Shown here in pieces: positions 1 to 64,000 of a DNA stretch of 64,000 bases. The position numbers were made by a program, and so were the translations under genes. The notes beneath the pieces were generated by a model. It did not search any database, had not been told where the DNA came from, and worked only from the letters and a program-made list of their open reading frames with translations. The number at the start of each line of letters is the position of its first letter. The stretch's first letter is position 1. The DNA is from Gemmatimonadaceae bacterium (GTDB lineage: Bacteria > Gemmatimonadota > Gemmatimonadetes > Gemmatimonadales > Gemmatimonadaceae). The stretch covers positions 248,001 to 312,000 of the forward strand of contig JADLCY010000011.1 of assembly GCA_020846935.1 (NCBI GenBank), written 5' to 3'.

Positions 1-1073
1 GCCCGCCCGCTGGACTGGGCGGGCCATTCCGACGTGTCGCCGAGCGCACGCCAGGACTCGTCGAGCGCCGACAGCACCACCTCGCCCGCGCGATCGACAT
101 CTTCACCGCGTGCATCGAGGTGCAGCACGGCACGCACGCGCGATGGGGTCCACGCCCCGACCAGCACGCCGTCCTCCCGGGCGCGCCGTGCCACGTCGTG
201 TGCACTGAGTCCTGGCGCGAGGTCGATCATCACGATGTTCGTTTCCGGCGGAACCACCGTGGCCGCAATGGCGTGGTCGACCTTTTCGGCGAAGCGCGCG
301 GCGTTGGCGTGATCTTCGGAGAGGCGGCCGACGTTGTGCTCGAGGCCGTAGAGCGCACCGGCGGCGAGGATTCCGCTCTGTCGCATCACACCGCCCAGTC
401 GCTTGCGGTGTTCGTTGGCGCGGTCGATCAGCTCTTCGTCGCCAACCAGTGCAGCACCGGCTGGAGCGCCCAGGCCCTTCGCAAACGAGACCATGACGAG
501 GTCCGCGTAGCGCGCGAAGTCGCGCAGCGACGTTCCGGTCGCGGCCGACGCATTCCAGAGCCGGGCGCCGTCAAGAAACACGGCGCATCCCTTGGCCCGC
601 GCCACATCGTGCATCGCCTTGATGCCTGCGAGCGGCGTGACCAGACCACCGGCGCCGTTGTGGGTGTTCTCGAGGCAAACCAGCGATGCGCGGGGCGAGA
701 ACGGCGAGGCCGGCCGAAAGACACGCTCGAGGGATCCGGAGTCCATCATGGGTCCCTCGCCCTGCACCGTCCGCATCTGCACGCCAGCGATCACGGCCGC
801 GGCCACCATCTCGCGATCTACGAGATGTGCGTTGAGATCCGCGTAGACCTCCGTGCCCGGTTCGCTCAGCGTCCACACGGCGGTCTGGTTGGCCATGGTG
901 CCGCTGGGGAAGAACAACCCCTTTTCCTTACCGAGCAGCTCGGCGACGCGTACCTCGAGGCGCCGGGTCGTTGGATCGCCGTCGAGATAGTCATCGCCGA
1001 CCTCGGCGGTCGCGATCGCCTGACGCATGCCGGGCGAGGGCCGAGTGACGGTATCGGAACGAATATCGATCAC
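1..1073 (-). CDS. ltaE: Low-specificity L-threonine aldolase (3' end cut by window edge)
   Basis: PLP enzyme that cleaves L-threonine or L-allo-threonine to glycine and acetaldehyde in the cytoplasm. The N-terminus reads IDIRSDTVTRPSPGM, the usual opening of this family, and the PLP lysine lies in SFAKGLGAPAGAALVG (near nucleotides 430-500). The start is the GTG at 1071-1073; a stop lies in frame a short way upstream with no ATG between, and no strong ribosome site is visible. The frame is open to base 1, giving about 357 codons. Family members are usually 330-350 residues, so little should be missing. It is last in a run of minus-strand genes. Identity is secure at family level; the substrate preference is not visible. 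Confidence 0.9.
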   Translation of the reverse strand, partial: MIDIRSDTVTRPSPGMRQAIATAEVGDDYLDGDPTTRRLEVRVAELLGKEKGLFFPSGTMANQTAVWTLSEPGTEVYADLNAHLVDREMVAAAVIAGVQMRTVQGEGPMMDSGSLERVFRPASPFSPRASLVCLENTHNGAGGLVTPLAGIKAMHDVARAKGCAVFLDGARLWNASAATGTSLRDFARYADLVMVSFAKGLGAPAGAALVGDEELIDRANEHRKRLGGVMRQSGILAAGALYGLEHNVGRLSEDHANAARFAEKVDHAIAATVVPPETNIVMIDLAPGLSAHDVARRAREDGVLVGAWTPSRVRAVLHLDARGEDVDRAGEVVLSALDESWRALGDTSEWPAQSSGR

Positions 1074-1202
1074 GGCGGGGGGAGCGGAGGCATCATGGCG
1101 GCCTGAACCGGCCGATTCGTGCCCTCCAATCTAGGATCGTGCGGCGGTTCCGTCACGAAGAATTCCACCATCCCACGGTCTCGAACGCGGACCGTGCGCG
1201 CG

Positions 1203-2165
1203 TCAGACGTCGAAACGTGCGCGCTGGAGCCGCCTGACCCGCCGGAGTTCCTGCGCCTGCGCCACCTCGCCCCCAAGCACAAAGATCATCGACGCGTAGT
1301 AGACCCAGAACACGACCGAGATGAGCGCGTACAGCGTGCCCGTGTACACCGAACCCGGGTCAAAGGATCGTGTGACCGCGGTCCAGGCATTCCGGGCAAG
1401 TTCGAGCAGAACCGCCGAGGATAGCGCGCCCACCATCGCCTGACGCCAGCGAATCTTGCGGTTGGGCAACACCTTGTAGAGCGAGAAGAAGATCAGCACG
1501 ACGAAGGCGAATGCGATCGCGCGCCCGATCGCGTACTCCACGGCGCCCATTACGTCCTGCCGCAGGCCCACCGCCATCAACGCGTTGAGCCCCCGCGTGC
1601 GGGCCACGGCGAGGTAGAGGCTGAGCGCGATCCAGACGAGCAACAGGATCGACGAATACACGGTGATGCGCACGTCGAACCACTTGCCAATGAGGACGCC
1701 ACGCTCGGTCTCGATGTCGAAGATGTCGGCGAGCACCGTGCGGAGCGACCCGAACAACCGGGTCGACGCCCAGATGTAAACCACGAGCCCCCAGGCGCCA
1801 ATCGAGCGTCGCGACGCGACCACGTCGGTGATGAACCGATGCAGCGGCGCGTTGGCGGATTCCAGGTGCGGCGGCAGAAAGCGGTCGGCCAGTGCGATCA
1901 CCTCGGAGACCGAGGCATCGGTCGACAGGCCGAGCACGACCGTGAGTCCCGCGATGAGCAGCAGAACGAACGGCACGGCAGCGAGCATGAGGTTGAACGC
2001 GATGCCGCCGGCGAGGAAGAAGATGCGATCCTCGCCGCTCGAGAGCCACACACGCCGGACGTAGTCGCCGAGCGCCGCAGCGAAGGCCACGATCGCGCGA
2101 CGCGCACGCGTCACGACCGTGTGTGCGCGCGTGCGTGGCGACGGAGCATCCACGGGGACCGACAT
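1203..2165 (-). CDS. YihY/virulence factor BrkB family membrane protein
   Basis: Inner-membrane protein of 320 residues with about six hydrophobic segments after a basic N-terminal tail. The stretch EDRIFFLAGGIAFNLMLAAV is characteristic of the YihY (formerly RNase BN) family. Known biology of the family is poor: transport or export roles have been proposed, and the old ribonuclease assignment is considered wrong. The ATG at 2165 lies 33 bases after the aldolase stop, so cotranscription is likely. No catalytic motif is visible. Confidence 0.88.
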   Translation of the reverse strand: MSVPVDAPSPRTRAHTVVTRARRAIVAFAAALGDYVRRVWLSSGEDRIFFLAGGIAFNLMLAAVPFVLLLIAGLTVVLGLSTDASVSEVIALADRFLPPHLESANAPLHRFITDVVASRRSIGAWGLVVYIWASTRLFGSLRTVLADIFDIETERGVLIGKWFDVRITVYSSILLLVWIALSLYLAVARTRGLNALMAVGLRQDVMGAVEYAIGRAIAFAFVVLIFFSLYKVLPNRKIRWRQAMVGALSSAVLLELARNAWTAVTRSFDPGSVYTGTLYALISVVFWVYYASMIFVLGGEVAQAQELRRVRRLQRARFDV

Positions 2166-2198
2166 GCGACCGGGCCGGGCGCGGCGATCCCCGCGGGC

Positions 2199-3617
2199 CT
2201 AGTCGCTGAGCGAGGCGTCGTCGGGCGCGGCCTCGACCACGATCGCGCCCGGGGTACCAGGCATCGGACGATGGACGGCCAGCGGTTTGACCGTCCGGCG
2301 AACCGCGGCCTGCGTACCTCCAACCGCAAGTTGCCGGAACAGGAACCCGAACTTGGCATCGTACGCCTTGGCCAGCGCCGCCTTCACGTCAGGTGGCAGA
2401 TCCCACAACCGGCGCTTGAACGGTCCGAGGGCCTTCTTGCGCGTCTTGTAGAAGAACTGCTCGTCGGAGTCCGTCGCCTTGCGCTCGTCCTTCGCGTTCT
2501 CGCGCAACCAGCCGTAGATCTCGTCCCGGAGCGCGGACGGCAGGTGGTCGTACAGCATGTTCTGGAAGTTGGTCGCGAGGTGGATTTCGGCCGTTTCGGT
2601 ACGCGGGAAGTGATGGAAGGCGTCATCAGGCAGGGTCGACGCACCGTGCTGCACGGCACCCGAGAGGCCGTAGTCGTCGCGCGCGATCTTCGAGAGTTCC
2701 TGGAGCGTGTTCAGGTCGAGCTTCACGTCGGCGATCGACCCGTCGGCAAGCACGACGCCCCCGTGCGAGGTGCCCGACTGCACGGAGATCTTGGACAGTC
2801 CTGCGGCACCGGGTTGCAAACGGGCAAGCGCCGCGTTGAACCCGTCCATGAACGCACGGAGTTCCGGCACCGTGGAGTTCTCGGTGCCGACTTCGCCGAT
2901 CTCGCCGCCGACCGACACGGTCACGCCCCTGGGCTCGATCCCGCGAATGAACGTGGTGATTGCCGCGCACTCGTCGTAGTTCAGCCGCTGCTGCTCGGCG
3001 AGCGTGGCACGGGACAGGTCCACCAGGGTGGAGGTGTCGACATCGATGTTGTAGAAGCCGGCCTCGATGGCCTCAGTGGCGAGCTTCTTCACGTTGTCGA
3101 CTTCCGTGACCGGATCGGCCGCATACTTCTTGTGGTTCACCTGGAAGTGGTCGCCCTGGATGAACACCGGGCCACGGAATCCCTCGCGCAGCGCGGCGCC
3201 AAGCATGACCGCGACGTATTCGCTCGGTCGCTGGTCGGTATAGGCGATCTCGGAGCGCGCGATCTCGAGCAGGAACGCTCCGGCCTTCTGTTCGATCGCG
3301 ACGCGGAAGATGGCGCGTGCCGTGTCGTATGCGGCGCCGCGCACATTGATCGCCGGCACGGTGAAGCCACCCACCTCGCCACGGCCGCGCGCGAGGTACA
3401 AGTCATGAATGGATGCCGGGCGCACGCCGACCGCCTGGCCGATCTCCCAGATCAGCCAACGGGCGTAGTCCCTGGCCGACCCTTCGCCGAACACGGCTTC
3501 GCGCACCAGGGCGTCCATGCGATCGGAGCGCAGGACCGCCTCGTCGTGAACGGTGACGCGAGAATCGACGCGGGTGATGGCGTCACCGAAGGCGGCGTGT
3601 GCGTTGGTAGCGGTCAT
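2199..3617 (-). CDS. fba: Class II fructose-bisphosphate aldolase, long form
   Basis: Zinc-dependent aldolase expected to interconvert fructose-1,6-bisphosphate with DHAP and glyceraldehyde-3-phosphate. The 472-residue product has the class II pattern: GDHFQVNHKKY after a strand, YNIDVDTSTLVDLS, the acidic GGEIGEVGTENS motif, and QSGTSHGG for phosphate and metal binding. It is about 120-170 residues longer than E. coli-type enzymes, with extra N-terminal sequence (first 70 residues) and a long C-terminal tail after residue 400. Close relatives act on other ketose bisphosphates, so tagatose-bisphosphate or related substrates are possible. Its position beside pgi, pyk and tal favours a glycolytic role. 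Confidence 0.85.
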   Translation of the reverse strand: MTATNAHAAFGDAITRVDSRVTVHDEAVLRSDRMDALVREAVFGEGSARDYARWLIWEIGQAVGVRPASIHDLYLARGRGEVGGFTVPAINVRGAAYDTARAIFRVAIEQKAGAFLLEIARSEIAYTDQRPSEYVAVMLGAALREGFRGPVFIQGDHFQVNHKKYAADPVTEVDNVKKLATEAIEAGFYNIDVDTSTLVDLSRATLAEQQRLNYDECAAITTFIRGIEPRGVTVSVGGEIGEVGTENSTVPELRAFMDGFNAALARLQPGAAGLSKISVQSGTSHGGVVLADGSIADVKLDLNTLQELSKIARDDYGLSGAVQHGASTLPDDAFHHFPRTETAEIHLATNFQNMLYDHLPSALRDEIYGWLRENAKDERKATDSDEQFFYKTRKKALGPFKRRLWDLPPDVKAALAKAYDAKFGFLFRQLAVGGTQAAVRRTVKPLAVHRPMPGTPGAIVVEAAPDDASLSD

Positions 3618-3669
3618 GAGGAGAGATACCGGTGCTGATCGATCGTGGAAGGAAACGTGCCGAAAGCTA

Positions 3670-3695
3670 CTCCTCCGGCGGAGCGGCCGGAGGAG
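3670..3695 (-). terminator. Hairpin directly after pgi
   Basis: A perfect 10-bp stem (CTCCTCCGGC pairing with GCCGGAGGAG) with a 6-base loop begins right after the pgi stop. Read on the minus strand it is followed by a short T-containing run (TAGCTTTCGG). It could attenuate transcription between pgi and the aldolase or stabilise the upstream message. Confidence 0.55.
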
Positions 3696-5075
3696 TCAGA
3701 CGCGGCGGTCAGGCGACGGTTGCGGCAGCGCCTCGAACGCCTGACGCGAACGATCGAAGCCGGGCCGGCCCATCATGCCGTACGTGAACTGCTTGCCGAG
3801 CTCCACGCCGGGCTGGTCGAACGCGTTGATCCCGTAGAGGGCGCCGGCGTACGCCGTCGCGATTTCAAGGAACATCATGACCGCGCCCACGTGCCAGGCG
3901 TCGACGCGATCGATCTCGATCGTTGCGCTCGGTCGACCACGCGAAGCCAACGCCCCCGCGGTCGCCCGTCGCTCGGTGTTGAGCAGCTCCCACAATGAGT
4001 GGCCGCCAAGATAAGCCAGGTCGGGTACCTCGGCATGGATGGAGGGAATGGTCACGTCCACGGACGGCGTGGCCACCGCCAGAAACGTCACCGTCTTGTC
4101 GCGCGGGCCTTCCATGAAGAGCTGCACCTGGCTGTGCTGATCAGTGGCGCCGAGCGCGGGCACCGGCGTCGGACCGACGTGACGACCGTCCGGATGCTGC
4201 TTGCCCAGGCTCTCGGCCCAGAGTTGCACGAACCACGCCGCGACATCGCGGAGCGGGTCGGCGTAGGGCATGAGTACCTGGATCGGTTTGCCCGCCGTCG
4301 TGTCCGCGAGCCACTGCAACACCCCAAACGTGGCCGCGGGGTTGGCGGTGAGCACGGAGCTGTCCGTCCGCCGCACCATGTCACCAGCGCCCGCGAGCAG
4401 CGCGGCGACGTCGATGCCGATCAGGGCCGCTGGGAGCGTACCCACCGGCGAGAGCACGCTGAAGCGTCCGCCGATATTGCCCGGGATGTCGAGCGCCGGA
4501 ATCCCCTCGGCGTTTGCGATCGGGCGCAGCGCACCTTTGGTCGGGTCCGTGACGAACACGAGGTGCGCCTCGAGCGGCAGCGCCGCGCGGACGAGGCGAT
4601 CGCGCACCACGAGATACTGCGCCATGGTCTCCGCCGTCCCCCCCGACTTGGAGATCACGACGAACAGGGTGGTCGCCAGCGTGACCCTGGCAAGCACCGC
4701 GTCGATGGTGACCGGATCGACATTGTCGAGCACGTGCAGGCGTGGCCAGTCGTCGCGCGCCGCGTCGTCGAGCGTGTTCCATTGTGGCGGACGCAGGGCA
4801 TTGCGCAGCGCGGTCGGGCCGAGCGCAGATCCGCCGATGCCGAGGAGCACCACGTCGCGATACCGTCCGCGCGTGCGTGCCACGAAGTCGCTCACCTGAC
4901 GCTGGAGCCCTGCATCATCAGGCAGGTCGAAGAACCCCAACTCTCCGCTGCGCCGCCGCACGTCGACGGCCGCGTGTGCCGCCGCGAACGCGTCGGCGGA
5001 CGCGGCCCAGCGGTCGACGACGACGCCGCCGGCCACGGCGTCGGCGAGCATGAACGTGTAGTCGAGCGTCAGCAT
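3696..5075 (-). CDS. pgi: Glucose-6-phosphate isomerase
   Basis: Interconverts glucose-6-phosphate and fructose-6-phosphate. The 459-residue protein carries the SIS-type sugar phosphate site VLLGIGGSALGPTALRNAL, the serine and threonine loop VISKSGGTAETMAQ, the long family signature around GKQHPDGRHVGPTPVPALG, the catalytic-region TDQHSQVQLF and the C-terminal lysine in ELGKQFTYGMMG. Length matches the shorter bacterial form (about 450). The gene starts 36 bases after the MBL-fold gene and is followed by a hairpin. In some actinobacteria and cyanobacteria transaldolase and PGI are fused; here they are separate genes in one block. Confidence 0.97.
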   Translation of the reverse strand: MLTLDYTFMLADAVAGGVVVDRWAASADAFAAAHAAVDVRRRSGELGFFDLPDDAGLQRQVSDFVARTRGRYRDVVLLGIGGSALGPTALRNALRPPQWNTLDDAARDDWPRLHVLDNVDPVTIDAVLARVTLATTLFVVISKSGGTAETMAQYLVVRDRLVRAALPLEAHLVFVTDPTKGALRPIANAEGIPALDIPGNIGGRFSVLSPVGTLPAALIGIDVAALLAGAGDMVRRTDSSVLTANPAATFGVLQWLADTTAGKPIQVLMPYADPLRDVAAWFVQLWAESLGKQHPDGRHVGPTPVPALGATDQHSQVQLFMEGPRDKTVTFLAVATPSVDVTIPSIHAEVPDLAYLGGHSLWELLNTERRATAGALASRGRPSATIEIDRVDAWHVGAVMMFLEIATAYAGALYGINAFDQPGVELGKQFTYGMMGRPGFDRSRQAFEALPQPSPDRRV

Positions 5076-5111
5076 CGGCAGGCAGGTGGATGGTCGTGGC
5101 GGTGATGAAGG

Positions 5112-5894
5112 TCAGGCATCCGTGCGGACGATGAGACCATCAAACGCCGGGGCGATCCCCCGGGGCAACTCGGCCTCGAGGTCGGCGTGAAAGTTCTGGT
5201 GCGTCAGGTGCGTGAGGTATGTGCGTGGCGCCCCGACGTCGTGCGCCACGGCGACCGCCTGGGCGAGCGAGAGATGCGTCGGATGCTCCGTGCGAAACAG
5301 CGCATTGAGCACGAGCACCTCCACGCCGCGCAGTCGCTCGACCGCGGCCGGTGGCACCGACTTGGCATCGGTGACGTAGGCGATGGGCCCGATGCGGTAC
5401 CCGAACACGGTCACGAGGCCGTGGGGCACGGCGATCGGCTCGACGACCGCATCGCCAATCGTCACGACTTCGCCGTCGCGCAGGGGACGCGCCGATCCCT
5501 CCGGCTTTGACGTCCCGGGCAGCGGACGCAGCCGCTCGTCGAAGATGTAGGGAAACCGGCGACCGAGCCGATCGAGCGTGTCTGCCGGTCCATACATCGG
5601 CAGTGGCGAGTCGCGACGCACGGTGAAGGCCCGAATGTCGTCCACGCCATGAATGTGATCGGCGTGATCGTGCGTGAACAACACCGCGTCGACGCGATCG
5701 ACCCCTGCGGCCACCAGTTGCAGCCGCAACTCGGGCGGGGTGTCGATGAGGAGCCGCGTGCCACCGTCGGTCTCGATGACGGCGCCACACCGCGTGCGAC
5801 GATCCCGCGGATCCGGAGAGCGACACACTTCACAGCGACACCCGATCTGGGGAACGCCGAAACTGGTGCCGGTACCGAGGAACGTGAGCTTCAC
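5112..5894 (-). CDS. MBL-fold metallohydrolase (PhnP-like)
   Basis: A 260-residue metallo-beta-lactamase-fold hydrolase. The N-terminus has GTGTSFGVPQIGCRCEVC, which resembles the cysteine-containing zinc-binding N-terminus of PhnP and related phosphodiesterases. The metal site THDHADHIHG follows at about residues 75-84, with later conserved histidines at PHGLV and LTHLTHQNFH. PhnP cleaves cyclic ribose phosphates in phosphonate breakdown, but no other phn gene is present, so a general phosphodiesterase is the safer description. It sits between a membrane protein and pgi in the minus-strand block. Confidence 0.85.
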   Translation of the reverse strand: MKLTFLGTGTSFGVPQIGCRCEVCRSPDPRDRRTRCGAVIETDGGTRLLIDTPPELRLQLVAAGVDRVDAVLFTHDHADHIHGVDDIRAFTVRRDSPLPMYGPADTLDRLGRRFPYIFDERLRPLPGTSKPEGSARPLRDGEVVTIGDAVVEPIAVPHGLVTVFGYRIGPIAYVTDAKSVPPAAVERLRGVEVLVLNALFRTEHPTHLSLAQAVAVAHDVGAPRTYLTHLTHQNFHADLEAELPRGIAPAFDGLIVRTDA

Positions 5895-5969
5895 GAGGGC
5901 GCGGACAGCGGAAACGGGGTCGAGTCGGAAGCTACCCCCAACCGCAGCCCCGGTGTCAGGGCACGTGCG

Positions 5970-6704
5970 TCACGCCGTTGGGCCAGCCCGGTCCTCGAAC
6001 GCGAGGAGGCCTTCGGAGGTCGCCAGGGCAAAGGCGCCCCACAGGATGAAGGTGACGCCGAGCATTTCCATCGTCTCCTCCAGCCACACGAAGGCGGGCC
6101 CGAGCTTCGCATGGATGCCGAGGCTGACGACCGGCTCGATGCCGAACGCGCCGAGGGCAAAGACGAGCAGCCCTATGCCGAAGGCCTGGAGCGCGCCGGG
6201 GACCGCATCGAACGCCGCCTTCGCGCGTCGTGCCGCGACACCGATCACGATCAGCACCGGAATCCCGAGCGCCGGCAGCCACAGCGTCTTGAACTCGCCC
6301 TGCCCCTGCCCAACCTTGCCGCTCACGCCGATCGAGAGCTTTTCATGCACCTGCGCGATCTCGTCGAGCGAAAGCGCCATGAAGATCGCCGACGTGATCG
6401 CAAGCGGGATGGCCGACGCCGCCCCCCGCTTGCGCTGCCGATACGCAACGAACGCGAGCAGGCCGGCAACGACCGCCCATTGCATCGATGAATACCACGA
6501 CGGCAGGTTCGCTTCGTCGTCGAGGTCGACAAGTCGGTTGATCTTGGCGAAGGGCTGACCGACGAGGCGGTTCACCACATAAGGAATGCTGACCAGGATG
6601 TCGGCGGCGAAGAACGCCTTGACGGGTCGCGAGAGCGCTGGGAACCGCATACCTCGTGGTGTGAGAGTCAGGCCGGGGAAGCAGACCGGCGAGGGGTGCG
6701 TCAA
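5970..6704 (-). CDS. Uncharacterised integral membrane protein
   Basis: Protein of 244 residues if it begins at TTG 6704, or 226 residues from ATG 6650 (MRFPALSRPVKAF), which I find at least as likely. It shows about six hydrophobic segments and a conserved-looking acidic/histidine motif, SLDEIAQVHEKLS, between two of them; an E-x-H-like pattern recurs near LEETMEML. I do not recognise a characterised family. It begins 10 bases after pyruvate kinase ends, so it is probably cotranscribed. The charged residues within the membrane region could bind a metal or a headgroup; that is inference. Confidence 0.7.
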   Translation of the reverse strand: MTHPSPVCFPGLTLTPRGMRFPALSRPVKAFFAADILVSIPYVVNRLVGQPFAKINRLVDLDDEANLPSWYSSMQWAVVAGLLAFVAYRQRKRGAASAIPLAITSAIFMALSLDEIAQVHEKLSIGVSGKVGQGQGEFKTLWLPALGIPVLIVIGVAARRAKAAFDAVPGALQAFGIGLLVFALGAFGIEPVVSLGIHAKLGPAFVWLEETMEMLGVTFILWGAFALATSEGLLAFEDRAGPTA

Positions 6705-6714
6705 TCCGGAGCGG

Positions 6715-8121
6715 TCAGACCAGCTCCACCTTCATCAGGTTGGTCGTCCCGGGGACATCGAAGGGCACGCCGGCCGTCACGATGACGCGATCACCCTCGC
6801 GGGCGAGGCCGTGTTCGAGCAGCGCCACGCGCGCCTTCGCATACATCTCCGCATAGGTCTCGCTACGCTCCACGAGCACGGGAATCACGCCCCAGACCAG
6901 CGCCATCTGCCGATAGGTGCGCTCCACATCGGTGAGCACGAGGATCGGGACGCCGGGACGATGCGCCGCGACGATGCGCGCGCTGAAGCCGCTCTTGGTG
7001 AAGACGATCACGAGTGGCGCGCCCAGCAGTCGTACCGCCGTGGCGGTGGCGGCCGCGATCGTCTCTTCGGTGGTCACCGAGCCGGGCGCGAGCCGGCGCT
7101 CTTCCGGACGCGCGGCGGGGTGCTGCTCGATCTCGGCGATGATGCGCTGCATCGCCTGCACCGCGAGCCGTGGGTACGAACCGGAGGCCGTTTCCGCCGA
7201 GAGCATGACGGCATCGGTCCCGTCGAGGATCGCGTTCGCCACGTCGCTCCCCTCGGCGCGCGTGGGACGTGGATTCTGGATCATCGACTCCAGCATCTGC
7301 GTCGCCGTGATCACCGGGCGCCCCATGACGTTCGCCAGACGGATGATACGCTTCTGGACGAGCGGCACCTCCTCGAACGGCAGCTCCACACCCAGGTCGC
7401 CGCGCGCGACCATCACCGCATCCGTCGCGCGCATGATCGCGTCGATCTGTGCGAGCGCCGTGTCCTTCTCGATCTTCGCGACAATGAGCATGCCCTTCGG
7501 CAGCAGCGCGCGCAGCATCGCAATGTCCTCGGCGCGGCGGACAAAGCTCAGTGCGAGGTAGTCGACGCCGTGCTCGATCGCGAAGGCCACGTCGGCGCGG
7601 TCTTTCTCGGTGATCGACGGCGCCGAGACGGCAACGCCGGGGAGGTTGAGTCCCTTGTGGCTCTTGATCGGACCACCGTAGACGACGCGCACGTGCACTC
7701 GGTGCTCGACCACGTCCATGACCACGAGTTCTATCAGGCCATCGTCCACGAGGATGCGATCGCCGGCGTGCACGTCGGCGGCCAGCGCGTCGTAGGTGAC
7801 CGGAATCTCACCGGCGACGCGCAGGTCCTCGTACGCGAGCACGAGATCCTGGCCGCTGGCCACCACGATCGGCGCATCGAGGTTCCCGATCCTGATGCGC
7901 GGGCCCTGGAGGTCGCCGAGAATCGCGACCGGTCGTCCGCGCAGCTTCGCCTGCTCGCGGACGAGCTGGATGCGTTCGGCGTGCTGTTCGTGCGTCCCGT
8001 GCGAAAAGTTGATGCGGGCGACGTTGAGGCCGGCGTCCATCAGGGCGCCGATGGCCTCTGGCGTCGCGGTGGCCGGGCCCAGCGTGCAGACGACCTTGGT
8101 CCTCGGGATGTGCGATGACAC
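6715..8121 (-). CDS. pyk: Pyruvate kinase
   Basis: Converts phosphoenolpyruvate and ADP to pyruvate and ATP. The 468-residue protein has the N-terminal RTKVVCTLGPAT, the substrate motif ARINFSHG, the catalytic lysine region LIVAKIEKD, the metal-binding MVARGDLGVELP and ITATQMLESM. A C-terminal regulatory domain includes VIVFTKSGFSARIVAAHRP. Size and motif order match type II bacterial enzymes. The ATG at 8121 is 80 bases after the tal stop. Confidence 0.97.
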   Translation of the reverse strand: MSSHIPRTKVVCTLGPATATPEAIGALMDAGLNVARINFSHGTHEQHAERIQLVREQAKLRGRPVAILGDLQGPRIRIGNLDAPIVVASGQDLVLAYEDLRVAGEIPVTYDALAADVHAGDRILVDDGLIELVVMDVVEHRVHVRVVYGGPIKSHKGLNLPGVAVSAPSITEKDRADVAFAIEHGVDYLALSFVRRAEDIAMLRALLPKGMLIVAKIEKDTALAQIDAIMRATDAVMVARGDLGVELPFEEVPLVQKRIIRLANVMGRPVITATQMLESMIQNPRPTRAEGSDVANAILDGTDAVMLSAETASGSYPRLAVQAMQRIIAEIEQHPAARPEERRLAPGSVTTEETIAAATATAVRLLGAPLVIVFTKSGFSARIVAAHRPGVPILVLTDVERTYRQMALVWGVIPVLVERSETYAEMYAKARVALLEHGLAREGDRVIVTAGVPFDVPGTTNLMKVELV

Positions 8122-8201
8122 GTTGGCAGGTGGGGGCGTTGGGGGCGCGTTGGCTGGCCGGATGCTGCGGGCGCATAGTCGCCCCCAGCATCACGGATGC
8201 T

Positions 8202-9314
8202 TCAGGCCACGCGACTCGCGCCTAACGCGGCGCGCTTGCGCTCGATGCCGGCCACGAGGCCGTCGAACGACTTCTGGAACGACGTGAGACCGTCCGCGAG
8301 CAGTTTGGCCGTCACCTCGTCGATGGGAATGCCGATGCGAGCCAGTTCGCTGATGACGCCTTCGGCCTCGGCGACCCCACGATCCACCGTGCGTTCGGTG
8401 ACGCCGTGGTCACGGAAGGCATCGATCGTGGCGGGCGGCATCGTGTTGATCGTGTGCGGGCCGATGAGGGCCTCGACGTAGACCACGTCGCGATATGCCG
8501 GGTTCTTGGTGCTGGTGCTCGCCCACAGCGGCCGTTGCACGCGGGCACCGAGCGCGCGCAGGCGCTCCCATCGCGCACCAGAGAACCGCTCGGTGAAGAG
8601 TCGGTAGGCGAGCTTTGCGTTGGCGATCGCCGCCTGCCCCCGGAGCGACGCCACCGCGTCGCCGCGCGCGTCGAGGCGCTTGTCGATCTCGCTGTCGACG
8701 CGGCTCACGAAGAATGATGCGACCGACGCGAGATGATCGATCGGCTGGCCCGCCGCCACGCGATCCTCGAGCCCGCTCAGGTACGCCTCGATGACCCGAT
8801 CGTGGGCGCTGATGGCGAAGAGGAGCGTGATGTTGACGTTGATGCCTTCGCTCGTGAGCTGGCGAACGGCCTTGGCACCCTCGGCGGTGCCCGGCACCTT
8901 GACCATCACGTTGGGACGGTCCACGGCGCGCCACAGTCGACGCGCTTCTTCGACGGTGTCTTCGGCGTGATGAGCGACGCCCGGTGACACCTCGATGGAG
9001 ACATAGCCGTCGGCCCCCTGCGACTCCCGGTACACGTCGGCAAAGATGTCGCAGGCATGGCGTACATCATCGGTCTCGAGCTGCTCGAAGACCTCCCACG
9101 CGGTCGCCGTCGCGGGAATCGCGGCGATCTGCGCATCGTACGCCGTGCCCTCGGCCAGGGCCTTCTCGAAGATGGTCGGGTTGGATGTCATCCCCCGCAG
9201 TCCGTCTTCGCGAATCGCACGCGCCAGCGAGCCGTCCACCAGCATGCGGCGGTCAATGAAGTCCAGCCAGACGGATTGTCCGGCCTCGTGGAGCATGCGC
9301 ATTCGTTGAGTCAT
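8202..9314 (-). CDS. tal: Transaldolase
   Basis: Transfers a dihydroxyacetone unit between sugar phosphates in the non-oxidative pentose phosphate pathway. The 370-residue length fits the longer transaldolase class of actinobacteria and cyanobacteria. Visible motifs are GMTSNPTIFEKAL near the N-terminus, the Schiff-base lysine in NVMVKVPGTAEGAKAV, and WASTSTKNPAYRDVVYVE. It begins 3 bases after the upstream DUF2911 gene ends, so the two are probably translated from one message. One leucine codon near the C-terminus (nucleotides 8223-8225) is the rare TTA. Confidence 0.96.
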   Translation of the reverse strand: MTQRMRMLHEAGQSVWLDFIDRRMLVDGSLARAIREDGLRGMTSNPTIFEKALAEGTAYDAQIAAIPATATAWEVFEQLETDDVRHACDIFADVYRESQGADGYVSIEVSPGVAHHAEDTVEEARRLWRAVDRPNVMVKVPGTAEGAKAVRQLTSEGINVNITLLFAISAHDRVIEAYLSGLEDRVAAGQPIDHLASVASFFVSRVDSEIDKRLDARGDAVASLRGQAAIANAKLAYRLFTERFSGARWERLRALGARVQRPLWASTSTKNPAYRDVVYVEALIGPHTINTMPPATIDAFRDHGVTERTVDRGVAEAEGVISELARIGIPIDEVTAKLLADGLTSFQKSFDGLVAGIERKRAALGASRVA

Positions 9315-9317
9315 GGT

Positions 9318-9896
9318 CTACCGTACCGCCCAGGTGGTCGTGAACTCGCGCGTGCCCCACATGATGCGGAGGTCGCCGCGTGGTGCGCCTTCGGCGCCGG
9401 GAACGAGGGTGATCGACAGCGACTCGACCGGCGTCGCGAGCGTCTTGCCGGTGAGTGGCACGCGAGCGTGATCGCGCTCGGCGACGTATTCGGTGCCCCA
9501 CTGTCCCGTGTTGGTGTTGATGATGAGCTTCCACGGTCCCTGAGCCGACGTTTCCGCGTACAGCGAGTAGAGACCCTTGGGGACCACCGTGCCACCAATG
9601 ACCAGGTCGACGTCGGTCTTGAGCGTCGTCGACGTGTTGGCGCCAAGCCGCCAGATCTTGTTGAGGTCATCGGGGAGCGCGCCCGCCACCGTGCGGCCAC
9701 GGGCGTGCGGCTGCCCGTATTCGATGCGCAATACGTGGGGCGCCGGAGCGGCACCCGTGGCGCCCTGCGGACGCGGCGTCGAGAGGGCAACCTCGACCGT
9801 TGCGCGGGTGCTCGGCGCCGATCTCAGGGTGGACTGGGCACCGACGGCGCCAGCGAAAAAAACGATCGGAGCGAGAATCGCGGCGTGGAGTCTCAC
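9318..9896 (-). CDS. DUF2911 domain-containing secreted protein
   Basis: A 192-residue protein with an N-terminal signal peptide ending near GAVGAQS. The DUF2911 core includes IEYGQPHARGRTV, WRLGANTSTTLKTDVDLVIGG, VPKGLYSLYAE and a C-terminal beta-rich region. The family is common in Bacteroidota and Gemmatimonadota; its function is unknown. The start is a GTG at 9896 without a clear ribosome site. It is first in the carbon block and ends 3 bases before transaldolase, although its predicted export does not obviously fit a glycolytic role. Confidence 0.85.
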   Translation of the reverse strand: MRLHAAILAPIVFFAGAVGAQSTLRSAPSTRATVEVALSTPRPQGATGAAPAPHVLRIEYGQPHARGRTVAGALPDDLNKIWRLGANTSTTLKTDVDLVIGGTVVPKGLYSLYAETSAQGPWKLIINTNTGQWGTEYVAERDHARVPLTGKTLATPVESLSITLVPGAEGAPRGDLRIMWGTREFTTTWAVR

Positions 9897-10195
9897 GGAG
9901 CGGTCCGGAAGGAGTGGACGTGCAGTCGATCACGAAATCTGCCCGGGTGATCGGGAGCCGGGCAACCGCACGTGCACTCGCCTGTGGGATTTGCGCGACC
10001 AGGAGCACCCCGATGGGGCGATCGAATCGGGTTCGGCCGGATTCGTCGCCAGGCAAGACGGACCGGTTGGGCGCGGCGCGCGTATGGTGGAGGGTCGAGT
10101 CCAACTCCGTTCGTTCAGGGCGATTGGCCGCCCGTGGTGTCCGTACCGCAGGGCCGCAGAGTCTGGTGGCTGTTCGATCCTGAATGGAGGTTCCC
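9897..10195. other. Divergent intergenic region
   Basis: About 300 bases between two divergently oriented genes (the DUF2911 gene and the BP74-like lipoprotein gene). It must hold promoters for both directions. I see no convincing sigma-70 boxes, no RNA gene and no repeat in it. Confidence 0.4.
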
Positions 10196-10594
10196 ATGGT
10201 CCGGTTCGCGTTGGCGATTGCCCTCGTCCTCGCAGCGCATGCGTGCAGCGAGAGCACCGCCACCAACCAACCCGGTGCGTTGGCGCGCTTCGAGGTCGAG
10301 GTGTCGGGCGAGAAGTTCGTGGTTGCCGTCGCGACGCAGGCGCAGGCGGAGGCGATGCGCGCGCGCTTGCAGAGCGGCACGCGCGGGGTGGTGATCGGCA
10401 CGCTGGCAGCCGGGCATGGCGGATTCAACGCGCCGTGGGCGTGGCACCTGACGACGCAGAGCGCGACGACGGCGGATCTGGCGATCGAGCTGTGCGACGG
10501 CCGGCCGAGCATGGTGAGCGCCGACCTCGCGTACTGGCTCGGCTCGGTGCGGCAGTTCTGCCCATGGGGCGCCAGGGTGACCCGAGAGCTCTAG
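10196..10594 (+). CDS. BP74-like domain lipoprotein
   Basis: Small exported protein of 132 residues. I chose ATG 10196 (MVRFALAIAL) over ATG 10184 because it opens a clean signal sequence followed by AAHACSES, a probable lipobox cysteine. The rest resembles the BP74 domain first described in Dictyostelium: FEVEVSGEKFVV, then PWAWHLTTQSATTADLAIEL, CDGRPS and a C-terminal FCPWGARVTREL. I assign this from recall of the family pattern. Bacterial members have no established function. It is transcribed divergently from the carbon block and appears monocistronic. Confidence 0.65.
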   Translation: MVRFALAIALVLAAHACSESTATNQPGALARFEVEVSGEKFVVAVATQAQAEAMRARLQSGTRGVVIGTLAAGHGGFNAPWAWHLTTQSATTADLAIELCDGRPSMVSADLAYWLGSVRQFCPWGARVTREL

Positions 10595-10745
10595 CGGCCG
10601 CAGCGCCCGCGCGTCCTGACCGGGCTGGCTGCGTCAAGCCAGCGGTCAAAGCGCGCGATGTGGACGAGTCGGCGAAATGGCCTGTGGGTTGCCCTTTGCC
10701 CGGCCGGCCTTTGATTCTCCGTTCCTCGTCAACGGAGAACCCCGG

Positions 10746-12359
10746 ATGCGACGCAGCATCGTTCGTGCGATGTGCACGGCGGCCCTGATCCCCGCTTTCG
10801 CCCAGGCCCAGGCCCGCCCGGCCGCGGCGCCCCCACCCGACCCGCGACTCGCGAAGCTCAAGGTCGAGGCCCTCGCCAGCGTCGAAAAGCGCGCGAAGAT
10901 GGTGCAGGAAATTGTCGACATGCTCTTCTCCTTTGGCGAACTGGGCATGCAGGAAGTCGAGACGTCGCGGTACCTCACCGGACTGCTCGAACGCAACGGT
11001 TTCCGCATCGAGCGCGGCGTGGCCGGCATGCCCACGGCGTTCACCGCCACCTGGGGGTCGGGCAAGCCGGTGATCTCGCTCGGCTCGGACATCGACGGCA
11101 TTCCGCAGGCGAGCCAGAAGCCCGCCTTCGGGTATCGCGAACCGATGATCACCGGCGCCCCCGGCCATGGCGAGGGACACAACTCCGGGCAGGCCGTGAA
11201 CATCGTGGCCGCGATCGCCGTGAAGGAACTCATGGAGCGCGAAAAGATCCCGGGCACGCTCATGTTGTGGCCCGGCGTCGCCGAGGAGCAGCTCGCCGGC
11301 AAGGCGCACCTGGTGCGCGCCGGCGTGTTCAAGGACGTGGACGTGGCCCTGTTCACGCACGTCGGCAACGACCTCGGCGTCTCCTGGGGACGCGCGCCGA
11401 TGCAGGCGATGGTCTCGGCCGAGTTCCGGTTCAAGGGGCAAACCGCGCACTCCGCGGGCGCACCCTGGCGCGGCAAGTCGGCGCTCGACGCGGTGATGCT
11501 CATGGCGCAGGGCTGGGAGTTCAAGCGCGAACATCTCGAACCGCAGCAACGCTCCCACTACGTCATCAAGGACGGCGGCGACCAGCCCAACGTGGTGCCG
11601 CAGACCGCGAGCATCTGGTTCTACATTCGCGAGCGGGACTACGAGCGCGTGCAGGCCAACTTCGAGGCCGCCAAGCGCATCGCCCGCGGGGCCGCGCTGA
11701 TGACCGACACACAGCTCGACACGGTCATCATGCTCGGCTCGGCCTGGCCTGGTCACTTCAGCAAGCCCATTGCCGAAGCGACCTACGAGAACATCAAGCG
11801 TGTGGGCATGCCGTCCTGGGACGCCAACGACCAGGCCCTGGCCAAAGCGCTGCAGAAGGAGCTTGGGTTCCCGGAAAACGGGCTCCAGAGCACCGTGCGC
11901 ACGCTGTCGCCGCCGCCCCCTCCCGACGTCGTGTTTGGAGGCTCCGACGACATCGGCGACGTGTCGTGGAACGTGCCGACGGTGACGCTCAACTATCCGT
12001 CCAATATTCCCGGTCTTCCCGGACACAACTGGTCCAACACCATCGCGAGGGCCACGCCGATCGCGCACAAGGGAGCGCTGGCCGGGGCCAAGGTGCAGGC
12101 GCTGACGCTGCTCGACCTGATGCTGACCCCGCGAGTCGTGGCCGACGCCTGGACCTACTTCCGGGACGTGCAGACCAGGACGACGAAGTACACCTCGTTC
12201 CTCGGCCCCAACGACGGGCCACCGATCTGGCTCAACGTCGACATCATGGCGCGCTATCGGCCGGAGATGAGGAAGTTCTACTACGACCCCTCGAAGTACT
12301 CCACCTACCTCGAGCAGTTGGGAATCAAGTATCCGACCGTGAAGGCGGTCACGCAGTAG
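10746..12359 (+). CDS. M20 family amidohydrolase, AbgB-like (copy 1)
   Basis: Exported metallopeptidase-like hydrolase of 537 residues; signal peptide ends near AFAQAQA. The start at 10746 follows a GGAG ribosome site. The sequence aligns by eye with the AbgB (p-aminobenzoyl-glutamate hydrolase subunit B) branch of the M20 family: SLGSDIDGIP near residue 115, GHGEGHNSGQ near 141-149, and GVAEEQLAGKAHLV near 178-190. In most M20D enzymes the GCGHN segment has a cysteine metal ligand; here the position is glutamate. Substrate is not deducible. A paralogue of almost the same length lies downstream, with a CBS gene between. Confidence 0.85.
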   Translation: MRRSIVRAMCTAALIPAFAQAQARPAAAPPPDPRLAKLKVEALASVEKRAKMVQEIVDMLFSFGELGMQEVETSRYLTGLLERNGFRIERGVAGMPTAFTATWGSGKPVISLGSDIDGIPQASQKPAFGYREPMITGAPGHGEGHNSGQAVNIVAAIAVKELMEREKIPGTLMLWPGVAEEQLAGKAHLVRAGVFKDVDVALFTHVGNDLGVSWGRAPMQAMVSAEFRFKGQTAHSAGAPWRGKSALDAVMLMAQGWEFKREHLEPQQRSHYVIKDGGDQPNVVPQTASIWFYIRERDYERVQANFEAAKRIARGAALMTDTQLDTVIMLGSAWPGHFSKPIAEATYENIKRVGMPSWDANDQALAKALQKELGFPENGLQSTVRTLSPPPPPDVVFGGSDDIGDVSWNVPTVTLNYPSNIPGLPGHNWSNTIARATPIAHKGALAGAKVQALTLLDLMLTPRVVADAWTYFRDVQTRTTKYTSFLGPNDGPPIWLNVDIMARYRPEMRKFYYDPSKYSTYLEQLGIKYPTVKAVTQ

Positions 12360-12495
12360 GGTCCGGTGCTTCGGCGCGGCGTCGGCAGTGGTTCGCCCGA
12401 CGTCGTGCCGGCACGGAGGTTTTGCGATTCCGGTCCCAGCACTTCAGTGACGCGGATTGCTGCCGAAGCTCCTTGCAGCACCCGAGGAGCCGAAC

Positions 12496-12924
12496 ATGCT
12501 GGTCCGAGACGCCATGACGCGGAGAGGACATACCATCCGCAACGACAAGAAGCTGGCTGCCGCACGCGCCATCATGGAGTGGGCCAGTGTGGCTCACTTG
12601 CCCGTGGTCGATGCGCAGGGCGCCCTGGTGGGCGTGATTACGCACGACACATTGCGCGCGGCAACCCCGGCGGCCATCGATGCCACCATCCCCCGCGCCG
12701 AGAGCGATCGCACGCTCGCGGTCACGCCGGTGTCCAACGCGATCGTGTCGGATGTGCCGAGCGTGAGTGCAGACGCGGCGGCGTGGCAGGCCGCCGAGCT
12801 GATGCAGCAGCACCGGGTCACGTTCCTCACGGTGGTCGATGGAACGCGGGTCGCAGGTGTCGTCACGGCCAGCGATCTGGTCGCGATGATCGAGCGTACG
12901 CCGAACCTGCGCCTCAGCGCCTGA
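12496..12924 (+). CDS. CBS-domain pair protein
   Basis: A 142-residue protein consisting of two CBS motifs (about residues 1-58 and 70-135), the kind that forms a Bateman module binding adenine nucleotides. Landmarks are MLVRDAMTRRG, HLPVVDAQGALVGVITHD and FLTVVDGTRVAGVVTASDL. ATG 12496 is preferred over an upstream ATG at 12457 because it follows a GAGGAG ribosome site. There is no effector domain, so it may act through a partner. It separates the two amidohydrolase paralogues and has no signal peptide, unlike them. Confidence 0.88.
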   Translation: MLVRDAMTRRGHTIRNDKKLAAARAIMEWASVAHLPVVDAQGALVGVITHDTLRAATPAAIDATIPRAESDRTLAVTPVSNAIVSDVPSVSADAAAWQAAELMQQHRVTFLTVVDGTRVAGVVTASDLVAMIERTPNLRLSA

Positions 12925-13081
12925 GCTGACGGCGCCTCGCTGGGTCGTTCAGGCTCGGTCGGTCCACCGACCGGCAGCGACTCACGGTCCAGGCGTTGAT
13001 TGAACCAACGCTATGGGCGCCACGGCTTGCCGAGGCCGTGCACCGACCGCATCGTTCGCGGTCCCCAGCCCAATCGAGACC

Positions 13082-14692
13082 ATGCTCCGTGCCCCCAGGC
13101 GCGCCGCGCTCGCGCTTGCCGTCGTCCTCGCTGCCCCGTCGCTGACCGCGCAGGGCACCGCCACCACCCAGGCCCGACTCGACCGGCTCAAGGCCGAGGC
13201 CGTCCAGAAGATCGACGCGCGAGCGAAGCTCGTGCAGGAGATCATCGATCACGTCTTTTCGTTCGGCGAACTCGGCATGCAGGAGTTCGAGACCAGCAAG
13301 TACCTGACGGGGCTGCTGGAGCAGAACGGTTTCAAGGTTGATCGGGGCGTGGCGGGCATGCCCACCGCGTTCGTTGCCACCTGGGGTTCCGGGAAGCCGG
13401 TGATTGCCCTGGGATCGGACATCGACGGCATCCCGCAGTCCAACCAGAAGCCGGCCTACGGATACTTCGAGGCGCTCGTTCCGGGCGCGCCTGGCCATGG
13501 CGAGGGTCACAACTCCGGGCAGGCCGTCAACATCGCGGCCGCGCTCGTGGTGAAGGAGATCATGGAGCGCGAGAAGATTCCGGGCACGCTCAAGCTCTGG
13601 CCGGGCGTCGCGGAGGAGCAGGTGGCCGGCAAGGCACATCTGGTGCGCGCGGGCGTGTTCAAGGACGTGGATGTGGCCCTGTTCACGCACGTCGGCAACA
13701 ACCTCGGGGTGTCGTGGGGTCAGTCGGGCTCGACCGCGCTCGTCACCGCGCTCTTCAAGTTCAAGGGCCAGACGGCGCATTCGGCCGGGGCGCCGTGGCG
13801 CGGCAAGTCGGCGCTGGACGCCGTGATGCTGATGGGCCAGGGCTGGGAGTACAAGCGCGAGCACCTCGAACCGGCACAGCGTTCGCACTACGTGATCAAG
13901 GACGGCGGTGATCAGCCCAACGTGGTGCCGCAGACGGCGAGTATCTGGTTCTATATTCGCGAGCGCGACTATGATCGCGTGCAGGCCAACTTCGAAGCCG
14001 CCAAGCGGATCGCGCGCGGCGCGGCGATGATGACCGACACGCAGCTCGACACGGTCATGATCCTCGGCTCGGCGTGGAGCGGGCACTTCAACAAGGCGAT
14101 CGCTCAGGCGACGTTCGACAACATCAAGAAAGTCGGGCTCCCGTCGTGGGACCAGAACGACATCGCCCTGGCCAAGGGCATCCAGCGCGAGCTGAAAGTG
14201 AACGAGCGCGGCCTTGAGACGACGATCGATTCCCTGGGCGGACCGGTGGATCCGGCGCGGTCGATGGGTGGCGGTTCGGATGACATCGGCGACGTGTCGT
14301 GGAACGTACCGACGGTCACGCTGCGGTATCCGTCGAACATCCCGGGACTGCCTGGGCACAACTGGGCGAACGGCATCTCGATGGCCACGCCTATCGCCCA
14401 CAAGGGGGGCGTAGCCGGCGCCAAGGTCCAGGCGATGACGCTGCTCGACATTCTGCTCACGCCCAAGCTGGTCGCCGACGCGTGGGCCTACTTCAACGAC
14501 GTCCAGACGAAGACGACGAAGTACAAGTCGTTCCTGGGGCCCAACGACGGACCGCCGACGTGGCTGAACGAGGACATCATGGCGAAGTACCGCCCGCTGA
14601 TGAAGCCGTACTACTACGACGCCACGAAGTTCAAGAGCTACCTGGAACAGCTGGGCATCAAGTACCCGACGGTGAAGCCTATCGCGCAGTAG
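13082..14692 (+). CDS. M20 family amidohydrolase, AbgB-like (copy 2)
   Basis: Exported paralogue of the gene at 10746, 536 residues, with most residues matching copy 1 along the full length. The start is set at ATG 13082, which opens a clear signal peptide ending near PSLTAQG. The same metal-site blocks are present (ALGSDIDGIP, GHGEGHNSGQ, GVAEEQVAGKAHLV), again with glutamate where cysteine is usual. Differences cluster in the lid region (QSGSTALVTALFKF against RAPMQAMVSAEFRF) and before DDIGDVSWNVPTV, which may set substrate choice. A strong hairpin follows the stop. Confidence 0.85.
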   Translation: MLRAPRRAALALAVVLAAPSLTAQGTATTQARLDRLKAEAVQKIDARAKLVQEIIDHVFSFGELGMQEFETSKYLTGLLEQNGFKVDRGVAGMPTAFVATWGSGKPVIALGSDIDGIPQSNQKPAYGYFEALVPGAPGHGEGHNSGQAVNIAAALVVKEIMEREKIPGTLKLWPGVAEEQVAGKAHLVRAGVFKDVDVALFTHVGNNLGVSWGQSGSTALVTALFKFKGQTAHSAGAPWRGKSALDAVMLMGQGWEYKREHLEPAQRSHYVIKDGGDQPNVVPQTASIWFYIRERDYDRVQANFEAAKRIARGAAMMTDTQLDTVMILGSAWSGHFNKAIAQATFDNIKKVGLPSWDQNDIALAKGIQRELKVNERGLETTIDSLGGPVDPARSMGGGSDDIGDVSWNVPTVTLRYPSNIPGLPGHNWANGISMATPIAHKGGVAGAKVQAMTLLDILLTPKLVADAWAYFNDVQTKTTKYKSFLGPNDGPPTWLNEDIMAKYRPLMKPYYYDATKFKSYLEQLGIKYPTVKPIAQ

Positions 14693-14709
14693 AGGACGAC
14701 GCGGAGGGT

Positions 14710-14741
14710 GAGGCGCGCGGCCGCACACTGCCGCGCGCCTC
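14710..14741 (+). terminator. Terminator after the second amidohydrolase
   Basis: Perfect 12-bp stem (GAGGCGCGCGGC with GCCGCGCGCCTC) and 8-base loop, 18 bases after the CDS, followed by the T-containing GTCGTTGTCG. A good candidate for rho-independent termination in a high-GC genome. Confidence 0.7.
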
Positions 14742-14889
14742 GTCGTTGTCGGATCCCGCGATGCGAGTCTACCGTGCCGCGGTGGTGCCCGCGCTCGATC
14801 GGGTCGTGAGCACGACGACCGACATGGAGGGGGACGCCGCCGCAGAGCGCCTGCGTGCATCCGGCGGCGCGGAGGCGTAGCGTTCCTCC

Positions 14890-15888
14890 ATGCCGCTGCT
14901 TCGCCTTTCCCGACTCGATGCCTCGCTGCGGGCGACGGTCATTTCGAGGACGCCCCTTCGCTACCGCGAGGGGGCGGACGCGCGGCTCGATCGACCGCCG
15001 CACGTGCGGGCCGCGTCGAGCCTGACATGGATCGGCGACCGCGTCGCGCTGGTCCAGGACGATGCAAACTTTCTCGCGCTCATCGATCCTGTCTCTGGCG
15101 TCGTTGAGAGCGTCACCCTGCCGGTTGGCCGTGGCGGCGTGCGTGTGTTTGACGACGCACGCGGGAACAAGCGCGACAAGTTCGACTTCGAGGCGTGTTG
15201 CACGTTGCGAGACGCGGATGGTCCGGTCGTGCTGGCGTTCGGGTCGGGGTCCCTGCCGGCCCGGCGCCGCGTGCTTGTTGTCGATCGTTGGGGGGCCACG
15301 GAGCCGCGCGTGACGGTGGTCGACGCAACGGCCCTGTACCTGTGCCTCGAAGCCGAACGTGACTTCTCCGGCAGCGAGATGAACATCGAGGGCGCGCTGG
15401 CACTCGATGACGTGGTGCGCCTCTATGCGCGCGGCAACGGCGCGGCTCGCGACGGTCGTGTGCCGGTGGACGCCACGGCGGATCTCGATGTCCGCGCACT
15501 GCTGGCCTGGCTGCGCGACTCCCGCGCCACGCCACCGCCGCCTTTCGGCATCGTGCAGTTTGACCTTGGAGAGATCGGAGACGTGCGCCTGGGGTTCACC
15601 GACGCGACGCGGCGAGGCGCCGCCACCCTGTTCAGCGCAGCCGCCGAAACCTCGGCGGACGCCGTCGGCGATGGTGAGGTCGCGGGATCGGTAGTCGGGG
15701 TAATCCCCGCCGACGGCCACCTACGGCATGCCCTGCTGTGCGACCGTGATGGCCAACGGCTCACCGACAAGGTTGAGGGAATCGTCGCCGTACCCGCGCA
15801 ACGCGACATGGTCTATGCCGTCATCGATCCGGACGACCACCGCCGGCCCTCGGAGTTCTGCGAGGTGCGCCTGGAGGGGAACTGGTAG
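14890..15888 (+). CDS. Conserved hypothetical protein, beta-propeller-like
   Basis: Cytoplasmic-looking protein of 332 residues without signal peptide or membrane segment. It has recurring beta-strand patterns typical of propellers (SSLTWIGDRVALVQDDANFL, LIDPVSGVVESVTL, VVLAFGSGSLPARR, MNIEGALALDDVVRLYARGN). The layout resembles the DUF6929 group of bacterial proteins, but I hold that assignment loosely. The start ATG has a GGAGG about 16 bases upstream, rather far. No enzyme motif is visible. It converges with the adhesin-E-like gene, with only 13 bases between. Confidence 0.65.
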   Translation: MPLLRLSRLDASLRATVISRTPLRYREGADARLDRPPHVRAASSLTWIGDRVALVQDDANFLALIDPVSGVVESVTLPVGRGGVRVFDDARGNKRDKFDFEACCTLRDADGPVVLAFGSGSLPARRRVLVVDRWGATEPRVTVVDATALYLCLEAERDFSGSEMNIEGALALDDVVRLYARGNGAARDGRVPVDATADLDVRALLAWLRDSRATPPPPFGIVQFDLGEIGDVRLGFTDATRRGAATLFSAAAETSADAVGDGEVAGSVVGVIPADGHLRHALLCDRDGQRLTDKVEGIVAVPAQRDMVYAVIDPDDHRRPSEFCEVRLEGNW

Positions 15889-15901
15889 CCGGTATGCGCA
15901 G

Positions 15902-16288
15902 CTACTTCTTGCAGAAGTGCTTGAACGCCACGTCGCCAAAGCTGCCCGCGAGCGTCGGGCCGTAGCCCGGGATCTGGTTCACCTTGTGCGTATAGATCCT
16001 GTTCGCCTTTTCGTCGTGGTAGATCCAGCTCTCCTTCACGGCAAACGACGCGGCGCTGCAGTTGAACATCGCGATGGCCTTTGAGGCCGTCACGTCGCCC
16101 TTCCCCGGGATCGCCACTGGCTTGGCGTAAACGACCCGCACCGTGGCCGTGATGATGCCATCCTTTGCCGTCTTCACGGTGCGCGCCTCGATGAACACGG
16201 GATTGCCCGTGCTCGTGAGGCCGACCTGCTGCCAGCGTCCCTGCACCGCGCCGACCAGGACGAGCGCCGCCATGAGCGAGGACCTCAT
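15902..16288 (-). CDS. Secreted surface-adhesin-E-like protein
   Basis: Protein of 128 residues with a short signal sequence (MRSSLMAALVLVGAVQG). The body resembles the surface-adhesin protein E domain seen in many proteobacterial small secreted proteins: WQQVGLTSTGNPVFIEARTV, a central FNCSAASFAVKESW block, and a C-terminal FKHFCKK with a second cysteine. Its ATG overlaps the stop of the upstream FAD oxidoreductase gene (ATGA at 16285-16288), so translation is coupled. Whether it binds host or abiotic surfaces is unknown; the coupling suggests it serves the exported redox module. Confidence 0.7.
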   Translation of the reverse strand: MRSSLMAALVLVGAVQGRWQQVGLTSTGNPVFIEARTVKTAKDGIITATVRVVYAKPVAIPGKGDVTASKAIAMFNCSAASFAVKESWIYHDEKANRIYTHKVNQIPGYGPTLAGSFGDVAFKHFCKK

Positions 16289-17655
16289 GCGTCGAAGTTC
16301 TCCTCCTGGTAGTTGTTGCTCCCGGGCGGGCGGCGCGCGCCCTGCTGCGCCGCTGCCTCCGCCTTCGCGGCCTCTTCTTCGTACGTGGTCGTCGGCACGC
16401 GGAAGGCTTCGGTCAATGCGGGATCGGTCGGCTTGCCGAGCACCCGACGCGCGGTGTATTCGCCAAACACCGGGCCCTGCTTGAACGCCTCGGCGTTGCC
16501 GCCGCCAGCGATCCACACGTTCGAAAAATCGGGGTGCTTGTCGATGATGAAGTTGCGGGAGACTGTCGTCTCGTAGTGACAGGCGCGCTGCTCGTTGATC
16601 GGCATGTCCTTGAGCAGCGGAAAGCGTTCGGCCAGGAAGGTGCGTAGGCGGGCGACGTTAGGCGCGCCCACCATGCGCTCGCTCGTATCCGGATCGCCCG
16701 CCTGACCGCCACCGATACGCGTACGGAACCCGTGGTTGTCCACGGCGAGCGCCGCCCACCCGGTGATGCCGGGAAAGTTGTGGCTCGGCATGTCGGGCGC
16801 CTGGAATCGCTTGTCGCCGATCGGCGTCGCCATGTAGAACACGTTGCCCATCGGGGATCGCATGCGGGGCCCCAGCAGGTTGGCGAACACCTTGGGGAGC
16901 CACGGCCCGCAGGCAAAGACGTATTGTCCACCGCGGATCGACGAGCCATCCGAGGTGAGCAGCTGGTCGATCTGGCCCGTGCCGCGCATCAACGTGCTGA
17001 TGCGGTCGATGCGGAGCGTGCCTCCGTGCTTCTGAAACCAGGAGGCGACGAGTTCGCACGAGCGTCGCGCCCGCACGACCCCGGCCTGTGGCTCGTAGAT
17101 GATCGCGTTGATCCCCTGCAGGTCGAACACCGGCCAGCGATACCGGGCCTCGTCGACGGTGAGGGTCTCGTGGCCGATGCCGTTCTTCACCCACCACTCG
17201 CGCGTCTGCGTGAGGAACGGCTCCCACTGCGCGCGCGTGATGAGGTCACCCGTGGTGAAGTAGACCCGCGCGCCCAATTCCTTCCAGAAGATCTCGTCCC
17301 ACTCGCGCCAGCGCGTAATCGCGGTGTTGGCCCACAGCATCCATTGCTCGCCGTTCGGCCGGTCGCCGTAGGACGTGCGCACGCCGCGGGTGACGTCGCC
17401 GGACGTCGAACGGGAATTGCCAGGGCCGTACGCATCGACGAGGAGCACCTTCGCTCCCATCGCGTTCAGGTGCAGCGCGGTCCAGCCGCCGATAGCGCCC
17501 GCGCCGATCACCACGACATCCGGCAATCCCTTCTGGAGCGCCGGCGCCACGCCGGACGACGGAACGATCGTCGCACCCAGCGATCCCGTGCCGGTGAGCA
17601 GGAGACCGGTCTGGGCTCCCGCCTGCTTGATGAAGTCGCGGCGGTCGATGCTCAC
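16285..17655 (-). CDS. Tat-exported FAD-dependent oxidoreductase (DAO family)
   Basis: Amine- or amino-acid-oxidising flavoprotein of 456 residues. The N-terminus MSIDRRDFIKQAG is a twin-arginine-like export signal, followed by the FAD-binding VVVIGAGAIGGWTALHL (about residues 47-63) and VLLVDAYGPGNSRSTSG. The C-terminal half has FIIDKHPDFSNVWIAGGGNA, typical of DAO/sarcosine-oxidase relatives. A cytochrome c gene 7 bases upstream suggests the enzyme passes electrons to haem rather than oxygen, acting as a periplasmic dehydrogenase. Substrate cannot be deduced. Confidence 0.88.
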   Translation of the reverse strand: MSIDRRDFIKQAGAQTGLLLTGTGSLGATIVPSSGVAPALQKGLPDVVVIGAGAIGGWTALHLNAMGAKVLLVDAYGPGNSRSTSGDVTRGVRTSYGDRPNGEQWMLWANTAITRWREWDEIFWKELGARVYFTTGDLITRAQWEPFLTQTREWWVKNGIGHETLTVDEARYRWPVFDLQGINAIIYEPQAGVVRARRSCELVASWFQKHGGTLRIDRISTLMRGTGQIDQLLTSDGSSIRGGQYVFACGPWLPKVFANLLGPRMRSPMGNVFYMATPIGDKRFQAPDMPSHNFPGITGWAALAVDNHGFRTRIGGGQAGDPDTSERMVGAPNVARLRTFLAERFPLLKDMPINEQRACHYETTVSRNFIIDKHPDFSNVWIAGGGNAEAFKQGPVFGEYTARRVLGKPTDPALTEAFRVPTTTYEEEAAKAEAAAQQGARRPPGSNNYQEENFDA

Positions 17656-17662
17656 CGGAGGA

Positions 17663-18094
17663 TCAGGGACGAGGAGGAATCGAGTCGATGCGGATCAGCT
17701 TGAGCTCGGCCTCATCGACGGAGAGCTCGGCGTCACCCTGCGGGTACCCGTTCAGGTTGAGGATGTACGCGACGATGTCGACGTAGTCCTTGACGGGCAG
17801 CTGGCCCGGGTTGTCCTCGGGCATCGTGGTCTTGATCAGCTCGTACAGGTCAAAGACGGTGCGCCCTTTCCATGCCTGCTCGAACGACTCACCCGTGTAG
17901 GCCTCCGCGCCGTGACAGCTGCCACAGCTGGTCCGATGAGTGGCGCGCCCTCGGGCCACCTGCTCCGCGTTCATGACGCCGGACATCGCCGATCGTCCGG
18001 CCGGGGCCAGGGTGGAGTCGCCCTGGGCGAACGCGGAGGGGGTCATCAACAGGCCGGCTGCGGCGGCGACCAGGGTACGCAGTCTCGAATGCAT
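17663..18094 (-). CDS. Class I c-type cytochrome
   Basis: Exported monohaem cytochrome of 143 residues. The start is ATG 18094, which opens a signal peptide ending near PSAFAQG; longer readings upstream lack a signal. The haem motif is CGSCH at residues 57-61, and the likely distal methionine is Met92 in IKTTMPEDNPGQL, a pattern common in cytochromes paired with periplasmic dehydrogenases. Its stop lies 7 bases before the FAD oxidoreductase start, so the two are probably cotranscribed and act together. A region downstream of residue 110 (VDEAELKLIRIDSI) extends beyond the haem domain. Confidence 0.93.
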   Translation of the reverse strand: MHSRLRTLVAAAAGLLMTPSAFAQGDSTLAPAGRSAMSGVMNAEQVARGRATHRTSCGSCHGAEAYTGESFEQAWKGRTVFDLYELIKTTMPEDNPGQLPVKDYVDIVAYILNLNGYPQGDAELSVDEAELKLIRIDSIPPRP

Positions 18095-18440
18095 GTGGTG
18101 GTCTGGCGTGAAGGCGAGGAAGCGTCGACGAGCGCTGGTAATGTTCGCGCCGGCGCGCCGCCCCACCAGTGCCATCCGCTCCCCCGCGCCTGGCGGCCTG
18201 ATCCCGACGCCTTCGACGGCAGCCAGGCAGCGGGTCGCGCCCATGAGCTACGCCACGGCAAGGCACGTCACACCTGGGTGAGCAGCCATCGCCACATGCG
18301 GTGGCCACCGGCCTGCGACGGAAGCGTTCATCAGCGGAGCGTTTGGGTGCTGCTCCCGGGGGGACATCCCTTGCGGGGCTGACAGGACCGACCGAACGTG
18401 AAGGCCTGCGGCACCCGAATTCCCACCCGGAGATCCTCCG

Positions 18441-18872
18441 ATGCGCCGTACCCTGATGTTCGTCGTGGTGCCCGTGTTCGCATGCTCGTCGTCGCGCACC
18501 ACGGTCGAGTCGGCGCCGCTGTCCGGGGCGAGCGCGACCGCGGCGGCGACCACCAGGGGTCGCACTGCCGACGTGATCCCCGAAAGCGAAATCTCCCAGC
18601 AGACCGGCGTCACCAACGCCTACGACCTGATCCGACGCCTGCGACCGAACTTCCTGCGCAACGTCGAGCGATCGAGCCTTCGCACCAACTCCAGCGCGCC
18701 ACTCGTGCGCCTCAACGGACAGCTGCTGGGCGAGCTGACCGAACTGCGCGGCATCGAGGTGACACTGGTCCAGGAGATCCGCTACTTCTCGATCGTCGAG
18801 GCCGAAAGCCGCTGGAGCGGCACGCTGGGCCGGCCAGTGATCGCGGTCACGACGAAGAAGACCCTGAAGTGA
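18441..18872 (+). CDS. Small lipoprotein resembling a TonB-receptor plug
   Basis: A 143-residue exported protein. The N-terminus MRRTLMFVVVPVFACSSS is a lipoprotein signal with Cys15. The mature part runs as TNAYDLIRRLRPNFLRN, then PLVRLNGQLLGELTELRGIE, VTLVQEIRYFSIVEAESRW and VIAVTTKK. This order (segment naming a pair, variable loop, strand, then VI-x-VTT) resembles the plug domain of TonB-dependent receptors, without any barrel. Function is unknown. It has a GGAG ribosome site close to ATG 18441. Confidence 0.7.
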   Translation: MRRTLMFVVVPVFACSSSRTTVESAPLSGASATAAATTRGRTADVIPESEISQQTGVTNAYDLIRRLRPNFLRNVERSSLRTNSSAPLVRLNGQLLGELTELRGIEVTLVQEIRYFSIVEAESRWSGTLGRPVIAVTTKKTLK

Positions 18873-18930
18873 GGCGAGCGCGCGGTTAGGTTCCGTGCAT
18901 GGGTTTCCGGGCCATCAACCTCGTGCCGAC

Positions 18931-19104
18931 ATGAACGAGAAACAGCTGCAGAAGCTGATCAAGCAGATGGAGAAGAAGGCCAAGCCGGCGTCCAGGCCCG
19001 CGCGCTGGAACGATCCCACGCTGGCGGCCACGCAAAAGGATGCCGAGGAAAACGTCGAAGAGGCGAAAGAGATCTTCAGGGAGATGAAGCGCCGCGAGTT
19101 CTGA
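18931..19104 (+). CDS. Small charged hypothetical protein
   Basis: Protein of 57 residues, highly charged and probably helical: MNEKQLQKLIKQMEKKAKPA, a RPARWNDPTL segment, then EENVEEAKEIFREMKRREF. ATG 18931 is preferred to 18895 because the peptide between is not protein-like. It overlaps the end of the convergent serine hydrolase gene by 29 bases. No family recognised. Confidence 0.5.
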   Translation: MNEKQLQKLIKQMEKKAKPASRPARWNDPTLAATQKDAEENVEEAKEIFREMKRREF

Positions 19105-20314
19105 GTTTCGCGGCTTCCGCGCGACGTCGGACCGCCGACACGGAGTCGGCGTCGACCGCGGCCGCCAGCATCTCGATGAACGCCGCGCGCGCGGCAGACG
19201 GTTCGCGGCCGGTCGCCACGGGCCATGCACTGATCATCGCGACCACCAGGCGTCGCGCCGGGTCGATGTGGATCAACTGCCCGTGGATGCCTCGCGCGCC
19301 GAAGGTGCCGTCCGCCGATGTCCACCACTGGTAGCCGTACCCACGGCCGTCGCCCAGGTCCACCTGGGATTTCGTGGCCTCCTCGAGCCATCCGTCGGCA
19401 AGCACGGGTCGACCGTTGATGCGACCGCCATCCAGGACAAACTGCCCGAAGCGGGCAAAGTCGCGCAGCGTCGCCTGGAAGCAGCATCCGCCGTGTTCGT
19501 GGCCTCCGCGGTCGAGCTGCCACGTCGCGTCCTGCTCCATCCCGTAGCGACCCCAGATCTTTCGTGACAGGTAGCGGGACAGCGGCTGGCCTGTGGCCGA
19601 CGACACGAGCACGCCGATGAGATTCGTCTCGCCGGTCTTGTAGACCCAGCGGGTTCCGGGCGTCGTATCGCGCGTGAGCGTCCGCATGAAGCTTACCGTC
19701 GCGTTCTCCCCCCGCGGTGGCCGGTGCAGGTGGAAGCGATAGACGTCACTCAGCGTATCGGTGTAGTCCTCGTTCCAGCGCACCCCGGACGTCATGGTGA
19801 GGAGCTGCCGCACGTTCACACTGTCGTAAACGCTGCCCTTGAGGCCGGGGATGTATCGCGTGACGGGGTCCTCGACGCTGGCGATGTAGCCGTCGCGTAT
19901 CGCCGCGCCCACGAGTGTCCCCGTGATCGACTTCGCCACCGAAAACGACGTCCATTTCTTCGAGGCGGACTGGCCGAGCGCGTAGCGCTCGAGCCGGCGC
20001 TCCCCGTCGACCAGCACGACGACGCCGGCCACCTTCTGCTCGGCGATGTAGCGATCCAGGGCCTGCCCACTTTCGGTCGAGGGGGCGAGCGCGGCCAGCG
20101 GTGCGCCGACGGGCAAAGGATGTACGCGGACGCCGCGCCTGACGATGCGATGCTCGTAGATCGCGCTCCAGCGCGGGAACCCGAACTCGCGTTCGGCCTG
20201 GTTCCAGGTGGCCAGGGGACGGTCGCGCAGGTCCCGGATGGTCGGTTGCGAGAGGAGCGTGCGCCCGGCAGCAGCGAGGAGCGCGAGGGAGAGAGAGAGG
20301 CGCGATGCCAGCAT
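19076..20314 (-). CDS. Serine hydrolase of the beta-lactamase/class C family
   Basis: Exported hydrolase of 412 residues with a signal peptide ending near AAAGRTLLSQ. The nucleophile motif is SVAK (Ser125, Lys128), followed by MTSGVRWNED and WVYKTGETNLIG, which is where class C-type enzymes carry the tyrosine motif, and later HGQLIHIDPARRLVV. This pattern matches the 6-aminohexanoate-dimer hydrolase and esterase-like branch more than true beta-lactamases. Substrate is not known. The 3' end overlaps a small convergent gene. Confidence 0.88.
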   Translation of the reverse strand: MLASRLSLSLALLAAAGRTLLSQPTIRDLRDRPLATWNQAEREFGFPRWSAIYEHRIVRRGVRVHPLPVGAPLAALAPSTESGQALDRYIAEQKVAGVVVLVDGERRLERYALGQSASKKWTSFSVAKSITGTLVGAAIRDGYIASVEDPVTRYIPGLKGSVYDSVNVRQLLTMTSGVRWNEDYTDTLSDVYRFHLHRPPRGENATVSFMRTLTRDTTPGTRWVYKTGETNLIGVLVSSATGQPLSRYLSRKIWGRYGMEQDATWQLDRGGHEHGGCCFQATLRDFARFGQFVLDGGRINGRPVLADGWLEEATKSQVDLGDGRGYGYQWWTSADGTFGARGIHGQLIHIDPARRLVVAMISAWPVATGREPSAARAAFIEMLAAAVDADSVSAVRRRAEAAKLRTRGASSP

Positions 20315-20453
20315 GCTCGAAGTTTACTCGGCGCGACCGGCGCGCGTGGGCGCATGGTGACCAGAGGACCGCTGCGACTGGCGACTCATGGTTCGTTGTG
20401 CTCGCCGGAAATGGGGATGCCGGAAGGTCCGGGTGAGGCCACAAGCGCACCTC

Positions 20454-20931
20454 ATGTTCCGCGTCGGCCTGACCGCTCGTCCTTGCCCCACGCGTACCGT
20501 GGGCCGCGACGCCCTCCTTGCCGTTCGATCACTCCGGCGCAGTCCCGGCTTCGTGGCGCTTGTCGTCCTGTCGCTCGGCGTCGCCCTCGGCGTGACGACC
20601 ACGATGTTCGGGCTCGTCGACTCGGTCCTGCATCCGCGGGTCCCGCTGCTTTGCCGTGCGCATCGCGTTCGGCTCGTCCGAAGCGCAGGTCGCGCGCATG
20701 ACGTTGCGTGACGGGGCGACGATGGCGCTTGCGGGGACGGCGGTGGGCGCCTTTCTGGCGATGTGGCTGGCGCGCGTGCTCGACGCGATGCTGTACGACG
20801 TGTTCTACACCGACGCGCGCGCGCTGGTGGTGGCCGAGGTCCTGGTGATCGCGGTGACCTTCGCGGCCGCTCTCGTTCCGGCGCGACAGGCGGCGAGGAG
20901 CGCTCCGGCGGAGATCCTTCGCGCGCGCTGA
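20454..20931 (+). pseudogene. Relic of a MacB-like (ADOP) permease with an internal deletion
   Basis: The first part (20454 to about 20640) encodes a typical N-terminus of this permease family, ALLAVRSLRRSPGFVALVVL and the first membrane helix up to DSVLHP. The sequence then changes frame and continues at about 20648-20931 as the extreme C-terminus, FAVRIAFGSSEAQVARMTL through the last helices to ARQAARSAPAEILRAR. Around 700 residues of periplasmic domain and middle helices are missing, and the two pieces are out of frame. An intact relative lies at 35451. Confidence 0.82.
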
Positions 20932-21073
20932 CGCGAAGGTTGGGACGAGCCGATGGCCGTTCGCCCCCGCGGGATCGCCGTCTGCCATCTGCGGACTCGG
21001 TCGCGCGCCCGCGACGCGTGAGAGTTGCGGCGCGAGACACTCGCGCTCCGCCCTCCCGTCACCCACCCGCGCC

Positions 21074-21652
21074 ATGCCCACCTCGATTCCCGGTGCCCGC
21101 CGCTCGATCCTCACATGCGCCGCCCTGGCCCTGGGACCGGTTGCATTGCCCGCGCAGGGTGCGCGCGTGTCACTGGCCGACCCTGCGGCATACGGCGCCG
21201 AGGTCGAGCGCGCGGTGACGCTCGTGCGGCGCGCCACGGCAGCCTACCAGAACATCGACGCCGCGATCGCCGATGGCTTTCCCCGTGTGGTCGCCAGTTG
21301 CCTGGCGAATCAGGAAGCCGGCGGCATGGGACATCACCACACCAATCGCGCGCGGATGGACGCGTCCGTGGAGATCGAGAAGCCCGAGATCCTGCTCTAC
21401 TCGTACCACCCTGACGGCCGCTACGTCCTCAACGGCGTGGAGTACATCGTGCCGTTCAGTGTCTGGCCCAGGGACTCCGCGCCGCCACGGGTCATGGGTC
21501 GCGACCTGATCCCGAGCGAAGGTCTCAACCTGTGGTACCTGCACGTCTGGATCTGGACGCCTAACGCGTCCGGCCTGTTCTCGGACTGGAATCCCACCGT
21601 GACCTGCCGGCCCGCGGGCGGCGGCGGCCTCGACCTCTCATCGCAGCGCTGA
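21074..21652 (+). CDS. Conserved exported protein with histidine cluster
   Basis: Protein of 192 residues with an N-terminal signal ending near LPAQGAR. The mature part contains MGHHHTNRARMD, then PEILLYSYHPDGRYVLNGVEY, LWYLHVWIWTPNASGLFSDWNP and a final cysteine in TVTCRP. I recall similar uncharacterised bacterial proteins with an M-G-x-H-x-x-N motif and a later H-x-W-x-W motif. Together they could form a metal site. Two cysteines (SCLANQ and TVTCRP) could pair. No function is established. Confidence 0.7.
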   Translation: MPTSIPGARRSILTCAALALGPVALPAQGARVSLADPAAYGAEVERAVTLVRRATAAYQNIDAAIADGFPRVVASCLANQEAGGMGHHHTNRARMDASVEIEKPEILLYSYHPDGRYVLNGVEYIVPFSVWPRDSAPPRVMGRDLIPSEGLNLWYLHVWIWTPNASGLFSDWNPTVTCRPAGGGGLDLSSQR

Positions 21653-21667
21653 CCGGCTGCGCGCGCA

Positions 21668-22180
21668 TCAGGTCAGGTAGTTCTCCCTCACATGCGTGAT
21701 GTGGAAGGCGACGTGACCGGCCAGGATGTGCACGAGCGCGCGCACGGTGACCGGGTTGCCGGACACGATTCCGCTGCGGTTGATCGCCTCGTCAGGCATC
21801 GCCTCGATCGCGGTGATGTTGGCCAGCCGCGCAGTGCGCCACTGCCCCAGCACCGAGGCGACCGAGTGCGCATTGAACTGTCCGTGGGGCGTCCACTGAT
21901 CCTGGTCAAAGGACGGCAGGGGGTTCGCGTCGCCGCGCGCGATGTGGAGCGCCCGGAACCCGAACACGCGCTCGGTGTCGGCCACGTGCCCGATGACCTC
22001 CTTGAGGCTCCACTTCCCAGGGGCGTAGCTCGCCATTCCCTGGGCCTCGGTCACGGTTGCGAACAGCGCCTCGAACTCGGCGACCTGTGAACGCAACGTC
22101 GGCATGAGCTGGCCGTCAGGGACGAGCGTGACGTAGCGCTGGAAGTAGGGCGTGTATTCGGACGGGGATGGCGCGTGCAT
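21668..22180 (-). CDS. DinB-family putative metal-dependent protein
   Basis: A 170-residue four-helix protein of the DinB_2 group. The start is ATG 22180 (MHAPSPSEYTPYFQRYV). Key features are the first histidine in LKEVIGHVADTERVFGFRAL and the paired histidines near the end, HILAGHVAFHITHV, which typically bind a divalent metal. Family members include thiol-dependent transferases and damage-inducible proteins of unknown role. It is convergent with the exported histidine-cluster gene, 15 bases apart. Confidence 0.88.
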   Translation of the reverse strand: MHAPSPSEYTPYFQRYVTLVPDGQLMPTLRSQVAEFEALFATVTEAQGMASYAPGKWSLKEVIGHVADTERVFGFRALHIARGDANPLPSFDQDQWTPHGQFNAHSVASVLGQWRTARLANITAIEAMPDEAINRSGIVSGNPVTVRALVHILAGHVAFHITHVRENYLT

Positions 22181-22428
22181 GGCGGCGGCTCGCAAGAGAG
22201 GATGGGCGAACGAGGTCGACGGTACGGGGGCGTTCGGCGTTCCGTACCGTCCGTGAAATCTGGCGACCTCGGGCTCAATCCGCGCGCGGCGAGGCGGCGC
22301 GGTGAGACCCCAGGGTTGCACCGTCGACCGGGTGACTGAAGCGGAGAAGCGTCGCGGGTCGCGCAGCCCAACTGGAGCGCGCTCGCCGGGGCACTCGTGA
22401 CGCGCGCCGCTCTCGATGTGCGGGCCCG

Positions 22429-23955
22429 TCAGGTTATCGCCCGCTCCATCGCGAGTTCGGCGTCCAAAGACACACCGTCGCGGTTGATCGTGGCCACGGC
22501 GACTGTCTTGCCTCTTGCGAGGTAGCGTACCGTGGCATCGCGGGCGGCCAGGCTGCCGTCGATCTCGATGCGGTCCCACTGCGCCGCGTGACCGACGTAG
22601 TTGATCGTGGCGTCGTAGTGTGCGCTCCAGAAGAACGGCACCGCGTCGAACGCCACGTTGGCGCCGAGCATGTTGCGCGCCGCCGCCACCCCCTGGCGCT
22701 GGGCGAGCGCCCAGTGCTCCACGCGAAGACGCTCACCGGTATGGGGATCCGGCCAGCGCGCGATGTCGCCCGCCGCCCAGATGGCGGGGTCACTCGAACG
22801 CAGCTGTGCATCGACCAGCACGCCGCGATCGACCGCGAGCCCTGCGGCCTGCGCGAGTTCCAGATTCGGCCGCACGCCGACGCCGGCGACCACGAGGCCG
22901 GCGCCGAGCAGCGTTCCGTCGTCCAGCATCACCCCATCGGGACGCGTCGACACGGGCTTGCGTCCGAGATGGAACGTGACGCCTCGCGACTCGTGCACAC
23001 TGCGAATCCAGTCGCCAACCTCGGGGCCAAGCACGCGCTCCAGCGGTCGCGCATCGGGGGCCACGACGTGCACCTCGAGGCCACGCGCGACGAGCGAGGC
23101 GGCCACTTCGAGTCCGATGAAGCTCGCGCCGATCACGACGGCGCGCCGCGGCGCCGCCTGCTCGGCCGCGCGAATAATCGCTCGACTGTCGGCCAGCGAC
23201 CGGAGCGTGAGCAGCGGCAACTCCGCTGCGACGGGGATGTCGAGCCTCACGGCGGTCGCTCCCGTCGCGAGCAACAGGGCATCGTACGCGAGCGTACTGC
23301 CCCCGTCGACCGTGAGGGTTCGCTCGGCCGGGGTGATGGCCCGCACCCGCTCGCGCCGCAGCTCAATGCCTCGCGCCTGCAGCTGTTCGGCCGAGCGCAG
23401 CGTGACCCACTCCTCGGGCGCACTGCCGGCGAGGTAGTCCTTGGACAGATTCGGCCGATCGACCGCAGCGGCCGGATCGCTGTCGAACAGGGTCACCGGT
23501 CCTTCGTAACCCTCGTCGCGCAGCGCTTCCGCAGCGGCAGTGCCCGCGGCACCAGCGCCGATGATGACGACGGAGGACGGCGCACTCGTCAGGCGCCGCG
23601 ACGGTGCTGCCGCGGCACGACCGGTCACGCGCACAGTGCCTCCCTGCTCCTCCACCGCATAGCATGCCACCGGTGCCAGCGCGGGCGGACGATCCGACTT
23701 GCCGGTACGGAGGTCGAAGGCCGCGTGATGCCAAGGGCAGCGCACGGTGTGACCCACGACCAGACCTTCGGCGAGCGGGCCGCCGTAGTGCGTGCAGGTG
23801 GCGCCGATGGCATGACATCGGCCTTCGACGCGGGTGATGACAACGGCGTCATCACCCACACGACCGGCGAGCAGGGCGCCCTCGACAATCGAGTGCGCAG
23901 GGACACCCGCGGCGAGATCCGGGGTGTCGGGAGCGGGAGCAGCGTGATCGGCCAT
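22429..23955 (-). CDS. Rieske-domain FAD/NAD(P)-dependent reductase (AIFM3-like)
   Basis: A 508-residue fusion of a Rieske [2Fe-2S] domain and a ferredoxin-reductase-type flavoprotein. Rieske ligands are Cys54 and His56 in CTHYGG and Cys73 and His76 in CPWHHAAF. The FAD site is IIGAGAAGTAAAEAL near residue 131 and the NAD(P) site is RRAVVIGASFIGLEVAASL near residue 270, with the C-terminal AAGDIARWPDPHTGE. The start ATG 23955 (MADHAAPAP) begins just before the Rieske domain; a longer reading adds only low-complexity residues. The likely role is electron transfer from NAD(P)H to an oxygenase or ferredoxin, but no partner is adjacent. Confidence 0.92.
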   Translation of the reverse strand: MADHAAPAPDTPDLAAGVPAHSIVEGALLAGRVGDDAVVITRVEGRCHAIGATCTHYGGPLAEGLVVGHTVRCPWHHAAFDLRTGKSDRPPALAPVACYAVEEQGGTVRVTGRAAAAPSRRLTSAPSSVVIIGAGAAGTAAAEALRDEGYEGPVTLFDSDPAAAVDRPNLSKDYLAGSAPEEWVTLRSAEQLQARGIELRRERVRAITPAERTLTVDGGSTLAYDALLLATGATAVRLDIPVAAELPLLTLRSLADSRAIIRAAEQAAPRRAVVIGASFIGLEVAASLVARGLEVHVVAPDARPLERVLGPEVGDWIRSVHESRGVTFHLGRKPVSTRPDGVMLDDGTLLGAGLVVAGVGVRPNLELAQAAGLAVDRGVLVDAQLRSSDPAIWAAGDIARWPDPHTGERLRVEHWALAQRQGVAAARNMLGANVAFDAVPFFWSAHYDATINYVGHAAQWDRIEIDGSLAARDATVRYLARGKTVAVATINRDGVSLDAELAMERAIT

Positions 23956-24071
23956 CAGACGTCTCGATTGAACGGCGGGTGCGGCGCGTCCGCGCGCACC
24001 GGGAGGCGGCCGCGCCTCGTTCCCGTTTGCGCGAGAGCACCCGACACCCACACCTAGTCGAGCGCGCGGAT

Positions 24072-25535
24072 TCAGTTCCCCGAGGTCACCAGGGTACTGG
24101 CCGGTGCCCTGGGAATCGTGAGACGGAACGTGCTGCCCGATGTCGTGCTCGCTGCGAGCACGACGTCACCGCCATGCTCACGCGCCACGCGTCGGCAAAT
24201 GGCCAGTCCGAGCCCGGCTCCGTCCGTGCCTGACGATGCGCGCACGGCGTCAGCGCGAAAGAATCGTTCGAACAATCGCGCCTGCACCTCCGCGGGGATG
24301 CCGGCGCCATCGTCGCGCACGTCGAGCCGCCAGCGCGGGCCATCGTCGCTGACGTCGATGACGACGACGCCGCCAGGTCGCCCGTACTTGATGGCGTTCA
24401 CCACGAGATTGTCGATGGCGCGTCGCAGCAGCGTCTCGTCTCCCAGCACCAGACCTTCGTCGACGCCGCGCACCTCGATGGATGCCTGACGGGCCGCGGC
24501 CAACGATCGGAGGTCGTGGGCGCTGTCTTCCGCGAGATCCCTGAGGTGGAGCGGCGTCCGGTTCAGAATCGGCTCGCCGGCATCGGCACGCGCGAGGAGG
24601 AACAGGTCACCAACGATCGCGCGCAGGCGATGCGCCGACTGCCTGATCGTGCGCAACGCCGTCACGTAGTCGTCGCGCGTGCGATCGTCCCGCGCGAGGG
24701 CAAGGTCGGCTTCGCCATTGATGATCGCGAGCGGCGTGCGCAGCTCGTGCGACGCATCGGCGGCAAAGCGGGCCTGGGCCTCGAACGATCGTTCGAGGCG
24801 CTCCAGCAACTCGTTGAACGTGGTGGCGAGCCGTCCGATCTCGTCGGCCGGATTGACGACGGGGATGCGCTCGTGGAGGTTGGTTGCGCCGATCTCGCGT
24901 GCACGACGCGACATCACGTCCACCGGGGCAAAGCCGCGCCCCGCGAGCCACCAGCCACCAGCGCTGGCGAGCAGGAGCACCACGGGCAATCCGATGCCGA
25001 GTGCCCAACGAGCGTCGCGCAACATGCGGGTGCGCGCCGTCATCACCTGGGCAACACCAACGACGAGTGCGCGATTCCCGATGTCGTATGGCAGCAGGAG
25101 GACGCGCACCGGTCGTTCGTCGATGACGCGAGTGACGAGTGTGGGCATCGCGGGTGCGGACTCGAGCAGGTCGTCCAGCACGTTGTCGATCGCGAGGCGC
25201 GGGCTCGATGCCCCGTCGCGCGGTCCGGGCAAGGCGTCGCGCGGCGGCGCGACCGGACCGCGGGCGCGGTCGTGCAGTCGTACGGACACCCCGGGGAGCT
25301 GGAGCACGTCGAGCACGGCAGCGATCGCCACACTGTCGGCCGCACCGAGGTGACGTTCGAACTCGATCGCCGACGCGAGCGTCTCGCCGGACTCGGCAAG
25401 GAACTCGTCCACGCGCTCCAGGCTGCTGTAGGCGAGAAAGACGTACCCGGCTCCGCCGACCGCGCTCAGGAAGGCCGCGAACACCACCGCGTACCACCAG
25501 GCGAGCCGGGCGCGCAGGCTCCGACCGAACATCAC
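24072..25535 (-). CDS. Membrane sensor histidine kinase
   Basis: Transmitter of a two-component system, 487 residues from GTG 25535 or 486 from ATG 25532. It has an N-terminal membrane helix, a periplasmic domain to about residue 165, a second helix (LGIGLPVVLLLASAGGWWLA), HAMP, then the H-box FAADASHELRTPLAIING with the phosphorylated histidine, the N-box DNLVVNAIKYGRPGG and the G-boxes DDGAGIP and GLGLAICR. Its start overlaps the stop of the response regulator gene (GTGA or TGATG), so the pair is translationally coupled. The input signal is unknown. Confidence 0.95.
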   Translation of the reverse strand: MMFGRSLRARLAWWYAVVFAAFLSAVGGAGYVFLAYSSLERVDEFLAESGETLASAIEFERHLGAADSVAIAAVLDVLQLPGVSVRLHDRARGPVAPPRDALPGPRDGASSPRLAIDNVLDDLLESAPAMPTLVTRVIDERPVRVLLLPYDIGNRALVVGVAQVMTARTRMLRDARWALGIGLPVVLLLASAGGWWLAGRGFAPVDVMSRRAREIGATNLHERIPVVNPADEIGRLATTFNELLERLERSFEAQARFAADASHELRTPLAIINGEADLALARDDRTRDDYVTALRTIRQSAHRLRAIVGDLFLLARADAGEPILNRTPLHLRDLAEDSAHDLRSLAAARQASIEVRGVDEGLVLGDETLLRRAIDNLVVNAIKYGRPGGVVVIDVSDDGPRWRLDVRDDGAGIPAEVQARLFERFFRADAVRASSGTDGAGLGLAICRRVAREHGGDVVLAASTTSGSTFRLTIPRAPASTLVTSGN

Positions 25536-26221
25536 CGCGACGGCTCTGCGTTGTCCGCCTCTGCGAGCATGTAGCCCGCGCCTCGCCGCGTGTGGATCAG
25601 CGGCGCGCGACCCTGATCGACCTTCTTGCGCACGCGATTGATATAGACCTCGATCGCGTTGGTGAACGGATCGTGGTTTTCGTCCCAGACGTGTTCGACC
25701 AGTTCCGCCCGTCCGATGACGCGTCCGGCGTGGCGTGCGAGGTACTCGAGGAGCACGTACTCCTTGGTCGTGAGTGCCAGTGTGCGCCCCCCACGTTCGG
25801 CCCGCTGCGCCGCGACGTCGACCGTGAGGTCACCGACGGTGAGACGCGAGGGTGAGAGTTCCGGCATGCGACGCAGCAGCGCGCGCACGCGCGCTTCGAG
25901 TTCCGCGAGGTCGAACGGCTTCGTGAGATAGTCGTCTGCCCCCGCGTCGAGACCGGCCACCCGATCGCGGACGGCATCACGCGCCGTGAGCATGAGGATC
26001 GGCACGCGGCTCCCGCGCTTGCGGATCTCGGCGCAGACCTCGAGGCCGTTGCGCTTTGGCAGCTGAATGTCGAGCACGATCACGTCATACGGATTCACGG
26101 CAGCCTGCACCACGGCGGCGTCGCCATCGGTGGCGTGGTCGACGGCGTAGCCACCTTCACGCAGCGAGCGCACGAGCAGGTCGGCCAGGCGGGCATCGTC
26201 TTCCACCAGCAGCAGGCGCAT
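25532..26221 (-). CDS. OmpR/PhoB-family response regulator
   Basis: DNA-binding response regulator of 229 residues. The receiver has the acidic pair in LLVEDDARL, the phosphorylated Asp51 in VIVLDIQLP, and KPF with the conserved lysine. The winged-helix output domain has TTKEYVLLEYLARH and YINRVRKKVDQG. The start is ATG 26221, downstream of a GGAGG site; a longer reading upstream to 26512 is not supported by protein character. It is first in the operon with the histidine kinase and is transcribed divergently from a small basic secreted protein, which is a plausible target. Confidence 0.96.
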   Translation of the reverse strand: MRLLLVEDDARLADLLVRSLREGGYAVDHATDGDAAVVQAAVNPYDVIVLDIQLPKRNGLEVCAEIRKRGSRVPILMLTARDAVRDRVAGLDAGADDYLTKPFDLAELEARVRALLRRMPELSPSRLTVGDLTVDVAAQRAERGGRTLALTTKEYVLLEYLARHAGRVIGRAELVEHVWDENHDPFTNAIEVYINRVRKKVDQGRAPLIHTRRGAGYMLAEADNAEPSR

Positions 26222-26342
26222 CGCGCTGTAATCCTCCGTTAAGCCGTCGGCGCGTACCATGCGCGCGGGTTCGGGATGCGGGCTTTGGCCGCACCACCCC
26301 CGCACCGTGGCGCCTTCACGGACAACATAGCTGGAGATACCC

Positions 26343-26564
26343 ATGCGAGCACGACGCACCATCTTCCTTGCGGGCCCGGTACTGCTCTGGGGCGCCCTCG
26401 CGGCAGCGCAGGGCAAGTCGCCGACCACTGCGAAGCCGGCACCGGCGCACACGACGACGGCCACGGTCGCCGATACGGCGCACAAGACGGCCGCCAAGGC
26501 CACGCACCCCACCGACTCGGCGAAGAAGTCGCCGCGTCACAAGGCACGCAAGCCCAGGTCCTGA
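26343..26564 (+). CDS. Small secreted Lys/Ala/Thr-rich protein
   Basis: A 73-residue protein with a signal peptide (MRARRTIFLAGPVLLWGALA) ending at AAAQG. The mature part is disordered-looking, built from Lys, Ala, Thr, Pro and His, and ends with KKSPRHKARKPRS, giving a strong positive charge. A GGAG site precedes ATG 26343. It lies divergent to the response regulator. A role as a cation-rich envelope or acid-response peptide is a guess from composition only. Confidence 0.6.
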   Translation: MRARRTIFLAGPVLLWGALAAAQGKSPTTAKPAPAHTTTATVADTAHKTAAKATHPTDSAKKSPRHKARKPRS

Positions 26565-26579
26565 CCGCTTGCGGCGTCG

Positions 26580-27284
26580 GTGCATCGGGGGATGTCACCG
26601 GCGCCGCACGGTTCGGCCGCCACGATGCGCGCCCCGTTCACTGTGCGGTCCGTTGGTTGGGTGACCGCCGCGGCATTGCTCGGGGTCGCATCCTGGTGGG
26701 GCGTGCGCCGCCGCCCACCCGCAGCGCGCGTCACCGAGTTCCCGACCCGCATCGCGGGCGTACGGCTCGCCGTGATCTTCACCGGCGACGAGGGGACGAC
26801 CGATGAACTGCGGGCGCTCGCCGCCGCTCTGGCCCGGGACGGCACACCGAGCGTTGCCGTGGCGCCATGGCGTGACGGCTCGACGCCGGTTGGCGTCGGC
26901 GGGGGCGTCGATGCGCTCGTGCGCACCTACCTCCGGACGTGGGACCGCCAACGCCTCATCCTCATCGGTCTCGCGCGAGGTGCCGGCACCGCGCCGTTTG
27001 TCGCCAATCGCCTGCGTGGCGACGTGCGCAGCCGGATCGATGCCCTGGTCCTGGTCGATCCTCCGCCCCGTGCCGCCTTCCGGGGCCATCGCGGATGGGG
27101 GTCCGGTGTCCGGCCCACCGACCTCCCCGTGCGACCCGAGTTGGAGCGCCTGCGCGGCGTCCCCATGCTCTGCCTTTCGGATCCGCGGGGCTACTGCGCG
27201 TCGCTCGATCGCGGGCTGGTCCAGGTGCTCGCGGATGGCTCCGACGCTCGGGTGATCCGGCAAATTGTGGCGTTCCTGCAGTAG
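26580..27284 (+). CDS. VirJ/AcvB-like alpha/beta hydrolase fold, catalytic residues lost
   Basis: A 234-residue protein (219 from ATG 26625, MRAPFTVRS, which I consider equally likely) with one N-terminal membrane helix. It matches the VirJ-type hydrolase at 32315 in layout: VIFTGDEGT against LLTGDGGW, ILIGLARGAGTAPFVANRL against MVLGYSRGADIAPFVVARW, and LPVRPELERLRGVPMLCL against VPVAPELGRLRGLRAICI. The nucleophile serine of G-x-S-x-G is alanine here, and no counterpart of the C-terminal catalytic histidine is seen, so it is probably not an active hydrolase. It starts 15 bases after the small basic secreted protein gene. Confidence 0.7.
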   Translation: MHRGMSPAPHGSAATMRAPFTVRSVGWVTAAALLGVASWWGVRRRPPAARVTEFPTRIAGVRLAVIFTGDEGTTDELRALAAALARDGTPSVAVAPWRDGSTPVGVGGGVDALVRTYLRTWDRQRLILIGLARGAGTAPFVANRLRGDVRSRIDALVLVDPPPRAAFRGHRGWGSGVRPTDLPVRPELERLRGVPMLCLSDPRGYCASLDRGLVQVLADGSDARVIRQIVAFLQ

Positions 27285-27408
27285 GTGTACGACTGCACCC
27301 GGCACAGGTGGCCCATGAACGTGCCGCGTTCTCACATCGGGCGCAGGGCGGCGGTGATGTCGCAGAGCGACTTGTCTCGCGGGACGTTCACGAAGTCCTG
27401 CGCACAAA

Positions 27409-27436
27409 CGCCCCGGCCCGCGAACGAGCCGGGGCG
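27409..27436. terminator. Terminator hairpin between convergent genes
   Basis: A perfect 9-bp stem (CGCCCCGGC with GCCGGGGCG) around a 10-base loop, between the VirJ-like gene and the convergent HtrA gene. On the minus strand it is followed by GTTTGTG, fitting termination after the protease gene; flanking bases allow some pairing in the other direction too. Confidence 0.65.
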
Positions 27437-27452
27437 CATTCGTGCAGCGGCA

Positions 27453-28997
27453 TCATCCGCCGATCAGCTTCACACGCTCAACGCGGCGCTGACGCGCGCC
27501 CGTGTTGTACACGTCCAGGCTGACCACGACGCCCGCAGACTTTCCGCTCAGCGCCCGGCGCACGTCATCTCGCGTGTGCGTGGCGATGCCGTCGATGGAG
27601 AGCAGCACGTCCACACCGCGATCCGAGGGCGGCGCCAGGTGCGATTCACTGTCGGCACCGGGTTCGACGGCGGTGATCACGAGGCCGTTCATGCGCTCGG
27701 GGAGCCGAATGTCGCCCGCCACGGACGCGTCATCGCTCGGCGCGACGGAGATCCCGAGGCGCACGCCCGTGGCGTCGGCGGAGTCCGATCGGGCGGACGT
27801 CTCGCCTGCCGCGACCTCGCGCTCCATACGGGCCAGCGCCACGCGGATCGTGGCGCGGTCGCCGTTCTTGCGGCGCACGTCGAGCGACACCATGTCGCCC
27901 GGGTGGCGGAAGGCGATGCGCTCCTGCAGCTGTGCGACGTATTCAACGGGCGTGCCATCGACCGCGACGATGAGATCCCCGGCGCGCAGTCCGGCACGAG
28001 CGGCCGCGCTCGATTCGGGGGGCATCGTGGCCACCACCACGCCCTGTGCGCGCGACATCCCGGCCCACGCGGCGTCATTGGCGTCAGCCTGGCGCACCTG
28101 AACGCCCAGGGCCACGCGTTCCACGGCGCCGTGGTCGATCAATTGACGCAACACCACGCGCGCCAGGTCGATGGGGACCGCGAACCCGTAGCCGCTGTAG
28201 TAGCCCGTGCCGCTCGCGATCGCGCTGTTGATGCCGATCACGCGCCCGTGCAGGTCGACCAGCGGGCCACCGGAGTTCCCGGGATTGATCGCTGCGTCGG
28301 TCTGTATGAAATCCTGGATCGACCGTGAATTGCTGCTCGGCAGCCGCAGCGTGCGCCCCTTGGCGCTGACGATGCCCTCGGTCACCGTGAAAGTGAGCTC
28401 CTCGCCAAGCGGGTTCCCGACCGCGAGGACGAATTCGCCGACGCGCGCCGAGTCGCTCGACCCGAGTTCAGCCGGCACGAGGTCGTTGGCCTTGATGCGC
28501 AGGACGGCAACGTCGGTGGGCTGGTCAACGCCGACGACCGTTGCGTCAAACTCACGCCGGTCGAGCAACCGCACCCGCACGCGGGACGCGTGATCCACGA
28601 CATGGGCGTTGGTGAGGATGGTGCCGTCCTTCGAGACGATGAACCCCGATCCGGAGGACATCGCCCGTCGAGGCGACGGCGATGGCGACGACTCGTCAGG
28701 CATGCCGAAGAACCGGCGAAACTCCGGCGGGAAGCCATTGGGTGCGGGCGTATCGTCGGCGGCGTCGGCCGTGACGTCCGCGGTGATATAGACGACGGCC
28801 GGCTTGACCGTGGCCGCGGCGGCCACCGTCGCGTCGTTCAGCAGCGCGACGCTCGCCACCGGTGGTTCGCTCGCTGGAGGTGGTGCCGCGTGAGCGAGCA
28901 GGGTGCCGCGAGGGGCAAGGGTGACGCCGGCAACGCCCGCAACCACCAGCGCTCCGGTGGCGGCGAGTGTCCGCGAGAGGGAGAGTGTGTATGACAT
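27453..28997 (-). CDS. HtrA/DegQ-type periplasmic serine protease with two PDZ domains
   Basis: Envelope quality-control protease of 514 residues. The N-terminus (ATG 28997, preceded by a GGAG site) is a signal or anchor sequence. The catalytic triad is His132 (TNAHVV), Asp162 (TDVAVLRI) and Ser242 (NPGNSGGPLV). Two PDZ domains follow at about residues 285-375 and 400-510; the second is more divergent. A proline and serine-rich loop (PDESSPSPSPRR) lies before the protease core, as in the flexible LA loop region of DegP. It is monocistronic and divergent to a small secreted protein gene. Confidence 0.95.
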   Translation of the reverse strand: MSYTLSLSRTLAATGALVVAGVAGVTLAPRGTLLAHAAPPPASEPPVASVALLNDATVAAAATVKPAVVYITADVTADAADDTPAPNGFPPEFRRFFGMPDESSPSPSPRRAMSSGSGFIVSKDGTILTNAHVVDHASRVRVRLLDRREFDATVVGVDQPTDVAVLRIKANDLVPAELGSSDSARVGEFVLAVGNPLGEELTFTVTEGIVSAKGRTLRLPSSNSRSIQDFIQTDAAINPGNSGGPLVDLHGRVIGINSAIASGTGYYSGYGFAVPIDLARVVLRQLIDHGAVERVALGVQVRQADANDAAWAGMSRAQGVVVATMPPESSAAARAGLRAGDLIVAVDGTPVEYVAQLQERIAFRHPGDMVSLDVRRKNGDRATIRVALARMEREVAAGETSARSDSADATGVRLGISVAPSDDASVAGDIRLPERMNGLVITAVEPGADSESHLAPPSDRGVDVLLSIDGIATHTRDDVRRALSGKSAGVVVSLDVYNTGARQRRVERVKLIGG

Positions 28998-29182
28998 GCG
29001 ACGGCTCCGTTCGGTTGGGTACGGTGGAGGGCGCTTGATGGTCGCCGTTCCGCACGCAACGTGCATCCCGCTCCCTTACAGTCCGGTGAACGACGCGTTC
29101 ATCGACCGGCAAGGTTCTCCCCGACATCCTGCACGTGGCGCCTCGAGCCATGGAGGCTCGGCGCTCCAAACCAGGAGGCATC

Positions 29183-29545
29183 ATGCGCCGCTTCTCACTC
29201 CTCGCGCTCACTATCGGTGCGGCGACCCTCGTGGCTGCCGAGCCGGCGCACGCCGCGCGCGACACCACCAGTGTTCTGCTGCAGAACGATCGCACGGTCC
29301 CCGTCACCGTCTACCTGGAAACGGGCGGTCGGGAGATTCAACTGGGCAAGGTGGGCCCGATGGCCACGTCGACGCTCGTGATTCCGCGGTGGCTCGTGAG
29401 TTACGAGACCCCGCTGCACATCTTTGTGCACCCCGCCAATGGCGACGACCAGGACAGTGGACTGCTCGAGGTGAACACCGGCGACCGCATCGGCGTCATC
29501 GTGCCGGCCCGGGATGTATTCGAGCCCTTCCCGCTCGATCGGTGA
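29183..29545 (+). CDS. Small secreted protein of unknown function
   Basis: A 120-residue protein with a clear signal peptide (to about AEPAHA) and an AGGAGG ribosome site close to ATG 29183. The mature part is beta-rich: TTSVLLQNDRTVPVTVYLE, LGKVGPMATSTLVIPRW, TPLHIFVHPANGDDQDSG and TGDRIGVIVPARD. This resembles small beta-sandwich proteins, but I cannot name the family. It has no cysteine. It converges on mprF, with a hairpin between. Confidence 0.65.
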   Translation: MRRFSLLALTIGAATLVAAEPAHAARDTTSVLLQNDRTVPVTVYLETGGREIQLGKVGPMATSTLVIPRWLVSYETPLHIFVHPANGDDQDSGLLEVNTGDRIGVIVPARDVFEPFPLDR

Positions 29546-29554
29546 CTCGGGGTC

Positions 29555-29581
29555 GTGGTCGGGTCGGCGCGACCCGGCCAC
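29555..29581. terminator. Hairpin between convergent genes
   Basis: An 11-bp stem with one G-T wobble (GTGGTCGGGTC with GACCCGGCCAC) and a 5-base loop lies between the small secreted protein gene and the end of mprF. No T tract follows on either strand, so termination is likely but not certain. Confidence 0.5.
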
Positions 29582-29595
29582 ACTCCCGTGCCTGC

Positions 29596-32220
29596 CTAAC
29601 GAAGCACGAGCCCGGCGATCCCTCCCGAGATCAGCGAGGCGACGTTGGCCAGGACGCGCGGCAGCGCGAGGCCCGCCGGCGATGCGAGATAGCGGGGCTC
29701 CCACTCCGGATCGAACTTCTCCTTCCACGCACGGAGCCCGCGAAAGTTGTAGAAGTGCTCCGCATGGCTGTACAGGAGCCGTGCCACGCGGTGCCACCGC
29801 GGCGCCAGGGCGTGCGCCTCCATCCCCGAGAGTGGCGCCATGCCAAGATTCATCCAGCGAAACCCGCGCGCGCGGCCCAGCAACATGAGCTGGATGAACA
29901 GGTACTCCATGGCACCGGGCGGCGCGTCCGGCAGGTGACGCATCAGGTCCACCGATAGCTCGCTGCCGTTCCCGGTCCATACGTTCGCGAACGCCACGAT
30001 GCGCCGGTCGATGCGAATCACCGCGCAGGGAAAGCGCTCGATGTACGTGGGGTCCCACCGCCCCAGCGAGAACCCCTTCTCCCGCGTGGCCTTCGCACCC
30101 AGCCACGCGTTCGACACGCGCTCGAGTTCCGGCAGACCCGTGGGTACCTGGGTGCTCTCGATCAGCTCGAAGGCGCCCCCCGCACGCTCAACGTCGCGAA
30201 TGGTGCGACGCAAGCCGCGACGTCCTCCACCATCCACCGCAAACGACTCCAGGGGTACCCTGCCCTCTTCACCAAGCTTGAAGAGCGTGAGCCCGAGGTC
30301 GATGTAGAGCGGCAGGTGGCGATTGCTGACTTCATAGAACACCGGCGCGGCCCCGTGCTGGTCCGCCGCCTCGCGAAAGCGCCAGGCCAATTCGCGACGG
30401 CTGTGATCGCTCCCCATCGGGTCGCCGAGCGCCACCCAGCTGCCTCCGCTCACGCCGTACATCAGGAACCCGTCGCGCTGCTCAGCAAACATCAGGTGCT
30501 TGTCGCCAAGGAGCGCCAGCGCAGCCGCGGTCTCCGGGAGCCTGGGAACGAGCGCGGCGACTTCCTCGAGTTCGCTCGTCGTCGGCAGGGCGAGTACCGG
30601 GGCGGCGTGGCGCAACAGGCGCACCGCACCCACCACACCCAGCGCGATGGCGGCGCCCGCGGACGCCCGAAGGAACCGCGGCGCGTCAGCACGTTCCGCA
30701 AAGTGCCACCAGAGATCCGTGGAGTACTCGACGTGACGGAACGCAAAGAGTCCGGTCCACACGCTGACCCCGACCACGGCGAGCACCGCGGCGACCCAAC
30801 CCGGGCTGAGCGGCTCGGCGAGAAGCGAGGCGCGTCGGTAGAACGCGCGACGGCTCGCCGTCAGCACGACGAACACGACCGACAGCGCTGTCGCTTCTTC
30901 GTAGTCCAGTCCCTTGAGCAGCGACGCAGCGATCCCGACGCCGAGCAGCACGCGCGTCAGCTGGGCCGCGGCGTCGAGCCGCCGCGTCAGCGCCCAGCCC
31001 AGCACGACGAGCCCGGTGCCCGCGACGCTCGCGGCGAAATGTGACAGCTCCACCACACCCAGCGGCATGACATCCACGAGCATGCGCATGCGCCCGTGGA
31101 GACTCGGCGTCGCGCCGGACAAGAGCAGCATGGCGCCGCCGATCATCGTCATCGCGCCGATCGCGGTCGGCAGCAGCGGCTCGGCCCAGCGCTCGAAGCC
31201 CGCTGACACCATGCTCGCCGCACGCGCGAGACGCGCCCGTTGCCATCGCGCTTCGTGCGTCACCAGCAGGGCGATGGCCCCCGTGAAGGGCAGCAGGTAG
31301 TAGACAGCCCGCCAGGCCAGGATCGCACCCAGCAACCGATCGGCGCGCACCGTGTCGCCGAACTGCAGCACCATGAGCGTCTCGAAGACGCCGATGCCGC
31401 CAGGCACGTGGCTGAGCAGCCCGATGCCCTGCGAGAGGAGGAAGGCGCCAAAGAAGGCGAGGGCGCCGACGCCGTGGCCTGCCGGGAGCAGCACCCAGAG
31501 CGACAGGGCGGCGAGGCACCAGTCGGCAGCCGCGACCGCATACTGCCGCGCGACCAGCGACGGGGCCGGGACGCGCAGCTCATGACCACCCAGTCGCAGG
31601 GAGCGGACACGAGCCACGCTGATCGCCACCCACGCACTGCTCCCGCAGAGACAAAGCGCCGACAGCAAGCGCACAGCCATGACCGGCAGGTGCAGTCGTT
31701 GCAGCGCGACCAGCGGTTCGACGACGCCCACGAGGCCGGTGAGCGTGAGGATCCCGAGCGTGAACGTGGCACCGGAAAATGCCGCGGCGCGCGCGATCTC
31801 CCATGTATCCAGCCCCCACGCGCTCCAGAGCCGCAGCCGCAGGGAGCTTCCGGTGAACGCCGCAAAGCCGAGCGTCTGGCTCACGCCGTACGTGATGATC
31901 GATGCGAAGGCGATCTGGCGATAGCGGAGCCGGCGCCCGACCCAGCGCAGCGCGATCGCATCGTAGCCCGGGAGCACGGCGTACGAGGCAATGGTCGCCG
32001 CGACGGACAGCAGGAGCGCCTGCCAGGGCACGGCGCGGGCCGCGGCGACGATCTCGTGGTAGCGAACATGCGACAGCTCCCGGGCGAGGAGTAAGAGCAT
32101 CACCGCCAGCGCCGCGAGGCCGAACACAGGCGTGAGCCAGGGGCGCGCCCCACGCCACCAGCGTGGAACACCGGCCGGCCCTGCAGGCGGCTCGGCGTTC
32201 GGGAGGGTCACGGCGGACAT
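29596..32220 (-). CDS. mprF: Phosphatidylglycerol lysyltransferase and flippase (MprF-like)
   Basis: Membrane protein of 874 residues. The N-terminal half is a multi-helix flippase-type domain (from RPWLTPVFGLAALAVMLLLL through GIGLLSHVPGGIGVFETLMV, a signature seen in this family). The C-terminal 300 residues are a soluble DUF2156/GNAT-like transferase with GDKHLMFAEQRDGFLMYGV, WVALGDPMGSD, GLRRTIRDVERAGG and FRGLRAWKEKFDPEWEPRYL. Established homologues move lysine (or alanine) from charged tRNA to phosphatidylglycerol and flip the product outward. The start ATG 32220 has a GAGGTGAG site. It is divergent from an AcvB-type gene, which fits a lipid modification pair. Confidence 0.88.
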   Translation of the reverse strand: MSAVTLPNAEPPAGPAGVPRWWRGARPWLTPVFGLAALAVMLLLLARELSHVRYHEIVAAARAVPWQALLLSVAATIASYAVLPGYDAIALRWVGRRLRYRQIAFASIITYGVSQTLGFAAFTGSSLRLRLWSAWGLDTWEIARAAAFSGATFTLGILTLTGLVGVVEPLVALQRLHLPVMAVRLLSALCLCGSSAWVAISVARVRSLRLGGHELRVPAPSLVARQYAVAAADWCLAALSLWVLLPAGHGVGALAFFGAFLLSQGIGLLSHVPGGIGVFETLMVLQFGDTVRADRLLGAILAWRAVYYLLPFTGAIALLVTHEARWQRARLARAASMVSAGFERWAEPLLPTAIGAMTMIGGAMLLLSGATPSLHGRMRMLVDVMPLGVVELSHFAASVAGTGLVVLGWALTRRLDAAAQLTRVLLGVGIAASLLKGLDYEEATALSVVFVVLTASRRAFYRRASLLAEPLSPGWVAAVLAVVGVSVWTGLFAFRHVEYSTDLWWHFAERADAPRFLRASAGAAIALGVVGAVRLLRHAAPVLALPTTSELEEVAALVPRLPETAAALALLGDKHLMFAEQRDGFLMYGVSGGSWVALGDPMGSDHSRRELAWRFREAADQHGAAPVFYEVSNRHLPLYIDLGLTLFKLGEEGRVPLESFAVDGGGRRGLRRTIRDVERAGGAFELIESTQVPTGLPELERVSNAWLGAKATREKGFSLGRWDPTYIERFPCAVIRIDRRIVAFANVWTGNGSELSVDLMRHLPDAPPGAMEYLFIQLMLLGRARGFRWMNLGMAPLSGMEAHALAPRWHRVARLLYSHAEHFYNFRGLRAWKEKFDPEWEPRYLASPAGLALPRVLANVASLISGGIAGLVLR

Positions 32221-32314
32221 GGCGCTCAAACTCACCTCCCTCAGCTTGCCGCAGGATGAACGCGCGTCGTTGCCGTTGATCCTCCTGCAAGGTAGGCAGG
32301 CGTAGCGTGCGTCC

Positions 32315-32998
32315 ATGTTGCTCATCTCATCGGTACTCCTTCTCGCGGCGGTGAGCGCCTGCGACAGCAGCGCGACCGTGCGCCTGCCACTCATCGAGCG
32401 GCCCGCCATGGCCGATACCAATGCCACGCTCGTCGTCCTGCTCACGGGCGACGGCGGCTGGGCGCACGCCGACGAAGAAGTGGCCAAGGGGCTGCGTGCG
32501 CGGGGCGCGGCGGTCGTCGGGCTCGACATGCGTGCCTACCTTCGCACGCGCCGTTCGCCTGACGAAGCGGCGCACGATGTGGGATGCCTCGCCGACGCCT
32601 ACGCCGCGCGATGGCAGCGCGACCGCCTGATGGTGCTTGGCTACTCCCGCGGCGCCGACATTGCGCCGTTTGTCGTGGCCCGGTGGGACGATGCCCGGCG
32701 AAGCCGCATCAACCTCGTGGCACTCGTGTCGCTGTCAACGCACGCCAACTTCCAGTTCCACCTCATCGACCTGATCCGCGACGTGTCACGCGACACCGAT
32801 GTTCCCGTGGCGCCCGAGCTGGGCCGGCTGCGGGGCCTGCGGGCCATCTGCATCTATGGAACGGAGGAAGACCACTCGGGGTGTCGAGGTGCCGACACAA
32901 CCGTGATCACGCCGTACGCGCGCGACGGTGGTCATCGGCTGACGGGCGGCTTTGACGCCATTGCCGCGTTGCTCGAGCGAGGCCTGCATCCCGGGTAG
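32315..32998 (+). CDS. AcvB/VirJ-type hydrolase (probable aminoacyl-PG hydrolase)
   Basis: Exported hydrolase of 227 residues; the N-terminus MLLISSVLLLAAVSACDSS is a lipoprotein signal (Cys16). It contains the VirJ core: LLTGDGGWAHADEEV, nucleophile LGYSRGADIAPF, THANFQFHLIDLI, IYGTEEDHSGCRG and a C-terminal GGHRLTGGF with the histidine. Agrobacterium AcvB, built on this domain, hydrolyses lysyl-PG and is encoded next to the lysyl-PG synthase lpiA. Here the gene lies divergent from mprF with 94 bases between, supporting that role. It corresponds to only the VirJ half of AcvB. Confidence 0.82.
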   Translation: MLLISSVLLLAAVSACDSSATVRLPLIERPAMADTNATLVVLLTGDGGWAHADEEVAKGLRARGAAVVGLDMRAYLRTRRSPDEAAHDVGCLADAYAARWQRDRLMVLGYSRGADIAPFVVARWDDARRSRINLVALVSLSTHANFQFHLIDLIRDVSRDTDVPVAPELGRLRGLRAICIYGTEEDHSGCRGADTTVITPYARDGGHRLTGGFDAIAALLERGLHPG

Positions 32999-33004
32999 GT
33001 TCGA

Positions 33005-33967
33005 TCAGTCGTCGGTGGTGCGCGGGTGGGCCTTGAAGAACGCCCACATCACGTCCGTCGCGTCGAGCGTGCTGCCCGGGTCGTCACCACGGCGCCTCCC
33101 GGCACGGCCGCCCGGCCACGCGTGACCGCCTTCCTTCACCTGGTAGAGTTCCACGGCAACGCCGTTTCCGCACGGCCACGTCCAATGGATGACACCGTTC
33201 GCATCGCGTGTCGCCGGCGTCGCGCCGCACGCGGCGGCGCGGGCCCAGTACGCGCCCTGCTCGGCGTTTGGCCTGGGCGGCACGCCGTCCCACGCGCGCC
33301 GGCCGATCCCGTCTCCCAAACCACCGGCTGCTGGCACCGACGTGTCTTTCAGTCCATTGAATATCACGGCGGAGACGGGGCTCGACGGCATCGCCTCGTC
33401 GCCAAACACCGCTCCGACGACCGGCGCGATCGCGGCCGGTCGATGGCGGAGTTCCCGGCCCAGTCGATGCGCCATCATGCCCCCGTTCGACATCCCGGTG
33501 ACGTATATGCGCCGCGGATCGACGTTGAACTCGCGACCGATCGCGTCGATCATGGTGTCGATGAAGCCGACGTCATCGACTCGGTTCTCCATCGCAAAGC
33601 CGCAGCAGTGCGCGGCATTCCACGTCAGCAGGCGCCCACCGGGCCGGCCGCTGCCGTTGGGATACACGACGATGATCCCCTCGCGATCGACCAGCCTCGT
33701 GAACCCGCTCATCGCCTCGGCATTTGCGGCGTTGCCCCCGCCACCATGCAGCACGATGACCATCGCACGCGGCGTCGCGTCGCTCGTCGCGCTCCGGGGC
33801 GCCCGCACCACGTAACTGCGTTCCGTCCCGCGAACCTGCAGGGTGCGCAGGCCTTCGTCGCCTGCGGCTCCCCGCGGACGCCGTAGCCGACCCTGTGACT
33901 CCGCCTGCTCCGGCGCGGCCAGGGTGGAGGCCAGGACGGCCAGGACAAGAAGGGTCGTGGGTCTCAT
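33005..33967 (-). CDS. PHB depolymerase-family esterase (LpqC-like)
   Basis: Secreted alpha/beta hydrolase of 320 residues with signal peptide ending near AEQAESQG. The oxyanion segment is VIVLHGGGGNAANAE, the nucleophile is in VTGMSNGGMMAHRL, the acid is probably in FNGLKDTSVP and the histidine in EGGHAWPGG. This order matches the polyhydroxybutyrate depolymerase and feruloyl-esterase-like family. The polymer or ester substrate is not known. It converges on the AcvB-type gene with only 6 bases between the stops. Confidence 0.88.
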   Translation of the reverse strand: MRPTTLLVLAVLASTLAAPEQAESQGRLRRPRGAAGDEGLRTLQVRGTERSYVVRAPRSATSDATPRAMVIVLHGGGGNAANAEAMSGFTRLVDREGIIVVYPNGSGRPGGRLLTWNAAHCCGFAMENRVDDVGFIDTMIDAIGREFNVDPRRIYVTGMSNGGMMAHRLGRELRHRPAAIAPVVGAVFGDEAMPSSPVSAVIFNGLKDTSVPAAGGLGDGIGRRAWDGVPPRPNAEQGAYWARAAACGATPATRDANGVIHWTWPCGNGVAVELYQVKEGGHAWPGGRAGRRRGDDPGSTLDATDVMWAFFKAHPRTTDD

Positions 33968-34159
33968 GCAGCCGTAGACGCGACCACGACCCGGCGCGTT
34001 AACGTGACAGACGGATTCAGGAACTGCGGAACGCCTTGGGCAGTGCGTGCGTGGGGCCTCGAACGTACCGGCGGCCCGCTATCCAGGGCCAGCGGTGACG
34101 GCTCCACTCCCGCTCTCACTCGCGAGCAAGGCACCTGGCCGCCGTATGGCGCGTTCCCC

Positions 34160-35167
34160 TCACCATCCGAGCACCAGCGCAAAGACCAGCGGCGCCACGA
34201 TCGACGCATCGCTTTCGATGATGTACTTCGGCGTGTCCACGCCAAGCTTTCCCCACGTGATCTTCTCGTTGGGCACAGCGCCCGAATACGAACCGTAGCT
34301 CGTCGTCGAGTCGGAGATCTGAGCGAAGTACCCCCAGAGCGGCACCTCGGGACGCTGCAGGTCCTGGTGGAGCATCGGGACGACGCAGATCGGGAAGTCA
34401 CCGGCGATGCCGCCCCCGATCTGGAAGAACCCGATCGACGACGCCTCGGCGGTGCGCGTGTACCAATCGGCGAGCGCGATCATGTATTCGATGCCCGTGC
34501 GCACCGTGTGTACGTGCGCCACGTCGCCGCTGATGCAGTGCCCGGTGTACATGTTGCCAAGCGTCGAGTCCTCCCAGCCCGGCACGAACATCGGAAGGTT
34601 ACGCTCCGCGGCGGCGAGCAGCCACGAGTCCTTTGGGTCGATCTGGTACGCGTTGCGGAGGGCGTCGCTCAGCAATACACGATAGAGGAACTCGTGCGGA
34701 AAGCGGCGCTCGCCGCGCGCGTCGGCGGCCTGCCACTCGGCGAGCACCGCCGATTCGATGCGCCGCATGGCTTCCATCTCGGGGATGCACGTGTCGGTAA
34801 CGCGATTCATGTGGCGCTCGAGGAGCGCCTGTTCGTCGGCCGGCGTCAGGTCGCGGTAGTTGGGCACGCGCTCGTAGTGCTCGTGCGCCACCAGGTTGAA
34901 GACGTCTTCCTCGAGGTTGGCCCCGGTACACGAGATCGCGTGCACCTTGCCCTGGCGGATCATCTCGGCGAGCGAGCGGCCCAGCTCTGCGGTGCTCATG
35001 GCACCCGCGAGCGTGACCAGCATGGAGCCGCCGTTGGCCAGGTGAGCGCGGTACCCGTCGGCGGCGTCGACGAGGGCGGCGGCGTTGAAGTGGCGGAAGT
35101 GGTCGCGGGCGAAACGCGAGACCGGTCCAGCGACGGATGTCGTCACCGAGGTGTGCGGGGCGGGCAT
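34160..35167 (-). CDS. Deoxyhypusine-synthase-like protein
   Basis: A 335-residue member of the deoxyhypusine synthase fold, which in eukaryotes and archaea uses spermidine and NAD to modify eIF5A. Here the NAD region includes GGSMLVTLAGAMSTAELGRS and SCTGANLEEDVFNL, and the lysine-bearing segment is ITWGKLGVDTPKYI, followed by ESDASIVAPLVFAL, as in the catalytic segment of true enzymes. Bacterial homologues are usually of unknown or homospermidine-synthase-like function, since bacteria lack eIF5A. ATG 35167 is chosen because the conserved sequence begins soon after. No polyamine gene is adjacent. Confidence 0.88.
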   Translation of the reverse strand: MPAPHTSVTTSVAGPVSRFARDHFRHFNAAALVDAADGYRAHLANGGSMLVTLAGAMSTAELGRSLAEMIRQGKVHAISCTGANLEEDVFNLVAHEHYERVPNYRDLTPADEQALLERHMNRVTDTCIPEMEAMRRIESAVLAEWQAADARGERRFPHEFLYRVLLSDALRNAYQIDPKDSWLLAAAERNLPMFVPGWEDSTLGNMYTGHCISGDVAHVHTVRTGIEYMIALADWYTRTAEASSIGFFQIGGGIAGDFPICVVPMLHQDLQRPEVPLWGYFAQISDSTTSYGSYSGAVPNEKITWGKLGVDTPKYIIESDASIVAPLVFALVLGW

Positions 35168-35450
35168 TCGACTGCACCTCGCGCGCGGGGCGTCGCATCG
35201 GGATCGACGCGCGCGCGAGACCCCGAGGGACGTCCTACGGTCGCGCGGGATGCGCGCCCGCCATCGGAACGTCTGGTGGCTCGCAGGGAACCGTAGGGAG
35301 TTCGCGGCAGAGACGCAACCATCGGGGCATCCCCTGATCAAACCCGATCGGCCCTGGCGCTGTCAAAGGACCGTTGCGCCGTTCGTGCGCTGGCCCTCCA
35401 CCGCGTCCGACTGGCACAAGCGCACGTCGCCACCTCCACCGCCGAATCCG

Positions 35451-37946
35451 ATGCGCGATCTCCGGTTCGCCGTTCGCACGCTGCTCAGGACGCCGTTCGT
35501 CACCGCTGTGGCGCTGCTGTCGATCGCGCTGGGGATCGGCGCCAACGCGGCGATCTTTTCGCTGTTCGATCAGATGCTGCTGCGCCCGCTCCCCGTACAC
35601 GCTCCGGACGAGCTGGTGAACCTCTCGCTGCCCGGGCCGATCCAGGGCAGCGACTCGTGCAACCAGTCGGGCGGCTGCGACATCATCTTCAGCTATCCGA
35701 TGTTCCGCGACATCGAAGCGCGCCAGGAGGTTCTTTCCGGCGTCGCCGGGCATCGGTTCTTTGGCGTGAGTCTGGTCGTGGGCAACGCGCCGATGACCGG
35801 CGAAGGGAGTTGGGTGACGGGGAGCTACTTCTCGACGCTGGGCCTGCAGCCCGCGCTTGGTCGCTTGCTCACCCCGGCCGACAATGAGCCCGGCGCCGAC
35901 AACATGGTCGCGGTGCTCAGTCACGGGTTCTGGATCGACAAACTGGGCGGGCGCCCCAATGTGCTGGGCGAGGCGCTGCGCGTGAATGGCCGGACGTACA
36001 CCGTCGTCGGCGTTGGTCCTGCCGGGTTCGACGGCACCACGCTGGGTTCCAGGGCCCTGCTGTTCATCCCGATGCAGTCGCGCGTGTGGGTCGGCGACCA
36101 CAACGGCCTCACCGACCGCAGGGACTACTGGGTGTACATGTTCGGTCGGCTCAAGCCCGGCGTGAGCATCGCAGCCGCCAGGGCCGGGCTCGATCGCGTG
36201 ATCACGCCGATCCTCACGGATGTCGAAGCGCCGCTGCAGGAAGACTGGAGTGCGGCGACGATGGCCCGGTTCAAGGGCAAGCGCATGGTGGTGGAACCCG
36301 GCGCGCGAGGGCAGAGCGACATCCACGGCGAGGCGCGCACGCCGCTCACGCTGCTGCTCGGCATTACCGGCGTTGTCCTCCTCATCGCCTGCGCGAACAT
36401 TGCCAACCTGTTGCTGGCACGCGGCGCGAATCGAGCCACCGAAATGGGCGTTCGGCTCGCCCTTGGTGCGGGCCGCCGCCAGCTCGTGCGGCAGCTGCTC
36501 ATCGAGTCGCTTCTGCTGTCAACAGTTGGCGCCGTCCTGAGCCTCCTGGTCGCGTTCTGGACGCTGCGCGGCATCGGGGCGCTCCTGCCCGCAGACTCCA
36601 CGGGGGCGCTGCGCCTCGATCTGCAGTGGCCGATGGTAGCCTTTACCGGCGTCCTGGCCGTGGTGACCGGACTGCTCTTCGGCCTGTTCCCCGCGCTCAA
36701 CTCCACCCGCGCGGACCTGATCTCGTCCATTCGCGCCGGAGCCGGACAGATCGCCGGCGGCCGTGTCGCCGCGCGCTTTCGCACCGGGCTTGTCGTGATG
36801 CAGATCGCCCTCTCGATGGCGCTCCTCGCGTCCGCAGGCCTCTTTCTCAAGAGCCTGGCCAACGTGAGCCGCGTGGAACTCGGCATGAACGTGGACGACA
36901 TCGTGACGTTCGGTGTCTCACCGCTTCGCGTGGGCTACGACACGCTGCGCGCCAAGGCGCTCTATGCGCGCATCGAAGAGGAGCTGGCGGCACAACCCGG
37001 CGTCACCGCGGTGACGAGCGGACTCGTCCCGCTCCTCGCCAACTCCAGCTGGGGAAACAACGTGATCGCGCAGGGCTTCGAATGCCTGCCCGACATCGAC
37101 TGCAACTCCCGCTACAACGCTGTCGGTGCCGGCTACTTCGGCAAGATGGGCGTCACCCTGCGCTCCGGTCGCGACTTCACGCTGGCCGACGGGTACGGCT
37201 CCCCGCCGGTCGCCGTCGTGAACCAGGCCTTCATCGAGAAGTTCCGCCTGGGCAAGGACGCCGTGGGCAAGTTCATCGGCCGGGGCTCGCAGGGCGACTC
37301 GCTCAACATCCAGATCGTCGGCGTGGTACCGGACGTCAAGTACAACGATGTGAAGCGCGAGGCGCAACCGGTGTTCTACCTGCCGTGGGCACAGCAGGGC
37401 ATCCTGGGCCAGCTGTACTTCTACCTCCGGACCGACTTCCCGCCGTCGCAGCTCGTGGGCGCGCTGCCAGCCATGATGGCGCGCATCGATCCCACGTTGC
37501 CGGTTGAAGATCTGCGCACCATGCGACAGCAGGTGCGCGAGAACGTGTTCCTGGATCGCATGATCTCGATCCTTTCGGCGTCCTTTGCCCTGCTCGCGAC
37601 GCTCCTCGCGGCCGTCGGTCTCTACGGCGTCCTGGCCTACTCCTTTGCGCAGCGCACGCGCGAGATCGGCGTGCGCATGGCCCTGGGCGCCGATCGCGGG
37701 ACGGTGCAACGCATGGTGCTGCGGCAGGTGGGCCTGCTCACGGCCTGCGGCGCGGTGCTGGGGATGTTGGGCGCCTTTGGGCTTGGCCGCGCGGCCGGCG
37801 CGCTGCTCTTCGGGCTGGAGAGCCACGACCCGGCGGTGTTTGCGCTCTCGCTCGTGGTGTTGACCGCGGTGTCCTTCAGCGCCGGCTGGGCCCCCGCGCT
37901 GCGCGCCAGCCGCACGCTGCCAATGCACGCGCTTCGACAGGACTGA
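35451..37946 (+). CDS. MacB-like ABC transporter permease (ADOP family)
   Basis: An 831-residue inner-membrane permease with two MacB/FtsX units. The N-terminus reads MRDLRFAVRTLLRTPFVTAV, followed by a helix and a large periplasmic domain (to about residue 290). Three helices follow, around LLGITGVVLLIACANIANLL, then a second periplasmic domain and three terminal helices ending in APALRASRTLPMHALRQD. No ATPase gene is adjacent, which is usual for this fused-permease family; the ATPase must be elsewhere. ATG 35451 is preferred over upstream starts because family homology begins there. Probable export of a peptide, lipid or drug is inferred only from family. Confidence 0.88.
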   Translation: MRDLRFAVRTLLRTPFVTAVALLSIALGIGANAAIFSLFDQMLLRPLPVHAPDELVNLSLPGPIQGSDSCNQSGGCDIIFSYPMFRDIEARQEVLSGVAGHRFFGVSLVVGNAPMTGEGSWVTGSYFSTLGLQPALGRLLTPADNEPGADNMVAVLSHGFWIDKLGGRPNVLGEALRVNGRTYTVVGVGPAGFDGTTLGSRALLFIPMQSRVWVGDHNGLTDRRDYWVYMFGRLKPGVSIAAARAGLDRVITPILTDVEAPLQEDWSAATMARFKGKRMVVEPGARGQSDIHGEARTPLTLLLGITGVVLLIACANIANLLLARGANRATEMGVRLALGAGRRQLVRQLLIESLLLSTVGAVLSLLVAFWTLRGIGALLPADSTGALRLDLQWPMVAFTGVLAVVTGLLFGLFPALNSTRADLISSIRAGAGQIAGGRVAARFRTGLVVMQIALSMALLASAGLFLKSLANVSRVELGMNVDDIVTFGVSPLRVGYDTLRAKALYARIEEELAAQPGVTAVTSGLVPLLANSSWGNNVIAQGFECLPDIDCNSRYNAVGAGYFGKMGVTLRSGRDFTLADGYGSPPVAVVNQAFIEKFRLGKDAVGKFIGRGSQGDSLNIQIVGVVPDVKYNDVKREAQPVFYLPWAQQGILGQLYFYLRTDFPPSQLVGALPAMMARIDPTLPVEDLRTMRQQVRENVFLDRMISILSASFALLATLLAAVGLYGVLAYSFAQRTREIGVRMALGADRGTVQRMVLRQVGLLTACGAVLGMLGAFGLGRAAGALLFGLESHDPAVFALSLVVLTAVSFSAGWAPALRASRTLPMHALRQD

Positions 37947-37956
37947 TCTCCGGGCA

Positions 37957-37990
37957 GCGCGACCTCCCCGTGCGAGCGGCGAGGTCGCGC
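37957..37990 (+). terminator. Hairpin after the MacB-like permease
   Basis: A 10-bp perfect stem (GCGCGACCTC with GAGGTCGCGC) and 14-base loop, 11 bases after the permease stop. There is no T tract, so its terminator role is inferred from position. Confidence 0.45.
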
Positions 37991-38240
37991 ACCCGCGGGA
38001 CGCCCACTTCTTCGAGCGCATCAGTCGGCGGACCCAGCCCTCGGTGGAGGATCCCTGCACATGCAGGTATCCGCCGGCCGCCACCGCACCCCCGCCCCAC
38101 CCCAGCATACCCACGGAGACATCCGTCTGCATTGCCTGGCCTTCGACGGCCACCACCTGCACCGACGTCCGCGCGTCGGAAATGAGGATCGTAGGGGGCT
38201 TCCACCTGAGCCCACGGTGCGGGTGACAGCTCGTCGGGGT

Positions 38241-38432
38241 TCACGCCAGATCCCTCAGCTCGAGCGCAAGCCAGGCGCGGGCAGACTTCCAGTCACACGC
38301 CACGGTCGCCTCGGAGACACCGAGAAGTTGCGCAACCTCGGCGACTTCGCGACCGCCCAAGAACCTGGCCTCGACTACCGCGGCCTGACGCGGATTGCGC
38401 AGCGCCATGCGATAGCGCCGCTGGCCTCGCTA
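38241..38432 (-). pseudogene. C-terminal relic of an ECF-type sigma factor
   Basis: The minus strand encodes only region 4 of an ECF sigma factor: NPRQAAVVEARFLGGREVAE, then VAQLLGVSEATVACDWKSAR and AWLALELRDLA before the stop. This closely follows the TIGR02999-type sigma factors that often precede Ser/Thr kinase genes in Gemmatimonadota and Acidobacteriota. A TAG lies in frame just upstream (38430-38432) and region 2 is absent. A GTG overlapping the TGA (GTGA at 38241-38244) opens a frame starting MNPDELSPAPWAQVEA, reminiscent of kinase N-termini of that gene pair, but it soon degenerates. Confidence 0.75.
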
Positions 38433-38945
38433 CCTCGCGGGGCCTCCCAGCCGTACTGCCCACAGCGCAGCCGCAGCAGGCAGCACCAATACGCCGATGG
38501 AGGCCGCACCGAGCAGCGCCACGATCGTCACCGCGACCGCGACGACGGTGAGCCAGCTCCGCGGCCACGGAACGACACCCCAAAGGAACGGCAGCAGGCC
38601 AAGAACACCGGGGATCATGACCAACAGGACGCCCGTGCCGAAGGTCTCCCAGCCCGTCAGGTGTTCGATCGTCGCGGCGGTGCGCAGGGGCGCACCGGTT
38701 GCGGTGATCGAGGCCGACTCCGTAGTGCGCACGCCCATCGGCCCTAACGCGATGGCCAACGTCGAGATCATGGACGTCAGCATCGGCGCCAGCGCCAGGG
38801 CCCAGCGTTGCGCGCCGCTCCATGTCAGGCGCGCCCGGTTCCACCGCAGAACCAGGGCGCAACCCGTCCACAGCATCGTCAGTACGAGCCAGCTCAATTT
38901 CACCTCCAGCCATGCGGGACGGAGCTTCAGCAAGTATGCAATCAC
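38430..38945 (-). CDS. Small membrane protein of unknown function
   Basis: A 171-residue protein from GTG 38945 (reading VIAYLLKLRPAWLEVKLSW) with four or five hydrophobic segments, including LVLTMLWTGCALVLRW, TSMISTLAIALGPMG, VLLVMIPGVLGLLPFLWGVV and LTVVAVAVTIVALLGAASIG. I do not recognise the family. The ribosome site is weak and both neighbours are gene relics, so it may itself be a remnant. One leucine codon (within 38743-38749) is TTA. Confidence that it is expressed is moderate. Confidence 0.5.
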   Translation of the reverse strand: MIAYLLKLRPAWLEVKLSWLVLTMLWTGCALVLRWNRARLTWSGAQRWALALAPMLTSMISTLAIALGPMGVRTTESASITATGAPLRTAATIEHLTGWETFGTGVLLVMIPGVLGLLPFLWGVVPWPRSWLTVVAVAVTIVALLGAASIGVLVLPAAAALWAVRLGGPAR

Positions 38946-39004
38946 ATCCCGCGATCTGCCTGTTGCGCTGCGGGCCTCTGCCGGCGTGCGTCGTGCCTGC
39001 CCGC

Positions 39005-39158
39005 TCAGAGGTGTAGCAAGGCGAGTCGATCGGCCGGCCGCGGGTCCTCGGCCTTCGTCAGCCTGACGTCGAGTGCACGCACGATCTCGCGGGCCACGCG
39101 CTCCTGCACGTCGAACACGTCGTCCACCGTCCCCGCGTACCGTACCGCGCGGCCGCAG
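39005..39158 (-). pseudogene. Fragment of a TPR-kinase/adenylate-cyclase-type extracytoplasmic region
   Basis: About 50 codons resemble the segment found between the membrane helix and TPR repeats of many bacterial kinases and cyclases: AVRYAGTVDDVFDVQERVAR, EIVRALDVRLT, KAEDPRPADR, ending in LALLHL and a stop. Flanking sequence in the same frame is not protein-like, and no start or kinase domain is attached. It lies just beyond the end of the large kinase gene and is not in that gene's frame, so it is a remnant of a different copy. Confidence 0.6.
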
Positions 39159-39221
39159 AGGCCGTTGGCCGGATCCGCCCCCGGGTTGCGCGAGCCTGAG
39201 CAAGCCGTCGCGGCCGCGTCA

Positions 39222-42200
39222 TCACCCCGTGGCGCGGGCCAGCCTGGTGATGCGCAGCTGCAGCGCCTTGACCCTGGGCTGCAACGCAGGATCGGCTCGC
39301 TCCCAGAGCCGTGTGATCTCCGTGTACCGCTCGATCGCGCGCTTGGGCTGCCCGCGTGCCTCGTACAGCTCGCCAAGCCATTGCAGCGCTGGTACCCGCC
39401 AGCGTGGGGACGCATCCAGGTTGGGGTCCGGCATGTCGAGGTAGCGCTCGAAGGCCGCGATGGCGGAGTCGGCCTGCCCCAACTCCTTGAACGCGACCGC
39501 CCGCAGGACGGCGTACATGTTGACCTGCGACATGTGACGCCGATTGGACTCATCCAGCTCCCGAATGGCGTCTGACCAGCGGCCTTCGGTATAGGCGAGC
39601 GCTCCCCGCAGCCATGCGCGTGCACCCTCGGGATCGTTGGCACTCGGCACCATGTCGCGTTCGGCGCCCTCGACCACCTCGCGTGTGAGCTTTGGGTCGC
39701 GAATCAGCAGCGCCACGCCCAGCAGGTTGTACCACGGGCGCGCGTCGGGCGCCATGGTCGACATGGGCGTGCGCGCGAGCCCGCGCCGAACGGCGGCGAG
39801 CGCGGCGCCTTCATTGCCGTCGAAGCCTGACTCGTAATACGCCGTGTCGAGCGACAGCGTGATCTGGTTCTCCGGCTCCGGACGCGCCTTGAACAGAGCG
39901 AGCGACGACATGGCCGTCCGCCGCCGCGCCTCCTGCAGCCGGCCGCGCAGCTCCGCGGTGCCTGCGAGACCGCCGTTCGCTCGTATCTCCTGCCGCAGCG
40001 TTTTCGGCGCCGCCGCGACCGCCCTGGCCACACTGTCGGCACGATCGAGCTGCCCCTGTCCATACGCCGCATACCACTCGGCTTCCCAAAGATCATTGCT
40101 TGCTGGCAGGGCCTCTCGATAGCGCCGCACCGTGGAGTCCAGGCCAGTGAGGTGGCCGTTGCGGATCTGCATCTGCGCCAGGTTCGTGAAGGCGCCACCA
40201 AACGTTCGCGGTAGCAGGGTCACACGTCGGTAGAGCGACTCGGCGGCCGCGTAGTCCCGCTTTCCGTCGCTGAGAATGACGGCCGCGTTGTTGAGCGCGG
40301 CGGTGCTCGTAGAGTCGAGCACGAGCACCGACTTGTAGGCAGCGCCGGCGCGATCGAGATCCCGCACCGGCCCCTGCATGTAATAGTAGGCCTCGGTGAG
40401 CAGACGCTCCATCTCGGTCAGGCGATCGCGATGCCGAAAGGCCACCGTGATCGCGGCAATGCGCTCCTGCCGACGCCCTTCGTTCCCGTGGAGGACCGCG
40501 ATCTTGCGCCACGCCATGGCAAAGGAGCTGTCGAGCTGCACCGCCTCCTGCAACATGGCGATCCCGCGCTCCTGCTCGCCCCGCTCGTCGGCCAGGCGCG
40601 ACCCTTCCACGTATTTCCGCAGCGCGGGGAGCGATGACGTGGTCACGCGTTCGAGTTCGCTGCTCTCGCGCACGGACTTGAGCGATTCTCCGGCCTTGGC
40701 CCGCACTGCTTTGGAGAGTTTGCCGATCGCCGGCAACAGGTCATCCAGCCTCGCCGCTTCTTCGCGGAACAGGGCCAGTTCGCGACCGTCCAAGGTCCCC
40801 ACCAGACGTGCCGAAACGACGTAGCTCGAACCAAGCCGTTCGATGTCGCCATCGAGCACGGCCTTCGCGCCCTCGCGCGTGGCGATTTCCCGGGCCAGCG
40901 GGTAGGCGACCGTGGTATCGAGGGGGCGCTTCATGAGGCCGAGCAGATCGCGCATCGCCGAGCGCGTGAGCACCCGGAGCGAGGTGGACTGCGCCAGGTC
41001 GGTGCGCAGCGCTTCGGCCACCGTGCCGCCTAACGTGGAGTCTCCCTCCGGTGACCCGAAGTCGGCCACCATGACCACTTCGCCTTCGCCAAACGCACCA
41101 CTGCCGCGCAGCGATGCCATGGGCCCGATACCCAGGGCGCGCAGCACCATGTATCCCACCACCAACACGGCAAACGATCCGACCGCGATCCCTCCGCCCA
41201 ACCAGGTGCGCCGCCACGAGAGGTGCGGGCTGGCCCGGGCAGCGAGGGTCGCCATCGTGCCCCTTGGTGCGGCACTCCCCGGTGTGACGGTGAACATGCG
41301 GTGCGTCGTGCGCTGGGCAAAGGCGGTGAGCGCAATCACGGGCAGCCCGGCCAGCATGACGCCCACGGAGCCCGGCAGCACCCAGTCCGGAAGCCCGACC
41401 ACGCTGGTGGCGGCCCAGGCCGTGATCGCCACGAACGCCGCGGCCGCCGCCCACAGCCCGATCGCCCTGCCTAACGGCATGCGCCCACCGGTGAGGATGG
41501 CGGGGGCCGCGGTGCTGCCCCCGCCCGTCGTGATCGCCTCCAGGAGCCGAGCCACGTCCCGTGCTTCCGCCGGCCGACGCTCCGGATCCTTCTCGAGGCA
41601 CGACATCACCAGCTCCGCGAGCGACGACGGGCAGTCGGGTCGCACGCCCAGCAGACTGTGGGGCGTCTCTCCCAGGTGGGCGGCGAGCAGCTTCGAGGGC
41701 GTCGTCGCCTGAAAGGGAGGCCTGCCGGCAATCAGCTCGTAGGCCATCGCGCCGAACGCGTACAGGTCCGCGCGGTGATCGGTATTCGGGTCGCCCACGG
41801 CCTGCTCGGGCGCCATGTAGGCCGGCGTGCCTAACGCCATCCCGGCCTGCGTCAGGGCCGTACTCCGCACTTCGGCCGTCGTTCGGCTCGCGGAGATGGC
41901 CTTGGCGATCCCGAAGTCGGTGACCGTGGCGCTGCCCGCTGACAGGAGCACGTTGTCGGGTTTGATGTCCCGGTGTACGACGCCGTGCGTGTGCGCGTAG
42001 GCGAGCGCGCGGGCCACGTCGCGCAGGATGCTGACGATCTCGGTGATCCCGAGCGGGCCGCGTTCGAGTCGATGTCGGAGCGAGTCGCCATCGACGTAGG
42101 GCATGGAGAACCACGGGAGGCCGTCGGCGACTCCGGCCGTGAGCACCGGCACGACGTGCGGATGCTGCAGCTGTGCGGCAAGCAGCACTTCGCGCCGGAA

Positions 42201-42377
42201 CCGCTCGATCGAGAGACCGGCGAGCAATTCGGGCGCGAGGATCTTGACGACGACGCGGCGATTGAGTGCCGTTTCGCGGGCGAGATAGGTGCGGGACATG
42301 CCACCGCCTCCGAGTTCGCGCTCGAAGACGTATTGGCCGGCCAGGGTCGACTCCAACGAGGCCCGCAGCGGGTCCAT
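39222..42377 (-). CDS. Transmembrane Ser/Thr protein kinase with C-terminal TPR region (1)
   Basis: A 1051-residue receptor-like kinase. The cytoplasmic Hanks-type domain spans about 15-285: glycine loop ELGGGGMSRTYL, Lys45 in VVVKIL, Glu63, VVHRDIKPDN with Asp137, TDFGIAK with Asp154, and YMAPEQ. Three hydrophobic segments follow at about 303-323, 333-354 and 393-415. Then comes a FlgO/TolB-like module (VVMVADFGSPEGDSTLGGTV to about 560) and TPR-like helices to the end. All catalytic residues are present. The start ATG 42377 lies just before the kinase domain. Three leucine codons in the gene are TTA, each inside the heptamer CCTAACG. Confidence 0.93.
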   Translation of the reverse strand: MDPLRASLESTLAGQYVFERELGGGGMSRTYLARETALNRRVVVKILAPELLAGLSIERFRREVLLAAQLQHPHVVPVLTAGVADGLPWFSMPYVDGDSLRHRLERGPLGITEIVSILRDVARALAYAHTHGVVHRDIKPDNVLLSAGSATVTDFGIAKAISASRTTAEVRSTALTQAGMALGTPAYMAPEQAVGDPNTDHRADLYAFGAMAYELIAGRPPFQATTPSKLLAAHLGETPHSLLGVRPDCPSSLAELVMSCLEKDPERRPAEARDVARLLEAITTGGGSTAAPAILTGGRMPLGRAIGLWAAAAAFVAITAWAATSVVGLPDWVLPGSVGVMLAGLPVIALTAFAQRTTHRMFTVTPGSAAPRGTMATLAARASPHLSWRRTWLGGGIAVGSFAVLVVGYMVLRALGIGPMASLRGSGAFGEGEVVMVADFGSPEGDSTLGGTVAEALRTDLAQSTSLRVLTRSAMRDLLGLMKRPLDTTVAYPLAREIATREGAKAVLDGDIERLGSSYVVSARLVGTLDGRELALFREEAARLDDLLPAIGKLSKAVRAKAGESLKSVRESSELERVTTSSLPALRKYVEGSRLADERGEQERGIAMLQEAVQLDSSFAMAWRKIAVLHGNEGRRQERIAAITVAFRHRDRLTEMERLLTEAYYYMQGPVRDLDRAGAAYKSVLVLDSTSTAALNNAAVILSDGKRDYAAAESLYRRVTLLPRTFGGAFTNLAQMQIRNGHLTGLDSTVRRYREALPASNDLWEAEWYAAYGQGQLDRADSVARAVAAAPKTLRQEIRANGGLAGTAELRGRLQEARRRTAMSSLALFKARPEPENQITLSLDTAYYESGFDGNEGAALAAVRRGLARTPMSTMAPDARPWYNLLGVALLIRDPKLTREVVEGAERDMVPSANDPEGARAWLRGALAYTEGRWSDAIRELDESNRRHMSQVNMYAVLRAVAFKELGQADSAIAAFERYLDMPDPNLDASPRWRVPALQWLGELYEARGQPKRAIERYTEITRLWERADPALQPRVKALQLRITRLARATG

Positions 42378-42890
42378 TTCACAGGGGTGGAGGGCGCGCG
42401 AACACTGCTGATCGAGCGTCGAAAGGGCAATGCCCGAGTTCGCCGCTGTGGTCCCGATTCGCCCGCGCGGGCGTGAGGCGCTCGTCGCCCGGACGGCCGA
42501 GGGGCGGGCGCTTCGGCTCGCCCTTGGCCCGCACGCGCGCACCCACAGGATCCATGCGATGGGCACCTCCGGTGCCCGCGCCCCTGCCCGCACGCACGCA
42601 CCCACGCACCCACGCACCCACACGATGACGACGCCGGCGCGGGCCGGCCGCACGAATCCCGTCCCATCCACCGTCGCCACCGTGGGTGACCCACCCACCC
42701 ACGACCATGCCGGCCTCAGCGCGCGACGCGCGTCGGCATCGGCGTCGAGCCGATGGTGCCGGTTCCTGACTCACCCGAGTTGTTGACTCGGACAGCACGA
42801 GGATGCGTGGCCGGCTTCGATCCTTTCACACGTTGCGCGGACGCAGGAAGCGGCTTGCCACCGAACCGCGCGTACCGGCCGACGCTCCGG
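42378..42890. other. Long intergenic region upstream of kinase 1
   Basis: Over 500 bases between two minus-strand kinase genes. It holds a short tandem repeat (42591-42621), an inverted repeat GGGCACC-TCC-GGTGCCC at 42561-42577, and G/C-rich low-complexity sequence. Potential reading frames here are not protein-like. It should contain the promoter of kinase 1; I cannot identify sigma boxes. Confidence 0.45.
42591..42621. repeat. Short tandem repeat of GCACCCAC
   Basis: Three perfect copies of the 8-mer GCACCCAC (42598-42621), preceded by CACG-type tetranucleotide repeats from 42591. A single related unit lies near 42536-42546. This is noncoding DNA upstream of kinase 1 and may be length-variable between strains. 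Confidence 0.7.
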
Positions 42891-45800
42891 CTAGCGATCG
42901 AGCGCTGCGGGACCCCGCCCGAGTTCCTCGGCCGCCGCTCGATACTTCGCCGCCTGTTCCCCGGCGCCGACGCGTGCGCCGAGGGCCGCCGCGTTCTCGA
43001 GGCACACGCGAAATCCACCCGCGGTCACGGCGTCGGCAAAGATCCCGGGCGGCGCATCGTCGAGTGCGCTGAGCGCCAGTGAGAGCCACCGCCACCCGCC
43101 AGGAGCATCGCCGGCCGCGGCGATGGTACGCGCTTCCGCACACACCGCGTCCAGGCTTCGCTCCGTCGGTACGTTTGTCTGGTATCCGAGCACGTCACGC
43201 AGTGCAACGAGTGCGCCGGCCGCGTCGCCGCGCAGAACCATCAGCTGCGCATCGAGCAGGTAATCTCCGGTTGCGCTGAGGTTGCGCACGATCTCTGGCA
43301 CGACCGTGGGAAACGAAAGGGTAGCCGCAAAGCCCGGACCCTCGACGAGCCAGTTGCCCGTCGCTCCCCCATCCACCCGACCGTGCTCCTCGACCAGGCG
43401 ACGGATCAGCGTCGTGATGGTGTCCGCGGGCTCCTGCAGTGCCGAGTACATGATCAACAAGTCCGTATCGCGATCGAGCGGTCGCGGGGTGCGCGCGCGA
43501 ATCCACTGATCCGCCTCCGATACGCGGCCCCTCAGCAGTGCCAGGCTCGCGAGAATCGCCCGATCGACGGACTGGATGGGCGCGAAGCGCTCGAGCAAGG
43601 AGTCGGACAGGGCACGCGCGTAAGGCAGTCGCGTGCCGTCGCTGACACCACGCTTGATGAGCATTCTCACCTGAGCCGCACCGGTCACCAGCTGCTGGCT
43701 GGGCGACAACGCGGCTTTGCGGGCTGCCCTGATGCTCTCGAACATGCGTTCGTCGCGCTGCATCTCGAAGGCAATCGATCGGGCGAGGAGCGCATCGCTG
43801 CTCGACGGATACGCGGCGACCCACGACGCCGTCAGGCTGTCGAACATGCGCCGCTGCCATGACACGGCCTGTCCGTGCGTCCGGGGAAGAATGTCTGAAC
43901 GGCCGCGTCGCAACGTTTCGCTCGGGATGGCCACCAGGTATAGCGAGTCGCGCGCCATGGCCGGCACGCCGGCGTAGCGGCGCCCAGAGGCGTCACGACC
44001 TTCGACGATGGCGTTCATGGAGGTCAGCATGAACCGGCGAACCAACTCGAACGACCGATTGCCGAGGGCCGGGTTCGCGGGCACCAGCTCGAGGGCCCGT
44101 CGGTAGGCATCCAGCGCGGCGTGATGGCTCGCTCGAAAGCGCGGGCGGCTGGTCTCGCCAATGACCAGCCGGTCGCTGCGCAGGCACCATGCGTAGCCCA
44201 ACCACGCTTCGTATGCGCCCGACAGGCTGTCGGCCAGGTGTCGCCAGATCGGACACGCGCGCACGACGTCGGAGCGCGCCTGGAGCAGAAGTGGCCTGAG
44301 ATATGCTATGTCTCGGCGACTGAGCCGCTTCGGAAACTGCTGCGCGCGCGTGAGAAGGAATGACCACTCGGGCAATGGCCTGTCGGACCACGATCGTACC
44401 TGGGCGAGCCTGAGCGCGGCGCCCGCGAGGCCCGGGTCATGGGTCAGGGCCAGCGCGAACATGGAGTCCGCGGTGGTGACATCCAGCGTCTCCAACGCGG
44501 CAATGCCGGCGGCGTACGCGAGCCCGGTGGGGTAGGACGTGATGCCAGCGCCGCGCGCGGACTCGGCGAGGAGGAGTTGCGCGACCATCCTGGACGGAAG
44601 GCTGTCATCGATGGCGCTGGACGTTGCGATGAGCGGCTGCTCGATATAGCGCACCAGTCGCGGCGGACGAACCTGCCAGAGGCGCGCGATGACCCTGGCG
44701 CCGTCATGCAGGGAGTCGACCTCCCCTGTCACGACGAGATCCGCGCGAAGTCGTCGGCCCAGTTCCTGGATGCCGCCATCCGGGATGGCGAGCTGACCGG
44801 CCACTGTCCCGCCGACGACGTCGAGCCCCTGCCAGGCGTACAGGGCATCGCGAATCCGTGCTTCGATGTTGGGAGCGACACTCGCGCCGCGACGTTCGAA
44901 GCGCGTGACCGCAACACGCGTCGTGGGCGCGGCAGCGACCGAAGGCTCCGAACGCGGTCGTGCTGCGCGCGCCATGAGGACGATGCCCACCAACGCACCA
45001 ATGCTCGCCACGGCCGCGATCCGTGGCGCGGTGACCCACGGTCGCGGACTCCGCGCACCGAGGGTATTGCTGACGGCCCGAAAGGCGTCGCGGGCGTCTG
45101 CCGCCGTGGCCCACCGATGCGCAGGATCGAGATGGAGACATTTCTCCACGGCCTCGCTCAGCGCGCTCGCGACATCGCCTCGGCGACTGCGCACCGTCGG
45201 CAGGTTCCCCTCGAGCCGCTTGAGCAGTGAGCCCGGGCCGGTCGCCTTGCCGTACGGCAGCTCACCGGTAAGCGCCTCGAAGAGCGCGACCCCGAGGCTG
45301 TACAAATCGCTCCGTCCATCGAGGTGGCGCCCGCCGGCGAGTTGCTCAGGGCTCGCGTAGGCCGCGGTGCCCGGCGGCCCCATGCTGGAGCGCGTGGGTC
45401 GATCGTCTCCTGTCAGTTCTGTCCAACGTGCCACGCCAAAATCCGCCAACCACGCGTTGCCGGCCAGGTCGAACATGATGTTGCTTGGCTTGACGTCGCG
45501 ATGGACGATGTGTCGGCTGTGCGCATAGTCGAGTGCGTCGCACATCTCGCTGGCCATGCGCGCGGCGACGCGCACGTCGAGCCGTCCGGCGCGCATGCGC
45601 CTGGCGAGCGTTTCTCCCTCGACGTACGGCATGACGAGGTATGGGCGCCCGTTCCATACTCCCGTGTCGAACATCGGCACGATGTGCGGGTGCCGGAGGT
45701 TCGCCATGACGCGAACCTCCTGGGAGAAACGCACCCGCGCGTCCGACGTGGTGCTGTCGTCGCGAAGCACCTTGACGGCGACCAGGCGCTCGGCGGCCAC

Positions 45801-45908
45801 CTCTCCGGCGGCCTCCTTGGCCAGGTAGACCGTGGCGAAGCCGCCGGAGCCCAACTCCCGCAGGATCTCGTACTTGCCCCCGATCCAATGCGCTTCGGAT
45901 GCGCTCAT
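42891..45908 (-). CDS. Transmembrane Ser/Thr protein kinase with C-terminal helical repeat region (2)
   Basis: A 1005-residue kinase of the same architecture as its neighbour but clearly divergent. Kinase domain at about 13-285: ELGSGGFATVYLA, Lys46 in VAVKVL, IVHRDVKPSN with Asp138, LADFGVAR with Asp156, YASPEQLAGG. A single membrane helix lies at about 294-314 (RIAAVASIGALVGIVLMA). The C-terminal 680 residues begin with a FlgO/TolB-like module (VAVTRFERRGASV, ADLVVTGEVDSL), followed by TPR-like helices with many Arg and Ala. The domain beyond the helix may sense envelope state; that is inference. The gene ends 513 bases upstream of kinase 1, so the two are probably transcribed separately. 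Confidence 0.93.
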   Translation of the reverse strand: MSASEAHWIGGKYEILRELGSGGFATVYLAKEAAGEVAAERLVAVKVLRDDSTTSDARVRFSQEVRVMANLRHPHIVPMFDTGVWNGRPYLVMPYVEGETLARRMRAGRLDVRVAARMASEMCDALDYAHSRHIVHRDVKPSNIMFDLAGNAWLADFGVARWTELTGDDRPTRSSMGPPGTAAYASPEQLAGGRHLDGRSDLYSLGVALFEALTGELPYGKATGPGSLLKRLEGNLPTVRSRRGDVASALSEAVEKCLHLDPAHRWATAADARDAFRAVSNTLGARSPRPWVTAPRIAAVASIGALVGIVLMARAARPRSEPSVAAAPTTRVAVTRFERRGASVAPNIEARIRDALYAWQGLDVVGGTVAGQLAIPDGGIQELGRRLRADLVVTGEVDSLHDGARVIARLWQVRPPRLVRYIEQPLIATSSAIDDSLPSRMVAQLLLAESARGAGITSYPTGLAYAAGIAALETLDVTTADSMFALALTHDPGLAGAALRLAQVRSWSDRPLPEWSFLLTRAQQFPKRLSRRDIAYLRPLLLQARSDVVRACPIWRHLADSLSGAYEAWLGYAWCLRSDRLVIGETSRPRFRASHHAALDAYRRALELVPANPALGNRSFELVRRFMLTSMNAIVEGRDASGRRYAGVPAMARDSLYLVAIPSETLRRGRSDILPRTHGQAVSWQRRMFDSLTASWVAAYPSSSDALLARSIAFEMQRDERMFESIRAARKAALSPSQQLVTGAAQVRMLIKRGVSDGTRLPYARALSDSLLERFAPIQSVDRAILASLALLRGRVSEADQWIRARTPRPLDRDTDLLIMYSALQEPADTITTLIRRLVEEHGRVDGGATGNWLVEGPGFAATLSFPTVVPEIVRNLSATGDYLLDAQLMVLRGDAAGALVALRDVLGYQTNVPTERSLDAVCAEARTIAAAGDAPGGWRWLSLALSALDDAPPGIFADAVTAGGFRVCLENAAALGARVGAGEQAAKYRAAAEELGRGPAALDR

Positions 45909-45980
45909 CGCCCCCCCTGTCGGTCGTGGGGGAATAACCTACGCCAACCGGGACGCCCAGGCGACGCCCAGCTCGAATGG

Positions 45981-47399
45981 CTAGAGCTCTGGAGTACAGC
46001 ACCCGTACGGACATCGCAGCCACAGCCCTTCGTCCATGGGATCCCATGCGAAACGCGTGACCCACTCGCCGCTGGAGGAGTGCGCGCACGCCGCGACCAC
46101 CGTGGTCGGGTCGTGCCTGAAGCGTGCCCACGTTCGAACGCCGTTGTTGTGAGGGCAAGGCGTGACGCCCGTGGTGAGCGGGCACGTCTGGTTCGCGGCG
46201 GCTCCGTCCACGCACATCTGCACGATGTTCTCGCCGAGCCTCCATCCCCGAGCCAGGTACTTGGCGGGGGGATTCACGTTCCCTTCGACCACGAGCGCGG
46301 CGACATCGAGGAACGATCCGGGAGCGTTCTTGAAGTCCTCCATCTGGGTTCGCTTGAGCGGGTGGATGCGCGCGAACACGCCCGAGGGTCGGAGTTGCGT
46401 TTGTCCGCTGGCGTCCACATAGGTGTCCGCCAGCATCTGCCGATCGTACCAGCCCTTCATCTTCCTCGTCTTCTTGACCTCATTGTCGGTGCTGTTGTGC
46501 GAGCCAGGCGGTTCGGAGTCGGCGCTGTTGCGTTCCTTGAGTTCGCACCAGAACGCGCCGCAGCGCACCCCGATCTGCTGCTTGTTCCCTGCCCACTCGA
46601 ATCGCACGGCCCACGGGAGCTCGGCGGCGGTGAGCACGTTGTCAAAGTCACCGGGCGGCACGCGTCGGGCCGAAAGCTCCACTGCACCCGGCGAGCCCGC
46701 GGCCGCCTGCGACGTCATGCTGGCGTCGTCATTGCATCGCTTGCCAGGCTTTGGGGGCATCGTGTAGGCGACCGGGCCGGTGGTCGTCAATCCGAAGTAC
46801 ATGCAGAAGGCGTCGCCAATGAATCCAAGCGGCGGATAGTTGAGGGTTGCGCGCACGCTCGACGCGGAGGCAATCCAATACACCTTCCCGACATTTGTTG
46901 TGTAGGTCGCCTCGGGCCACTTTTTGTCGCTCTGGAAGAGGAGGATTTCCGGGCCATAGGTATTGCCCGCTGGCATGACCATCCGTTGGTGGTCGCCGTT
47001 CACCACCGCCGGATCAGCTCCGAACGCCGCGAGCACAAGATTCGCGCGCTGAAGGGGTCCGTAGCCTTTCCGAGCCAGGTTCTCCTGCACGGCGCGGCGC
47101 ATCCTGCGAAGCGCCTCCTCACTTGCGCCGAGTCCTCTGACGTCTTCGGCGGTAAGCGGGGTCAGGTTGGTCGCCTCCTCGACGGCGTGCAGCCGTGGGT
47201 CATTGGCATACTCCACCGCCACCGCGACGTCGATCTCCATCTCGGGATCGAGCGCAAACGCCTCGAGGTGCGTCAACGCCTCCGGCTGCGGTGCAGCGGC
47301 AGCGGTGGCCGCAGCCGAATCGACCGCCGCCTCCTGGCCTCCGCAGGCAACCACCAGAGCCACCAACCCGCTGCTGCAAAGTCGCACGCTCGCTCGCAT
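45981..47399 (-). CDS. Large lipoprotein of unknown function with C-terminal CPYGCC motif
   Basis: A 472-residue exported lipoprotein. ATG 47399 follows a GGAGG site and opens MRASVRLCSSGLVALVVACGG, with a VVAC lipobox. The mature part starts with an Ala-rich linker and then EYANDPRLHAVEEATNLTPL. A globular region rich in Trp, Cys and charged residues follows (IGVRCGAFWCELKERN, PPAKYLARGWRLGENIVQMC). The extreme C-terminus is LRCPYGCCTPEL. I do not recognise the family. The many cysteines suggest disulphides outside the cytoplasm. A relic of its 3' end appears near 52990. Confidence 0.7.
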   Translation of the reverse strand: MRASVRLCSSGLVALVVACGGQEAAVDSAAATAAAAPQPEALTHLEAFALDPEMEIDVAVAVEYANDPRLHAVEEATNLTPLTAEDVRGLGASEEALRRMRRAVQENLARKGYGPLQRANLVLAAFGADPAVVNGDHQRMVMPAGNTYGPEILLFQSDKKWPEATYTTNVGKVYWIASASSVRATLNYPPLGFIGDAFCMYFGLTTTGPVAYTMPPKPGKRCNDDASMTSQAAAGSPGAVELSARRVPPGDFDNVLTAAELPWAVRFEWAGNKQQIGVRCGAFWCELKERNSADSEPPGSHNSTDNEVKKTRKMKGWYDRQMLADTYVDASGQTQLRPSGVFARIHPLKRTQMEDFKNAPGSFLDVAALVVEGNVNPPAKYLARGWRLGENIVQMCVDGAAANQTCPLTTGVTPCPHNNGVRTWARFRHDPTTVVAACAHSSSGEWVTRFAWDPMDEGLWLRCPYGCCTPEL

Positions 47400-47505
47400 G
47401 ACCACGCCTCCAGGTATCGAGAGACCCACGCTGATTGCCGAACCGCACTCGCGGACGTGCACCGTCAGCTGCACGATGCACGCCCGCCCCCTCCCAACCC
47501 CGTGC

Positions 47506-49719
47506 CTACGGCAGGATGATGTCCGTCGTGCCGAAGTCCTGACACACCTGCTGCTGCCCCGGGTCGACGTAGCAGAGGAACCCATCCGTCGATCGCCGGG
47601 AGTACCACCGGATGTTGCCCGCCACGTCGATGGCTTGTACCTGCAACACCCACTGCCCACGTGCCGCCAGGGACGAGAACGTGATCGTGCATTGCCACGT
47701 GCCGTTCGTCGGCGTGCCGCTGAAACGCGCCGGGAAGCACTCCTGGAACTGCGTGGTCTGCGTGCTCCAGTACTGCACCCGGAGGAAGTTCACGCCAGAC
47801 AGATTGTCGATGACTCCAAGCGTGGTCGTTACATCCGGCCCGTTGCTCGCGATGTTTACCGTCTGCAGGTCAGGCGGCCGGGCATCGCCGGTGCTTGTGA
47901 CCACGACTGTGGGTGAGGGAATGCAGTTCCCACCCGGATTGCACAGCTGCCCGTTGCCGTTGTCGCGGAAGTCCGAAGCACCCGACCACCCACCGTTGCC
48001 CGCGCGATCCGGCACCCGCAACAGCTGGAGCTTCCACACACCGGCCTCGGCCTGTGCCGGAATCAGGACCGGGCACTCCCAGAATCCATTCAGGCTGCTC
48101 CCCGATGTCATGGTACACGTCACGAACTGGAAGCCCGGCGTCTGACCACTCGGCCCAAGCAGCACGAAACCGAAGAAGTCGAACGGCACAAAGTTGCCCA
48201 GCCCCGCCAGGTTGTCCGTCGCCAGGAAACCAAACTGGACGATGCGCGCGCCCGCCGCGGCGTCCACGCTCACGCTCGGCGCAAACATGCGGGGCTGCAC
48301 GTCGAGACTGACCGCGAGCGACGACACGACCGGTGGCGCCACGTCGTCGGGCGCACTGTTGATCGTGATGCGGGGCACGCTGGCCACGCAGTCCGGCGGT
48401 GCAGAGCCCGTGGTACACAAGCCGTTCTGCGTGTTGCCGTAGATCACGCTGTTGCGGACCTTGTCGTGCAGCCACACGATCTGCGGCACCCACAGCCCGC
48501 TCTCCGCATAGCGCGGCACCGTGCTCTGGCAGACCCACTCGCCGTTCGTGTCGCTCCCCGAGGTCGGAGGCGCGCCCGTGAAGCAGGGGAACCGCAGCTG
48601 ACGCCCCGTGGGGCTCACCCATCGGATGTCGATGAACGACACCCCCGCGATGTCGTCGGTGAGCGAGACGCGCATCGTGAGCGCCGCGTCCGCAGACGAC
48701 GCCGACAGCGTCACCGCGTTGCCATACGTGCCCGTCACCGGATCCAGCACCTCCAGCGCGCGTACCCTGGGCGGCAGCACGTCCTGCGGCGTCTGCGGGT
48801 TGCGCGGAATGATCACGTACACGCTGAACCCGTTCACCTCGGCCGACACCGTGTGATTGACCACGTCCACCCGGCCGGCGTTCTGCTGCACATAGGCGCC
48901 GTTCACCAGCTTGTGAATGCGCAGGTCCGCCTCATTCACGTTAGGCGGCAGCTGTGCCGGATCGTACGGAATCGTCATCGTCGCCGGCAGCATGAAGCTC
49001 AGCCCGTCCGGCGCAAAGTCCCACCCGGTGCCCGGCACCAGCGGGAGGTGCGCCGGCGGCAAGTTCGTCGCCGGGGCGGCCGTGATGAACACGTCACTCC
49101 GCACAGCGCCTGGCGGCACGACGAGCGAGATGCCGCTCGTCAGGGTTACCGTTCCCCCCTGGATGCCCACGCGACCACCCGTGCCCTGCGCGATCGCAAA
49201 CTTGATCGGCAATGGCGCCCCCAGCGGCAATCGCACTTGCCCTGATCGATCCGGTTCCTCTCGCGGGCCAAGCACGTTGACGTCGGCGTATCCCAGCTCT
49301 CCGCCGCTCGCGAGCACGCGTACCCGGTACGTCTTCGCCGGATCGAGGCCGTCGCTCTGCGTGATCCACACCGCGCGGTAAAAGGTGTTCTCCACGAGCG
49401 CGAGACGCTCGCGCGAGTCGCTCGTCGACGTGATGCGGCGAACGAGCGGCAACACGCACGCCGTGCCGTTCCACTCGCAGATCTCGACCGCGAGCAGGTC
49501 GAGGACGGTGGCATCAGGCCGGATGCCCACTGGCGGCGTGGCCGCGATCGGCGGGTAGAAATGGAACCCGCTGATGGCCGCCGGCCCAACCGACATGGGT
49601 GCCGACACGGCCGCCTCGATGCCGGTTGGGATTGGCGGTCGGACCGGCTGCTCGACCTCGGTACACCCCCACAGCACGGCCGCCGCCACGGCGCCTGCCG
49701 CCATGTGAACCTTCGACAT
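47506..49719 (-). CDS. Large lipoprotein with ZU5-like domain and Ig-like repeats
   Basis: A 737-residue exported protein. ATG 49719 has a GGAGGAG ribosome site; the signal ends with the lipobox LWGC. An N-terminal beta domain (FHFYPPIAATPPVGIRPDAT) is followed by a ZU5-like module, GGTVTLTSGISLVVPPGAVR to FSVYVIIPR (about residues 185-315). Three successive beta-sandwich repeats then share the pattern variable-strand, PCF/TC/CFP cysteine, NG-x-W-x-C and an AE/AR-x-G-x-W ending. Such proteins occur on the cell surface; ligand unknown. It lies between the 472-residue lipoprotein and the BTAD-pseudokinase, all on the minus strand. Confidence 0.72.
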   Translation of the reverse strand: MSKVHMAAGAVAAAVLWGCTEVEQPVRPPIPTGIEAAVSAPMSVGPAAISGFHFYPPIAATPPVGIRPDATVLDLLAVEICEWNGTACVLPLVRRITSTSDSRERLALVENTFYRAVWITQSDGLDPAKTYRVRVLASGGELGYADVNVLGPREEPDRSGQVRLPLGAPLPIKFAIAQGTGGRVGIQGGTVTLTSGISLVVPPGAVRSDVFITAAPATNLPPAHLPLVPGTGWDFAPDGLSFMLPATMTIPYDPAQLPPNVNEADLRIHKLVNGAYVQQNAGRVDVVNHTVSAEVNGFSVYVIIPRNPQTPQDVLPPRVRALEVLDPVTGTYGNAVTLSASSADAALTMRVSLTDDIAGVSFIDIRWVSPTGRQLRFPCFTGAPPTSGSDTNGEWVCQSTVPRYAESGLWVPQIVWLHDKVRNSVIYGNTQNGLCTTGSAPPDCVASVPRITINSAPDDVAPPVVSSLAVSLDVQPRMFAPSVSVDAAAGARIVQFGFLATDNLAGLGNFVPFDFFGFVLLGPSGQTPGFQFVTCTMTSGSSLNGFWECPVLIPAQAEAGVWKLQLLRVPDRAGNGGWSGASDFRDNGNGQLCNPGGNCIPSPTVVVTSTGDARPPDLQTVNIASNGPDVTTTLGVIDNLSGVNFLRVQYWSTQTTQFQECFPARFSGTPTNGTWQCTITFSSLAARGQWVLQVQAIDVAGNIRWYSRRSTDGFLCYVDPGQQQVCQDFGTTDIILP

Positions 49720-49834
49720 GTACTCCTCCTCGGTTGTGCGCGTGCTGAGCTGATGCGCGAGGAGGGCCGGGCCTTTCACCGTCGGCCGGTCAGGTCCGGG
49801 GTCGGCTGAAGGGATCCACTGCCGACAGACGCCC

Positions 49835-51460
49835 TTACGCGCCACCACGCGGCGGCCACAGGGTGGCCACAGCATCGCGCATCGCCCGCATGCTCGAGAA
49901 CCGATCCGCTGGATGGCGCGAGAGCGCCCTGTCCACCAGCGCCTCCAGGTCGGGCGGTACGGTCTCGCGGAACACGCCAAGCCGAGGCGGGGCGAGCCGC
50001 AACTTGTCGAGGCCGGGCGCGCCGTCGCGCCCGAACGGCAGGCGTCCGGCGATCAGCTCGAACAGGATGGTCCCGAGGGCGTACACGTCGCCGACCACGT
50101 TGGGCGGTCCGCCGCTCACCTGCTCCGGGCTTTGGTAGTTCGGCGATCCGAGCGAGAGCACCGTGGACCGATCTTCCCGCACGACCGCGTGTCTCAGCGC
50201 CTCGACGAAGCCAAACCCGCCAAGCATGATCGACTCACCGGACAGGGCAATGTGCTTGGGCCTGAGGTCGCCATGCACGCACCCGCCCTCGTGCGCATGG
50301 GCAATGGCATCGGCCAGCGACGTGATGATGCGCAGCGCCCGGTCGATCGGCACGGCGCCGCCCTGGCGCAACGCATCACGCAGTCGCGGGCGCCCGTGTG
50401 CCGCGCACACCACCACGAACCCCTCTGCGGAGGCTCGCCATGTGAGCGTGGGAACGATCGCGGGATGGGAGAGCTTTGCGGCGTGCGCGAAGGCGCGGTC
50501 GAAGGCCGCCGGCGTAAGGGCCGCGGCCACCCTGGGTTGCAGCAGGTGCGCCTCGCGTGTCGAGCCGTCAGTCGCCATGAGCCGGTAGGTCGCGGCCAGG
50601 GTCCCATCTTCCACCAGGTCCACGACTCGATACGATGCACCAAGGAGCGACCCGACCAGTCGCCGGCGCCTGGCCTCAACGTCGCCGGGCTCAGTGTGAA
50701 CGGCCAACTCACCCGCAGGCCCCCCCGGTGTCCGGACCACGCCTGACGAGTCCGCAGACGCCCGGAGCCGCTCGATTCCCACGAGCACCGCGGGGTCGAC
50801 GCTGCCGATCTGCGCCCGGGCCAGCTTCACGTGCAGTTCGGCGATGCGCAGCCCTTCGACAAGCTCGCCAGCCTCGAGGTGCGACGACAGCAGCTCAACG
50901 ACGGCGCGCGCCCGCAACGGATCCTTTGCCACCACCTCGCGCCACCGCGCGGCGGCGGCGCGATGGTCACCTTGCTCTGTTGCCCGGCGAGCGAGGCGCT
51001 CCATGGCGTCCAACACACGTCCGGACAACCGTTGCCGCACCGACGAGAGCTGCTGCTCCAGCTCACGGGACCCGCCGATGCGCAGTCCCTCGGCGAACTC
51101 CCCTCGATGCATCGCCGCCGCACGCTCCAGATGCCCGACTTCCAGCGCACGCTCGAACTCGTCCACGTCACACACCAGGACACCGGCGCCCCAGCGTACC
51201 GTCGGCCCTGCAGCGAACAGCCGCTTCTCTCCAAGGTCGCGTCGCGCGCGGCTCAGCAGCTCATCCAGCGAATGCCGAGCCGCCGCGTCGTCGCTGTCGG
51301 GCCAGAGCCACGCGGCCAGGCGATCGCGCGTGACACCCCGTGTGCCCGCGGCGCCCAGCAGGGCGAGCAGGGCACCGCGTTGCCAACCGCGTTCAGGCCA
51401 ATCGAGCAAGACCCCGTCGCGAAGCAAGGCCAGGGGTCCGAGCAGGTTCAGTCGAAGCAT
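49835..51460 (-). CDS. BTAD transcriptional-regulator domain fused to a pseudokinase
   Basis: A 541-residue cytoplasmic protein without membrane segment. Residues 1-235 match SARP/BTAD regulators: a winged-helix part (LLGPLALLRDGVLLDW, LAAWLWPDSDDAAARHSLDE) and helical BTAD. Residues 275-541 have a Hanks-kinase fold but lack catalysis: no glycine-rich loop (LVEDGTLAATYRL), no VAIK lysine (EAHLLQP), HRD changed to HGD (396-398), DFG changed to GFG (415-417), while SPEQ and DVYALGTILFEL are kept. It should bind DNA and perhaps a nucleotide or a kinase rather than phosphorylate. The ATG at 51460 is 84 bases from a divergent ECF sigma gene. Confidence 0.85.
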   Translation of the reverse strand: MLRLNLLGPLALLRDGVLLDWPERGWQRGALLALLGAAGTRGVTRDRLAAWLWPDSDDAAARHSLDELLSRARRDLGEKRLFAAGPTVRWGAGVLVCDVDEFERALEVGHLERAAAMHRGEFAEGLRIGGSRELEQQLSSVRQRLSGRVLDAMERLARRATEQGDHRAAAARWREVVAKDPLRARAVVELLSSHLEAGELVEGLRIAELHVKLARAQIGSVDPAVLVGIERLRASADSSGVVRTPGGPAGELAVHTEPGDVEARRRRLVGSLLGASYRVVDLVEDGTLAATYRLMATDGSTREAHLLQPRVAAALTPAAFDRAFAHAAKLSHPAIVPTLTWRASAEGFVVVCAAHGRPRLRDALRQGGAVPIDRALRIITSLADAIAHAHEGGCVHGDLRPKHIALSGESIMLGGFGFVEALRHAVVREDRSTVLSLGSPNYQSPEQVSGGPPNVVGDVYALGTILFELIAGRLPFGRDGAPGLDKLRLAPPRLGVFRETVPPDLEALVDRALSRHPADRFSSMRAMRDAVATLWPPRGGA

Positions 51461-51544
51461 GCAGGAATTGGATCGCGACGGGGCTCCCGGCGCCAGCCCG
51501 CACGCATTGAGGAAACGTTGAGGAGGCGTTGAGCCCGGGTCGAC

Positions 51545-52189
51545 ATGCTTGCGGCGACCTCCGATCGGGTTACCGCCATGCCGTCCGCCTGCCTCCACAC
51601 CGTTGCCCACCCCGCGCCTTCGCCCGCACTCGACCACGCCGTCGCCGTCCTCCAGGTCATGAATGACCCCGCCGGGCTCCTCACCACTCAGGAGCAGCGG
51701 GCCGTCGCCATGATCTTCATGAGCTATCGCGACATGATGCACGTCGCCGCGCGACGGGTGCTCGCCTGCCCGGCCGATGCTGAAGACGTGGTGCACGAGA
51801 TCTTTGCTCGCCTTCCGCAACTCATCCGCGGCTATCGTCATCGCGGTCTTGGCGGCTGGCTCCGCCGGGTTGCCGTCACCCACGCGCTCATGGTGGTGCG
51901 ACGCCGGCGCACGCACGATGCGCTGCTTGGCGAGATCGTCGATGCCCTCGGTTCAGACCCCAGGGAGGTGGACGACGAGGCCCTGCGCGCCGCCATGGTG
52001 ATGCTGCCCGTGGCCCTGCGCGAAGTCGTGGTGCTGCGCTTCTTCCTGCAGCTGCCGCATGCCGACATCGCCGAGCTGTTGGAGCTGACGGTGACGGCGT
52101 CGGAGCTGAGGGTGCATCGGGCGGTGCGTCGGCTTCGCGATCTCGTGGTCACGCCCGTCGCGCCGAAGCCGCCACGCCAAGCGGCATGA
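51545..52189 (+). CDS. ECF-like sigma-70 family sigma factor
   Basis: A 214-residue sigma factor. Region 2 is seen in MSYRDMMHVAARRVLACPAD, AEDVVHEIFARLPQL and LGGWLRRVAVTHALMVVRRR; region 4 in LPVALREVVVLRFFLQLPHA and ASELRVHRAVRRLRDLV. The N-terminal 40 residues are additional and variable; ATG 51578 (MPSACLHTV) is an alternative start. No anti-sigma gene is adjacent. It is divergent from the BTAD-pseudokinase, so the two may be controlled from the shared 84-base region. Confidence 0.9.
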   Translation: MLAATSDRVTAMPSACLHTVAHPAPSPALDHAVAVLQVMNDPAGLLTTQEQRAVAMIFMSYRDMMHVAARRVLACPADAEDVVHEIFARLPQLIRGYRHRGLGGWLRRVAVTHALMVVRRRRTHDALLGEIVDALGSDPREVDDEALRAAMVMLPVALREVVVLRFFLQLPHADIAELLELTVTASELRVHRAVRRLRDLVVTPVAPKPPRQAA

Positions 52190-52563
52190 GGCAACGGCAT
52201 GCCGATGCCGACCGCGCGGGGGTCCTCGCAGGGATTCGCTCAGGCCTCGGCTGGCCCTTGCGCCGATTCGCGGCGCAGCACCTCGCGCCACTGATCCCCG
52301 AGATCGAGTTCGGCGACCCACGTGAATGGCACGTTCGCTCGCGATCCCATGGCTCGACGGTGACGCATCCACAAGGTTGGGGTCATAGCGATCGCGTACG
52401 CCGACAGCGCACGTGTCAGACGTTCGGCGAGCTGGCCGGTGCGCACGCCGGGCACACCAGCTCGATGCGCACGCGGGCCGGATTCTTTCATGATCGCGGA
52501 CATGAGCACGGCGCGATGGATCCGGAGGTCCACCGCGCCGTGTCGCCCGCATTGGCGCCGGCG
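52190..52563. other. Region without a supportable gene
   Basis: About 370 bases after the sigma factor. A 97-codon open frame exists on the minus strand (52240-52533) but its composition (MDLRIHRAVLMSAIMKES and Arg-rich continuation) gives no recognisable family and no good ribosome site. I see no RNA gene or repeat here. Confidence 0.3.
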
Positions 52564-52923
52564 TCAACGGAGCCGCTCGCTTCGGGTAATCAGATAGCGA
52601 TTGGCGCGACCACCCAGGTTCTGCACCTCCAGCTTGTACCGCCCGGTGCCCGGCGTTTCGAGCAGGCACATATCGGTCGCGTCGACGTCGGAGTCGACGA
52701 GTACCCCATCCTGGCCGTACACCCAGCAATCGAGATCAGACGTGCCGTTGCCGCGCACACGCAGCCAGTTGTCGCTGGCACCGATGCGGACATGGTGCTC
52801 CCGGATGCCATAGCCGGCGATGGACTGCGCCGGAACATCGGCGGGTGCCGCGGCCGAGGTGACGAAGAGGGCTGCCCCGCCGAATCCGGCGAGGAGAATG
52901 AGCGAGTTGACTGCGCTGGACAT
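52564..52923 (-). CDS. Small secreted PPC-like domain protein
   Basis: A 119-residue protein. ATG 52923 is preceded by GGAGG and opens a signal sequence (MSSAVNSLILLAGFGGAALF) ending near TSAAAPA. The mature part resembles the bacterial pre-peptidase C-terminal (PPC) domain: LRVRGNGTSDLDCWVYGQDG, VDATDMCLLETPGTGRYKLE, VQNLGGRANRYLITRSE. Two cysteines (DLDCWV and DMCLLE) probably pair. A PPC domain without a protease is often a secretion or binding module. Confidence 0.65.
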   Translation of the reverse strand: MSSAVNSLILLAGFGGAALFVTSAAAPADVPAQSIAGYGIREHHVRIGASDNWLRVRGNGTSDLDCWVYGQDGVLVDSDVDATDMCLLETPGTGRYKLEVQNLGGRANRYLITRSERLR

Positions 52924-53317
52924 GGTGACCTCCGGGATGGGCGCCATGCAGAAGATGTGCGGCCCATTCCCGCTCTTTCATGCGTTCGCGCTACATCTCC
53001 GGCGTGCAGCACCCATACGGGCATCGAAGCAAGCCTTCTTCTCATGTACTCCACGATCCTCATGTCCCCCCAGTTCTGCTTCCCATGGATCGCGCGTCGC
53101 AGCGCATGCTCCCCCACGTCACCTTGAGCGAACACCCTCGGTCGACGTGCCGGATTCGCAAGACTCAGGAGCACCCGGCGGGGGAGAACCTGGCGCCCCA
53201 CTGAGGCGCGGGCGAGTTCCTGAAGCGCTGCGGCGGCGTAGGGCATGACGCCCGTCTGACGCCTGACGCGATTCTGGTGCAGCTTCCTGCCCTCCTCTCG
53301 CTGCACCGATCCAATAG
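52924..53317. other. Intergenic region with a degenerate 3' fragment
   Basis: Nearly 400 bases between divergent genes. On the minus strand at about 52993-53043 it encodes EEGLLRCPYGCCTPEM followed by a stop, nearly the same as the C-terminus of the lipoprotein at 45981-47399. Upstream of that the frame is interrupted by stops. The remainder should hold the promoters of the PPC-like gene and of the 1329-residue regulator. Confidence 0.5.
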
Positions 53318-56300
53318 ATGTGGCTACGCACCCTCGGCTCCGCCGAGATCGCTCCTGACGCCGAGGCGCCCCCTGCCCTGGGCGCCGGCAAACCCGTCGC
53401 GCTCCTCACCTACCTCGCCGCATCCGGCCGCACCGCGACGCGCAGCGTTCTCCAGTCCCTCCTGTGGGCCGACCTCGAACCCGACGCCGCGCGACACGCG
53501 CTGCGCCAGGCGCTCTGGTACCTGCGCCGCAAACTCGGGCCCGACATCGTCGCCGCCGACAGCGAAACGGTCACGCTTGGCCCCCACGTCCGCGTCGATC
53601 GCGACGCGCTCCTCGCGGCCTCGGCCGCGGGCGATCACGACCTGGTCGCCGAGCGGTACACCGGACCGTTTGTCCCGGGGTTCGCTGCCCCAGGTGGCGC
53701 CGGGTTCGAAGAATGGGCCGCGCTCGAGCGACGCCGCCTGCTCGAAGTCTTTCGCCACGCCGTCGAGCTGATCGTCTCGGCGCGCGTGGCCTCGGGGCGT
53801 GCGCGCGATGCGATCGATCTGGCCAAACGCCTCCGCGACTACGACCTCTACAACGAAAATGGCTGGCGGCTGCTCCTCGACGCCTGCGCGTCGGCCGCTG
53901 ACCTGCTCACCGCCAAGAAGGAAGCCGAAGCGCTCCAGCAGCTCGCCGAGCAGGACGACCTCGAACTCGAGCCGGCGACCCGCGCCGCGATCCGCCACGC
54001 GCGCGCCGCCTCGACCACCAACGGCGCCGCGGTCAACGCGGACGAGCCGGCGCCGCAGGTGCCCGTGGGCTCGCTGGTCGGGCGTGAAGAGCACTTTGCT
54101 TCGCTCCTCTACGCCTGGGATCGCGCGCGCGCCGGCGCGACGGTGCGCATTCATCTCACAGCGCGACCCGGCATCGGCAAGACCCGCCTCCTCACCGACT
54201 TCGCCGCGCGCATCCGCGCCCTCCGTGCCAAGGTCGTCACCGCGGGCGGGCGTATCGGAGCCCGCGACATCCCGTGCGCCGCCGCCGGCGACCTCAGCGA
54301 GGGACTCGCGGCACTGGCCGGACGTCAGTCGATCTCCGCCGAGTCGGCCGCCACGCTCGTTGCGCTCAATCCCGCGCTCTCCACCTGGTTCGAACGTCCC
54401 GCGCGGCACGCAGACTCCAACGACGCGCTGCGTTCGCGAACGCTCGCGCTCCGCGAACTGGTACGCTCGGCGACGTTCGAACATCCGGTCGCCATTCTCC
54501 TCGACGACCTGCACTGGTGGGACGAGGAGTCCAGCACACTGCTCGCTGCCGTGATCGACGGGTTGGGTGACGCCCGACTCCTCCTCGTATCCACGGGACG
54601 GCCCGAAGCCAGACGCGCCCCGCTCGTGAGTGGACCCGCCACGCAGCACCTGATGCTGGAGTCACTCACCGCCAGCCAGATCGAGGAACTCTTCCTGAGT
54701 ATCGCCCGCGCGCCGGCAGAACCGTGGGCCGTCACGTTCCCCGCCGAGCTGTGGCGCGCGTCGCGCGGCTCCCCGCTGCTGGCGCTCGAGATGCTGCAGT
54801 TGCTGGAGCAGCGGCAACTGCTCAGGCGGGAACTGGGCGCATGGGTATCATCCCGGCCCGAGGCGCTGGCTGCCGAGCTTGCGACGAGTGATGTCCTGCA
54901 GGCGCGGCTCGAAGAGCTCGACCGCGGCGATCGATGGATCCTCCTGCTCCTGGCCACCGCGGGGACACCGCTCGACCTCGGTGACCTCACGGTCGCCTCG
55001 GAGCGGCCAGGCGCTGAAGTTGAGGAGCGCCTGATGGGGCTCGACGCGCGCGGGCTCGTGATCCGCACCGGGACGTTGGCAAGCGTGGCGCACGACGAGA
55101 TCGGCGACGAGGTGCTGCGCCATGCGGGGCACGAGGCGACGGCACGTGCCGCATTGCGGCTCGGCACCGTGCTCGCCAGCGAGGCCGGCTTCAACGAGAA
55201 CCGGGCGCGACGCGCCGGGCAGCTGCTACGCACCGCGGGCCCCGACGTGCAGGCCGAACTGGTGCATCGCTTCGCCGCGCACCGCTATGCAGCCGGAGAT
55301 CGTCGCGCGCCGGCCGGAATTGCCCGCGAGCTGTTCGGCGGTCAGCTGTCCGCGACGGATGAAGCCGCCGTCTCGCGCCGGCTGCCGTGGACGTGGCGAC
55401 TCGGCCTCGTGTCCGCGGCCCGGCGCCGTGTCGCCCTGCTCGCCGCAGGCGCCGTGGCGGCCTTTGGTATCGCGCGAGGCATGTTGCCATCCGCCGCAGC
55501 ACCGCCGGACGCCGTGCTCGGCATCGCGGTTGTCGACACCTCGGGGAATCTCTCGTTCTTCCAGGCGGAGATTCGCGACGACGCATGGCTTCCCAACACG
55601 CCGATCACCACGACTCGGTGGCCCGACGTGGCTGGCTATGAGCTCAGCTCCGGCAGTCCGCGCACCCTCACGTGGGACCCTGTCCGCGCGGTGCTATACA
55701 CGGCCGAGGCATCCGAGGAGGGCACCATCGACCTGTTCGCGCGTCAGGGCGCGCGAGCACCGGTGCGGCTCGCTGGTGCGCCGGGGGACGACGGGATGCC
55801 ATCCCTCTCACCCGACGGCACCAGGCTCGCTTTCAGCACGGCGCGGTGGGACACGCTGAGCCGTTATGACATCGCCGTGTACCGCTTTGCCGACAGCAGT
55901 GTGACGCAGCTGACTTCCGGGTTGGCGACCGACGCGGCGCCCGTGTGGGCACGCGACGGCGAACGCATTGCCTTCAGCCGCAACAACTGGCTCGTGCAGC
56001 CTAACGAGTTGTGTGTCGTGGCAGAGCGCACGCGGGCGACCAGCTGCACGCCGCTCGACTCAGGGCACTGGGCATACGTCCAGGGTTGGCTCGATGACGA
56101 TCGCGTGCTCTATGTGGAGTTCTCGCGCGGCAGTCAGGAGCTTCGCGTGCTGCAGGTGTCGACCGGCGCCCGTGAAACGATGTTCGCCGGACCCGCCTCG
56201 TCGTTCGCGACCCCGAGCCCCGACGGCCGGTGGGCCTTCTGCATCTGTCCGTTTCGGCCGGGCCGCGAACCCGAACCCATCCTCTTCCCGATCTCCGCAC

Positions 56301-57307
56301 CCTACCTCGCGCGCCGGGTGGTGCTGTCGGCGGATGTCACGGGCTTGCCGCGCGCATTCTGGATCAGCTCGCGCTCGAACGCCGCCGTCGCACGCGTGAC
56401 GATCCACCGCGGCCTCGATTCGCTCCCTGTTGGCGTCGCCAGCCAGCTCCTCGCCACCGTCGAGGACGGACGCGGCAATGACCTGCGCGACCACGCGCAG
56501 ATCCGATGGTGGGTGCGGGACACGAGCGCGGCCCGTATCGATCCGACGACTGGAGTCCTCACTCCGCTGCCGGGCGCAGGGCGCGTGATAGTCCACGCCT
56601 CAGTAGGGCGCAGTGCTTCGGACTCCATCGTGATCGACACCTATTCCCCCGACGTGACAGTTCGCCTCGACGAGTCGTGGCTCGATCCCTCTCTCGCGGA
56701 GTGGATCCCCTATGGCAAGCCCGAGCCGCGCATCGTGACCTCGCGCGGACGGCGCGCGTTCCTCAACAACGGCGAAGGATCGTTCACCAGCGGCGCGGTC
56801 ACCCGTCGCTCGTTCGATGGGCGCCACGGTCTCACCGTGGACGCCGAAATCTCCGCCCTCGTGAACAAACCCCAGTGGCAAACCCTTGGGCTGATGCTGC
56901 GCGAGCAGCTCGATACCACCCGCGTCCGTCGATCGCTCGGCCACAACGTGGATCCGGACATCGGGGGGCTTGCGACGTGCGGTGTGGGGTTCCCCGGCGA
57001 AGACCAGGTGGTCGACGGCAAAGTGATCTCCATGAATCACTCCGGCGGCTCGTACTCCATCGCAGCAACGCCGTCATGGCTGGACGGCACGTGGCACTCG
57101 ATCCGAGTGCAGCTCTTCCCTGACGGACGCTGTGGCCTGGCGCTGGACGGCCGACCGATCGTGGTGCTCCCGGCCGGGCGTCGCGTGAGCGCGAGCTATC
57201 GATTGAACCTGCTGGGAAACTCCCGCTGGACGGAGATGCTCATCGGACGCGTGGTGGTTCGCGAGGGCGTCGCCACGGACATGGACTGGTCGCGGCGCAG
57301 GGGCTGA
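53318..57307 (+). CDS. Giant BTAD-ATPase-transmembrane-propeller-Ig-lectin regulator
   Basis: A 1329-residue single-pass protein. Residues 1-235 are a SARP-like winged helix plus BTAD (LLWADLEPDAARHALRQALW). An AAA/STAND-type ATPase follows: Walker A ARPGIGKTR near 282-290, Walker B AILLDDLHWWDEES near 392-405. A helix near 703-722 (RVALLAAGAVAAFGIARGML) is the only membrane segment. Beyond it come TolB-like propeller repeats (MPSLSPDGTRLAFSTARWD, DAAPVWARDGERIAFSRN), a Big_2-like Ig module near 1000-1090, and a C-terminal lectin/LamG-like sandwich. This implies a cytoplasmic regulator and an exported sensor in one chain. ATG 53318 lacks a ribosome site, so it may be leaderless. Confidence 0.85.
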   Translation: MWLRTLGSAEIAPDAEAPPALGAGKPVALLTYLAASGRTATRSVLQSLLWADLEPDAARHALRQALWYLRRKLGPDIVAADSETVTLGPHVRVDRDALLAASAAGDHDLVAERYTGPFVPGFAAPGGAGFEEWAALERRRLLEVFRHAVELIVSARVASGRARDAIDLAKRLRDYDLYNENGWRLLLDACASAADLLTAKKEAEALQQLAEQDDLELEPATRAAIRHARAASTTNGAAVNADEPAPQVPVGSLVGREEHFASLLYAWDRARAGATVRIHLTARPGIGKTRLLTDFAARIRALRAKVVTAGGRIGARDIPCAAAGDLSEGLAALAGRQSISAESAATLVALNPALSTWFERPARHADSNDALRSRTLALRELVRSATFEHPVAILLDDLHWWDEESSTLLAAVIDGLGDARLLLVSTGRPEARRAPLVSGPATQHLMLESLTASQIEELFLSIARAPAEPWAVTFPAELWRASRGSPLLALEMLQLLEQRQLLRRELGAWVSSRPEALAAELATSDVLQARLEELDRGDRWILLLLATAGTPLDLGDLTVASERPGAEVEERLMGLDARGLVIRTGTLASVAHDEIGDEVLRHAGHEATARAALRLGTVLASEAGFNENRARRAGQLLRTAGPDVQAELVHRFAAHRYAAGDRRAPAGIARELFGGQLSATDEAAVSRRLPWTWRLGLVSAARRRVALLAAGAVAAFGIARGMLPSAAAPPDAVLGIAVVDTSGNLSFFQAEIRDDAWLPNTPITTTRWPDVAGYELSSGSPRTLTWDPVRAVLYTAEASEEGTIDLFARQGARAPVRLAGAPGDDGMPSLSPDGTRLAFSTARWDTLSRYDIAVYRFADSSVTQLTSGLATDAAPVWARDGERIAFSRNNWLVQPNELCVVAERTRATSCTPLDSGHWAYVQGWLDDDRVLYVEFSRGSQELRVLQVSTGARETMFAGPASSFATPSPDGRWAFCICPFRPGREPEPILFPISAPYLARRVVLSADVTGLPRAFWISSRSNAAVARVTIHRGLDSLPVGVASQLLATVEDGRGNDLRDHAQIRWWVRDTSAARIDPTTGVLTPLPGAGRVIVHASVGRSASDSIVIDTYSPDVTVRLDESWLDPSLAEWIPYGKPEPRIVTSRGRRAFLNNGEGSFTSGAVTRRSFDGRHGLTVDAEISALVNKPQWQTLGLMLREQLDTTRVRRSLGHNVDPDIGGLATCGVGFPGEDQVVDGKVISMNHSGGSYSIAATPSWLDGTWHSIRVQLFPDGRCGLALDGRPIVVLPAGRRVSASYRLNLLGNSRWTEMLIGRVVVREGVATDMDWSRRRG

Positions 57308-57405
57308 TGCGCGCGGTCGGGGTACCACATGCCGCGTGCGACAGTCCCCTTCCCGCGTACCCGACGCGGCGCTACCCTACACCCCCGCACCCACAACCCA
57401 GTCCT

Positions 57406-57831
57406 ATGTCTCCACGACTCGCCATGGTCGCTCTCGCCACCCTCGCCGCATCTCCGTTCGCTGTTGAGGCCCAATCGGGTAAGTGGGTCGGCACGATCGC
57501 TCAAATGTCCGGCGGTGGCGCCGCAGACATATCGGTCGAGCCGCGCGGCGGCGACAAGTCCCGCGCGCGCATCACGTTCCGCAACGCCAAGGGCGCCATC
57601 CAGCTCGCGTGGGACATCGTCGCCGGCAGCTGCCGCGACGAAGGCGCGCCGGTCGCTCCCCAGCCCGCGTTCAACCAAATCCAGACTCAGATGGACGGCG
57701 GCGGCAGCGGCACGGCCACCATCCCAAAGCTCGAAAGCGGCAAGCGCTACTACGTCCGCGTGTTCGACCCGCAGACCGCGCCCACCGACGCTGCCGCGTT
57801 CGGCTGTGCGAACCTGAGCGAAAAGCCCTAG
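57406..57831 (+). CDS. Small secreted protein of unknown function
   Basis: A 141-residue protein. ATG 57406 opens a signal peptide ending near AVEAQSG; an in-frame start at 57307 is less likely. The mature part is beta-rich: GKWVGTIAQMSGGGAADISV, ARITFRNAKGAIQLAWDIV, SGTATIPKLESGKRYYVRVF. Cysteines at AGSCRDE and FGCANL may pair. No family name can be given. A strong terminator follows. Confidence 0.65.
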   Translation: MSPRLAMVALATLAASPFAVEAQSGKWVGTIAQMSGGGAADISVEPRGGDKSRARITFRNAKGAIQLAWDIVAGSCRDEGAPVAPQPAFNQIQTQMDGGGSGTATIPKLESGKRYYVRVFDPQTAPTDAAAFGCANLSEKP

Positions 57832-57851
57832 ACCCTGCAGGACGAAAACGA

Positions 57852-57884
57852 AACGGGGGCGAGCCAGTCCGGCTCGCCCCCGTT
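57852..57884. terminator. Strong bidirectional terminator
   Basis: A perfect 14-bp stem (AACGGGGGCGAGCC with GGCTCGCCCCCGTT) with a 5-base loop lies between the small secreted protein gene and the convergent susD. On the plus strand it runs into CGCTTGCT, on the minus strand into TCGTTTTCG, which is T-rich. It is the clearest terminator in the window. Confidence 0.85.
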
Positions 57885-57915
57885 CGCTTGCTACCGCCTC
57901 AGGCAGGCAACCGTC

Positions 57916-59460
57916 TCAGGGCGCCCCGCCAGGCAGACCAACGCCGCCGAACGTGTAGTACGGCAACCCCTGCGAAATCAGCTCGCGACCCGACACCGGC
58001 ATCTGGAACGGCGTCCCGCGCACCAGCTTGCCCCAGCCGCGCGCATCGAACCAGGCCACGTCGCCCCGATACGGATACAGCTCGATCTTCTTTTCGTACT
58101 GGATCGCGTCGAGCAGGTTCCCGCAGCTGCCGTCGTCCTTGCGCGGCACGCAGTCGCGACCGGCAGGCGGACCGTTGGCGTCGGCGGCCTTGAGACCCGC
58201 AGCGACTCGGGTGGGGTTGATCAGCGCGGCCGCCTCAGTACCGCGACCCAGACGATACAACGCCTCCGCCCGCACGAACTTCATCTCGTCCATCGACAGC
58301 TCGAGGATGAAGGCTCGGGACCCGGAATCCGCAGCGGTGTTGAGATAACGCGTGCTGCGGTATGACGAGGTGAGGTGTGGGCCGTTCGTGGCGCTGCCCA
58401 TGGTGCTCGACAAGCGCGTGAAGCGCGTGCCAGGGGTGGTGTTCCCTGCCGCGCCGTGGATGCGCCGGTCGGGTGTGGTGATGGTGAAGGCGGTACGCGC
58501 CGCCAGCGACGCGGCCACCCACGCCTGGTACCTGCCCGAGGTGTCCGCCGGTCCGATCAGGCGGTTGCTGATCCGCACGGTGTTCTGCGCGAACGAGTTG
58601 TTGATGTACGTGGAACCCGTGCCGGCGATGGCGGGATCGGCCTGATGACCAAAATCGCGGGTGATGGTGGAGTCCAGTCGCGCCAGCACCGCGGCCCATG
58701 GCACGGCTGCCCGCTCGGCGGCGTTCCTGGGGGCGTACACATCGGCATGCACGAGGTAGGTGTAGCAGATGCGGACGAGTTCATCTCGCGTGATGGGCCG
58801 TCCGTTGATGAACGTGGCCGGCCACGTAAAGTTGGCCGTCGCACGCGCATCGGCGATGACGTTGCGCAGCTGCGCCTTGGCTGCCGCCAGAACCTGCGCC
58901 GACGGACTCAGGTTCTTGCCTCGCTCGCCCTGCGCCGTCGCCGTGTCGGTGATGAATGCCTGGTCGAAGTACAGGCCGTGACGCAGCGTGTTGATCGCAA
59001 TGATGAACTTCGCGAAGATGAGCCGCGACGGGGTATCGGCTCCGTTGGGCGTCGTCGCGTTGACGGCACCGAACTTGAGGGCGTTGCCCTTGATGCCCTG
59101 GAAACTCTCGCGCGCACCGGCAATGGACTCATACGGAGTCCAGTAGCCGCTTCGCGTCGCGCAGTTCAGGTTGTCCCGATTGTTGATCGGGATGCGCGGC
59201 TCGTTCGAGAAGTCGATGTAGGTGATGCTGGTCGAGGTGTTGTCGTCGCCCCAGATCGCCATGGGGAGCGTGGGGCAGGTGGCTCGGCTCACTTCGGTGT
59301 AGGCCTTCCACGACCCGATCAGCGCCGCCTCCGTGTTCGCCGGGTTGGAGAACACGTTGCTGATGCCAAGGCCATTGGGGTCGGTCACGTCGAGGTCGAG
59401 ACAGGCCGAGAGGCTGCCTGCGAGGGCGAGCGCGGCTGCCGTGAGGCGTGCGTTGGACAT
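57916..59460 (-). CDS. RagB/SusD-family outer-membrane nutrient-binding lipoprotein
   Basis: A 514-residue lipoprotein (519 residues if it starts at the ATG 59475 that overlaps the SusC stop). The signal ends with the lipobox LSAC, giving CLDLDVTDPNG at the mature N-terminus. The SusD fold is supported by LIGSWKAYTEVSRATCP, AINTLRHGLYFDQAF, ARATANFTWPATFINGRPIT and the C-terminal NLLDAIQYEKKIELYPYRGD with the usual R/YEKK motif, ending in LPYYTFGGVGLPGGAP. It forms the lid for the TonB-dependent transporter encoded immediately upstream. The imported nutrient is not visible. Confidence 0.93.
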   Translation of the reverse strand: MSNARLTAAALALAGSLSACLDLDVTDPNGLGISNVFSNPANTEAALIGSWKAYTEVSRATCPTLPMAIWGDDNTSTSITYIDFSNEPRIPINNRDNLNCATRSGYWTPYESIAGARESFQGIKGNALKFGAVNATTPNGADTPSRLIFAKFIIAINTLRHGLYFDQAFITDTATAQGERGKNLSPSAQVLAAAKAQLRNVIADARATANFTWPATFINGRPITRDELVRICYTYLVHADVYAPRNAAERAAVPWAAVLARLDSTITRDFGHQADPAIAGTGSTYINNSFAQNTVRISNRLIGPADTSGRYQAWVAASLAARTAFTITTPDRRIHGAAGNTTPGTRFTRLSSTMGSATNGPHLTSSYRSTRYLNTAADSGSRAFILELSMDEMKFVRAEALYRLGRGTEAAALINPTRVAAGLKAADANGPPAGRDCVPRKDDGSCGNLLDAIQYEKKIELYPYRGDVAWFDARGWGKLVRGTPFQMPVSGRELISQGLPYYTFGGVGLPGGAP

Positions 59461-59474
59461 GATGGCGCGCCTCA

Positions 59475-62400
59475 TCAGAAAGTGACAGTGACCACACCCG
59501 TGAGGGTGCGGGTGAGTGGATACGTCGCGTCGTCGAAGCGCACGGTTGGGCTGCCCGCCATTACGTTGAGCCCCGAGTACCTCGTGAACGTGGCCATGTT
59601 GCGGCCAAGCAGGTCCACCTGCATACGGTCGATGCCAAGCTTCCCGAGCCACTGGTGCGACTTGGACTCGAACGTGTAGCCCACCAGCAGTTCCGAAATG
59701 CTCAGGTGGGTCGCACGCTCGACGAAGTTCGCCAGGTACAGGTTGTTGTTGTTCGACACCGCGTTGTAGTACCGCACCGACTTCTTGAGATGATCGGCTT
59801 TGCCGAACTGATCGACGTCGGGGTGGTCACCGGACGCGTAGTACGTCTGGTTGGTGTTCCCGTACACATCGCCACCAAGCTGGCCGGCGGCCTGGATGTA
59901 GAACCGCAGGTTGCGATACCTGAAGTTGTTGTTCAGGCCGAACTTCAGAGCAGGATTGCTGTCGCCGATCTTGCTGTAGTGGAGCTGCCCGTTCTCGTCG
60001 TAGCGCGGCAGCGGCAGGCCCCAGCCGTAACTCACGCCGTCGATGAGGACCTGCGTGCCCCAGAGGTTCTTGGCCACGCCGTCGCGCCAGGTGTTGCCAA
60101 CGCCCACCGGTACGACGAAGCCCTCGTCGTTGATGTCGAACGCATTCATCGAGTTCGCGTGCCGCACCGGCAGGTGCGCCTTGTCGCGCACGATCTGATT
60201 GCCCCACATCTCGCTCAGGCGGATGCCGTCGCATTTGTACTGCAGCCCGTCGTCGAAGCAGGTTCGGCCGAAGTTGCCGGTGTTGAGCCGCGAGTGGTCC
60301 GCCACCAGCAGCACCGTCCATTGCAGGCCGCGGGGATTGGTAAGCACCGCCCCCTGGATCGTGCCCTCGATGACACTGCCGCCAAGCTTGGCCGGGTTGG
60401 TCACCACGAGCTGGTAACCCGAGACCGCGGGCGCCGGGATGTTCACGAACACGTCGCGGCTCAGGTTGCGAACCCAGGTGAGCGAGCCGGACACGCGCGA
60501 CCGATAGGACATGTCGAGCCCGAGTTCCTGCTCGCGGGTGAACGTGGGCGAAATCTTCGGATTGCCCAGGTTGCTGCGGCGAATGCCACCGCTCCCGTCG
60601 GACGACATGGCCTCGTACTGGTACGAGAAGTTTGGGCTCACGCCCGTCACACCAAAGCTGTAGCGCAGCTTGAAGTTCGTGAAATTTTCGAACGGGAACC
60701 AATCCTCTTCGCTGAGGAGCCATGCCATCGAGGCGCGACCGAACGTGTTCCAGCGATTGGCGCGACCGAACAGCGAGTTGCCCTCACGGCGCAGCAGGAA
60801 GTCACCGATGTACTTCTCGTTGTAACTCACGCCCAGCGTGCTGATGACGCCCAGGACGCGGTAGTCGGTGATGCTCTGCGTCGAGTTCTTCGTCCGCGCC
60901 TGCGCCATCGACTTGAGGCCTTCCGTGGCGAAGTCCGTCCCCGTCGTGCTCACGCTGGGGTTGTACTCGCGCCGCTGTTCGCCGCGCTCAGACAACCGGA
61001 ACGTCCATCCGCCGAGCTGCTTGGTGGCGGTCGCCGTCCCGGTCATGATGTAGCCGTCAGTGGTGTTGTTCTGGATGTTGAGGCTACCGGTGCTCGGGCT
61101 CAGTCCGCCGGTGCTGGTCACCAGCGGCGTGCCGCGAGCCGTGTAGCCGGTGAGGTTCACGTCACCACGGTCATAGTTGCCGTCGGCCGCCAGCGTGAGC
61201 CACGAGAACGGGCGGTACGCACCGTTGACGTTGATCAGCGTGCGCTGCCGGCTCGCGACGCTGTCCTTGATGAACTGCGTGTACAGCGGATTCGTGTACA
61301 GCGTGACCGAATCGGGGACGATGACGTAGGGAAAGCCGAAGGACGGGAACGGCGCTTTCTCCTTCAGATTCACGTCGGTATCGATCCGGTAGAAGTTGTT
61401 GAACGACGGCGCCGACACGTCCTGCACACCGCGCGTGTGGCTGGCCGAAATGCCGACGTTGAGCTTCTCGTTGAGCCGCGAATCGACATTCACGCGGAAC
61501 GACTGACGCCGATACCCCTCGTTGTCATCCAGGACGCCGGGGTTGATCGTGCGGGTGTACGCCACGTTGTAGTTGGTCGACGCCGCGTTGCCCTGCACCG
61601 TGGCCGTCTGTGAGTTGTACGAACCCGGCTTGTAGAAGAGCGCCGCATGGTTGTACGTCTTCGACGTAAACGGCGCGTCCATGATGCCCAGCGGTTTCAG
61701 CGCGCGCTGGGAGCGCGGTACGATCTGCCCCGTGGCGTTGAGCCAGTTCCCTTGCGCATCCTGCATGAACGCGTGGTGCTGGTTCTTCTCCATCGTCACC
61801 TGGTAGCGGTCCACGCCGGCCTCGGTGCGCACCTGGAACTGGTTGGACCCCAGCGCGAGACCCTTGCCACGCTTGGTCGTGATGGCGATGACGCCGGCCG
61901 CCGCACGCGACCCATACAGCGACGCCGCCGCAGCCCCCTTGATGACCTCGATGCTCTCGATGTCCATCGACTCGATGTCTTGCGTGGTAACAGACTGCCC
62001 CTGATTCAGGAACACCCCGTCGACCACGAAGAGCGGGCTCGGAGGTGCGCCATCCTCCGTGATGCCCGAGATTGGCGTGCGAAGCAGGATGTTCACCCCC
62101 GACCCCGGCGCGCCACTCGGCCGCGTGATCGCAACACCCGCCACCTTGCCGGCAATCGCGCCGGCCGCCGACGTCGTTGGCGGCACCGGCATGTCGGCCG
62201 CGGTGAGTTTGTCGACCGTGATTGTCGACTTGGCGACCGACACCTCGTCGATGGTCCCCGAAACCGTCACCTGGTCCAGGCGCAACACGCTCGGGTTCAT
62301 CATGAAGTTGATCGTCGCCACGCTGTCGGCGACGAGCCGGATGTTCTCGCGGCGCTGCGCCGAATAGCCGAGGAACTTGGCTTCGATCGAGAAGATGCCG

Positions 62401-62675
62401 GTGGGTGCGCTGGCGATGGCGTATCGACCGTCGTCGCCCGTCGTCGCCGTGACCGGAGTGCCCACGATGATGACGTTGACGCCGCGCAGGGGTTGTTTTG
62501 TCTCCAGATCCGTGACGAGGCCCGTGACGCGTGCGCGACGTGCCGACACGGGTGTCTGATTCGCCTGTGCCTCCAGGTCGACGGCACCAACTACGAGGAG
62601 CAGCACCAACGACGAAGCCAACCGGGAACAACCGCGGACCACAAGGGTCCGCCGAGCATACGAAACTCGGCTCAT
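59475..62675 (-). CDS. SusC/RagA-family TonB-dependent outer-membrane receptor
   Basis: A 1066-residue receptor. ATG 62675 is preceded by an AAAGGAGA ribosome site. After the signal peptide, a carboxypeptidase-regulatory-like domain (VTGLVTDLETKQPLRGVNVI) spans about 48-130. It is followed by the plug, with QVTVSGTIDEV, PLFVVDGVF and IEVIKGAAAASLYGSRAAAG, then a long barrel ending in VVTVTF with the terminal aromatic. The SusC-type double-strand signature is present. SusC and SusD together import a ligand using TonB energy. The stop overlaps a possible susD start (TGATG), so translation is coupled. Confidence 0.96.
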   Translation of the reverse strand: MSRVSYARRTLVVRGCSRLASSLVLLLVVGAVDLEAQANQTPVSARRARVTGLVTDLETKQPLRGVNVIIVGTPVTATTGDDGRYAIASAPTGIFSIEAKFLGYSAQRRENIRLVADSVATINFMMNPSVLRLDQVTVSGTIDEVSVAKSTITVDKLTAADMPVPPTTSAAGAIAGKVAGVAITRPSGAPGSGVNILLRTPISGITEDGAPPSPLFVVDGVFLNQGQSVTTQDIESMDIESIEVIKGAAAASLYGSRAAAGVIAITTKRGKGLALGSNQFQVRTEAGVDRYQVTMEKNQHHAFMQDAQGNWLNATGQIVPRSQRALKPLGIMDAPFTSKTYNHAALFYKPGSYNSQTATVQGNAASTNYNVAYTRTINPGVLDDNEGYRRQSFRVNVDSRLNEKLNVGISASHTRGVQDVSAPSFNNFYRIDTDVNLKEKAPFPSFGFPYVIVPDSVTLYTNPLYTQFIKDSVASRQRTLINVNGAYRPFSWLTLAADGNYDRGDVNLTGYTARGTPLVTSTGGLSPSTGSLNIQNNTTDGYIMTGTATATKQLGGWTFRLSERGEQRREYNPSVSTTGTDFATEGLKSMAQARTKNSTQSITDYRVLGVISTLGVSYNEKYIGDFLLRREGNSLFGRANRWNTFGRASMAWLLSEEDWFPFENFTNFKLRYSFGVTGVSPNFSYQYEAMSSDGSGGIRRSNLGNPKISPTFTREQELGLDMSYRSRVSGSLTWVRNLSRDVFVNIPAPAVSGYQLVVTNPAKLGGSVIEGTIQGAVLTNPRGLQWTVLLVADHSRLNTGNFGRTCFDDGLQYKCDGIRLSEMWGNQIVRDKAHLPVRHANSMNAFDINDEGFVVPVGVGNTWRDGVAKNLWGTQVLIDGVSYGWGLPLPRYDENGQLHYSKIGDSNPALKFGLNNNFRYRNLRFYIQAAGQLGGDVYGNTNQTYYASGDHPDVDQFGKADHLKKSVRYYNAVSNNNNLYLANFVERATHLSISELLVGYTFESKSHQWLGKLGIDRMQVDLLGRNMATFTRYSGLNVMAGSPTVRFDDATYPLTRTLTGVVTVTF

Positions 62676-62783
62676 GTTCTCCTTTGGGGATGAGGGTCTG
62701 GGTGAAGCCGGCGGAATATTACGACGCCTGGAAAAATCAGCTAGATCGCTGGAAACCAAACTGTCGATCAGCCATTTTCTGCC
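62676..62783. promoter_or_regulatory. Divergent promoter region of susC and a plug-domain gene
   Basis: A relatively AT-rich 108-base gap between two divergent genes. On the minus strand TAATAT at 62716-62721 is a fair -10 box for susC, but no good -35 box sits 17 bases upstream. The assignment as promoter rests mainly on gene orientation. Confidence 0.35.
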
Positions 62784-63575
62784 ATGCTCGTATCCAAACC
62801 ATGGGTGCGCGCCCTCGTGCGCCTCGCGGTGACGGCCCCCGCCTGGTCTACGGGCGCACAGGTCACCTCTGACTCCGGCGCCGTCCGACCCGTGGACGCA
62901 CTCGTCATACGAGTCGTGGATGTCGTGGGCCAGCCTATGCCACAGGTCGAAGTGTCCATCGTCGGATCCAACCGATCCGGCCGCACCGACGACCGTGGTA
63001 TATGGCGAACCGTCGACCCCCCACCTGGTCCCCGGGTGGTCATGGCCCGGTCGATCGGGTACGTGCCCTATTCGCGCGAGCTGCTGATCGGCAACGGAGC
63101 CCGCGATACGATCACGCTGCTGCTCCGTCGGTTCCCCCGGACGCTCACTACCATAGAAGTCCAGGCGCGCACCCGCGTGATGACGAGCCGCGTGAACGAC
63201 GTGGCCGAGCGGCTGCTCCAGATGCGGGTCGGCTCTGGCAGGTTGTTCACGCGCGAGGAGATCCTGCAGATGCGGCCGTATTCGGTCGCCGAGCTGGTAT
63301 ACGGCGTCCCCGGCGTGAACATCCGCCGCGGTCAGAGCGAGATCGTCGCAACCTCCACGCGCGCCGGCGTCGGCATCATGAACGTGGAGGGGCAAGCCTG
63401 TCAGCTGCAGTTCTATCTCGATAGCACGCCCATCGACAACGAAGGCGTCGTGGTCCTCGACCCCACGACGTTCCGGAGCGTCGAGGTGTACCCGCAAACC
63501 GTTCAGCTCACCGGCCTCGCGATGCGCCCCGATCGGTGCGGAGCCATCGTGATCAACTCGATGCGCCAGCGGTAG
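62784..63575 (+). CDS. Secreted CarboxypepD_reg-plus-plug protein without barrel
   Basis: A 263-residue exported protein. The signal ends near PAWSTGAQ. A carboxypeptidase-regulatory-like domain follows (VIRVVDVVGQPMPQVEVSI, MARSIGYVPYSRELLI), and then a TonB-type plug-like region (LTTIEVQARTRVMTSRVNDV, MRPYSVAELVYGVPGVNIRR, QLQFYLDSTPIDNEGVVVLD, SVEVYPQTVQLTGLAM). The outer-membrane barrel seen in real receptors is absent; the protein simply ends with CGAIVINSMRQR. It lies divergent to susC. It might act as a regulator or partner of a TonB-dependent receptor; unproven. Confidence 0.78.
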   Translation: MLVSKPWVRALVRLAVTAPAWSTGAQVTSDSGAVRPVDALVIRVVDVVGQPMPQVEVSIVGSNRSGRTDDRGIWRTVDPPPGPRVVMARSIGYVPYSRELLIGNGARDTITLLLRRFPRTLTTIEVQARTRVMTSRVNDVAERLLQMRVGSGRLFTREEILQMRPYSVAELVYGVPGVNIRRGQSEIVATSTRAGVGIMNVEGQACQLQFYLDSTPIDNEGVVVLDPTTFRSVEVYPQTVQLTGLAMRPDRCGAIVINSMRQR

Positions 63576-63906
63576 CCGACGAGGCGCTGCCAGGTCGCGC
63601 CCGCGGAGCACCCTCCGCAATCGTGCGGAAGGACGACGGCATGACCGAGTCCACTCCCCCGAGCAGGCCATGGATCGTGCGCACGATGGGAATCAGCGTC
63701 GTTCGATGGCCCCTGCCGACCTCTGCTGCCTGTGGTCGGGTTCGCCTCGCTGTGGAGGTGGCGCGCCAATGACCGAGGCCCGTTCGCCACAGACTTTCCT
63801 TCGTTGAAGGCGATAGCTACCGTCGACTCTCGGAGAGTCGCGGGGACCGTACGCGCGCCATGGCGGCGCCGACGGGCAACCGCTACATGGGTGGAGGAAC
63901 GCGACC
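63576..63906. other. Intergenic region with a palindrome
   Basis: About 330 bases without a supportable gene. It contains a 17-base palindrome CGACTCTC-G-GAGAGTCG at 63824-63840, possibly an operator, and a TCCGCAA/TGCGGA hairpin near 63615, which could be a weak terminator of the plug-protein gene. No RNA gene is apparent. Confidence 0.4.
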
Positions 63907-64000
63907 ATGGGGCTCGTGTGCAGTCTGATCCTGCAACCGGTCATCCAGCTGGTCTTCATCGTCGTGTCGGTGATCGAGTTCATCCTGATCACCATCTGTC
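63907..64000 (+). CDS. Start of a hydrophobic protein cut by window edge
   Basis: Only 31 codons are visible, reading MGLVCSLILQPVIQLVFIVV and continuing as a hydrophobic helix (SVIEFILITIC). A GGAGG site precedes ATG 63907. The segment could be a signal anchor or a membrane helix. Family cannot be told from this much sequence. Confidence 0.5.
   Translation, partial: MGLVCSLILQPVIQLVFIVVSVIEFILITIC

Follow-up and report, generated by a model that had tools for sequence, protein, structure and literature searches.

A gene in the 64,000-nucleotide stretch of DNA analysed here (the window) belongs to a conserved family of proteins that combine a SARP regulator, a STAND ATPase, a predicted transmembrane (TM) helix and an exodomain in one polypeptide. 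Single-frame relatives that align over nearly the full length and contain no internal stops are present in 30 of the 298 genomes searched within its phylum (whole-protein search, own genome counted), where they are spread over three families and many genera. A search of genome contigs also returned one partial actinobacterial match. Conservation counts given below refer to a 34-member alignment (A1), in which identity to the window protein ranges from 24 to 46%. The preliminary description of this DNA had proposed a SARP regulator followed by an AAA/STAND ATPase, a membrane helix and an exported propeller-Ig-lectin sensor, and the family-level sequence evidence agrees with that architecture, weakly so for the lectin part. 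We read the protein as a membrane-integrated one-component transcription receptor, ToxR-like but with a SARP-STAND output, and put the probability of this reading at roughly 0.62. Its features are as follows.

53318..57307, + strand: whole gene, 1329 aa, SARP, STAND ATPase, TM helix and exodomain in that order; full-length single-ORF relatives
53324..53602, + strand: OmpR-type winged-helix DNA-binding domain, residues ~3-95; Trans_reg_C in 24/34 members, profile alignment to AfsR
53654..53986, + strand: BTAD, residues 113-223; Pfam PF03704, 22.7 bits, 27/34 members
54074..54589, + strand: AAA_16 / STAND nucleotide-binding domain, residues 253-424; Pfam E 4.5e-17, 34/34 members
54161..54187, + strand: Walker A, residues 282-290; G285, G287, K288 and R290 invariant
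54494..54517, + strand: Walker B, ILLDDLHW, residues 393-400; D396, D397, H399 and W400 invariant
54599..54601, + strand: sensor-1-like Arg428; invariant, assigned by analogy with NB-ARC/STAND motifs
54767..54778, + strand: GxPL motif, putative equivalent of the NB-ARC 'GLPL'; G484, P486 and L487 invariant
55091..55096, + strand: MHD-like motif, His592-Asp593; invariant
55427..55483, + strand: predicted transmembrane helix, residues ~704-722; family hydropathy maximum, positive-inside bias
55535..56347, + strand: TolB/PD40-like propeller repeats, residues ~740-1010, with the Cys899/Cys910 pair; PD40 in 34/34, TolB profile match
56399..56647, + strand: Big_2-like Ig module, residues ~1028-1110; Big_2 in 17/34, Ig-repeat profile matches
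56660..57283, + strand: C-terminal LamG/lectin-like sandwich, residues ~1115-1322, with the Cys1221/Cys1272 pair; weak LamG matches

A proposed route from envelope to promoter

In the mechanism that we propose, the cytoplasmic SARP would bind direct repeats as a dimer and bring in RNA polymerase, following the example of AfsR, and the adjoining STAND ATPase would keep it off in a resting or ADP state. One helix would cross the membrane with the N-terminus inside, and the exported propeller-Ig-LamG-like domain would sense an extracytoplasmic ligand or the state of the envelope. Ligand binding or dimerisation outside would then release the autoinhibition, leading to ATP binding and a free SARP, and no kinase, second protein or proteolysis would be needed for the signal to pass. 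AfsR has a SARP that is inhibited by the NOD and TPR domains of the protein; ATP relieves the inhibition by being bound, not by being hydrolysed. For the window protein, the sequences show the domains, the conserved STAND motifs and a shared architecture, and their statistics support the topology; we infer ligand sensing, nucleotide switching and promoter activation, and analogy with AfsR (PMC10936776) and with ToxR/CadC (PMC5936718) suggests that an envelope signal may be carried to the promoter.

The signal might instead be passed by regulated proteolysis, in which the exodomain would trigger cleavage near the helix and so free the SARP-STAND part, which would then work as a soluble activator in the manner of AfsR. 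The cytoplasmic half does resemble large soluble SARPs, and the same genome encodes a soluble BTAD-AAA-TPR relative without the helix (L077). Against this, CadC acts uncleaved, at full length (PMC5936718), and a gene-neighbour search around the relatives found no neighbour conserved across the family, hence no dedicated protease gene alongside. Cleavage is, in our judgement, unlikely. The same search gave no neighbour that would point to a target or a pathway, and within subclades, too, the gene sits between unrelated genes. We take the window gene for an orphan regulator.

A chain that combines a BTAD with a Ser/Thr protein kinase domain (49838-51445, - strand) is divergent from the window gene, and between the two lies an ECF-type sigma factor (51545-52189, + strand), on the same strand as the window gene. 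A SusC/SusD-like pair, named from a reading of the sequence, occupies 57916-63671 (- strand); neither the sigma factor nor this pair has a counterpart beside the relatives. Near three relatives lie kinases akin to the BTAD-kinase and, since AfsR itself is phosphorylated by kinases such as AfsK, a link between the BTAD-kinase and the SARP-STAND protein is conceivable by analogy. Two large Ser/Thr kinase genes, one with TPR-like repeats, stand in a row at 39222-45908 (- strand). An exported lipoprotein-like protein with DUF7743, ZU5/Big-like parts and a lipobox-like LWGC is encoded at 47509-49800 (- strand). It occurs in only three of the 298 phylum genomes, and in two of these (the window's own and G036) its gene lies within ~5 kb of a gene for a SARP-STAND-TM-propeller protein; from these two cases, it is possible that the DUF7743 protein is a target or partner.

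The predicted membrane helix and the exodomain behind it

The membrane helix that had been placed near residue 710 is borne out at the level of the family. Family-averaged hydropathy over 19 residues peaks at residues 704-722 (1.64, z 4.05), with the runner-up at 1.20 (z 3.03). Summed over the family, the 20 residues before the helix hold 176 Arg and Lys residues and the 20 behind it 53, which argues for an N-terminus inside. The Cys899/Cys910 and Cys1221/Cys1272 pairs, each present in 33 of 34 members, both lie behind the helix, whereas before it no alignment column has Cys in more than half of the members; such a distribution would fit disulfide bonds formed in an oxidising compartment. A single transmembrane helix, N-in and C-out, is a prediction supported by the alignment. 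The helix has many Ala residues and moderate hydrophobicity. Not every member has a strong one, since hydropathy at this place stays below 1.6 in seven of the 34; when the longest run free of charged and amide residues is taken as the criterion, only 13 members place it there.

The moderate hydrophobicity of those seven members favours a reading in which the helix does not span a membrane and the whole chain is cytoplasmic, arranged like APAF1 (effector, NB-ARC, propeller) and sensing a cytoplasmic signal through its propeller. STAND proteins such as APAF1 do have WD40 propellers behind the NB-ARC domain. This reading is nevertheless quite improbable given the positive-inside bias and the confinement of near-invariant Cys pairs to the region behind the helix; it is also at odds with the Ig and LamG modules, which are typical of exported proteins, and with a sister class that retains the helix and swaps the domain behind it.

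The exodomain itself was resolved into three parts, of which the lectin-like end is the most weakly supported element of the whole chain. The TolB-like propeller of the preliminary description is recovered throughout the family: Pfam recognises PD40 repeats in the window protein from residue 822 (E 2.2e-10) and in all 34 members, and the family profile has TolB structures among its matches (E 1.3e-23). The Big_2-like module is likewise found, in 17 of 34 members (best E 1.5e-7), although the Pfam Big_2 model has no match in the window protein itself; the family profile also matches Ig-like repeats from Lig proteins, from intimin and from other proteins. As for the lectin-like sandwich said to end the chain, a weak likeness to LamG held up, the label 'lectin' only weakly so. 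Laminin_G_2 is found in three and Laminin_G_3 in one of 30 members (at most 4/30 in all), at E 4e-4 or weaker, and hhalign of the last ~200 residues against seven LamG domains of the phylum gave a probability of 56% (E 1.2e-4) over 40 columns, centred on 'G-W-H...PDG...DG'. Since these matches are weak and few, we rate a lectin-like C-terminal sandwich as plausible.

The sister class, of ~1000-1070 aa, aligns with the window protein only over residues 1 to ~600-725. Its helix sits in the same position, but the exodomain behind it is another one, ~300 residues long and free of propeller repeats; the sequences of the class support the view that it keeps residues 1-730 as a chassis and swaps the exodomain. 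That what follows the helix is exchanged supports placing the boundary of output and input at the helix. In a tree of residues 1-690, built by a quick method, branches are long and the labels of exodomain type are clustered. These proteins could form a modular class of receptors, a proposal that we advance tentatively and at somewhat less than even odds, in which a STAND switch would be operated across the membrane, at least two unrelated exodomains would be mounted on one SARP-STAND-helix chassis, and extracytoplasmic ligands would control ATP/ADP exchange and promoter recruitment. As part of the same tentative proposal, the exodomain would be either of the propeller-Ig-LamG type or a shorter, beta-rich one.

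Further relatives depart from this plan. Two have a BTAD and then a hydrophobic helix, without the ATPase. The window's own genome encodes a BTAD-AAA-helix-TPR protein (L078, 4677-8543, - strand) with a P-loop that lacks the Lys (EPGMGVSR), for which reason its STAND domain has perhaps lost ATP binding or hydrolysis. A 1090-aa relative (L098, 1838-5110, + strand), with an alignment that starts at residue 235 and a helix near 464, is either a protein that lacks the SARP part and retains ATPase, helix and sensor, or the product of a broken frame.

The SARP half, the ATPase and the reading frame

The N-terminal 235 residues were described from the start as resembling a SARP-type regulator, and profile evidence upholds this. 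The BTAD stands directly behind the winged helix, as a SARP requires, and is recognised in 27 of 34 members; Trans_reg_C is recognised in 24. In the window protein the BTAD scores 22.7 bits, just above the Pfam cut-off of 22.1. A SARP profile of residues 1-250, built from 17 members, aligned from its position 22 onwards to residues 41-264 of AfsR (E 8.2e-6 to 4.8e-8 by chain), the match at E 4.8e-8 covering 61-284 of chain 8hvr_I. W74, E76, R87 and R94 are among the residues of AfsR that contact DNA or RNA polymerase (PMC10936776); they align with W50, D52, R63 and R70 of the window protein, and in the family W50 is kept in 34/34 members, D52 in 29/34, R63 in 33/34 and Arg or Lys at 70 in 33/34. 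The base-reading residues of AfsR, T88 and R92 (PMC10936776), are replaced by Q64 and Y68, as would be expected if the target sequence differs. At the position of D71, mutation of which diminished activation by AfsR (PMC10936776), 22 of the 34 members have Asp and the window protein has Ser47. SARPs activate transcription from direct repeats near -35; the direct repeats seen upstream of the window gene are weak ones only.

The changed DNA-reading positions, together with a BTAD barely over the Pfam cut-off, would also suit a membrane STAND signalling protein that is no transcription activator, its SARP-like part serving as a protein-interaction or oligomerisation module. We give this little credence: each of W50, R63 and a basic residue at 70 is missing from at most one of the 34 members, a pattern in keeping with DNA binding, and Trans_reg_C is recognised in most of the family. 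Under the preferred reading, that of a transcription receptor, the SARP would be governed by the ATPase next to it. The Walker A and Walker B motifs reported earlier lie at residues 282-290 and 393-400, and their key positions are invariant in all 34 members. The same invariance extends to Arg428, the GxPL motif and His592-Asp593, which we take to be the sensor-1 Arg, GLPL and MHD of NB-ARC/STAND proteins. These motifs mark the ATPase as a STAND switch.

A frameshift or assembly error had been named beforehand as something that would undo the proposed architecture. The ORF at 53318-57307 (+ strand) runs from an ATG through 1329 aa in one unbroken frame. Because the same single ORF, of ~1330-1540 codons and without internal stops, recurs in independent genomes, a frameshift or chimera is excluded and the chance that the frame was fused through sequencing or assembly error is negligible. 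Single-sequence AlphaFold models (pLDDT 41 for residues 1-665 and 32 for residues 698-1329) were too poor to use.

Comparison with known systems

Each half of this protein is known already; for the combination, no description of such a SARP-STAND-TM-exodomain protein was found in the searched literature, mostly without subscription journals. To our knowledge, the STAND switches described so far (MalT, AfsR, APAF1, plant resistance proteins) act as soluble sensors, and we know of no ATP-controlled step in ToxR-type receptors. A family that joins the two would add to two-component systems and ECF sigma factors a further way of controlling genes across a membrane, one in which an extracytoplasmic signal could reach a promoter through a single molecule. 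It would also offer a natural chassis with exchangeable sensors, and it raises the testable question of whether a single TM helix can control when a STAND domain exchanges its nucleotide.

In MalT and APAF1, as in the reading given here of the window protein, a nucleotide-binding switch is coupled with both effector and sensor. Propellers occur in APAF1 too; both proteins are soluble, whereas the window protein has a predicted membrane helix between switch and sensor. A STAND ATPase would be expected to have its C-terminal repeat sensor in the compartment of the ATPase; the window protein does have such repeats, those of the propeller, but they follow the predicted helix. AfsR of Streptomyces coelicolor, the SARP domain of which has been seen in cryo-EM complexes with RNA polymerase (PMC10936776; PDB 8hvr, 8jke, 8k60), likewise has an N-terminal SARP (winged helix and BTA), a STAND-type nucleotide-binding domain and a C-terminal sensor region. 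It differs in being soluble and in having a TPR sensor where the window protein has the helix and the propeller-Ig-LamG-like exodomain; Pfam finds no TPR behind the ATPase of the window protein. TolB, a periplasmic propeller, is matched by the exodomain repeats, but the window propeller is fused to a transcription regulator and has no sign of working with Pal. Finally, ToxR and CadC (PMC5936718) have, as predicted for the window protein, a winged helix at a cytoplasmic N-terminus, a single TM helix and an extracytoplasmic sensor at the C-terminus; their winged helix joins the TM helix with no other cytoplasmic domain. In the window protein, by contrast, the winged helix is SARP-type, and BTAD and a complete STAND ATPase are interposed between it and the membrane, which makes an ATP-controlled step possible.
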